Shown here piece by piece: positions 1 through 33,060 of a stretch of DNA of 33,060 nt. Numbering within the stretch: position 1 is the first letter of the stretch; each line of letters begins with the position of its first letter. The position numbers were made by a program, and so were the translations under genes. The notes below the pieces were generated by a model, which ran no database searches, was not told the DNA's origin, and saw only the letters and a program-made list of their open reading frames with translations. The stretch is taken from the IMG/VR virus record IMGVR_UViG_3300033143_001164, positions 1-33,060 of that record; one strand, written 5' to 3'. The DNA is from a virus.

Positions 1-2
1 TA

Positions 3-245
3 CTCATCAATCGATTGCCCGCCATCGAGAAAATGCTGGCCGCTGAAATGGGTGTCAATCCAAAGCTCTTTGCAGATGTAATCAAGCCGAACAATCAAGG
101 CCGCACACAAAGAGTGCGTGTTGTAATGGCTTCAAGATTCGGCGATGTAGGAATATCCATTAACCTACATCGTGAACACGGTTATTCTAAAAGAGTCGCC
201 GTCGAAGAACTCACTAACTTCAGAAATACATTGGAACATGATTAG
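3..245 (+). CDS. 3' part of an unknown small phage protein
   Basis: The frame is open from the left edge of the window, so the true start may lie outside. The first in-window candidate start is a TTG at 15 with no visible ribosome binding site, which favours a truncated gene. The visible residues include a basic stretch (QGRTQRVRVVMASRFGD) and end in FRNTLEHD. I recognise no family. The stop is followed by GGAG and the start of the next gene 11 bases later, so it belongs to the same rightward operon of small genes. It reads as an ordinary soluble early protein, and no function can be given. Confidence 0.6.
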   Translation, partial: LINRLPAIEKMLAAEMGVNPKLFADVIKPNNQGRTQRVRVVMASRFGDVGISINLHREHGYSKRVAVEELTNFRNTLEHD

Positions 246-256
246 GAGTATGTGCC

Positions 257-472
257 ATGAACTACATGATCATTCAAAATACAGAGAATCCTGACACAGT
301 TAGAGAACCGTTTCCTATTGTTCAAATGTTCACTAACGACAATCTCATGGACCTCGCTAAGTTCGTCCAATATATGGTCGATAATCATGGTGATCTTGAC
401 AATGATCCGGGTTGTAGAGCGGCTCATACATTTTTACACTTATTGGGTCAATGGGAAGATAGAACACAATGA
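257..472 (+). CDS. Unknown 71-residue early protein
   Basis: A 71-codon frame begins with ATG, with AGGAG about 9 bases upstream. The product is soluble and mildly acidic, with a C-terminal run HTFLHLLGQWEDRTQ; I see no membrane segment or known motif. The ORF spans almost the whole space between its neighbours, and its stop overlaps the next gene's start in an ATGA arrangement, indicating translational coupling. I recognise no family. It is probably a host-takeover or accessory protein by position only. Confidence 0.65.
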   Translation: MNYMIIQNTENPDTVREPFPIVQMFTNDNLMDLAKFVQYMVDNHGDLDNDPGCRAAHTFLHLLGQWEDRTQ

Positions 473-942
473 AGCTAATTCATTATAGTCGTGTGCCTAT
501 TGCTAAGTTACGTTCACGAAGACAAAAAGGTCCATATTCTCGCCATGATAAACCAAAAGGTCTTTGGGTGTCAGTAGAGGATTCAAATCATAGCTGGCAT
601 GACTGGTGTATAAGTCAAGATTTCTCAATAGGTGCATTGCAGTTTCCTCATTATGTACAACTGGTTCCCAATGCAAATATCTTACTGTTAGATACTGATG
701 ATAAGATTTTAGAATTCTCTGAAGAATATCTTGTTGATCCGCCTTTTAAAACGAGTGTATCTCTTAACTGGTTTATTGACTGGAAACGATTATCTAGAGA
801 ATATCATGGTATCATTATAGCTCCCTATAGTTGGGGTTTAAGATTGGACCAACGTGTTAGCTGGTATTATGGTTGGGATTGTGCTAGTGGTGTAATTTGG
901 AATAAAAGAGCGATTGCTAAACTGGAAGGAGCATTCGAATGA
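469..942 (+). CDS. Conserved-looking 157-residue phage protein, function unknown
   Basis: The start is coupled to the previous gene by ATGA, and the end is coupled to the next gene in the same way. The protein is rich in aromatics and opens with MKLIHYSRVPI, followed by KPKGLWVSVEDSNHSWHDWC (about residues 28-47) and near the end WYYGWDCASGVIWN. The order of an early HYS, a KGLWVS strand and a later aromatic-rich block recalls phage ORFs usually annotated as hypothetical. It faintly resembles the H-Y-x layout of ADP-ribosyltransferase-like folds, but I cannot confirm a catalytic glutamate. Treat it as an unknown soluble protein. The strong residue patterning makes it very likely a real gene. 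Confidence 0.7.
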   Translation: MKLIHYSRVPIAKLRSRRQKGPYSRHDKPKGLWVSVEDSNHSWHDWCISQDFSIGALQFPHYVQLVPNANILLLDTDDKILEFSEEYLVDPPFKTSVSLNWFIDWKRLSREYHGIIIAPYSWGLRLDQRVSWYYGWDCASGVIWNKRAIAKLEGAFE

Positions 943-1328
943 ACGCACGAGAAGCAGCGAAACTTAAGGTCGGTGACTTTGTCATAGCGCCCAAGGTAGG
1001 TATATTCGATCCAAAGGCTATAGAACTCATTATAACCAAAGAGATCGATCCGAAAGCGAAAGGCAGTTTACCGCTTGTTAACTTTGAAGAAAACTCTCCA
1101 GATCTATACACTTACCTCTTACTGACTAAGGTTATAGTCATAAAACGACACAATTACCTTAAAAAGTCCGAAGACGTGTTCTTAACGAAAGACCTTATTT
1201 CAGAGATAGCCTCTGACAATGGACGACTAAACTATACTCTAGTGTTGAAGTTCCTAATCACTGGCGCGACTGTCCACACAGAGTTCTTTAGATACACTCT
1301 CAAACATACAGGGTCTATGCGACCCTAG
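939..1328 (+). CDS. Unknown 129-residue early protein
   Basis: The gene starts inside the stop of the preceding one (ATGA), with GGAG about 8 bases before the ATG. The product is basic, with an N-terminal part (AAKLKVGDFVIAPKVGIFDPKAIELII) resembling a small beta-barrel with a KVGDFV turn, then an alpha/beta C-terminal half containing DLISEIASDNGRLNYTLVLK. No enzymatic motif, signal peptide or membrane segment was seen. The KVGDFV-type opening occurs in many small barrel domains but is not diagnostic. Context gives no function beyond membership of the early operon. Confidence 0.65.
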   Translation: MNAREAAKLKVGDFVIAPKVGIFDPKAIELIITKEIDPKAKGSLPLVNFEENSPDLYTYLLLTKVIVIKRHNYLKKSEDVFLTKDLISEIASDNGRLNYTLVLKFLITGATVHTEFFRYTLKHTGSMRP

Positions 1329-1347
1329 TTACAGAGGAAAACTGATT

Positions 1348-1563
1348 ATGATAAATCTAGAAGAAGAACATGCTAAAGTAGTCCTTGGTCTCAAAAATAT
1401 AAAGAGATCTATGGACGAGATGCGTGACGAAGGTCTCGGTGGTGACGATTTTGAAGGTCTATACCTTATGACCAAACTAGTTCCCGCTATAAGTAAAATC
1501 TTCGAATCAGACACCTCGCCTATGACTATAGTAGCTTTACAACATAAAGGCATTCAATCATGA
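1348..1563 (+). CDS. Unknown 71-residue acidic protein
   Basis: The ATG is preceded by GAGG about 9 bases upstream, after a short 19-base gap from the previous stop. The first 30 residues (NLEEEHAKVVLGLKNIKRSMDEMRDEG) are strongly helical and amphipathic, consistent with a short coiled coil. The rest contains a second helix around LMTKLVPAISKIFES. The stop overlaps the next start (ATGA). I know no family. It could be a small adaptor or inhibitor protein, but nothing in the sequence decides this. Confidence 0.6.
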   Translation: MINLEEEHAKVVLGLKNIKRSMDEMRDEGLGGDDFEGLYLMTKLVPAISKIFESDTSPMTIVALQHKGIQS

Positions 1564-2141
1564 AATTCTATGCAACGTTCGGTTCCAGTCATATCCATAA
1601 TGTACGAGGAGCCACCTTTGGCTTTACTAGGCCTATGTGTATTGAGGCTCCAGATTACGACTATGCTCGCAGAATGGTCTTCGCTGCTGTCGGCACTGCG
1701 TTCTGTACTATCTATACTGAGGAAGAATTTGACACGAAATACTACTCTCACTTCCCAGTTCTCCAACCAGATTTCAACTGTATGTCCATGCCAGATGGTA
1801 GGTGTGTTTCTACCGAACCTTGCATGCACGGCGACTTTATAATGATAGACCAAAAGATCCGGTCAGATCCATGGTCCACGCCAACAGATTCGATCCTTAA
1901 ATTCAAGATCACTAAAGTGGTTCTAGTATACGAGAATGGTCTGTTCGCCGGTATGGACCAAGGATCAGGTGGGTATCCATTCCCTACCGACTCTATCTTT
2001 CAAGCACATATGTGGTCCGGAAAGGCGATCGACGAAATGGATCGCTACGTTAAAATGTTTTCGGAGCTGTCTCCTCGCATCATAGTTATCGATGTGAATA
2101 CGATACCTTACTCACTTACGACTCACATTATAGACGATTAA
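1560..2141 (+). CDS. Unknown 193-residue protein, last gene of the left early operon
   Basis: The gene is translationally coupled to the previous one (ATGA). The product is a soluble alpha/beta protein. The N-terminal half has several cysteines and aromatics (CIEAPDYDYARRMVFAAVGTAFCTIYTEEEF), which resembles small phage proteins that bind or mimic substrates. The C-terminal half contains KFKITKVVLVYENGLF and a regular strand PRIIVIDVNTIPYSL. Four cysteines are spread through the first 95 residues but do not form a clear zinc motif. I recognise no family. A terminator-like hairpin follows about 150 bases downstream, so this is probably the operon's last intact gene. Confidence 0.65.
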   Translation: MKFYATFGSSHIHNVRGATFGFTRPMCIEAPDYDYARRMVFAAVGTAFCTIYTEEEFDTKYYSHFPVLQPDFNCMSMPDGRCVSTEPCMHGDFIMIDQKIRSDPWSTPTDSILKFKITKVVLVYENGLFAGMDQGSGGYPFPTDSIFQAHMWSGKAIDEMDRYVKMFSELSPRIIVIDVNTIPYSLTTHIIDD

Positions 2142-2200
2142 TTATTGGGGGCCGACATCCCGTCATTTAAAGTCGGTAGTGCTTATACGGAGGATACGTC

Positions 2201-2296
2201 ATGATGAAGTAGATTAAAGACCTACAAATAAGTGCTAAGCTCGGATATGAGTGTTCTGCCTTGGTTAAATGGTTGCTCTCTCAACCAGCCTATTAG
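2201..2296 (+). pseudogene. Short ORF interrupted by an amber codon after codon 3
   Basis: GGAGG stands 7 bases before an ATG that opens ATG ATG AAG and then meets TAG. The same frame continues without further stops for another 27 codons (IKDLQISAKLGYECSALVKW and onward) to a TAG that falls inside the stem of the following terminator. The ideal ribosome binding site and fit to the terminator suggest a small gene recently broken by one substitution, or a leader peptide. TAG ends several intact genes here, so a reassigned amber code is unlikely. Whether it is a pseudogene, leader or chance is uncertain. Confidence 0.35.
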
Positions 2297-2323
2297 GCGA
2301 GTCGTTTAGGCTCGCCTATTTTT
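2294..2323 (+). terminator. Rho-independent terminator of the left operon
   Basis: The stem TAGGCGAG/CTCGCCTA is perfect, with a 9-base loop, and is followed directly by a T-rich stretch (ATTTTTATG). It lies downstream of the small-gene operon on the same strand. Confidence 0.8.
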
Positions 2324-2355
2324 ATGCGGCCAGCCTTCAGGTGGAGCGACTGCGC

Positions 2356-2829
2356 AATCTATAATCTTCTTAATCTATTATCCCCGTTGTAGATTCTGTA
2401 GATTATAGATCCTCGTTTCAATGAAATCTTTTCATAATAGAATCTACTTAGGGTGGTGGTCGATGTACTCACTGAAGTAGATTCACATACTACGGCCCAG
2501 CGGCCCTATGAGCTTAACGGATCACAGTATTAATCTCAGGTCTTCTCCGTTATAGATTATAGATTGTTGTAGCAAAGCATGTAGATCCATAAGTTGTTGT
2601 TATATATAAGAATCTATTCTATCTATGAAATCTATATATATAAATGGAGGATATATTGAATGATATATCTATGATTCCCCCAATGTAGATCGTGGTAGAT
2701 TCGTAGATTTCATTGGTTGAAGATTTGGAGAGTTTCGGCATGACGGCGCTCAACAGCGCCCGAGGGGGCGAGTATCTTTATACCGGCGGGCCGACCAAAA
2801 GAACTCAACCGTAATAGATTTTGTAGATT
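2356..2829. repeat. Cluster of TAGATT iteron-like repeats, candidate origin or regulator-binding region
   Basis: Within about 475 bases the hexamer TAGATT occurs nine times forward (2390, 2399, 2478, 2553, 2560, 2696, 2704, 2815, 2824) and five times inverted as AATCTA (2356, 2372, 2441, 2611, 2629). Many copies are extended to GTAGATT. Chance would give well under one copy. The stretch is AT-rich in part (2600-2670 is nearly all A/T) and holds no gene. Clustered iterons beside an AT-rich segment are typical of replication origins, but they could also be operators for a phage DNA-binding protein. I see no adjacent replication gene. Confidence 0.6.
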
Positions 2830-3180
2830 CACGTACGAGGTGCCGCCGTGCCGACCTTCGCCGAGTCAAGACCTTCGGCCCCTCGGTCCGCCGACTGTTC
2901 GTGGGGGTAAAAGTTTCCTCCCGTCGGAGGGGAGGAGCGTAGGACCTTCGGGCTCTCACCCCAGAGGGCGAGGATAAGGTTGGAAAACGTGGACCTTCGG
3001 ACATCGGCACCCCGACCTCGAGGTTTAAGCTAAGATAATAAGAACCGTCGTGCCGCGGGGGCGTAGGACCTTTTGGCCGGACCTTCGGCCGCTGGGGAAG
3101 GCAGCACTTCGGCCTGAGTTATACGTGGACGCAAATAAGAAGCATCCACGCAGGGGCGGCCCTCAGGACCTGCCCGCTTT

Positions 3181-3213
3181 AAAAAATGGGGGCCAGCCTA
3201 ACGGCCAGCCCCC
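3181..3213 (-). terminator. Terminator of the leftward gene at 3221-3487
   Basis: Read leftward, a GGGGGC/GCCCCC stem with an internal GC-rich helix is followed by ATTTTTTAAA. It begins 7 bases after the stop codon of the leftward gene. Confidence 0.8.
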
Positions 3214-3220
3214 GTCCTAA

Positions 3221-3487
3221 TCAACCCGCCTTAAAGTCTTTCTTGACGTGGTTGAAAGTATAGCCACCGCGAGCGGAGTAGATCTGCCCGTAGGACAGCC
3301 CCAGTTCCTGGGCGGCTTGTTTGTGGCTCATTGCCACAAGATCACCGAACTTAACGCGAAAGGCGTCATCATCGGTCATGGACCTCTCACTCTTCGGCCC
3401 GCGGTCACGTACCTTGATGGCATCAACGCGGGTTTCCAGAGCCGTAACGCGCTCTTCCAAACTCAACTTCTTTTCGGGATTACCCAT
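3221..3487 (-). CDS. Small putative helix-turn-helix DNA-binding protein, copy A
   Basis: The preferred start is the ATG of MGNPEKK, which has GGAG 7 bases upstream; a longer frame reaches into the promoter and is rejected. The 88-residue product has a short heptad helix (about residues 7-25, LSLEERVTALETRVDAI), a basic linker KVRDRGPKSERS, and a C-terminal domain with HKQAAQELGLSYGQIYSARG, which reads as a helix-turn-helix. It is a clear paralogue of the protein at 4534-4857: the region from KVRDRGPKSERSMTD to GGYTFNHVK is nearly identical. It has its own leftward promoter and terminator. A role in phage transcription control, perhaps at the many nearby repeats, is an inference. Confidence 0.75.
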   Translation of the reverse strand: MGNPEKKLSLEERVTALETRVDAIKVRDRGPKSERSMTDDDAFRVKFGDLVAMSHKQAAQELGLSYGQIYSARGGYTFNHVKKDFKAG

Positions 3488-3533
3488 GGTGGATCTCCTA
3501 TATTGGCTAGAAAGTATTTTCCGGCCATAGTTA

Positions 3534-3562
3534 ATAGTACCATAGAGTAGCAACAATGTATA
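3534..3562 (-). promoter_or_regulatory. Leftward promoter for the small DNA-binding protein gene
   Basis: On the minus strand, TATACA and TACTAT are separated by 17 bases. The -10 lies about 45 bases from the ATG at 3487, leaving a short leader with GGAG. Confidence 0.55.
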
Positions 3563-3858
3563 CATGTTCCTTATACTCAGTTGTTATAAGAGAATCGTAG
3601 GACCTTCGGGCCGTCACGCCCCTCAGAGGGGGGACTATGGGGGGTAGGACCTTCGGGCCGCTCCTCCTCCTCGAGGGGGGACTATGGGGGGTAGGACCTT
3701 TCGGACCTTCGACCTGCCGCGTGATGGTCCCCACAGGGACGGCTGAACCGGGCTGCTTTTTAGTAATGATGGACCTTCGGGCTGGTAGGACCTTCGGGCC
3801 GAAGGACCTTTTTAGGACCTTCGGGCCTCCCCCCGGGGCGCCCCCAATCATATCCGAC

Positions 3859-3900
3859 TTGACATAACGCAGATTCTAAATGATAATGACAATCATTATC
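3859..3900 (+). promoter_or_regulatory. Rightward sigma70 promoter with a Fur-box-like operator over its -10
   Basis: A consensus TTGACA is followed after 17 bases by GATAAT. The -10 is the first part of GATAATGACAATCATTATC (3882-3900), which matches the classical 19-base Fur consensus GATAATGATAATCATTATC at 18 positions. Operator over -10 is the usual layout of Fur-repressed promoters. No rightward gene follows: the first 175 bases downstream are non-coding, and transcription would then run antisense to the leftward gene at 4074-4346. A small RNA is possible. Binding by host Fur is inferred from sequence only. Confidence 0.55.
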
Positions 3901-4040
3901 ATTAACTTTTCGTCGGGCAAGGTTGCCATAAAAATCATCACGTCGGCACGCCAGATCATTTCTAGCGCATTAAAATTTGCGATCGTGTAGGCCGTACGGG
4001 CCCAGAAAAGCTAAAATGGGGGACGACCCAGATTTCAGGC

Positions 4041-4069
4041 AAAAAAAGGGGCGACCCGGAGGCCGCCCT
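4041..4069 (-). terminator. Terminator of the leftward gene at 4074-4346
   Basis: Read leftward, GGGCGGCC-TCCGG-GTCGCCCC forms a hairpin followed by seven T. It starts 5 bases after the stop codon. The 20-base core (4048-4067) recurs exactly at 4363-4382. Confidence 0.8.
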
Positions 4070-4073
4070 ACTC

Positions 4074-4346
4074 TCATCTTCCCGACCAAGCTTCGATTGT
4101 GAATCGATTATCGAGATACTCACAAATTAGCTTCATCGGTTTTGACATCTTTGGATTTCCACGAACGATTTCCATAGGTTGTTTACCCATACAGAAACCC
4201 CAACCCAAACAATCATACCAGCCATAAAACCAGCTGTCTTCACTTGGTTCGACACCGAAATGCTCTCTAATGTCATCATCGACATCAGAGAATAAGACGT
4301 CTGTGTCAGGCGCATTTTTGGACACTAACTTGAAATAGTTAGGCAT
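4074..4346 (-). CDS. Unknown 90-residue leftward protein
   Basis: The start chosen is the ATG of MPNYFKLVSK, which has AGGAG 8 bases upstream; a longer frame runs through the upstream hairpin and is unlikely. The product is soluble and acidic, with an aromatic core WFYGWYDCLGWGFCMG (around residues 38-53) and a short helix MSKPMKLICEYLDNRF near the end. I know no family. The gene is bracketed by two copies of the same 20-base hairpin sequence, one upstream of its ribosome binding site and one acting as its terminator, so it looks like a self-contained insertable unit. It is probably transcribed from the leftward promoter at 5019-5046. Confidence 0.65.
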   Translation of the reverse strand: MPNYFKLVSKNAPDTDVLFSDVDDDIREHFGVEPSEDSWFYGWYDCLGWGFCMGKQPMEIVRGNPKMSKPMKLICEYLDNRFTIEAWSGR

Positions 4347-4362
4347 TCTCTTACTCCTAAGT

Positions 4363-4384
4363 GGGGCGACCCGGAGGCCGCCCC
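4363..4384 (-). terminator. Hairpin between leftward microgenes, exact repeat of the 4048 hairpin
   Basis: The 20-base sequence GGGGCGACCCGGAGGCCGCC at 4363-4382 is identical to 4048-4067. It folds into the same GC-rich stem but lacks a downstream T run in either direction, so it may attenuate or process the leftward transcript rather than end it. Confidence 0.5.
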
Positions 4385-4390
4385 GTGTGG

Positions 4391-4468
4391 TCATTCCAAA
4401 CTAGTAATGATTGCTAGAAATGGAATGCAGATTATCAACAATGCTAAGCTGTAAAGAATTCCAAACAT
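4391..4468 (-). CDS. 25-residue single-span membrane peptide
   Basis: Read leftward, AGGAAAGG precedes an ATG by about 5 bases, and the frame encodes MFGILYSLALLIICIPFLAI followed by ITSLE. Almost the whole peptide is one hydrophobic helix, long enough to cross the inner membrane. Tiny membrane peptides are common among phage early genes (host-takeover or membrane-active products), but the specific role is unknown. It sits in the gap between two leftward genes and is followed by a hairpin. The good ribosome binding site and coherent hydrophobicity argue that it is real; the short length leaves doubt. Confidence 0.5.
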   Translation of the reverse strand: MFGILYSLALLIICIPFLAIITSLE

Positions 4469-4501
4469 ATAACCTTTCCTTTTGCTTTGGCGTTAAAGTG
4501 C

Positions 4502-4519
4502 CGGGGCCTTTCGGCCCCG
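4502..4519 (-). terminator. Weak terminator-like hairpin after the copy B DNA-binding gene
   Basis: CGGGGCC-TTTC-GGCCCCG is a perfect 7-base stem, 15 bases past the stop of the leftward gene at 4534. Only a weak T-containing tail (ACTTTAAC) follows, so leftward read-through into the next small genes is likely. Confidence 0.45.
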
Positions 4520-4533
4520 ACCTTTCAACCTCC

Positions 4534-4857
4534 TTACGCTTTAACGTGGTTGAATGTGTAGCCCCCTCGAGCGCTGTAGATTTGTCCGTAGGACAAACCT
4601 AACACCTTCGCCGCTTCCTTGTGGCTTTTATCCTTCAGGTCTCCGAATTTGCACCTTTGTGCATCTTCATCGGTCATCGACCTTTCAGATTTTGGACCAC
4701 GATCCCGAACCTTGATCGAATTGACCTTCGAGATTATCTCGTTGACCTTTCCAATCAGTTGGGCCGTGGTGGCCTTTTCACCCAATGTCTCAATTTTGAC
4801 CTTTACATTGGTTCCTTCAGAAACTACCTTGTCAGTATTTGACATAACATTCACCAT
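4534..4857 (-). CDS. Small putative helix-turn-helix DNA-binding protein, copy B
   Basis: The 107-residue product is a paralogue of the 88-residue protein at 3221-3487. It shares KVRDRGPKSERSMTD, the C-terminal helix-turn-helix-like HKEAAKVLGLSYGQIYSARG and the ending GYTFNHVK, whereas the N-terminal 45 residues differ and look like a longer amphipathic, probably oligomerising helix (ATTAQLIGKVNEIISKVNSI). Two starts are possible: MVNVMSNTDK with AAGG upstream, or the internal MSNTDK at 4845 with GGTGA. The leftward promoter at 5019-5046 lies upstream with a leader of about 150 bases. A DNA-binding regulator is the best reading, by motif rather than by known relatives. Confidence 0.75.
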   Translation of the reverse strand: MVNVMSNTDKVVSEGTNVKVKIETLGEKATTAQLIGKVNEIISKVNSIKVRDRGPKSERSMTDEDAQRCKFGDLKDKSHKEAAKVLGLSYGQIYSARGGYTFNHVKA

Positions 4858-5018
4858 ATAAGAACCTTATGGACCTCTTGATCCCGACAGGTTCACAAAA
4901 TCGGGGAGGTAAATCTGGGGCCTCTTGGGCTTGCTCTTCGGCCTTCGGGCCGGTGCGGTTGAGCCAGTTTCTGCGCGCTGGCGGGCGGCTATTTATTTGT
5001 TTATTTGATCGTAGGTCC

Positions 5019-5046
5019 ATAATACCGTGTTGACCGGCAATGTACA
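5019..5046 (-). promoter_or_regulatory. Leftward copy of the cassette promoter
   Basis: On the minus strand, TGTACA, 16 bases, TATTAT, with the conserved spacer TCAACACGG, exactly as in the five rightward cassette promoters. It points at the leftward gene block (4857 down to 4074), so one promoter family serves both arms. Confidence 0.75.
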
Positions 5047-5102
5047 CTTTTTATGCGCGACTAAGTTGTTGATATGTAACGAGAAAGCAAACTAATTGAA
5101 AT

Positions 5103-5132
5103 TAATTTAAAAGCCGTTATAAAACAACGGCT
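5103..5132 (-). terminator. Leftward terminator inside the control region
   Basis: AAGCCGTT/AACGGCTT with a 7-base loop is followed on the minus strand by TTTTAAATTAATTT. It would stop transcripts entering from the 5200-5600 control region. Confidence 0.55.
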
Positions 5133-5195
5133 TACACGGAAAATAAACTTAAAGCTATAGTTGTACGCATTGTGCGACAAATCAGCTCACGACTA

Positions 5196-5284
5196 TCCAG
5201 ATCGTCCAGACTACATTATACGTATAGCCTTTATGCTACTATCAATGTACGATTTAGCGCTGACTGAGACGATCTGGGACGATG
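5196..5284. promoter_or_regulatory. Operator-promoter-operator module, copy 1
   Basis: TCCAGATCGTCC stands on the left and its inverse GACGATCTGG on the right. Between them lies an extended -10 (TGCTACTAT, 5234-5242) without a good -35. The distances from operator to -10 (39) and -10 to second operator (31) match copy 2 at 5512-5596 within one base. The site looks like a repressor-looped or doubly bound promoter. No gene begins immediately downstream. Confidence 0.55.
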
Positions 5285-5302
5285 CTTTATATGGTCATTT
5301 TT

Positions 5303-5327
5303 GAATAGTTTCGAGTGAAACTAATCT
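5303..5327. promoter_or_regulatory. Perfect palindrome related to the cassette upstream element
   Basis: TAGTTTCGAGTGAAACTA is a perfect inverted repeat with a 4-base centre. The 25-base block around it matches the conserved element found before three cassette promoters (5895, 6195, 6675), where the palindrome is less exact. Confidence 0.5.
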
Positions 5328-5360
5328 CAGCGCCCGGAAAAAAGTATGCCAACTTTGAGT

Positions 5361-5379
5361 GTAAATGACAATCATTATC
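5361..5379. promoter_or_regulatory. Fur-box-like sequence 2
   Basis: GTAAATGACAATCATTATC matches the 19-base Fur consensus at 16 positions. It stands in the control region with no clear promoter hexamers at standard spacing. Confidence 0.4.
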
Positions 5380-5424
5380 ATTAGCCCAGAATGCAGCCAA
5401 GTGGCCTCTAAAAAGCAAACGAGA

Positions 5425-5450
5425 GACGTCCAGATCGTCCAGATCGCGTC
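5425..5450. promoter_or_regulatory. Tandem CCAGATCG operator
   Basis: GTCCAGATCGTCCAGATCGC carries the operator motif of the two flanking modules in a direct double copy, framed by GACG and CGTC. Confidence 0.45.
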
Positions 5451-5511
5451 GATACAGGGGGGCTCCGTGTTAGGCGTACGGCGGGAGAATCAACGGCTTA
5501 CGTCGCTTTCG

Positions 5512-5596
5512 GTCCAGATCGTCCGTATCGTTGAGTCTATATGGCCTATATGCTACTATCTAAAAGATATAAAGTGCTGATAGAGACGATCTGGAC
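5512..5596. promoter_or_regulatory. Operator-promoter-operator module, copy 2
   Basis: GTCCAGATCGTC (5512-5523) and its exact inverse GACGATCTGGAC (5585-5596) enclose a rightward promoter: TTGAGT at 5531, 17 bases, TACTAT at 5554 with the TGC extension. The layout repeats copy 1. The transcript would run into the first cassette, about 145 bases downstream. Confidence 0.6.
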
Positions 5597-5644
5597 GCAC
5601 GTTTAAGTGATTGATTTCTAACGAGTTTTAGTTGAAAATAAACG

Positions 5645-5672
5645 TGTACATTCTAGCTCAACACGGTATTAT
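5645..5672 (+). promoter_or_regulatory. Cassette promoter 1
   Basis: TGTACA, 16 bases, TATTAT, preceded by the A-rich GAAAATAAACG that is conserved before most copies. It lies 27 bases before the first microgene. Confidence 0.75.
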
Positions 5673-5699
5673 AGAACTGTAATCAATGAGGAGACGAAA

Positions 5700-5858
5700 A
5701 TGGAAACTACAATAGCAGATCTTGAATTGTTTGTATTAGGTTTTCTGACATTTAACTTCGTAGTCATAATCATCTTCAGTATGATTCTAGACTCACGTAT
5801 CACAAAGTTAGAGTCGAAGATGAGAAACAAGTACGTCGATAGATCTCGACTGATATAG
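5700..5858 (+). CDS. 52-residue single-span membrane protein (cassette 1)
   Basis: GAGGAG stands 7 bases before the ATG. The peptide has a short acidic N-terminus (METTIADLE), one hydrophobic span LFVLGFLTFNFVVIIIFSMI, then a charged tail DSRITKLESKMRNKYVDRSR. The charge distribution (acidic before, basic after the span) predicts an inner-membrane protein with its C-terminus in the cytoplasm. It has its own promoter and terminator. Its arrangement is repeated in the following cassettes although the proteins themselves are unrelated, which suggests independently acquired early genes placed behind a copied promoter. No family recognised. Confidence 0.65.
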   Translation: METTIADLELFVLGFLTFNFVVIIIFSMILDSRITKLESKMRNKYVDRSRLI

Positions 5859-5865
5859 GAGATCT

Positions 5866-5892
5866 GAGCGCTCTTCGGAGCGCTCTCTTTTT
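5866..5892 (+). terminator. Terminator of cassette 1
   Basis: GAGCGCTC-TTCG-GAGCGCTC is a perfect 8-base stem closed by a TTCG tetraloop and followed by TCTTTTT, 7 bases after the stop codon. Confidence 0.9.
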
Positions 5893-5894
5893 CC

Positions 5895-5972
5895 GAGAAT
5901 AGTTTCACTCGTAACTAATCTTAGAGATTAATTGAAAATAAACGTGTACATTTCCGGCCAACACGGTATTAT
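5895..5972 (+). promoter_or_regulatory. Cassette promoter 2 with conserved upstream element
   Basis: A block beginning GAGAATAGTTTCACTCGTAA (5895-5921), also present at 6195 and 6675, precedes an A-rich stretch. TGTACA at 5945 then leads, after 16 bases, to TATTAT at 5967. The 27 bases from -10 to start are nearly identical to cassette 1. Confidence 0.75.
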
Positions 5973-5999
5973 AGAACTGTAATCAACGAGGAGACGAAA

Positions 6000-6149
6000 A
6001 TGCAATACGCAATTGAAATAAACGAAAATGCCACGGTCAACCTAATTGATCAAAGCGGCAATATTCTTTTAGAGGCCGCGACGACCGACGAAGTCGATTC
6101 GTATATCGACGAAATCATCTCGATGTTGAAAAATCTTAAATACGATTAA
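6000..6149 (+). CDS. 49-residue acidic protein (cassette 2)
   Basis: The leader and ribosome binding site (GAGGAGACGAAAATG) are the same as in cassette 1. The peptide, MQYAIEINENATVNLIDQSG and on to KNLKYD, is soluble and acidic. It has a beta-rich first half (NLIDQSGNILLEAATTDEV looks like two strands) and a C-terminal helix (YIDEIISMLKNL). It is not related to the peptides of the neighbouring cassettes. The size and acidity would suit an inhibitor that binds a host protein, but that is only a guess. It ends 8 bases before a hairpin terminator that doubles as a Fur-box-like palindrome. Confidence 0.6.
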   Translation: MQYAIEINENATVNLIDQSGNILLEAATTDEVDSYIDEIISMLKNLKYD

Positions 6150-6157
6150 GATTTACG

Positions 6158-6192
6158 AAGGTGATAATGATTATCATTATCGCCTTCTTTTT
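6158..6192 (+). terminator. Terminator of cassette 2 whose stem is a near-perfect Fur box
   Basis: AAGGTGATAATGA pairs with TCATTATCGCCTT around a TTA loop and is followed by CTTTTT. The stem contains GATAATGATTATCATTATC (6163-6181), which differs from the 19-base Fur consensus at only the central base. It may act as a terminator in RNA and a Fur site in DNA. Confidence 0.75.
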
Positions 6193-6194
6193 CC

Positions 6195-6271
6195 GAGAAT
6201 AGTTTCATTCGTAACTAATCTAGGAAATAATGTAAAATAAACGTGTACATTTCTGATCAATACGGTATTAT
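6195..6271 (+). promoter_or_regulatory. Cassette promoter 3 with conserved upstream element
   Basis: The upstream block (6195-6221) is followed by TGTACA at 6244, 16 bases, and TATTAT at 6266. The spacer holds CTGATCAATACGG, very close to the other copies. Confidence 0.75.
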
Positions 6272-6295
6272 GGATCTATCAACAAGGAGAACGAA

Positions 6296-6502
6296 ATGAC
6301 ATCACGTAGAATCAGGAAGCAACAAACGACAATCAAAATTACGAATGACTTGATCGAACGGACTAAGTCGGTTGTCATATATAAAGACGAACACGGTCGG
6401 TGGACGGTTCGTTGTTTCGATAAACGAGGTCGATATATCGGTGGTCGAAATAACACCAATCATCATGACGCGGTCAATTCGGCTAGGTTGTATATGTCGT
6501 GA
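6296..6502 (+). CDS. 68-residue basic protein (cassette 3)
   Basis: AAGGAG lies 8 bases before the ATG, in the conserved cassette leader. The product is strongly basic (MTSRRIRKQQTTIKITNDLI), with a central strand-turn-strand VVIYKDEHGRWTVRCFDKRG and a histidine-bearing C-terminal helix (NHHDAVNSARLYM). The central part resembles small beta-sheet nucleic-acid-binding folds with an exposed HGRWTV hairpin. Nucleic-acid binding is plausible from charge but not shown. The cassette is closed by a long hairpin and then a 14-base tandem repeat array. I recognise no named family. Confidence 0.65.
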   Translation: MTSRRIRKQQTTIKITNDLIERTKSVVIYKDEHGRWTVRCFDKRGRYIGGRNNTNHHDAVNSARLYMS

Positions 6503-6508
6503 TATGTC

Positions 6509-6537
6509 AAGTCGGCCACCTCAGAGGTGGCCGACTT
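6509..6537 (+). terminator. Long hairpin after cassette 3
   Basis: AAGTCGGCCACCTC and GAGGTGGCCGACTT are perfect inverse copies almost touching each other, giving a long, very stable stem with a small loop. No T run follows, so it may protect or process the RNA rather than terminate by itself. Confidence 0.6.
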
Positions 6538-6546
6538 CTGCCTCTC

Positions 6547-6658
6547 GACCAGCGCCTCCCGACCAGCGCCTCCCGACCAGCGCCTCCCGACCAGCGCCTC
6601 CCGACCAGCGCCTCCCGACCAGCGCCTCCCGACCAGCGCCTCCCGACCAGCGCCTCCC
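6547..6658. repeat. Eight tandem copies of a 14-base repeat
   Basis: The unit GACCAGCGCCTCCC is repeated eight times without a mismatch. Every frame across it is open on both strands because 14 is not a multiple of 3, so the proline/arginine-rich reading frames here are artefacts. It lies between the cassette 3 hairpin and the upstream element of cassette 4. Confidence 0.9.
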
Positions 6659-6674
6659 GCCTCCCGACTGGAAT

Positions 6675-6752
6675 CGAGAATAGTTTCATTCGTAACTAAT
6701 CTAAGAATTAATCGAAAATAAACGTGTACATTTCTGATCAACACGGTATTAT
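6675..6752 (+). promoter_or_regulatory. Cassette promoter 4 with conserved upstream element
   Basis: The upstream block (6675-6701) is followed by TGTACA at 6725, 16 bases, and TATTAT at 6747. The spacer TTTCTGATCAACACGG is typical of the family. Confidence 0.75.
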
Positions 6753-6776
6753 GGATCTATCAACAAGGAGATGGAC

Positions 6777-6866
6777 ATGACAATCAAATATCCCGAAACA
6801 CTAGAGCAAGAGTTGAACGATCCGCATAACGAATTCGATAGCTGGACCGGCCGAAAAGAAGTTTAG
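6777..6866 (+). CDS. 29-residue microprotein (cassette 4)
   Basis: AAGGAG lies 8 bases before the ATG in the conserved leader. The peptide MTIKYPETLEQELNDPHNEF plus DSWTGRKEV is acidic, soluble and probably helical in its middle. It is very short, but the dedicated promoter and standard leader, identical in layout to four neighbouring cassettes, argue for real translation. No terminator follows; the next cassette promoter begins only 18 bases after the stop. Confidence 0.5.
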   Translation: MTIKYPETLEQELNDPHNEFDSWTGRKEV

Positions 6867-6884
6867 ATTAAACGTAAATAAACG

Positions 6885-6912
6885 TGTACATTTCCGATCA
6901 ATATGGTATTAT
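6885..6912 (+). promoter_or_regulatory. Cassette promoter 5
   Basis: TGTACA, 16 bases (TTTCCGATCAATATGG), TATTAT, preceded by the conserved A-rich AAATAAACG. The longer upstream element is missing here. Confidence 0.7.
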
Positions 6913-6936
6913 AGATCTATCATATAGGAGATCGAC

Positions 6937-7041
6937 ATGAACGAAGCAACCGCCCTCATACTAGCCCCAATCGCCCTCACATGGATCTTTTTCGGTTGTC
7001 AACTACTCGAAAGTCGTATTCGATATGAAATTAAACGTTGA
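6937..7041 (+). CDS. 34-residue single-span membrane microprotein (cassette 5)
   Basis: TAGGAG lies about 8 bases before the ATG. The peptide has a hydrophobic helix (ATALILAPIALTWIFFG), then a cysteine and a basic tail ESRIRYEIKR, so it is predicted to sit in the inner membrane with the tail inside the cell. It is the second membrane peptide in the array, with the same general design as cassette 1 but without sequence similarity. Its function is unknown; membrane-active early phage peptides are the nearest analogy. The weak inverted repeat at 7056-7086 may end the transcript. Confidence 0.55.
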   Translation: MNEATALILAPIALTWIFFGCQLLESRIRYEIKR

Positions 7042-7427
7042 TTCTAAACGACTTAACGATAATGATTCAACTACGACAATCATCGTCTAACCTAACGATG
7101 GTTGTCCACCTCACCGACTCGTACACCGCTTTACTTGGGGGGCATAACCTGCCGCACGCGCAGGGCCCTGTCGACTAGGTATTTTTCATTATAACACTCA
7201 TAACCCATATTTAACATCTCTACTATTCTCCACTAATAACTACTAGTATATAGTATAACTAGCAGAGAATTGTAGAGAGTCAACCATTGGCTCAAGATCA
7301 CTTACAGAGGCCGTCATGCCGCTGTCCCTATATTTTTCAGCTTCACATATAGTTACGAACACCTTACGAACACAGTTACGAACACTTAGTATCACAGGGC
7401 CGACATCCTCAGTGACATCAAACTATT
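7042..7427. other. Non-coding region between early cassettes and late operon
   Basis: No convincing gene is present. It holds a weak inverted repeat (7056-7086) and a GC-rich patch (7136-7180, including GCACGCGCAGGGCCCTG). A near-perfect long inverted repeat, TCTCTACTATTCTC at 7217 with GAGAATTGTAGAGA at 7265, frames an AT-rich centre. Three direct repeats of TTACGAACAC (7353, 7364, 7376) follow. Lying just before the packaging genes, it could contain the DNA end or packaging site and sites for a late regulator, but neither is proven. Confidence 0.55.
7353..7385. repeat. Three direct repeats of TTACGAACAC
   Basis: Three exact copies start at 7353, 7364 and 7376, one helical turn apart, about 65 bases upstream of the late promoter element. 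Two are extended to AGTTACGAACAC. The inverse TTCGTAACT also occurs in cassette upstream elements (6208, 6689). Confidence 0.7.
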
Positions 7428-7480
7428 TTTAAGGTTCCTTAAGGGGAACTGTTTACATATGGGTCCTATTACAGTATAAT
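7428..7480 (+). promoter_or_regulatory. Late promoter 1
   Basis: TTTACA at 7452, 17 bases, and a consensus TATAAT at 7475. A palindromic element TTTAAGGTTCCTTAAGG begins exactly 24 bases before the -35, and the spacer contains GGTCC. The same design recurs before the capsid gene (13097-13149). It is well placed to drive the whole late operon. Confidence 0.8.
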
Positions 7481-7502
7481 GTTTTAATGGAGGGTTACAT
7501 TT

Positions 7503-7862
7503 GTGATTTCTCGTAACATAAAACAGGGCGAAAGAGTACTTCAGCTATTACAGGCCGAGTACCCTTCATATCACCCTCTTATAGCTGTTGCCAAATTAGC
7601 GCATAGCACAGATGACGAACGTCTTGAGTTCGATTGTCATAAAACATTATCTCGATATGTAGAGCCTGAACTCAAATCTGTAGAAGTATCACAAGCCCCT
7701 CCCGATTCTGGACTGCTCAAAGTCATATTCGATGGGGAATGTGAAGACGTTACCCCGAATGACGGCGCGCCGGCCCTTGAGTCTTCGGAGAAATTGCCAG
7801 TAGAGGAGCTTCTTGAAGTAAGTTTTGAAGAGCCTGTACTACTTGAAACTAAATCAGCGTAG
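7503..7862 (+). CDS. Possible terminase small subunit (119 residues)
   Basis: The start is GTG, with GGAGGG 8 bases upstream; it is the first gene behind late promoter 1. The N-terminal 65 residues are helical: RVLQLLQAEYPSYHPLIAVA, then DDERLEFDCHKTLSRYVEPELKSVEV. This resembles short proteins that sit before TerL in several phages and are often treated as small terminase subunits. The C-terminal half is acidic and probably disordered. No canonical helix-turn-helix is obvious. If correct, it would recognise the phage DNA and hand it to the TerL motor encoded about 1.6 kb downstream. The position supports the idea more than the sequence does. Confidence 0.5.
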   Translation: MISRNIKQGERVLQLLQAEYPSYHPLIAVAKLAHSTDDERLEFDCHKTLSRYVEPELKSVEVSQAPPDSGLLKVIFDGECEDVTPNDGAPALESSEKLPVEELLEVSFEEPVLLETKSA

Positions 7863-7871
7863 GAGATAGGT

Positions 7872-8135
7872 ATGGCCGCGGCTATTTGGATTGTAAGAAA
7901 GGCTACTGATGATAAGGTAGCTATAGTAGATGGTATTGAGACTGTAATCATTAACGACGATGACCTAGATAGTGAAGCCACAGTATTGGCTGATACAGAG
8001 GCTGCAGTTATCGCTGCTGGTCACGCTATCGCATCAGGTTATTTTAGTACGGCAGTGCTTGCACTGGCCGCCGGTCAATTGGATACAGACGAAGACTTTA
8101 TCGCTGTAGGTAAGCGTATAGAAGTTATTGCATAA
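7872..8135 (+). CDS. Unknown 87-residue late protein
   Basis: AGGAG stands 8 bases before the ATG, and the stop overlaps the next start (TAATG). The product is acidic and alanine-rich. It has a beta-strand-like N-terminus (AAAIWIVRKATDDKVAIVDG), which would suit a small virion or packaging accessory protein, and a helical C-terminal half (AAVIAAGHAIASGYFSTAVL). There is no signal peptide: the hydrophobic residues are dispersed. I recognise no family. Expression with the packaging genes implies a late function. Confidence 0.6.
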   Translation: MAAAIWIVRKATDDKVAIVDGIETVIINDDDLDSEATVLADTEAAVIAAGHAIASGYFSTAVLALAAGQLDTDEDFIAVGKRIEVIA

Positions 8136-8587
8136 TGCTCACTGATGATAAAGATCATCCAGGTATTGATAAGCCAAAGGACGATGACCCTAGTAAGCAG
8201 AACGAAGCTTATTTAATCCTATCTGAAGAAGAGAGGGCTAAAGGGTTTGTAAGGCCTGTCCGTCTAAAATACTTACATGTAGGTATTAGGCCTAAACATC
8301 CAATAAGGGACCTTACGAATGAAGAGAAAGAACGGTTCGATGGATATGGCTATGTTAAATATGAAGAGTATCCAGATAGTGACTCGTCAGCCGTTGGTAG
8401 ATACTGGTCAGAAGAGCAACTAACTAGCGGTTGTGGTGGTGCGTTAACCGTAATGGCTCAAGAGTTAGGTGAAACTTATGCACGTGACCCTAGTTTTTAC
8501 GGGGCTACGTGGTGTGTTGCATGTGAAGGGCATCATCCTGTATCAGAGTTTGTATGGGATGGTACTGATGAAATAGTTGGGTCATAG
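8135..8587 (+). CDS. Conserved hypothetical phage protein with a CxxC knuckle (150 residues)
   Basis: The gene overlaps the previous stop by one base. The sequence holds a pattern I have seen in many tailed phages just upstream of the terminase: LSEEERAKGFVRPVRLKYLH, then SGCGGALTVMAQELGETYAR, DPSFYGATWCVACEGHHPVS and EFVWDGTDEIVGS. CVACEGHH together with the earlier SGCGG cysteine resembles a small zinc-binding knuckle. The function is not established. Position among packaging genes suggests a role in DNA packaging or head assembly, but this is inference. The family assignment as a conserved phage protein is fairly sure. Confidence 0.7.
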   Translation: MLTDDKDHPGIDKPKDDDPSKQNEAYLILSEEERAKGFVRPVRLKYLHVGIRPKHPIRDLTNEEKERFDGYGYVKYEEYPDSDSSAVGRYWSEEQLTSGCGGALTVMAQELGETYARDPSFYGATWCVACEGHHPVSEFVWDGTDEIVGS

Positions 8588-8602
8588 ACCCGGGAGATAT
8601 TG

Positions 8603-8806
8603 ATGTCAACTTTGGGTAATCATAGTACGGGTCTACCTTTGTCTAGTGACAGTAAGGTAGTAACTTCAGCAGTATCAGGTCAGGCTGGACCTTCGTCTAA
8701 GCATCATTCTGAACCTAGTGGTGCCAGTGGTGGTAGTGGAGCTAAAGCGGGTATGGGTTCAGATCGTCTGCCTCAGGGCAAATTAGATAGTCCTAAGGTA
8801 CCGTAA
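8603..8806 (+). CDS. Unknown 67-residue low-complexity protein
   Basis: The ATG chosen has GGGAG 6 bases upstream; an in-frame TTG one codon earlier is less likely. The product is rich in Gly, Ser and Pro (SGASGGSGAKAGMG) and probably disordered. Its opening, MSTLGNHSTGLPLSSDSK, resembles the opening of the next protein, MGTLADHIVQHVPLTIDPK, and both continue into an SG.AG stretch, so the two may be diverged tandem copies. Its stop overlaps the next start (TAATG). Function unknown; small disordered virion proteins are one possibility. Confidence 0.55.
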   Translation: MSTLGNHSTGLPLSSDSKVVTSAVSGQAGPSSKHHSEPSGASGGSGAKAGMGSDRLPQGKLDSPKVP

Positions 8807-9024
8807 TGGGTACTCTAGCCGATCATATCGTACAACACGTCCCTCTTACTATAGACCCTAAACTGCCTGCAGTGACCTCAGGTTTAGCAGGTAGTAATAA
8901 TCGAGCGGATCAACAGCATTTCGGTGGTGTTTTTGACGCACAGCAAGAAAATGGAGTGATGGGTACGCCCACAGCATCTCCAGGACGTATTAATGCGAGA
9001 TTAAACGGCGTTAAAGTCGGTTAA
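8806..9024 (+). CDS. Unknown 72-residue protein, possible tandem paralogue of its neighbour
   Basis: Overlapping starts and stops (TAATG) tie it to both neighbours. The product starts MGTLADHIVQHVPLTIDPKL and contains GLAGSNNRADQQHFGGVFDA, then a Gly/Pro-rich tail ending RINARLNGVKVG. The similarity to the previous protein (M-T-L-x-x-H, PL-x-x-D-x-K, SG-x-AG) suggests gene duplication followed by divergence. No catalytic or membrane features are visible, and the function is unknown. Confidence 0.55.
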   Translation: MGTLADHIVQHVPLTIDPKLPAVTSGLAGSNNRADQQHFGGVFDAQQENGVMGTPTASPGRINARLNGVKVG

Positions 9025-9482
9025 TGTCGCAAATACTGGGTAGGAAGTTATATACAATGCCAGATCTAGGTGAGTCACTTAGGTCTATACAGGGAGTTAT
9101 AATGTCTAGAAAAGGTAAATCGACTGTAAGTGAAATTGCTAAAAAGCTAGATATTCCTGTGCTCGATACTGAAAGTGATTCCAACGGTATTGAGGTAGAC
9201 TTTGTGACTGTAGATGAAGCAGCAGAAATCGACCCAGACACATTTAATGGCTTAAGCGATAGTGATGCTAAAGCTAGTTTCTCATTTTCTTGTAATCATA
9301 GAGAATATGATGTTTTTAATGACGCACATGATTATCATGTTACTCCTGATAATGAGTATGGTGATCTTGACTTTATAGGTAAGATCGTCGTAATAAATGG
9401 TGTAGAACGATTATGTGATACTTTTACCGTGGATGATAACGGTAAAATAGTCATTAAAGTACGCTGTCGTACTGATGACTAG
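9024..9482 (+). CDS. Unknown 152-residue acidic protein upstream of terminase
   Basis: The longest frame overlaps the previous stop (TAATG). An internal ATG at 9102 (MSRKGKSTVS) has a better ribosome binding site (GGGAG) and could be the real start, giving 126 residues. The protein is acidic, with an N-terminal helix (TVSEIAKKLDIPVL) and a beta-rich C-terminal half (YGDLDFIGKIVVINGVERLC, then DNGKIVIKVRCRTDD). No motif ties it to a known family. Position just before TerL suggests a packaging or head role. Confidence 0.55.
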   Translation: MSQILGRKLYTMPDLGESLRSIQGVIMSRKGKSTVSEIAKKLDIPVLDTESDSNGIEVDFVTVDEAAEIDPDTFNGLSDSDAKASFSFSCNHREYDVFNDAHDYHVTPDNEYGDLDFIGKIVVINGVERLCDTFTVDDNGKIVIKVRCRTDD

Positions 9483-9503
9483 TAAACAGAGTTAAACTAA
9501 TTA

Positions 9504-10916
9504 ATGGAATTAAGACTTTGGCCTAGACAAAAGGCAGCTTTAATGTCTAAGGCTAATGAGGTCCTGTATGGCGGTGCCGCAGGAGGAGGGAAGTCGCATT
9601 TATTACGCGCGGCTTCCATTATATATAGTATTTGGGTTCCAGGCCTAATTACTTATATTTTTCGACGTACGTTTAAGGAGCTTGTCAGTAATCATATAAA
9701 CACACCCGGAGGGTATCCGGAAATGCTCAGGGACTTTATTAGGGATAAGAAGGTCCGGTGGGATAAGTCCAATTACCTGTTTGAGTTTGAAAATGGTTCA
9801 ATCATCCAGTTAGCCCATTCACAGTGGGAAACTGACATTACGACTCATCAAGGAGCGCAGATTGGATTTTTAGGCATAGATGAGGCCACCCATTTTACAG
9901 AGATGATGGTACGTTTCATTAGGTCTAGGGTTAGACTCGGTGGCCTGGAGGTTCCAGACCAATACCGTGGAATGTTTCCAAGAATTATGTACTGCAGTAA
10001 CCCTGGGGGTGTTGGACATGATTATTTTAAGACTCAATTCGTTGATCACGGAGAGAAGTTTTGGCGAGCGCCACCTAGCGATGGAGGTATGACGAGAATG
10101 TATGTTCCAGCCAGACTGGCTGATAACTACACATTGACACGAGCTGACCCAGGTTATGCAGATCGTTTGAGGGGTTTGGGAGATTCAGCATTAGTTGATG
10201 CCATGTTATCGGGTGACTGGGATATCATGATGAAAGGAATGTTCAGCGACGTTTGGGCGCCGCGACTCCAAGTGATTCATCCATTCTTTATACCCAGAAC
10301 GTGGAAAATCGATCGAGCTCATGACTGGGGCTCGAGTGCTCCTGGCGGAAATTTATATTTCGCTGAGTCAAACGGTGATAAGTTTACCGATGCTCATGGC
10401 GAAGAAAGAGTCGTTCCCCGCGGTTCTCTCTTCGTTATGGGTGAGTTGTATTTTGCTAATGAAAAGAGAGAGGGTTTAAAACTATTTCCAGACGAGCAAG
10501 CTAGAAGAATGGTAGCGTATGAAAAAGAGAGATTTCCAAATCGTTATATTCGTCCTGGACCTGCAGACGCGTCTATATGGACTACAGACCAATCTTCAAC
10601 CAGTATAAATGATCAATTTGTGAACGGTGGGATAATTTTTACTAAATCGGATAAGTCGCCAGGTTCTAGAGTTCATGGCTGGCAGTTAATAAGACAGATG
10701 TTACGTGCTACTATAGATAATAGTACAGAACAAAAACACTTATACATTACTACAGATTGTCCGCATTTAATAAGAACTGTACCCATGATGCAAAGAGATG
10801 ATAAGAAAATAGAGGATATCGATACTAGATTAGAAGATCATTTATGTGATATTTTACGGTATCGTATTTTGAAGTTAAACCAACAAATTCAAATGCGTAA
10901 AATCATAGGATTGTAG
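9504..10916 (+). CDS. terL: Terminase large subunit
   Basis: The 470-residue product is the ATP-driven DNA packaging motor and headful/cos nuclease, docking on the portal. It begins with the adenine-binding motif LWPRQKAAL, followed by Walker A GGAAGGGKS (residues 23-31), the IFRRTFKEL segment, and Walker B FLGIDEATHF with D126/E127. The C-terminal nuclease domain shows its three acidic clusters at D274 (RAHDWGS), D355 (GPADASIW) and D445/D449 (EDHLCDILRY). The length is normal for the Terminase_6-type family. The start fits, although no strong ribosome binding site is evident. The gene is followed one base later by the portal gene, the usual order. Confidence 0.95.
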   Translation: MELRLWPRQKAALMSKANEVLYGGAAGGGKSHLLRAASIIYSIWVPGLITYIFRRTFKELVSNHINTPGGYPEMLRDFIRDKKVRWDKSNYLFEFENGSIIQLAHSQWETDITTHQGAQIGFLGIDEATHFTEMMVRFIRSRVRLGGLEVPDQYRGMFPRIMYCSNPGGVGHDYFKTQFVDHGEKFWRAPPSDGGMTRMYVPARLADNYTLTRADPGYADRLRGLGDSALVDAMLSGDWDIMMKGMFSDVWAPRLQVIHPFFIPRTWKIDRAHDWGSSAPGGNLYFAESNGDKFTDAHGEERVVPRGSLFVMGELYFANEKREGLKLFPDEQARRMVAYEKERFPNRYIRPGPADASIWTTDQSSTSINDQFVNGGIIFTKSDKSPGSRVHGWQLIRQMLRATIDNSTEQKHLYITTDCPHLIRTVPMMQRDDKKIEDIDTRLEDHLCDILRYRILKLNQQIQMRKIIGL

Positions 10917-10917
10917 A

Positions 10918-12363
10918 ATGGCCATTGAGCAAAATACTCTATTAGCAATTGGTACTCCTGGAGCTCAGATTATTCAGGAAACGTCTCTTCGTCATCCAGA
11001 CTATACTAAACAAGAGAAAAAATGGAATAGAATTCGTGACTGTGTCGATGGTAGTGATGCTGTAAAAGCTAAACGAACCACGTATTTACCTAGATTAACT
11101 GGTCAAAAAAATGATGAGTATAATGCTTATTTAACTAGAGCTTTATTTGTCTCGTTTACTGATAGGACCTTGAAAGGTTTGGTCGGTCTTATGACTGAGC
11201 GAGAACCCAATATAGAAGCCCCAGAAGAAATGAGAGCGTATTTTGAAGACACTGATAATCAAGGTACATCGTTCTTTGAACTCTTACGCTGGGTAACAGA
11301 AGAAGTAGTAGCTATGGGTCGAACTGGGTTATTGATAGACTTCCCAGTAGAAGGCGGGCGAGCATATACTGTTCCATATGCTGCAGAAAATATAATAAAT
11401 TGGAATACGGATACTGTTACGCGACAACTTAACATGTTGGTACTTCAAGAGCTTAAGTACTGGCCTCAACCTAATACAATGCATTTTCTATCTCGTTTTA
11501 TGGAATATAGACTTCTTAGATTATCTCAATCAACTGGGGAATATGAAGGTGAGGTCTGGAGACGGTCTACGACTGATACGTCATTAGGATCATTGAATAG
11601 GCGATCAATAATTGAACCTACCATACGTGGTGAATCCATAGATATTATTCCATTTACCTTTATCACTTCTGAAGGTATAACTACGGACCTTGTAAAGCCG
11701 CCTATGCTAGATATAGTAGATGTTAATTTATCTCATTTTAGAACTAGTGCCGATCTAGAGCATGGTCGGCATTTTACTGCACTACCTGTTCCTGTCGTTA
11801 CTGGTGTAGAGAGTGACGAACCTTTACGTGTGGGTTCTGAACAAGCTTGGGTTCTTCCGCCTCATCAAGCTAAAGCTTTTTATCTAGAATTTACAGGTCA
11901 AGGTTTACAGAGTTTAGAAACAGCTCTTAAAGAAAAATCAGACCAAATGGCTATTTTCAGTACACGTATGATGGATAATAGCTCTAGAGGTAGTGAATCT
12001 CCTGATAATGTACGTATTAGACATTCGTCTGATGCTGCAAATATGACACGTATTGTAGAAACTATAGAAAATGCGTTTAATCGTCACTACAATCTAATTA
12101 AAGAAATGGAGGGTATTCAAGGACCTCCCGTTAAAATTACACTTAATAAGCACTTTTTAGACGCTAGGATGCCTGCTTCTGAATTAAGAGAAATTGTTAA
12201 GGCGTTTGTTGATGGCGCTATTAATGAAGAAACGCTAATATTTAACCTCACACGAGGTGATATTATGCAAACAGATACGTTGGATAGAACGGTAGATAAA
12301 GATATACCTGGTCCACGTGAAGAAAATAAAAATGACATAACACCTACTGACGAGGATGAATAG
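10918..12363 (+). CDS. Portal protein (DUF4055 type)
   Basis: The 481-residue product forms the twelve-fold ring at the capsid vertex through which TerL pumps DNA. The sequence has the landmarks I associate with DUF4055 portal-like proteins: an N-terminal HPDYTKQEKKWNRIRDCVDG, then RTLKGLVGLMTEREP, RWVTEEVVAMGRTGLLIDFP, and a long helix-rich C-terminal half ending in an acidic tail (PGPREENKNDITPTDEDE). Position directly after TerL and before the scaffold confirms the role. The length is typical. The start overlaps the TerL stop region with one base between, so the pair is translationally coupled. Confidence 0.88.
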   Translation: MAIEQNTLLAIGTPGAQIIQETSLRHPDYTKQEKKWNRIRDCVDGSDAVKAKRTTYLPRLTGQKNDEYNAYLTRALFVSFTDRTLKGLVGLMTEREPNIEAPEEMRAYFEDTDNQGTSFFELLRWVTEEVVAMGRTGLLIDFPVEGGRAYTVPYAAENIINWNTDTVTRQLNMLVLQELKYWPQPNTMHFLSRFMEYRLLRLSQSTGEYEGEVWRRSTTDTSLGSLNRRSIIEPTIRGESIDIIPFTFITSEGITTDLVKPPMLDIVDVNLSHFRTSADLEHGRHFTALPVPVVTGVESDEPLRVGSEQAWVLPPHQAKAFYLEFTGQGLQSLETALKEKSDQMAIFSTRMMDNSSRGSESPDNVRIRHSSDAANMTRIVETIENAFNRHYNLIKEMEGIQGPPVKITLNKHFLDARMPASELREIVKAFVDGAINEETLIFNLTRGDIMQTDTLDRTVDKDIPGPREENKNDITPTDEDE

Positions 12364-12365
12364 TA

Positions 12366-13091
12366 ATGGCACTTAAATTTGTATTAGACAGCATTGATGA
12401 TTTGGATGAAGGTATTAAAGCCTTATATTCTAAGCATACGGACGGTAAATTCTATTTAGATGTAGAAGGCGCTGTATCTAAAACTAAGGTTGATGAATTT
12501 AGAGACAATAACGTTTCTTTAAAGCAGCAACTGGAAGATATGACTGATAAGTTTGGTAATATTGATTTAGAGAAATATACTGAGCTTATGGAAAAAGAAG
12601 CTTTAGATGACGGTAAAAAGCGCGTTACTATGGATAAAGTAGATGATATAGTAACCGAAAGAACGAATACTATGAAAGCTGAACATCAAAATCAGATTGA
12701 CGCTTTAAATACTGCCAATACCGGATTAAATGGTCAGTTAAATGGTCTTTTAATTGATGGGGCAGTTAGAGCTGCTGCTGTAGAGGCTAAAGTACGTGGT
12801 GCTGCTTTGGAAGATGTAGTTCTTCGTGCTGGAAAGACCTTTAAAGTAGTAGACGGTAAAGCTGTAGCTCACGATGGTGATGGTAAGGTAATGTACGGTA
12901 AAGACGGCTCTAATCCTCTTAGTACTGTAGAGTGGATAGGTGGTCTTAAAACTTCAGCGCCTCATTTGTTTGAAGGTTCTAGTGGCGGCGGAGCTGGTGG
13001 TGGACAGAAGAAGCCGGGTGATCAGCAAGTTGATACATCTACTATGTCTCCACTACAGAAAATTTCAGCGGGAATAGCTGCTTCGGAGTAA
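12366..13091 (+). CDS. Capsid scaffold protein
   Basis: The 241-residue product is acidic and helical, with the order typical of phage scaffolds: an N-terminal domain (KFVLDSIDDLDEGIKALY), a long coiled coil (about residues 35-115, with DNNVSLKQQLEDMTDKFGNI and TNTMKAEHQNQIDALNTANT), then a region containing DGAVRAAAVEAKVRGAALED. The tail is Gly-rich and basic (SSGGGAGGGQKKPGD) and would bind the inside of the capsid shell. It would guide procapsid assembly and then exit. It lies between portal and capsid genes, as expected. No protease domain is seen, so scaffold removal would need another route or simple exit. Confidence 0.85.
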   Translation: MALKFVLDSIDDLDEGIKALYSKHTDGKFYLDVEGAVSKTKVDEFRDNNVSLKQQLEDMTDKFGNIDLEKYTELMEKEALDDGKKRVTMDKVDDIVTERTNTMKAEHQNQIDALNTANTGLNGQLNGLLIDGAVRAAAVEAKVRGAALEDVVLRAGKTFKVVDGKAVAHDGDGKVMYGKDGSNPLSTVEWIGGLKTSAPHLFEGSSGGGAGGGQKKPGDQQVDTSTMSPLQKISAGIAASE

Positions 13092-13096
13092 TTATA

Positions 13097-13149
13097 TTTA
13101 AGGAACCTTTAAGGAAAGTATTTACTTTGAGGTCCAAACGTAGTAGAAT
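13097..13149 (+). promoter_or_regulatory. Late promoter 2, before the capsid gene
   Basis: TTTACT at 13121, 17 bases, TAGAAT at 13144, with an alternative TATAAT at 13152. The palindrome-like TTTAAGGAACCTTTAAGG begins exactly 24 bases before the -35, and GGTCC sits in the spacer. This is the same architecture as late promoter 1 at 7428-7480. Confidence 0.7.
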
Positions 13150-13259
13150 GATATAATAGAAGATAAATTCAAGTGCGGGGCACTGGAAAGCGATTCCTAA
13201 TTGTCCTGTCCTTCGGTGAAGGGCGTAATATAAACGTATTCATTGGAGGATACAATTAA
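13150..13259 (+). promoter_or_regulatory. Structured leader of the capsid gene
   Basis: About 110 non-coding bases separate the promoter from the capsid ATG. Two perfect hairpins are visible: AGTGC-GGG-GCACT (13172-13184) and CCTTC-GGT-GAAGG (13210-13222). GGAGG lies about 10 bases before the start. Such a leader may stabilise an abundant mRNA. Confidence 0.5.
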
Positions 13260-14201
13260 ATGGCTAGTGTAACTCTTGTCGAGTCCGCCAAGCTGTCCCA
13301 AGACATGCTTATTACTGGTGTAATTGAGTCTATCGTTACAGTAGATAGGTTTTTCGAAATTCTTCCGTTTCTAGAGATTGAGGGTAATGCGCTTGCGTAT
13401 AACCGTGAAGCTGCTCTAGGCGACGTCGAGAATTTGGCAGTTGGCGGTACAATCGCTGCTAAAGCAGCGGCCACGTTCACCAAAGTGACCACGTCTCTGA
13501 CGACCATTATTGGTGATGCTGAAGTTAATAACCTGATCCAGAACACTCGTTCTAATTTTACGGATCAAAAAGCTGCTCAAGTAATGTCGAAAGCTAAGAA
13601 TATTGGCTTGACTTACCGTGATCAATATATTAACGGTAGTGGTGCATCTGATACAGTTCAAGGCCTTATTTCTCTGGTCGCGGCTGCAGCTGCATCCCAA
13701 ACTATCGCCGCAGTTAATGCTAACGGTGATCTTTTGACTTTCGATGTTATGGATAATCTTATCGATCTTGTTAAAGACAAGAACGGTATTGTTGATTATT
13801 TTCAAATGAATAGTCGCACAATTCGTGAATTCTTTTCTCTCTTGAGAACTCAAGGTGGAGCAACGATTCAGGAAACTGTGACTCTCCCCTCTGGTGCTAC
13901 TGTACCTGCTTATCGCAGTGTACCTATTTTCAGAAATGACAATGTACCCATTGATTTGACTGAAGGTACGAATACCACAGCTTCACAGATCTTTTGTGGA
14001 ACACTTGATGACGGTTCAAACCAGGTCGGTATTTCTGGTTTGACAGCTGTTGGTGAGTCTGGTATTCGAGTATCTGAGATTGGTGAGCATCAGACTAAAG
14101 ATGAATCTATTACTCGCGTCAAATTCTATTGTGGTTTTGCACTATTTAGTGAGTTAGGTATTGCTACTGCCGTAGGTATCGGTGGTACAGGCGCTACCTA
14201 A
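13260..14201 (+). CDS. Major capsid protein, HK97-fold
   Basis: The 313-residue protein forms the icosahedral shell. Its sequence shows the expected order: an N-terminal arm with a long helix-like opening (VTLVESAKLSQDMLITGVIE), then ALAYNREAALGDV, a long spine-helix region around VNNLIQNTRSNFTDQKAAQV, and peripheral-domain strands. The C-terminal axial-domain segment has the SVPIFRNDNVPI and VKFYCGFALFSELGIATAVG pattern seen in many compact HK97-type capsid proteins. There is no fused protease or delta domain, in line with a separate scaffold gene. It has its own promoter, strong ribosome binding site and a downstream terminator, as expected for the most abundant late product. Confidence 0.9.
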   Translation: MASVTLVESAKLSQDMLITGVIESIVTVDRFFEILPFLEIEGNALAYNREAALGDVENLAVGGTIAAKAAATFTKVTTSLTTIIGDAEVNNLIQNTRSNFTDQKAAQVMSKAKNIGLTYRDQYINGSGASDTVQGLISLVAAAAASQTIAAVNANGDLLTFDVMDNLIDLVKDKNGIVDYFQMNSRTIREFFSLLRTQGGATIQETVTLPSGATVPAYRSVPIFRNDNVPIDLTEGTNTTASQIFCGTLDDGSNQVGISGLTAVGESGIRVSEIGEHQTKDESITRVKFYCGFALFSELGIATAVGIGGTGAT

Positions 14202-14243
14202 GACTAGTAATTAAGAGTTTGCACGCCGTGAGTAGGCTGATTT

Positions 14244-14274
14244 AGCCCACCCTCTAGTAGGGTGGGCTCTTTTT
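14244..14274 (+). terminator. Terminator after the capsid gene
   Basis: AGCCCACCCT and AGGGTGGGCT form a perfect 10-base stem with a CTAGT loop, followed by CTTTTT. It would let capsid mRNA accumulate above downstream genes, with read-through supplying the rest. Confidence 0.92.
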
Positions 14275-14299
14275 CATAACTATAATTAAGGTATAAATA

Positions 14300-14650
14300 A
14301 TGTCAAACGATCCCAATAGAAGTACATTTGTATTGACAGGGCCTAGAAAAGGATTCACGGGTATATTAGGTGGAAGATACGGATTTAGAGACGGAGAGCT
14401 AACTGTTGATCATGTTCATAAAGATAAGCTAAAACTTATTTTATGTACATCGTACTGTTGTAATGTCAAAGGTGAAGCACCGTTGTGGAGAACTGAAGAA
14501 GGTGCTTCAGTAAAAATTACTGACTTAGAGAAACCTAAAGTTGAAACGACTACAGTTAAGTCTGCTCCAGTATCTTCAACGACCACAGATAAAGATGAAA
14601 GTCCTAAAGAACCGCCCGTAGCAGGCCCGGGCACTGCAGACAAAGGCTAA
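14300..14650 (+). CDS. Unknown head-region protein (116 residues)
   Basis: This is the first gene after the capsid terminator. The N-terminal 70 residues look like a compact beta domain (FVLTGPRKGFTGILGGRYGF, then LKLILCTSYCCNVKGEAPLW) with three cysteines. The C-terminal 45 residues are a disordered Thr/Ser/Pro-rich tail (APVSSTTTDKDESPKEPPVA). A small folded domain with a flexible tail would suit a head decoration or auxiliary protein, but I recognise no family. The ribosome binding site is weak (AAGG), hinting at moderate expression. Confidence 0.6.
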   Translation: MSNDPNRSTFVLTGPRKGFTGILGGRYGFRDGELTVDHVHKDKLKLILCTSYCCNVKGEAPLWRTEEGASVKITDLEKPKVETTTVKSAPVSSTTTDKDESPKEPPVAGPGTADKG

Positions 14651-14653
14651 TAA

Positions 14654-15172
14654 ATGGCTATTGATGCGTCTGTAGGAGGAGTTTCTGCTAATTCATATGT
14701 AACTACAGTAGAAGCCGATGAGTATTTTGAAGGTAGACTTTCTCCAGAAGGCTATACTTCGGCTGATGCGGGTATACAAGAAAGAGCTCTTAGAAACGCC
14801 ACCAGTGTTTTAGACGCCAGAATTAGTTGGCTGGGTGATATTAAAGATCAAACTACACCCCAAGCATTAGCTTGGCCTAGAGTATATGACTTTAATCTTA
14901 CTACACCTGAAGATATTTTAGTTTTAGGCCAAGCTATTCCACAAGACCTTAAAAACGCCCAGAGTGAAATGGCGTTATTTTTGATTAATAGTGGAGAACC
15001 GTCAGATAGTAATAGTCTAGACTCTATTAAGGTCGGTAGTTTGTCTATTGATTTTAATGAATTTAAATCTAGTCAGTTAATTCCCGATACTATATGGTCT
15101 ATGATATCGTATTTAGGATATAGGTTTACTCCTAAAGACCAGATTAAATCAGTCAATGTCATTAGAAAATAG
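14654..15172 (+). CDS. Head-tail adaptor (DnaT-like/gp6-like family)
   Basis: The 172-residue protein belongs to the neck: it binds the portal after packaging and starts the connector. It opens with VGGVSANSYVTTVEADEYFE, then a helical bundle with ALRNATSVLDARISWLGDI, the characteristic LAWPRVYDF motif, and IPQDLKNAQSEMALFLINSG. This combination (SYVT..EAD.YF, followed by L.WPR and IP..LK.A..E.A) is typical of the family often labelled as DnaT-like in databases. It ends by overlapping the start of the next gene by 17 bases. The assignment rests on motif memory and gene order. Confidence 0.8.
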   Translation: MAIDASVGGVSANSYVTTVEADEYFEGRLSPEGYTSADAGIQERALRNATSVLDARISWLGDIKDQTTPQALAWPRVYDFNLTTPEDILVLGQAIPQDLKNAQSEMALFLINSGEPSDSNSLDSIKVGSLSIDFNEFKSSQLIPDTIWSMISYLGYRFTPKDQIKSVNVIRK

Positions 15173-15524
15173 GTTAGTACAGTCGGTAGATAGAGCATTT
15201 AATGCTCTAGAGGACCTTGCGGGCGATATGACTATAACGTCTGTATCGAATGATTCATATGATCCTAATACAGGCGTATTAACTCAAACGTCTACACCGT
15301 ATGTAGTAACAGCTGTATTTGATACATACGAAACAGATAGAGTAGATGGTACAATTATACAGTCTGAAGATAGGTTGGTTTTAATACAACCTGTAGATAC
15401 ATTTAGGCCTAAGATCGGTGATACTATAACTGACCCTGACGGAATAGTGTATAATATTTTGAATTTTAAAGACGTTAGAGCATATGATAGATCATTTTTA
15501 TGGGAATTACAGGCTCGTAAATGA
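15156..15524 (+). CDS. Head closure (stopper) protein
   Basis: The 122-residue product has a short N-terminal helix and then a beta-barrel-like body with VVTAVFDTYETDRVDGTIIQ, DRLVLIQPVDTFRPKIGDTI and a final strand FLWELQARK. Small beta proteins with the phrase PKIGDTI...DG..Y.I at this position are the stoppers that close the packaged head and dock the tail. The gene overlaps both neighbours (17 bases before, ATGA after), so it is translated as part of the neck block. No catalytic features are expected or seen. Confidence 0.75.
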   Translation: MSLENRLVQSVDRAFNALEDLAGDMTITSVSNDSYDPNTGVLTQTSTPYVVTAVFDTYETDRVDGTIIQSEDRLVLIQPVDTFRPKIGDTITDPDGIVYNILNFKDVRAYDRSFLWELQARK

Positions 15525-15904
15525 GTTTAGTGAAGATAACATGGCGAACGCCTAAACCTTCATTTTCGTTTATACCCAAGGTTAGACGGAATGTAGCGCA
15601 ACGTGCATTAAATATAGCCCAATTAGTTTGGCAAGGTACTGTAGATAGAACTCCTGTAGCTTCTGGTGAATTAAGAGCTTCTTGGACTTTAAGTAAAGGT
15701 AGACCAAATTTTATCGATATTAGTGGTTCGTCTGTAGGAATACTCCCTGCACCTTCTATGCCTATAATACCTATAACTACTCTAGGTAGTGCTAAATTTT
15801 TTATATCAAACGGCAAATCTTATGTGGGGCATGTGGAATATGGATCTCCAACTAATACACCGCGTTTAATGCTGACTAGAGCGATACAGGCAATTGACCT
15901 TTGA
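15521..15904 (+). CDS. HK97 gp10-like tail completion protein
   Basis: The 127-residue product carries the classical signature of this family: a basic N-terminal helix (RRNVAQRALNIAQLVWQGTV), DRTPVASGELRASWTLSKG, and near the end a histidine-containing VGHVEYGSPTNTPRLMLTRA. The family joins the tail to the neck or completes the tail. The start is ATGA-coupled to the stopper gene, and the end overlaps the next gene's TTG start. The length is in the normal range. Confidence 0.85.
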   Translation: MSLVKITWRTPKPSFSFIPKVRRNVAQRALNIAQLVWQGTVDRTPVASGELRASWTLSKGRPNFIDISGSSVGILPAPSMPIIPITTLGSAKFFISNGKSYVGHVEYGSPTNTPRLMLTRAIQAIDL

Positions 15905-16304
15905 AACAGCGACAATAGAGTTAGAGTCCAGATTTGCGGATAACTGGCCACATACAGTCATAAAATGGCCTAATGTACAGTTAGATACAAAGGTTTTAGA
16001 TGAATGGGTTTGTTTTAATCATATACACGATAAATCTAAACTAGCTCAAATAGGTATAGTTAGTAATGTAAATAGATATTATGGAGTAATCGTAATACAA
16101 ATATTTGTAAAACCTAATATAGGGCTATTGAGAGCTAAAATACTGTCAGACTATGTATCTGATATATGGAGAACAACTCAATTTTCAGGTTTAATACTTA
16201 GTACGCCTGAAATAATTGAGGTTGGAATTTTAAAGGGTTGGTATCAATTAAACGTACAGAATAAGTACCAACGAAGTAGTTACGAAGTAATTAGTGCTAC
16301 ATAA
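15894..16304 (+). CDS. Tail terminator protein (DUF4128-like)
   Basis: The start is a TTG inside the end of the previous gene; no ATG near the front of the conserved region fits. The 136-residue product begins with ELESRFADNWPHTVIKWPNV, followed by a beta-alpha-beta body with RYYGVIVIQIFVKPNIG and LRAKILSDYVSDIWRTT, and ends KGWYQLNVQNKYQRSS. It caps the tail tube and fixes its length. Nearly the same domain recurs as the last 137 residues of the 564-residue protein at 18764-20458 (RFADNW, VKPN, DIWR, KGWY conserved), so the gene has been duplicated. Confidence 0.8.
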   Translation: MTFETATIELESRFADNWPHTVIKWPNVQLDTKVLDEWVCFNHIHDKSKLAQIGIVSNVNRYYGVIVIQIFVKPNIGLLRAKILSDYVSDIWRTTQFSGLILSTPEIIEVGILKGWYQLNVQNKYQRSSYEVISAT

Positions 16305-16315
16305 GAGGAATACTC

Positions 16316-16504
16316 ATGGCTGATCCAGAAATGAAGACTTATACTAAAGCAGATTTAGAGGCTATGTCGCCAGAAGCGGCTAATACTTTAATGATGCTGG
16401 CGACTAAGATAGAAGGTACAGGTGTTGTGCGCCGTGCCGACGGGTCAGTTAAATATGACCCTGATGCAGTACCGGGCACATATGGTGAAGAACACATTAC
16501 TTAA
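16316..16504 (+). CDS. Unknown 62-residue protein
   Basis: AGAGGAA precedes the ATG by about 7 bases. The product is a small acidic protein with a helical N-terminal half (YTKADLEAMSPEAANTLMML) and a more extended C-terminal part (GVVRRADGSVKYDPDAVPGT). It is the first member of the block of extra genes lying between the tail terminator and tail tube genes. No family recognised. Confidence 0.6.
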   Translation: MADPEMKTYTKADLEAMSPEAANTLMMLATKIEGTGVVRRADGSVKYDPDAVPGTYGEEHIT

Positions 16505-16519
16505 CTAGAGGAAAGAATC

Positions 16520-16903
16520 ATGGCTTTAACATTGGAAGTTGGCTTGCAAAATGCAGTTGCCGACGCAATTGGCACCTATATTGATGCTGGAACCGCCCCA
16601 GAACTAGTTTTTGAGACCAGTGGTGATGCCGAAGTTGCTACCATTATATTAAACGCTACAAACGCGTTTGGTGCTGCAGCAGCAGGTGTTATCACCATGA
16701 CGGGTCAGCCGTTACAAGATACTAATGCCGCTGGTGGTACTACGGTACAATTTTCAATCTATCAGAATGTAGGTCAGACTAATAAAGTTTTAGAGGGTAC
16801 TGTAGCTACGTCCGGTGCGGATATTAATATCAGCTCTACGGTAGTCGGTGCTACTGATACTGTTGAACTTACAACGTTCACAATTGCCGTACCAGCTTCA
16901 TAA
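16520..16903 (+). CDS. Predicted beta-sandwich virion protein (127 residues)
   Basis: GAGGAAAG precedes the ATG. The protein resembles a type common in environmental tailed phages that starts MALTLEVGLQNAVADAIGTY and then alternates beta-strands (AATIILNATNAFGAAAAG-like and TVQFSIYQNVGQTNKVL) with TV-rich ends (TDTVELTTFTIAVPAS). It is almost devoid of charged residues after the first 50 positions. Such proteins are usually found among structural genes and may decorate the head or tail, but no specific role is known. Assignment as structural is by composition and context. Confidence 0.65.
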   Translation: MALTLEVGLQNAVADAIGTYIDAGTAPELVFETSGDAEVATIILNATNAFGAAAAGVITMTGQPLQDTNAAGGTTVQFSIYQNVGQTNKVLEGTVATSGADINISSTVVGATDTVELTTFTIAVPAS

Positions 16904-16905
16904 AT

Positions 16906-17238
16906 ATGAAAGTCATAGGTTTTAAGGTATGGTATTCTGATGGGTCTGTAGTTAAAGAAACAGACTGGGTAGCCTTACCTTCAGATAATTTGCAGGTTAT
17001 CATGGTATACTATGATGAGCAATATACTGAGGGTAGACACTACCGTGAAACTATAGATGGTTGCGATTGGTACTGGTTCGATGGTGAAAAAGTACACGGT
17101 ATTCGTTCCGAAGAAGGGATTGATGTGTGGTCTGATAAACCTGAAGTAGAAGATGAGTTAATTAAGCAGGGTACTATGTTAGATTATGATACTTTTACAT
17201 CGTTAGTTGATAACGCTATGCAAGATACGAGTTTCTAA
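16906..17238 (+). CDS. Unknown 110-residue protein in the structural block
   Basis: The ATG lies two bases after the previous stop. The product is acidic and rich in Tyr and Trp. It begins MKVIGFKVWYSDGSVVKETD, continues through a strand pair (LQVIMVYYDEQYTEG) into IDGCDWYWFDGEKVHGIRSE, and ends in a helical tail. The repeated strand-turn patterns suggest a small all-beta domain. No known family; the position among virion-type genes suggests a late accessory role. The stop overlaps the next start (TAATG). Confidence 0.6.
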   Translation: MKVIGFKVWYSDGSVVKETDWVALPSDNLQVIMVYYDEQYTEGRHYRETIDGCDWYWFDGEKVHGIRSEEGIDVWSDKPEVEDELIKQGTMLDYDTFTSLVDNAMQDTSF

Positions 17239-17837
17239 TGGCGCGTACCTTTGTACAAACTGACGTTGCCAGTGACTCCGGATTCAATGTAGGTGACACG
17301 GGTGAGACTGCATCTATTAACCCTGCTGACTTGGAAATGCTTGAAGGAGGAACACCCGGAACAGTAGAAGTATTACCTGATATTGATAATGACCCAGTTG
17401 ATCGAGAACGTGCTACTATCATGTTTCAGTCGGATACTGGCGGTCCACAACCTAATGATGCTTCTTGGGAAGCAGGTAACTACGTAGTTAACTTGAATGT
17501 CACTACGTCGAGAGTTGGTATCACGTGGCGAGCTTCGTATTTGATGTCTAGAACTACAGGCGGAACATACACTACCAGAGGTAGTCTGACGGGTCAAACT
17601 ACCTCGTTAGCAGCAGGTACTCAAACACAGACTATAGTGCTTGGGTCTGCTGCCTCAGTAAACGCCTCAGATACGATGGTGATTTTGACTGTGTTTGGTG
17701 GCCAGCTCACCCATGGAACATCAACATTAGGAGTTACTCCAGGGTTAAATATAGTGACCCCATTGAATGCAGTTAGTGGAGGTGTAGTTATTCCAGTAAT
17801 AATGGCTTCGTACAGACGACGCCACCAGAATATATGA
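17238..17837 (+). CDS. Predicted beta-rich structural protein (199 residues)
   Basis: The protein is poor in lysine and rich in Thr, Gly, Ser and Val. Its first 75 residues are acidic (SINPADLEMLEGGTPGTVEV), followed by a fibronectin/Ig-like sandwich: NYVVNLNVTTSRVGITWRAS, then TGQTTSLAAGTQTQTIVLGS and SDTMVILTVFGGQLTHG. It ends with a hydrophobic stretch and a basic tip RRRHQNI. The composition and neighbours point to a virion surface or tail protein. No named family can be given. Confidence 0.6.
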   Translation: MARTFVQTDVASDSGFNVGDTGETASINPADLEMLEGGTPGTVEVLPDIDNDPVDRERATIMFQSDTGGPQPNDASWEAGNYVVNLNVTTSRVGITWRASYLMSRTTGGTYTTRGSLTGQTTSLAAGTQTQTIVLGSAASVNASDTMVILTVFGGQLTHGTSTLGVTPGLNIVTPLNAVSGGVVIPVIMASYRRRHQNI

Positions 17838-17846
17838 GGATATGAG

Positions 17847-18740
17847 ATGTTCCTAAGACAGAGCACAGCACAGACAATCCTATTCGGACCTTGCCTTGAC
17901 ATCACTGACGGAGTTACTGAAGAAGTAGCTTTAACACTGGCGCAAGCGGATATGCGACTGTCTAAAGACGGTGGCGCTTTTGCACAAAAAAATGCCGCCG
18001 GTAACGCAACCCATGATTCTGATGGTTGGTATAGCACTTCGCTTGATGCCACAGATACGGCTACTGTAGGTATTCTAAGGCTCAACGTTCATCAGCCAGC
18101 GAACATGCTCCCACTTTGGGATACATTCTTTGTATTAACCCAAGAAGTTTATGATGATATATTTGGAGCTTCTGGTATTGGTTATTTAAAAGCCACTACA
18201 CCCGGTAACGACCTTGATGTAGCGGCTACGGGTGAAGCCGGTATTGATTTGGGTAATACATTGGGTAATCTAGTCGCCGCTGACTTCGGTGCTGGCTCTT
18301 TAGATGATAAAGGTAATTGGAACGTTGGCAAGTCTGGCTATGCACTTACAACGCAAAATTGGAACGTAGGTAAAACGGGGTATAGCTTAACTCAAGGCTT
18401 TCCAACTAACTTCGCTTCTATGGCGGTTACAGCTGGTGGGGTAGTTGATGCTGATATAACAGCTATTAATGGATCAGCAACTGCGGCTGTTCAACTAGCT
18501 CTATCTGCAAATGAAATTGAAGATGGTCAATGTGAAGGAACACCTACAACTACAGTGATTCAGACGGATTTAGCTGAAACGCAAGATGACATCTATATAG
18601 GACGTACGATTATATTCACATCAGGTAATGCTAGAGGTGAGGCGTCAGATATAACAGATTATGTGGGTTCTACAGGTACGTTAACTGTGACACTTCTTGC
18701 AAATGCTCCTGCAGCAACTGATACATTTATTATTTTGTAA
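17847..18740 (+). CDS. Conserved phage structural protein (297 residues)
   Basis: GAGG precedes the ATG by about 8 bases. The N-terminal 120 residues follow a pattern frequent in environmental phages: FLRQSTAQTILFGPCLDITD, GVTEEVALTLAQADMRLSKD, HDSDGWYSTSLDATDTATVG and then LPLWDTFFVLTQEVYDDIFG. This looks like an immunoglobulin-like attachment domain. The middle has a short internal repeat (NWNVGKSGYALT, then NWNVGKTGYSLT), and the C-terminus is another beta domain around YIGRTIIFTSGNARGEASDI. Proteins of this type occur beside tail genes and may be fibres or decorations. The exact role is not known. Confidence 0.7.
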   Translation: MFLRQSTAQTILFGPCLDITDGVTEEVALTLAQADMRLSKDGGAFAQKNAAGNATHDSDGWYSTSLDATDTATVGILRLNVHQPANMLPLWDTFFVLTQEVYDDIFGASGIGYLKATTPGNDLDVAATGEAGIDLGNTLGNLVAADFGAGSLDDKGNWNVGKSGYALTTQNWNVGKTGYSLTQGFPTNFASMAVTAGGVVDADITAINGSATAAVQLALSANEIEDGQCEGTPTTTVIQTDLAETQDDIYIGRTIIFTSGNARGEASDITDYVGSTGTLTVTLLANAPAATDTFIIL

Positions 18741-18763
18741 TAAGTTAATAGGCTTGTAATAGC

Positions 18764-20458
18764 GTGAAGTCATATACAAACACGTTTACTCGACCCGCTT
18801 TACATGGCGCCCGTATTCTATACGGCAGTTTTGCAGGTAAATCTAGTGGGACTAAAACATCGTCTGGTAGTCCATCTATACTTCAAGCTGTAGCATCAGG
18901 TTCAGCTAAAGTATTAAGATTTGCTACAGGTATAGTAGCAATAGCAGCAATTACTGCTACAGCTACAGCTAAGGTTATTAGTACTTCTGATGGGTCATCA
19001 TCTATAACTATACCTACAGCTGCGGGTGTAGCTAAAATTATAAAGACCTCGTCAGGGTCTCCGAATATATCAATACCTACTACATCAGGTGTAGCCACAG
19101 TTACACCTATAGGTGGAAAGTCATACACTATTACGTTTACTCGTCATGCTTTATATGGCAGTATACGTAAACCATATGGTAGTTTTGCAGGTAAAGTTTC
19201 TGGACCTACTAATGCTAACGGTACTCCGTCTATAATACTACCTACATCTGCGGGTGTAGCGGAAATAATTAAGACAGCCGTAGGTGGACCTTCTACACTT
19301 TTACTCACATCTACAGGTGTAGCGGAAGTTATAAAGACTTCGTCAGGGTCTCCTAGTATACTAATACCTACCACTTCTGGTATTGCAGTATTAGAACATG
19401 GGGCTACAGGTTCTCCGTCTACACAATTAATTACAGCATCAGGTGTAGCGAGTGCCGAAGGCATATTTAATGCTAATGGTTCTCCGTCTATACTATTACC
19501 GACGTCATCCGGGTCTGCGGTATTAGAGCGTAGTGCCGTAGGTAACCCATCTATACCATTACTTACTACTTCAGGTGTGGCAGAGGTTATAAAGACCTCT
19601 TTTGGATCGCCTTCTACTAGTTTAATCACGTCTTCAGGTTTAGCTAGAATAATTAATTTAGCTACAGGTAGTCCATCTACGACGTTAATTATAGCTAGTG
19701 GTTCTGCTGATCTTATATTAGGTGCATCTGGATCACCATCTACTCAATTAATAACGAGTTCAGGTATATCTAGAGTAATTAAAACTGCAACAGGTGCAGT
19801 TAGTACTCAGTTATTAATAGGTAGTGGTTTAGCTATAGATATACATATAGCTACAGGTTCTCCATTAATTATATTACCTACTAGTTCAGGACTAGCGTCT
19901 ATAGATAGAAATGCTAGTGGTTCACCTTTACTTACTTTACTAGTAGCTCAAGGTGTAGCCGATGTTAAAGGTCGTGTTAATGCATCAGGTTCACTTACAT
20001 TAATTATACCTACTGCTCAAGGTATAGCTATTACCCAATCGTACTCTATATCAGACTATGTTTCTGAAATTAGAGATTTACAATCTAGATTTGCGGATAA
20101 CTGGGGTATAACACCTATACAGTGGAATAATATACTGATAGAAACCAGTGGTTTAACTGAGTGGGTTAGGTTTATAAATGATTCAAAATCCTCTGTACAA
20201 AAAAGTATAGGGTCTAACCCAGATATATACAGATATTTTGGCGAAATAACTATAGAGATAAACGTAAAACCGAATAGCGGGGCTAATCGAGCATTACAAT
20301 TGGCGGATTCAGCAGCGGATATATGGCGTAGTGCAAATTTGACTAACATACATATGGACGTACCTGAATTAATCATAGACGGTATCAGAAAGGGATGGTA
20401 TCGAATTAATGTCGTATGCCCTTATTACAGAGACAGTATTCAATTTAGGAGTATTTAA
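18764..20458 (+). CDS. Repeat protein fused to a second tail terminator domain (564 residues)
   Basis: The start is GTG with a weak ribosome binding site. Residues 1-30 (YTNTFTRPALHGARILYGSF) recur as residues 119-149 (YTITFTRHALYGSIRKPYGS), so the front was duplicated. After each copy come units of about 21 residues with consensus GSPS, four variable residues, T, two, G-x-A: four in the first block (31-118) and thirteen in the second (150-427). Residues 428-564 are a full tail-terminator-like domain (LQSRFADNW, RYFGEITIEINVKPN, ADIWR, RKGWYRINV), matching the 136-residue protein at 15894-16304. The repeats are probably beta-structured and surface exposed. The gene stands right before the tail tube gene, so it likely sits on the tail. 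The fusion is unusual and the role unknown. Confidence 0.75.
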   Translation: MKSYTNTFTRPALHGARILYGSFAGKSSGTKTSSGSPSILQAVASGSAKVLRFATGIVAIAAITATATAKVISTSDGSSSITIPTAAGVAKIIKTSSGSPNISIPTTSGVATVTPIGGKSYTITFTRHALYGSIRKPYGSFAGKVSGPTNANGTPSIILPTSAGVAEIIKTAVGGPSTLLLTSTGVAEVIKTSSGSPSILIPTTSGIAVLEHGATGSPSTQLITASGVASAEGIFNANGSPSILLPTSSGSAVLERSAVGNPSIPLLTTSGVAEVIKTSFGSPSTSLITSSGLARIINLATGSPSTTLIIASGSADLILGASGSPSTQLITSSGISRVIKTATGAVSTQLLIGSGLAIDIHIATGSPLIILPTSSGLASIDRNASGSPLLTLLVAQGVADVKGRVNASGSLTLIIPTAQGIAITQSYSISDYVSEIRDLQSRFADNWGITPIQWNNILIETSGLTEWVRFINDSKSSVQKSIGSNPDIYRYFGEITIEINVKPNSGANRALQLADSAADIWRSANLTNIHMDVPELIIDGIRKGWYRINVVCPYYRDSIQFRSI

Positions 20459-20460
20459 TT

Positions 20461-21627
20461 ATGACCCTTGCAGCCAGTAATAGAGTAGGTTTGCGATTTA
20501 TCAAAGAAGTTACGTTTGGTGAAACGCCAACTACGCCAGCATTTAACGAACTTCGTTATACTGGCGAGAGTTTGAATTATAATATATCTAACGTCACGTC
20601 TGATGAAATTAGATCGGATAGAATGACTGCGGATTTAGTTCAGGTTGAAGCAGATGCTTCCGGTGATATTAGTGTGGAAGTTAGTTATGACGCGTATGAC
20701 TCATTACTAGAAGGAGTAATGGCTAGTACGTGGGGTACAGTTACAGCTGTATCTGAAGTAGATATAGATGCAGCTACTACTGATGATAGTTTCAATACTG
20801 TAGCAGGTGATTTTTTAGCTGACGGTATAGTGGTAGGTAAGTGGTTTAAAGTAGACGGATTTACAGATACTACTATCAATGGTTATTATAGAGCCGTTAC
20901 AGTTACGGCAGCCAAACTCACAGTAACCCCGGCAATTCCAGCTATAGAAGCAGCTGGTAATACTATTACTATGTCTGGATCTATGTTAAGAAACGGTACT
21001 ACAGAGTCTTCATTCTCAGTTCAAAAAGAGTTACAAGATATTGCACCTCCGTCATTTTTCTTGTTTAATGGTGTAAGAATGGGTCAACTTCAACTGTCGT
21101 TTGAAACTGGGTCAATTCTTACAGGTGTATTTTCTATGATGGGTCTAGGTGCCACTGTTAATACTACAGGCGTAGCTGGTCAGACGGAAGTACCAGCACC
21201 TACTAATGAGGTTATGAATGCAGTAAGTAATGTCCTTCAAATTGAGTTTGATGGAGTTGTTAGTACAGCATATTTCAATACTCTTAACTTGAGTATTAAT
21301 AACAATCTTCGTCCTCAAGATGCTATCGGTAATTTACCACATGTAGGTATAGCACTAAGTAGATTAGAAGTCACAGGTGAAGCGGAATTATACTTTCAAA
21401 ATAACGATGAGTATACTAAATATCTAAATGCTACGGCGTTTAGTCTATCATTTAGAGTAGAGGATTCTTCTGGTCAATCGTACGTATTTACTCTTCCCAA
21501 GGTTAAGTATGAAACAGGTGAAGTAGTTGCTGGTGGTTTAGATCAAGATGTATTTCAACGATCAACTATTAGAGCGATTAGAGATCCACTCACAGATTCA
21601 ATGATTCAAATCGATAAGTTTGTATGA
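20461..21627 (+). CDS. Major tail tube protein
   Basis: The 388-residue product begins with VGLRFIKEVTFGETPTTPAF followed by YTGESLNYNISNVTSDEIRS, the characteristic opening of phage tail tube proteins (Phage_tube_2-like). A beta-sandwich core (SVEVSYDAYDSLLEGVMAST) and a central inserted domain (FLADGIVVGKWFKVDGFTDT) follow. The closing strands contain LSINNNLRPQDAIGNLPHVG and a PKVKYETGEVVAGGLDQDVF end. Hexamers stack to form the tail tube. Gene order (just before the G/GT chaperones and tape measure) agrees. The gene starts two bases after the previous stop. Confidence 0.88.
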   Translation: MTLAASNRVGLRFIKEVTFGETPTTPAFNELRYTGESLNYNISNVTSDEIRSDRMTADLVQVEADASGDISVEVSYDAYDSLLEGVMASTWGTVTAVSEVDIDAATTDDSFNTVAGDFLADGIVVGKWFKVDGFTDTTINGYYRAVTVTAAKLTVTPAIPAIEAAGNTITMSGSMLRNGTTESSFSVQKELQDIAPPSFFLFNGVRMGQLQLSFETGSILTGVFSMMGLGATVNTTGVAGQTEVPAPTNEVMNAVSNVLQIEFDGVVSTAYFNTLNLSINNNLRPQDAIGNLPHVGIALSRLEVTGEAELYFQNNDEYTKYLNATAFSLSFRVEDSSGQSYVFTLPKVKYETGEVVAGGLDQDVFQRSTIRAIRDPLTDSMIQIDKFV

Positions 21628-21807
21628 TATAACTATATTTGGCAGTAGTATCTAGGACCTTTAGGTATTACTGCCAACATATAGATAATAAAAGTAGTTA
21701 TACCTTGTCATTACAGACTATACTCACGGCAGAGACTATATCTTGTACTCTGCTATTCTCTGCTAGTATAGAACTATACTGGTACTTTTAGATGGAGTAA
21801 AGTAGAA
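21628..21807 (+). other. Intergenic region with two hairpins between tail tube and chaperone genes
   Basis: TTGGCAGTA (21639) pairs with TACTGCCAA (21669), and the stem can extend inward. GCAGAG (21729) pairs with CTCTGC (21748). Neither has a T run, so they may stabilise the 3' end of tail tube mRNA or attenuate transcription. A weak TTGTAC/TATAGA pair near 21743-21772 could be a promoter. GGAG precedes the next gene. Confidence 0.5.
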
Positions 21808-22248
21808 ATGTTTAATATAGAGTCGAATACTGTAGATAAAGAAGAAGCGGGTGAATGGGCTCAATTTAAGGGCAGTGAATTTCTTATAGCTAGTAGCGGT
21901 TGTAATAAGTTTCAACGATTATTTTCTAAATTACAAATGCCTCATCGTAGAGCTTTAGATAAAAATCGTCTTGACCCTGAGATTCAACTAGATATTATGT
22001 CTAGAGCCATATCTAAAGCGCTTCTTTTGAATTGGCGCGATGTTGTAGATAGTAAAGGTGAGCTTGTCGAATTCGATAGTGATATGGCTTACAAAGCATT
22101 AAAGGGAAACAGTGAACTTAGAGAGTTTATTACTAACTACTCTACTGATCTCAGTAATTACATTGGTGAGGAGCAAGATGAGTTGGGAAAATCTGTCGAA
22201 GTATCGTCAAATGGAACATCGAGTACGGCGACAGAGAAAAGTTCCTAG
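21808..22248 (+). CDS. Tail assembly chaperone, short form (gpG-like)
   Basis: The 146-residue product is helical and acidic, begins MFNIESNTVDKEEAGEWAQF and contains EFLIASSGCNKFQRLFSKLQ and PEIQLDIMSRAISKALLLNW. It matches the general features of lambda G-type chaperones that coat the tape measure protein before the tube polymerises. Its last 20 residues after the slippery site are Ser/Thr-rich and read as filler. The gene carries the heptamer GGGAAAA in the right frame, from which the longer GT product is made. It is expected to be much more abundant than the fusion. Confidence 0.85.
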   Translation: MFNIESNTVDKEEAGEWAQFKGSEFLIASSGCNKFQRLFSKLQMPHRRALDKNRLDPEIQLDIMSRAISKALLLNWRDVVDSKGELVEFDSDMAYKALKGNSELREFITNYSTDLSNYIGEEQDELGKSVEVSSNGTSSTATEKSS

Positions 22249-22508
22249 AAAGTCTTGAAAATGAAGGAGTAGAACCTCAAGCATTAGAAAATAAACCAGA
22301 GGTTCCATCCTATTTATTAGAGTATATAGAGGCTTTTTACTCATTATCTACTAGACGCACGATAGGTTTTTCATGTGAAAACCCTATTTCAATGTCTGAT
22401 ATAAGTTCTTATTTACAGTTGTATCCCACTGATAATATGGATTTGTTTATGTACTTAATCAATCAGATGGATATAGAGTATATGACTACTAAATACGGTA
22501 ATACATAA
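21808..22508 (+). CDS. Tail assembly chaperone, frameshifted GT-like fusion (233 residues)
   Basis: Ribosomes that slip back one base on G GGA AAA (22185-22191) keep the first 128 residues and continue in the -1 frame for 105 more codons. I checked that this frame is open from 22191 to a TAA at 22506-22508. The extension begins ICRSIVKWNIEYGDREKFLE and includes SYLLEYIEAFYSLSTRRTIG and YLQLYPTDNMDLFMYLINQM, a helical domain like the lambda T part that contacts the tube subunits. The extension has no own start or ribosome binding site, and its stop overlaps the tape measure start, the standard arrangement. Confidence 0.85.
22185..22191 (+). other. -1 programmed frameshift heptamer
   Basis: GGGAAAA is in the zero frame as G GGA AAA, fitting the X XXY YYZ rule and close to the lambda GGGAAAG site. 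It lies 57 bases before the zero-frame stop, and the -1 frame is open for 105 codons. Confidence 0.85.
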
Positions 22509-25045
22509 TGGCTGAAGAAACATCACGAATACAGGTCGAAGTTGATGGATCGCGTGCTGTTGGAGATATTAATAGAATATCTGCTGCCTTTCGTAGATTA
22601 GAAGGTTCTGTAGGTAGAGTTAAAGCTCAGTTTGCAGGACTTGGATCAGCTACGTCTAATGCATTTAGTCGTATGAAATCTGGTGGAGGTATAGCCTTTA
22701 GAGCATTGGGTTCTGGATTTAGAGCTGTTCGTAGATCTATGCAACTTTTTGCCAATACATTTAAAGCCTTGTTAAAGGTATTCATAGCTGCTGGTGCAGC
22801 ATTTACTCTATTTGCTAGAAGTGTATTGGACACTGGTAATAAAATTAACAAATTTGTTAATACTTTGGTTATATTAAAAGGTAGTACGGCTTCAGCTATT
22901 ACAGAGCTACAGTTATTATTCGAATTATCTAATAAACTAGGTACGTCATTTACAGCTGCAGCTGCTCCGTTTGTTAAGTTCGCTGCCGCAGCAGCTGGAG
23001 CTTTAACGGATTCCGCTATTAGAGATGTATTTGAATCATTCGCTACAGTGGGTGTTGCATTACAATTAACTCAGTCAGAGGTAACAGGTGTATTTCTAGC
23101 GTTACAACAAATCGCATCTAAAGGCGTGGTTTCCATGGAAGAGTTGAGATTGCAACTAGCTGAACGTGTTCCAGGTGCTATGAGATTAGCAGCCCAATCT
23201 ATGGACATGTCAATGAAAGATTTTGAGAGAGCTGTTCAGCTAAGAACTATTAATGCTGGGGATTTTTTAGAGAAATTCGCTAAGAAACTTAAAGATGTAT
23301 ATGGTGATGCAGCCTTAATTGCTTCAGAGAGACTATTTGCTGACATACAGAGATTAGGTAATGCGTTTACAGCTTTTAAGACTGAAATATTTCAAGCTGG
23401 GTTTGAAGACGGTTTGAGAGATTTAGTTAGATCGGCTGCGGCTTTTTTAGAAAACAATCCAGAATTATCTAATGCGTTAGGTAAGTTTTCTAAAGAAATT
23501 TTTACTAGAGTAGCGGATTTTTTAAATTCATTATCTGCAGACAGAGTTATTTCTGTATTAAATACTTTGATAGGTGTATTTGAAACTCTAGTGAATGTTA
23601 TAAATACTTTAGCATTTGAAATACGTAAACTGTTTAATGATGACTTTAGTTCAGCTATTGACACAGTCTCCACTCAGACTAATAATTTGGAAGCATTGGT
23701 ACGTGAAAGACAGGAGTTACGTCGTACGGCGTTAGAGGGAGTGGTACTAGAAGGTTTTGGTTCTGATATAAGTCAATTTACACCTGTTACAGCTAATGAT
23801 ATGCAGATAAAAAATGCTGAGATGAGATTAGTGGGCTTAGATGAAAAAATTACTCTAGCTAGAGATTTATTGATTGCGGCTAGACTTAAGGCGGAGGAAT
23901 TTGGAGTTACTTTAGCAGCCCTACCTGAAAATGTATTCGATAGATTAGATACATTTGTAGGTGTTGCTCCTATTACTCTACCTAAAATAGAACCGCTACC
24001 CGATCAACGGGGTAGTAAGGGTCTAACTATAGATGATACTGCGCCTATGTCTCCTCAAATGACGGGTGACTTACAGGATGCTTTACAGACTGCTGAAAGA
24101 ATCGCTACTATGGGAATGCCTGAATTTGCTGAAAGGCATGCAGAAGTAGAGACTATGCGTAACTTACCTCAAGAGTTAATAGAATCGGCTAAACTTAATG
24201 ACTTAACTAGAGATTTAACCGCTTTAACAGAAGAATACTTGGTAGCCGAGAAAAAGCGATATGAATTAAAACAAGAACAACTTAAGTTAATGGAGGAAGA
24301 AGAACGACGATTAGCTAGTTTAACATCATTCCAGAAATCTCTTGAAGAATCATTTATATCTGTACAAGATGTAGCCATTAATATGGCTAAAAAGACCGAA
24401 GATGCTATAGTAGATATGGTGACTACAGGTAAAGCTAGTTTTTCTGAACTGGCCGAATCGATTATAGCGGATTTAACTAGAATGGCTATCCAAGCATTTC
24501 TTACTAGATATGTAATAGGACCTTTATTAGGTTATGCAGCTCAATCATTTGGAGATGCTCTTGGTGGGACCTTTAGTACTACTCAAACTTCAGGTAATGC
24601 TGTAGGTACTCCATCTGGATTAAGAAGTAGTGGAGGTAGAGGTCATTCAGGCGGAGTAGTTGGGCGATCTAATTTAAGTGAACGTAGTGGATTTAGTAAA
24701 TTGAGAAATGGTGAACGGTCTATCATAGTTGAAAAAGGTGAAGGTATATTTACTCAAGATCAAATGAAAGCTTTAGCTCCTATTTCTCGATTAGGGTCTA
24801 TATCTAGATCAGTTAATACTCAACCTACACTACCTGTAATTAATGTACAACCGTCTGGTATTAAGGTAGAGGTTATAAATAATACGTCTGAAGAAGCTAA
24901 TGTTGAAACAACCAGGTCTCCAGATGGAACTGAGTTAACTAGAATTATTATAGGCACTGTTAGCTCTAATTTAGCTAAGGACGGTGATCTATCTAAATTA
25001 TTACAAGGTAAATTTGGATTAAGAAATAAGACGGGGTTAAGATAA
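22508..25045 (+). CDS. Tape measure protein
   Basis: The 845-residue protein sets tail length and helps deliver DNA. It overlaps the chaperone stop by one base. The N-terminal 90 residues are basic and helical (VDGSRAVGDINRISAAFRRL). A hydrophobic segment follows (residues about 90-110, LLKVFIAAGAAFTLFARSVL). Next is a tape-measure N-terminal domain with LGTSFTAAAAPFVKFAAAAA, then QIASKGVVSMEELRLQLAER and VPGAMRLAAQSMDMSMKDFE. The C-terminal part contains a lambda H-like domain (SFQKSLEESFISVQDVAINM, then FSELAESIIADLTRMAIQAF) and a Gly-rich stretch. By the usual rule of about 1.5 angstroms per residue, it predicts a tail of roughly 125 nm. Confidence 0.93.
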   Translation: MAEETSRIQVEVDGSRAVGDINRISAAFRRLEGSVGRVKAQFAGLGSATSNAFSRMKSGGGIAFRALGSGFRAVRRSMQLFANTFKALLKVFIAAGAAFTLFARSVLDTGNKINKFVNTLVILKGSTASAITELQLLFELSNKLGTSFTAAAAPFVKFAAAAAGALTDSAIRDVFESFATVGVALQLTQSEVTGVFLALQQIASKGVVSMEELRLQLAERVPGAMRLAAQSMDMSMKDFERAVQLRTINAGDFLEKFAKKLKDVYGDAALIASERLFADIQRLGNAFTAFKTEIFQAGFEDGLRDLVRSAAAFLENNPELSNALGKFSKEIFTRVADFLNSLSADRVISVLNTLIGVFETLVNVINTLAFEIRKLFNDDFSSAIDTVSTQTNNLEALVRERQELRRTALEGVVLEGFGSDISQFTPVTANDMQIKNAEMRLVGLDEKITLARDLLIAARLKAEEFGVTLAALPENVFDRLDTFVGVAPITLPKIEPLPDQRGSKGLTIDDTAPMSPQMTGDLQDALQTAERIATMGMPEFAERHAEVETMRNLPQELIESAKLNDLTRDLTALTEEYLVAEKKRYELKQEQLKLMEEEERRLASLTSFQKSLEESFISVQDVAINMAKKTEDAIVDMVTTGKASFSELAESIIADLTRMAIQAFLTRYVIGPLLGYAAQSFGDALGGTFSTTQTSGNAVGTPSGLRSSGGRGHSGGVVGRSNLSERSGFSKLRNGERSIIVEKGEGIFTQDQMKALAPISRLGSISRSVNTQPTLPVINVQPSGIKVEVINNTSEEANVETTRSPDGTELTRIIIGTVSSNLAKDGDLSKLLQGKFGLRNKTGLR

Positions 25046-25461
25046 TGGCACTAGTTACTGCTACAGGTTCTCCATCAATATCTATACCTATAGCTCAAGG
25101 TGTATCAAAAATAAATTACGCATGGCCTAATACGCTACCTAACTTTTTTCAAGTCAAGGGTTTTATAGAAACTGGGGCCGTCAATGCAATTCGCTCTACT
25201 ATGGATGTAGGTCCAGATAAATTGAGACGAAGAACCACTACAGGGATTCGTAACCATGTAGGTAATATGTGGTTAACTACAACTCAATACACTACATTGA
25301 GAACGTTTTTTGAAGATACTATTTCTTTTGGAGTCATATCATTTACTATGAATGATGCCCATGGGACTAATAGGACCTTTCGATTTATACGACCACCCAG
25401 GTATACTACAATAGGACCAGATAATTGGCAAGTTAAATTAGAATTAGAGGAGCTTCCATAA
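25045..25461 (+). CDS. Minor tail protein with a grafted repeat at its N-terminus (138 residues)
   Basis: The gene overlaps the tape measure stop by one base. Its body (from about residue 25: YAWPNTLPNFFQVKGFIETG, then RSTMDVGPDKLRRRTTTGIR and YTTLRTFFEDTISFGVISFT) resembles a family of minor tail proteins found just after the tape measure gene, whose members usually begin near WP.TLP. Here the first 20 residues, LVTATGSPSISIPIAQGVSK, are a unit of the 21-residue repeat seen seventeen times in the 564-residue protein at 18764-20458. The extension looks like a repeat captured by recombination. The body probably sits at the tail tip hub. Confidence 0.75.
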   Translation: MALVTATGSPSISIPIAQGVSKINYAWPNTLPNFFQVKGFIETGAVNAIRSTMDVGPDKLRRRTTTGIRNHVGNMWLTTTQYTTLRTFFEDTISFGVISFTMNDAHGTNRTFRFIRPPRYTTIGPDNWQVKLELEELP

Positions 25462-25937
25462 TGCCTAGAACAGTGTCATTATCTGCAATGCAAGGAGTCA
25501 TGGCTCAAGAAACAGCTGAGGTGTATTTAATATTATTGACGGTAGATCATGGTGATATACCGTCTACTATTAGATTCGTTAATAATACGGAAGATATTAC
25601 TAGTAACTCTGATGTATACACTGCATTTCCGTTTGAAGTTACTATGCCTGATGATAAAGAAGACAAGGAACCTTTAGCTGAATTACGTATTGATAATGTA
25701 AGTAGAACATTAGTAGATGAAATTAGACTTATACAGTCTCCACCAATAATTACTTTAAGCGTTATAATAGCTTCTACACCAGATACAATAGAGTGGGGAC
25801 CTTTGGAGTTTGAAACTAGAGGTGTAACCTATACAGCTACATCTATTATATTTAGATTGGGTTATAGTACGTTTATAAGTGAACCGTTTCCGTATAAGGC
25901 ATTTGATACTATTGATTTCCCAGGTATGTTTCAATGA
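25461..25937 (+). CDS. DUF1833-like minor tail protein (158 residues)
   Basis: The product begins SLSAMQGVMAQETAEVYLIL and continues with RFVNNTEDITSNSDVYTAFP, FEVTMPDDKEDKEPLAELRI and DNVSRTLVDEIRLIQSPPII, the features of the DUF1833 family that lies between the distal tail protein and the NlpC/P60 gene in many long-tailed phages. It is all-beta by appearance, ending with PFPYKAFDTIDFPGMFQ. It probably forms part of the tail-tip hub. It overlaps its neighbours by 1 and 4 bases. Confidence 0.85.
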   Translation: MPRTVSLSAMQGVMAQETAEVYLILLTVDHGDIPSTIRFVNNTEDITSNSDVYTAFPFEVTMPDDKEDKEPLAELRIDNVSRTLVDEIRLIQSPPIITLSVIIASTPDTIEWGPLEFETRGVTYTATSIIFRLGYSTFISEPFPYKAFDTIDFPGMFQ

Positions 25938-26329
25938 TAGTTGATTGGGCTAAAAAATATATAGGTATGGAGTATAGGTTAGGTCATACTGGGCCTAATT
26001 ATTTCGACTGTTGGGGTGTAGTGGTTTGGATATACAAACAAGAATATGGTATAAATATAAATGAAGGGATATATTATATCACTAAAGAAGACAGAGCTAT
26101 ACAGTTAAGAAAACACATAGGATCATGGATTAAAGTTACAAGACCACGACCTGGTGACGGAATACTATTTATGGTAGGAGGTAAACTTCCACATTGCGGT
26201 ATTTATGTTGGAGATGGTAAAATGTTACACTCATTAGACGAACGTATGTCGTGTATTGAGCGGATTAATTCACCAAAATGGAAACCTCGTCTTGAAGGAT
26301 ATTATAGGTACAGCTCGAGTACTAGCTAA
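25934..26329 (+). CDS. NlpC/P60 cell-wall peptidase of the tail tip
   Basis: The 131-residue enzyme would cut stem peptides in peptidoglycan during infection, as do lambda K-type proteins. The catalytic cysteine is C26 in NYFDCWGVV, the histidine H87 in LPHCGIYVGDG, and the third residue probably H99 in KMLH. The fold order (AKKYIGMEYRLG, then PRPGDGILFMVG before the histidine) is normal, but it is shorter than lambda K because the N-terminal Mov34/JAB-like domain is absent. The start overlaps the previous stop (ATGA). It is followed by the J-like gene, and an I-type assembly gene is apparently missing or absorbed into J's front. Confidence 0.92.
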   Translation: MIVDWAKKYIGMEYRLGHTGPNYFDCWGVVVWIYKQEYGININEGIYYITKEDRAIQLRKHIGSWIKVTRPRPGDGILFMVGGKLPHCGIYVGDGKMLHSLDERMSCIERINSPKWKPRLEGYYRYSSSTS

Positions 26330-29300
26330 ATCTAACTTATTTAGTGAAGATGTTATGGAGGCATTCGTTCCTTCAGGCATGTCTATACGTGAAATAATTG
26401 GAAATGAATTCGATAATTACGCTGTTACTTTAAATAGTGATATTATTTCTGCGGATAATTGGGCTACTACGTTTGTAGATACTTTCGATGTATTGACTAT
26501 AGTTAAAGTACCTGCTGGCGATGATGAAAATGCATTAAAACGTTTCATATTGGTTATAGTAGTATTGATAATTGCATACTATGCTGGACCAGCTGCCGCC
26601 GAAGTAATTGGTGGTACCGCTGAATTTTGGACGTCTGCAATAGCGTTTGTAGGTACAGTGGTAATAAATTTAGTATTACCACCTTTAATGCCAGATGTGA
26701 CTGATGGAGCCAGTAAAAGATTAAATTCATTAACAGGTACTAGAAACTCATTCGCTCCATTTGAACCCATACCTATTTTATACGGTAAACATAGACTGTA
26801 TCCACCTATAGCCGCATTTCCATATACAGAAGTTATAGGTACGGATCAATATTTACACATGTTATACTGTGTAGGTTTGGGTACGTATGCTATAGATTCC
26901 ACTACTATGAAGATAGGGGATACTCCAGCGTCTGAATTTGAAGGTGTAGATATAGAAATTACTGATCAACCACTTCAGCCAGATATATTCGAGTTACAAC
27001 AGGCTTTAGTATTTAATCAAGATGCTACACCTGGAGATGAGTTTACTCGTACCACTGCAGCAGATACAGATACTATAGGGGTTGATTTTGTATTTCCGGG
27101 CGGACTAGTAAAAATAGATCAAGAAGATGGCGAAGAAAAACATGTACAAATACATTTCAGTGTAGATTTTAGAATATCCGGAAGTGCAGATCCATGGGTT
27201 AGTGTTAATACTCTTGACTGGGAAGAAGATACGAACGGCAGGCTATTAATTGTTGGAGGGTTAAATAATATAACCACTACAGGTAATCCACCTATTAAAT
27301 CGTCTTCTTACGGTTCTTTACGTGTATCTGGAGTAAATTCTGATTGGATCGCAGTAACTAGTAGAAGTAGAGACCCATTGAGATCCGGTTTTACGTTTAG
27401 TCCAGCAACTAGGGATACTTGGGACATACGAATAATTCGTCAACAGACTAATATAATGGGTGGAGCCGCTGTTACTAGTCTTGACGATATATGGATAGAG
27501 ATAGCTTCATCTGTAGCATGGACAGCCTTACGAAGTACTAAATATGAAGTAGGTGTATCTATTGGGCCGAATATAGCTACTTTTATAAAGGTACGTATTA
27601 GGGCTACTGATCAATTGAACGGTATTATAGATTCATTTAATCTTATTGCTGAAAAAGAGTTACGTACTTGGGATAAAACAGGTCAAACATTTACTGCGCC
27701 CGCAGCTACTAGGGATCCAGCGTGGGCTTATTTAGATATATTAACTGGTTTAGGCAACGCTCGTCCTATCACTAACGAGAGTAAATACATATGGCTAGAT
27801 GAATTATCTGATTGGGCTACAGCTAATGCTTCAGGTGGTAGATTCTATGATGAAGTTGTAGACTATCGTACATCTGTATTTAGTGCATTAACTATAGCTT
27901 GTGGAGTAGGTAGAGCGTCATTATCTACTAGAGATGGTAAGTGGACGGTTGTATTAGAACAAGCATCACCTACCCCTGTTCAATTTTTTACGCCAAGAAA
28001 TAGTTGGAATTTTAGCTCTGTTAAACGATTTGTTAATTTTCCACACGCATTTAAAATACGATTCAATGCTGAAGACTCTGATTATCAAGAAGATGAGGTA
28101 ATAGTATATGATGATGGATTTAATGTGGGTAATGCTGTTGATTTTGAAGTTATACAATTACAAGGTATAACAGATTCAGATCAAGCTTGGCGTACAGGTA
28201 AATATACTTTAGCTGCATTAAGACTTAGACCAGAAATATATACATTTAATTCTGACATAGAGCATATAGTAGCTCAGCGTGGTGATCATGTATTAGCATC
28301 TCATGATATACCTCTTTGGGGTAATAGTTACGGTCGTATTAAGGACATATCTGGTAATGTGGTAACTACGGATGAATCTGTCGATTTGGATGGAGGTACT
28401 ACATATGTAATGCGTATACGATTAGATGACGGTACATCAGTCATAGAAAATCTAACTTTACAGGGCGGGACTGATATATCTAGTCATACGTTTACTCCGT
28501 CTATACCTACTGGGGTACAAATCGGTGACCTATATATGATAGGTGAAGTAGGTTCCGAAACCCAGGAGTTGGTTATAATTTCTGTAGAACCTACTAAGGA
28601 CCTTTCAGCTAGAATTACGTGTGTGGACCACGACCCAGCTATATTGACAGCGGATGATGGAACACCTCCAGTATTTAGCCCTAATATAACTTTACCTATA
28701 GATCCTACTCAATTAAGACCGGCACCACCTTTTAACATTACTGCTAATAGTGATCAAATAGTACATACAGTCGATGGAGCAGGAACATTAAATCCACGTA
28801 TAGCTGTTAGTTGGGACTTACCTTCTAATTCTAGTGAACGTTGGCCTGCACTAAGAGCCGAAATTAGATGGAGAGAATATGATGTAACTGTAAACAGCGG
28901 AGATGCTGGTACATGGGTTGTAATATTTATACAAAATTCTTTTCAGGGTTTTGGCATAGTAGAAGATATAAATGTAGGGGTTGAATATGAGATTCAAGTT
29001 CGCAGTACTACAGAATATGATATACCTTCTTTATGGAGTGGCGCTATATTACACACTGTAGGTGGAGCTACTAGACTACCTCCAGCTGTGGACAGCGTAG
29101 TTACTAGTGATGAATTTGGAGGAGTAGAAGTAGATGTAGATTTTACGTCCTTAATAACTCGTACGGGTTCATATCTAGAAATAGCATATGGAACTGTAAA
29201 TGATAGAAATGATGGTGGAACAGTTATACGACCATTTCCAATACCTAGAAATTTAACAGATATAACCACATTAAAGTTTTTTCTTCCATTTACTAATACT

Positions 29301-32300
29301 ACTGCTAGGTATTTTTGGGCTAGATTAGTAGATATATATGGATCTCAATCCACATGGATTCCATCTTCTGCTACAGCGGGAATACTCGGTACTCCTAAAC
29401 AAGCAGTAGCTACTTTTTACTATATAAAAGCTATAGCTGGTACAGCCATAAAAAATGGATCCGGTCAATTAACTGTAGAAGCTCATAAAGTAGATGGAGC
29501 TAGTGATATATTACTATCTTCTGGAACTATACAACTGTTCGATCCGGGTAATAATATAGTTAATGTGGCTAATGGCTATGTAACTGGATCAGACGGATAT
29601 ACTGGTATACTGGATTCTGGAGATATAACTTCTGAGATAGTTATTACTCTTAAAGACGGTGCTGGCGGAACAGTTCTAGATACTATAACACTGGTAGATA
29701 TAGATGATGGGGCTGACTCTGTTTATGGGTATATAGAAGCTGTATCTACACTAGCTTGGGTTAGAGGTCCAAACAACGGAGCTTGGGAACCTCTAGCTAC
29801 ATCTACGAATCTAGATGTTACTATAGTTAAAGGTGGTACTGATCAGGCTAGATGGTCTAGACAGATAGATAGAGCCAGTGACGGTCTATTGACGGATGGT
29901 GGAGCGACTAATCATGTTAGTACTAATTTAAATACGTCAACTATAACACCTACAGTTACTGTATCTGGAAATATCGTAAATGTTCAGTATGACTATTTAT
30001 CCGGTAGCGATGTAGTTAGTGTATCAGAATCAGTTCATTCTGTTTTAGGAGGAGCTGGGGCTCAATTTTACTATATAAAACCAATAGACGGTACGGCAAT
30101 TAAGAACGGATCGGGTCAATTAACTATAGAGGCTCATAAAGTAGAGGGTTTAGTAGATACATTACTTTCTTCAGGTACAATACAGTTATTCGATCCAGGC
30201 GATAATATAGTAAATGTTGCCAATGGTTATGTAACTGGGTCAGACGGATATACAGGTATATTAGATTCAGGTGATATTAATGGTGACATAGTAATTACTC
30301 TTAAAGATGGTGTCGCAGGTGCTGCATTAGATACTATAACGTTAGTTGATGTAACCGATGGATTAGATTCAGTTAGTGGGTATATAGAGCCGGAAAACGG
30401 TCTAGCTTGGAGACGTGAGGGTACTGATGGAGCCTGGACACCGTCTCAATTAACTACTGATCTTGATGTTACATTCGTTCAAGGGGGTTCAGATGTAGCG
30501 CGTCAAGGCTATAGACTAACCCTTAATAGTACTGATGGGATTATAACGGGTACTGTCACAACACACCCGTTATCAGACCTTAATACGTCTCGTATAACTA
30601 TAACACCTACTGGATCTGGTAGTACTACGGTTTCAGTCAAGTTTGACTATACTTTTTCCGGTGATGATGCATCGGTATCTGAAACAGTGTTTTCTGTTAC
30701 AGGCGGTGGTACCGGATTACCTGGTCAATTTACATCATTAGATTATGATGATTTAGATACTACACAACTAGCTGCTGGCCAAAGTAGATATGCTATGTTG
30801 ACAGATGTAGGCGACAATACTACTGGTAGTCAAAATAATTTTCATCTTACTGATGGTATATTGATTAATAAGAAAGATATAGATGGAATTAACTATGCTC
30901 TTTTGTTTAGTGAAGTTAGAGAAGGGGACAGAATCGTATACAAAATATCTAATACTAGATGGTTTATCTTTAGTGTAGTTACTACGTTCATTACAATTGG
31001 TACAGGTGTAACAGAGGCGTATAAATTTGGAGTAGTATTAGATGATTCATTAGATCCAGACCCTACAGCAAATATTTCTACAGCCGCTGGTACTGATGTA
31101 AAATTTGAAATATATAGATCACAGTGGGATGTAGATCAAACCGCTGTTATAGACCCAGACTTTGATCGTACTCCGATAGGTGCTAGTTCTATACCTATGC
31201 AATTTACTGATAACGGAATCGCTCCTGATATAATAGATTTCGATCATTCTTTTCCAGGTAATAGCACATTTTGGTACGCTACACAAGAAATGGTTGCTAA
31301 CGGTAGTACGGATGTTAGCCCTGTTTATACCCCAGCCACCGTGGTTGTAGAGAGTAACGGTGTAAATAGTTCAAATTCCGTAAAAATGAAACTTGGGCCT
31401 GTTAGTGCTACGGGTGCTTCAGATTATGTACAGTCTATAATATTAACCCATCTTCACAGATTTAGGTCTAATTCAGGCGAATTTAATATAAAGATTAGAG
31501 CCAGAAACCAGTATACAGCTCTTAGTTCTGTATTTATAGAGATATACGGTTATTCAGAAGCTCGTAGTACTAGTATTATAGATACAGCTAGTGCAACACT
31601 CCAAATTCCAGCTAGTACTACTACTTGGACGGAATATAGTTTAAAGACCTTTAACGGTACATCAAATCCATCTGCCCAGTATTGGGAAGTTACTATTAGA
31701 ATGGTCGATATAGAGAGTATACCGTATTCTTCTGGAAATGGTAATCTATATGAAATGGAGTTTGACTCTATATTTGTAGATCAAATAATTAAAGATTTTG
31801 GTGAAACAGTCATAGCCAGTAAGGTAGAATCTGGATTAGTTCCAAAAGCTTTGTCTTCTGACGCCTCTAAATATTTACAAGGCGATGGTACGTGGAGTGA
31901 TCCGCCTGGAGGTTCAGCATCAGATTCTTTCAAAACCCATACTGTTACAGATACTGATTCAGGATATTCATGGTCTGCTACAGGGTCTATTATAGCGGAT
32001 TCTACTACGGATATTTTAACTTGGGTTTCTGGTAATGGTATAAATATAGATGCTGATTCTGCTAGCGATGCTATTCGTATAACCCTTGGATCACATAATC
32101 ACTCTGCTGTAGATATTACATCTGGAATTTTAGATGTAGCTAGAGGTGGTACTAATATAGGGTCATATGCTATAGGTGATATATTATATGCGTCAGCTTC
32201 AGGTGTATTATCTAAATTAGCGGTAGGTACTGATACTCACGTACTAACTTTATCCAGTGGATTACCTGTATGGGTTGCACCCTCAAGTGGTTATACTCAT

Positions 32301-33060
32301 CCTAATCATTCGGGTGATGTGACTTCTGTAGGGGACGGTGCACAGACTATTGTTATAGATGCAGTCACTTATGCCAAAATGCAGAATGTAATTGCTGATA
32401 ATAGAATTCTAGGTAATATAGCTGGAGCAGGTGGGATAGTTGCTGAATTAACCGCTACTCAAGTTCGTACTCTAATTAATGTTGAGGACGGTTCTACAGC
32501 AGATCAAACCGCTGGAGAAATCGAGGCAATTGTAAGTCACGATAATCTAGTTGATTTTGTCTCGCAAGAACATATACGTTGGGATTTAACTGGTGCCGAA
32601 GATGTTCATGCTGATAGATTCGGTGGTGGAGCTAATTTTGCAGATACAGTATTAGATAGACCTAGATTCAGTGATTTCGCTACTAAACACCAAGCTGTGG
32701 CTGCAATAGCTACTACAGTTATAAGTTATTCAGCAGGTCAATCAGTCGCTCTTACTATGGGCGCTGTTAATATAAGTACCTTGACCATTAATAGTTGGCC
32801 TGCTACCGGTTGGCGTGGTGACATGGAAATAGAAATAATCCAAAACACTACGCCTCGCACAATCAACTGGTCAGGAGCCAATGTTGAATGGGTAAATGGG
32901 GTTCCTCCAGATTTATCGACTGCATCCGAACGCTATATCATACATCTATCTACACGTGATAGTGCTACTGTAGTTATCGGTTCATATGCATCAGATAGTT
33001 CGATAGGTGTAGTATCAGTATTTGGTCGTAGCGGTGCTGTAATTGCTTTACAAGCTGATT
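26292..33060 (+). CDS. Giant J-like tail tip attachment protein with fibre modules (partial, over 2250 residues)
   Basis: The frame is open from here to the right edge. The proposed TTG start (KDIIGTARVLAKSNLFSEDV) restores the I/J N-terminal beta-grasp-like domain; the first ATG is at 26355. A hydrophobic region follows (residues about 84-130, FILVIVVLIIAYYAGPAAAE), then the J landmark IPILYGKHRLYPP, the tail hub (VFRSG-like ALTIACGVGRASLSTRDGKW), SVKRFVNFPHAFKIRFNAED, and fibronectin-like repeats around 28740-29390. Two tandem copies of a 217-residue domain start near residues 1037 and 1254. The C-terminal part has tail-fibre modules (YLQGDGTWSDPPGG, GDILYASASGVLSKLAVGTD, TATQVRTLINVEDGS, SVFGRSGAVI). 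It closes the tail tip and determines host binding. Confidence 0.9.
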   Translation, partial: MKDIIGTARVLAKSNLFSEDVMEAFVPSGMSIREIIGNEFDNYAVTLNSDIISADNWATTFVDTFDVLTIVKVPAGDDENALKRFILVIVVLIIAYYAGPAAAEVIGGTAEFWTSAIAFVGTVVINLVLPPLMPDVTDGASKRLNSLTGTRNSFAPFEPIPILYGKHRLYPPIAAFPYTEVIGTDQYLHMLYCVGLGTYAIDSTTMKIGDTPASEFEGVDIEITDQPLQPDIFELQQALVFNQDATPGDEFTRTTAADTDTIGVDFVFPGGLVKIDQEDGEEKHVQIHFSVDFRISGSADPWVSVNTLDWEEDTNGRLLIVGGLNNITTTGNPPIKSSSYGSLRVSGVNSDWIAVTSRSRDPLRSGFTFSPATRDTWDIRIIRQQTNIMGGAAVTSLDDIWIEIASSVAWTALRSTKYEVGVSIGPNIATFIKVRIRATDQLNGIIDSFNLIAEKELRTWDKTGQTFTAPAATRDPAWAYLDILTGLGNARPITNESKYIWLDELSDWATANASGGRFYDEVVDYRTSVFSALTIACGVGRASLSTRDGKWTVVLEQASPTPVQFFTPRNSWNFSSVKRFVNFPHAFKIRFNAEDSDYQEDEVIVYDDGFNVGNAVDFEVIQLQGITDSDQAWRTGKYTLAALRLRPEIYTFNSDIEHIVAQRGDHVLASHDIPLWGNSYGRIKDISGNVVTTDESVDLDGGTTYVMRIRLDDGTSVIENLTLQGGTDISSHTFTPSIPTGVQIGDLYMIGEVGSETQELVIISVEPTKDLSARITCVDHDPAILTADDGTPPVFSPNITLPIDPTQLRPAPPFNITANSDQIVHTVDGAGTLNPRIAVSWDLPSNSSERWPALRAEIRWREYDVTVNSGDAGTWVVIFIQNSFQGFGIVEDINVGVEYEIQVRSTTEYDIPSLWSGAILHTVGGATRLPPAVDSVVTSDEFGGVEVDVDFTSLITRTGSYLEIAYGTVNDRNDGGTVIRPFPIPRNLTDITTLKFFLPFTNTTARYFWARLVDIYGSQSTWIPSSATAGILGTPKQAVATFYYIKAIAGTAIKNGSGQLTVEAHKVDGASDILLSSGTIQLFDPGNNIVNVANGYVTGSDGYTGILDSGDITSEIVITLKDGAGGTVLDTITLVDIDDGADSVYGYIEAVSTLAWVRGPNNGAWEPLATSTNLDVTIVKGGTDQARWSRQIDRASDGLLTDGGATNHVSTNLNTSTITPTVTVSGNIVNVQYDYLSGSDVVSVSESVHSVLGGAGAQFYYIKPIDGTAIKNGSGQLTIEAHKVEGLVDTLLSSGTIQLFDPGDNIVNVANGYVTGSDGYTGILDSGDINGDIVITLKDGVAGAALDTITLVDVTDGLDSVSGYIEPENGLAWRREGTDGAWTPSQLTTDLDVTFVQGGSDVARQGYRLTLNSTDGIITGTVTTHPLSDLNTSRITITPTGSGSTTVSVKFDYTFSGDDASVSETVFSVTGGGTGLPGQFTSLDYDDLDTTQLAAGQSRYAMLTDVGDNTTGSQNNFHLTDGILINKKDIDGINYALLFSEVREGDRIVYKISNTRWFIFSVVTTFITIGTGVTEAYKFGVVLDDSLDPDPTANISTAAGTDVKFEIYRSQWDVDQTAVIDPDFDRTPIGASSIPMQFTDNGIAPDIIDFDHSFPGNSTFWYATQEMVANGSTDVSPVYTPATVVVESNGVNSSNSVKMKLGPVSATGASDYVQSIILTHLHRFRSNSGEFNIKIRARNQYTALSSVFIEIYGYSEARSTSIIDTASATLQIPASTTTWTEYSLKTFNGTSNPSAQYWEVTIRMVDIESIPYSSGNGNLYEMEFDSIFVDQIIKDFGETVIASKVESGLVPKALSSDASKYLQGDGTWSDPPGGSASDSFKTHTVTDTDSGYSWSATGSIIADSTTDILTWVSGNGINIDADSASDAIRITLGSHNHSAVDITSGILDVARGGTNIGSYAIGDILYASASGVLSKLAVGTDTHVLTLSSGLPVWVAPSSGYTHPNHSGDVTSVGDGAQTIVIDAVTYAKMQNVIADNRILGNIAGAGGIVAELTATQVRTLINVEDGSTADQTAGEIEAIVSHDNLVDFVSQEHIRWDLTGAEDVHADRFGGGANFADTVLDRPRFSDFATKHQAVAAIATTVISYSAGQSVALTMGAVNISTLTINSWPATGWRGDMEIEIIQNTTPRTINWSGANVEWVNGVPPDLSTASERYIIHLSTRDSATVVIGSYASDSSIGVVSVFGRSGAVIALQAD

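Follow-up and report, generated by a model that had tools for sequence, protein, structure and literature searches.

A second tail terminator fused to a 21-residue repeat array as a candidate neck appendage of a siphophage

We identified two diverged tail terminator copies in the structural module of an uncultivated siphophage, the second of which forms the C-terminus of a protein that has a long array of 21-residue repeats in its N-terminal part. The fusion is encoded by the last of several extra genes located between the first terminator and the tail tube gene, and its array and two other extra genes recur together in unrelated phages. We hold it to be reasonably probable that the protein forms an appendage at the neck (head-tail junction), with the C-terminal domain docking and a beta-rich arm displayed outward. 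The placement at the head-tail junction is inferred from the terminator domain alone, and the join would probably fix an exposed arm at the virus neck, in a new arrangement of known parts.

The window, by which we mean the whole stretch of DNA analysed, corresponds to one IMG/VR virus record, 33,060 bases long. Its structural module is related to that of Xanthomonas phage Xp15, with identities of 52% for the terminase, 48% for the tube and about 60% for the major capsid protein. Where Xp15 has its gene for the central tail fibre J, the window has a very long ORF of at least 2268 aa (26256-33059) that is truncated by the end of the record. Elsewhere in the window, two small ORFs on the minus strand (3221-3565 and 4534-4857) are clearly paralogous, having both VRDRGPKSERSMTD and SHKxAAxxLGLSYGQIYSARGGYTFNHVK in common, and possibly encode DNA-binding proteins. 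A tandem repeat at 6500-6690 leaves several frames open on both strands, one of which reads RLPTSASRPAPPDQ, and is probably a repeat at the DNA level.

The fused terminator domain and its genomic site

BLASTP aligned the stand-alone terminator with residues 438-560 of the fusion protein (57 of 125 positions identical, 46%, E 2e-31), and both proteins matched PHROG 179 'tail terminator' with an E value of 1.8e-14 each. PF13554 matched the stand-alone copy only, and weakly (24 bits, below the 27-bit cut-off). In the alignment, the fused domain begins with an ATA codon (20048-20050) at the position where the stand-alone homologues start (Table 1). The C-terminal domain of an AlphaFold2 model of the fusion is predicted confidently over most of its length, with values of about 90 in most 10-residue blocks and dips to 62-67. 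Using Foldseek, this domain was matched to the terminators of phage T1 and FCWL1 (9jlf_D and 9l0e_N, TM 0.79-0.80 of the target) as well as to lambda gpU. An alignment of seven family members has eight invariant columns, every one of which is preserved in both copies of the window, and both genes lie between Neck1 (15521) and the tube gene (20461). At 564 aa the fusion is not a small single-domain protein, unlike the 136-aa stand-alone copy; however, small size is not a strict property of terminators, since published examples with additional domains exist (PMC11784142).

Table 1. Features of the fusion gene, its genomic site and the lone repeat unit in the window
Feature	Position	Strand	Basis or remark
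Stand-alone tail terminator, 136 aa	15894..16304	+	TTG start; 11-nt overlap with Neck1, as in L013 and L044
Cassette gene, 62 aa	16316..16504	+	Four other phages have homologues upstream of arrays
Cassette gene, 127 aa, PHROG 3758 virion structural protein	16520..16903	+	Homologue upstream of array in five other phages
Cassette gene, 110 aa	16906..17238	+	Partial homologue at the end of L045
Inserted gene, 199 aa	17238..17837	+	No family match found in Pfam or PHROG
Inserted gene, 297 aa	17847..18740	+	N-terminal third 46% identical to a Microcystis phage hypothetical protein
Fusion gene: two caps, array of 17 repeat units, tail-terminator domain at the C-terminus	18764..20458	+	564 aa, GTG start; ORF, homology and model
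First cap, ~30 residues (KSYTNTFTRPALHGARILYGSFAGKSSG)	18767..18856	+	DNA repeat families D7/D8; low model confidence
Repeat block A: 4 units of 21 residues, units 1-2 degenerate	18860..19111	+	Unit searches and reading of the translation
Second cap, ~30 residues (KSYTITFTRHALYGSIRKPYGSFAGKVSG)	19115..19204	+	DNA repeats; pLDDT <50 at residues 116-151
Repeat block B: 13 units; a 2-residue expansion after 2 of them widens the spacing to 23 residues	19214..20044	+	
Fused tail-terminator domain	20048..20455	+	Identity to 15894-16304, PHROG 179, fold match, junction DNA
Tail tube protein	20461..21627	+	PF18906 E 2e-46; directly after the single terminator in L013
Lone repeat unit, 69 nt (23 codons)	25051..25119	+	In-frame after codon 2 of tail gene 25045-25461

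A preliminary description of this DNA had proposed the 564-residue frame, the homology of its C-terminal part to the stand-alone terminator, 17 units of 21 residues and a duplicated cap. Frame, coordinates and length are correct, the homology is confirmed by the alignment and PHROG results, and the fold of the fused domain agrees with that of solved tail terminators. The 17 units are likewise present, four before and 13 after the second cap, and the caps (18767 and 19118) share 81% DNA identity over 42 nt (family D7). The same description had allowed for the fusion being an error, which would be indicated by close phages carrying array and domain as separate genes. No such case was found; the nearest relative spanning the region carries a single bare terminator and no array.

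Direct searches of viral_contigs with the full fusion or the window terminators found no relatives. Relatives were reached indirectly, using the terminase, gene 16520 and the tube as queries. In L013 (terminase 84%, tube 76.5%), one stand-alone terminator lies immediately 5' of the tube gene, and the order of terminator followed by tube is also seen in L021, L024, L025, L027 and Xp15. The window therefore contains approximately 4.2 kb of extra DNA between its first terminator and the tube gene, comprising the genes at 16316, 16520, 16906, 17238 and 17847 together with the fusion, while the flanking genes preserve the ancestral order. In L014 the site is occupied by a sulfotransferase-like ORF (12043-12903, FPKSGNTWVRLF motif recognized by eye) and a structural-looking gene, and thus the terminator-adjacent site accepts different cargo. 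Homologues of 16316 and 16520 follow the terminator in L044 (terminase 91%), where other genes then extend to the contig end. Identity to the L044 terminator is 77% for the stand-alone copy of the window, compared with about 44-46% between the two window copies, which indicates a duplication older than the split between the window phage and L044. A search with the fused domain and L013 returned L013 and L074 only, the latter having an ordinary single terminator, and a PF13554 survey of 299 genomes of the Paenibacillus phylum yielded one ordinary match only. No paper on a fused or second tail terminator was found in a phrase search of the literature.

The two copies could have exchanged roles, the fused one being the working tube terminator and the stand-alone one an extra protein that forms a second ring, acts as a head-side spacer or is redundant. 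The fused copy adjoins the tube gene, as does the single terminator of L013, and groups weakly with L013 in a tree (80/83). However, clade tests rejected no alternative to this grouping, and the trees did not date the duplication relative to L013. The stand-alone copy, moreover, begins with TTG and overlaps Neck1 as its relatives do, and a comparison with L044 shows it to be strongly constrained (dN 0.14, dS 1.06). We consider an exchange of roles unlikely and favor the neck appendage, in which the stand-alone copy may keep ordinary tube capping.

The repeat array and its spread among phages

A mechanical unit filter accepts fifteen units, to which inspection by eye adds two degenerate ones near the N-terminus (residues 33 and 54); the spacing is 23 residues in two cases and 21 otherwise. 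Residues 1-430 contain 137 identities at a lag of 21, compared with 40.6 +/- 5.8 in 2000 shuffles (maximum 64). The arrays of the window and of other phages share the consensus A[ST]G[AS]PS[IV]xLPTxSGxAxVIKT. The array had been described as expanding, which the unit comparison does not support: the best pair in the window reaches 74% DNA identity, the mean over pairs is 56%, and several units are nearer to units of other phages than to those of their own array. The units are old and diverged and show no sign of recent expansion. In a pooled comparison of units, whose pairs are not independent, dS (0.97) exceeds dN (0.56), which suggests mild constraint on the array protein.

The array is modeled as an all-beta structure with a 21-residue period (pLDDT 84). 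Compared with the PDB, the best match to this model has an E value of 0.016 and a low probability, while beta-solenoid-type proteins (bactofilin, ice-binding proteins, SufB) recur. We estimate a length of approximately 8 nm for a solenoid of 17 coils, and a greater length for a more extended arrangement. No family was found for the array in Pfam or the PHROGs, no match among INPHARED phages and no credible match among PDB sequences. Homology to any known collar or whisker protein was likewise not found in Pfam, PHROG or PDB sequences, and no recognizable binding fold was found in the array. Designed 'Pizza' propellers were matched by the window array in phmmer (E 3e-8), which was rejected as a periodicity artefact because 42 equals 2 x 21 and because no PDB match was obtained with the array of L011, a member of the same family. 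Pfam matches of the arrays to zf-CHCC, YlzJ and Wza_C were all below cut-off, single stretches being insignificant alone, and none of the unit-pattern matches in the bacterial genomes L041-L043 was confirmed by the repeat profile.

Nine further IMG/VR contigs contain long arrays of the 21-residue unit: L009, L010/L039/L052 (one record), L011, L012, L040/L046 (one record), L047, L048, L049 and L050, of which L047 and L048 look like one phage. The array is thus not tied to the terminator but is also found on unrelated proteins. Its partner domains are LamG-type (L049, L039), Gly-rich (L040) or unassigned (L009, L011), and no PHROG 179 terminator was found on the sequence pieces searched from eight array records. 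A 16520 homologue is found upstream of the array gene in five distinct phages, in four of which it is preceded by a 16316 homologue. The presence of the array on unrelated proteins, usually downstream of these two homologues, implies a structural cassette that moves between phages. Insertion of a single unit into an existing tail gene is directly visible at 25051-25119, where the L013 homologue reads ATGGCTGCATGG and the window reads ATGGCA, the unit and GCATGG; this clean event exemplifies how the repeat family spreads. An 1872-aa protein at L039:2782-8400 (IMGVR 3300037246_000376) alternates LamG-like domains, blocks of approximately four units and basic spacers of approximately 30 residues, a layout resembling the cap-plus-four-units block of the window.

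These other arrays bear on a further alternative, namely that the array protein belongs to the fibres or surface proteins of another part of the virion and carries the terminator domain by chance read-through, with no docking at the neck. The array genes of L010, L012, L040 and L047, whose proteins have no terminator domain, are close to lysis genes (roles assigned by eye), and this region is a common place for fibre genes. However, the fused domain retains all eight family-invariant columns and has a branch length (0.76, compared with 0.49 for L013) like that of other copies, which does not resemble a passenger in decay. We therefore judge chance read-through to be rather improbable and return to docking at the neck as the preferred reading.

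A candidate neck appendage

Terminators form hexamers in which a beta-sheet lines the tube lumen and is flanked by helices (PMC11784142). In the mechanism we propose, a structural cassette would have entered the site upstream of the tube gene, and its array gene would have fused in-frame with a copy of the terminator. This copy could then dock in or on the hexameric terminator ring atop the tail tube, where it would form a second ring or share one with the stand-alone copy, while the array, attached before the N-terminal helix, would point outward as an arm. By analogy with lactococcal neck passage structures, which bear host-binding modules (PMC6669499), the likely role of this arm would be weak adhesion to cells or particles, or stabilization of the neck by stiffening it. 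N-terminally tagged T5 terminator p142 is soluble and monomeric, and the N-terminus of this terminator also contributes to subunit contacts (PMC11784142), so that a large N-terminal fusion could hinder formation of a homo-ring.

An independent parallel is found in the distant phage L071 (697-1734, IMGVR 3300029925_000016), where a 345-residue gene product is encoded between Neck1 and the tube. Its C-terminal part is a terminator, matching PHROG 179 at residues 235-342 (E 4e-11) and exceeding the 27-bit cut-off of PF13554 with 29.7 bits. An N-terminal helix-like segment is separated from the terminator core by a Laminin_G_3-like stretch of the concanavalin type (residues 40-189; 19 bits, below its cut-off), and this split gene is the sole terminator gene on the 6.6 kb contig. 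Together with the window, L071 implies that an extra domain was put on a terminator at least twice, adjoining the terminator's N-terminal helix in both cases, which makes the use of a terminator as anchor for an exposed domain more credible. More tentatively, and with less than even confidence, terminators might serve as a general docking platform, a terminator or its duplicate being made the anchor for interchangeable surface modules, such as the repeat array of the window or the LamG-like domain of L071, with a repeat-array cassette mobile among unrelated phages as a supplier of such modules. If so, the head-tail junction of the window phage would have two terminator types, one of them with arms.

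The remaining alternatives concern the gene itself. It is very unlikely that internal initiation yields a bare terminator besides the fusion: the ATA at 20048-20050 stands at the homologous start and is one base from ATG, but ATA is a rare start, in-frame ATG, GTG and TTG codons are absent there and a ribosome-binding site upstream of 20048 is not apparent by eye. Joining of separate array and terminator genes by an assembly or sequencing error, conceivable because repeats may mislead assemblers and the fusion is known from one metagenomic contig with no second copy, is least probable of all, as the frame is continuous, a stop and a start codon would both need to be lost, the units (at most 74% identical) are too diverged to confuse assembly easily and the flanking genes are in ancestral order.

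Comparison with known terminators and neck appendages

Neck appendages are known in few phages and are mostly dedicated collar proteins. Extra-domain terminators, domain duplication and neck appendages are each known, while a second array-bearing terminator was found neither in the literature searched nor among the relatives. The fused domain shares sequence profile, fold and place in the gene order with terminators of the lambda gpU type (PHROG 179/PF13554). The members of this family that we examined have 125-136 aa in contrast to the 564-aa fusion, and the window differs in having a second copy in one phage, preceded by 430 residues of caps and repeats. Myophage sheath-binding terminators and the duplicated fold of PVC16 (PMC11784142) also show an extra domain on a terminator and fold duplication; however, their extra domain either touches the sheath or is a second copy of the fold, whereas the extra part in the window is an array of repeats, and the second terminator copy has a gene of its own. 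The lactococcal neck passage structure, T4 whiskers and XM1 collar spikes (PMC6669499, PMC10491603) are alike in the proposed location and weak-binding role, but they are built from dedicated collar proteins that form coiled-coil or other fibres and lack a terminator domain, and homology to them was not found.

The closest counterparts of the array itself are the array proteins of L009-L012, L040 and L047-L050, which have the same repeat consensus and, in five phages, the same upstream gene; they differ from the fusion in having LamG-type, Gly-rich or unassigned partners in place of a terminator domain. This defines a repeat family outside the matches of Pfam, PHROG and INPHARED that recurs on different structural proteins of uncultivated phages. 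If the neck reading is correct, anchoring through a duplicated terminator would offer siphophages a simple, testable route to appendages at a fixed six-fold position.
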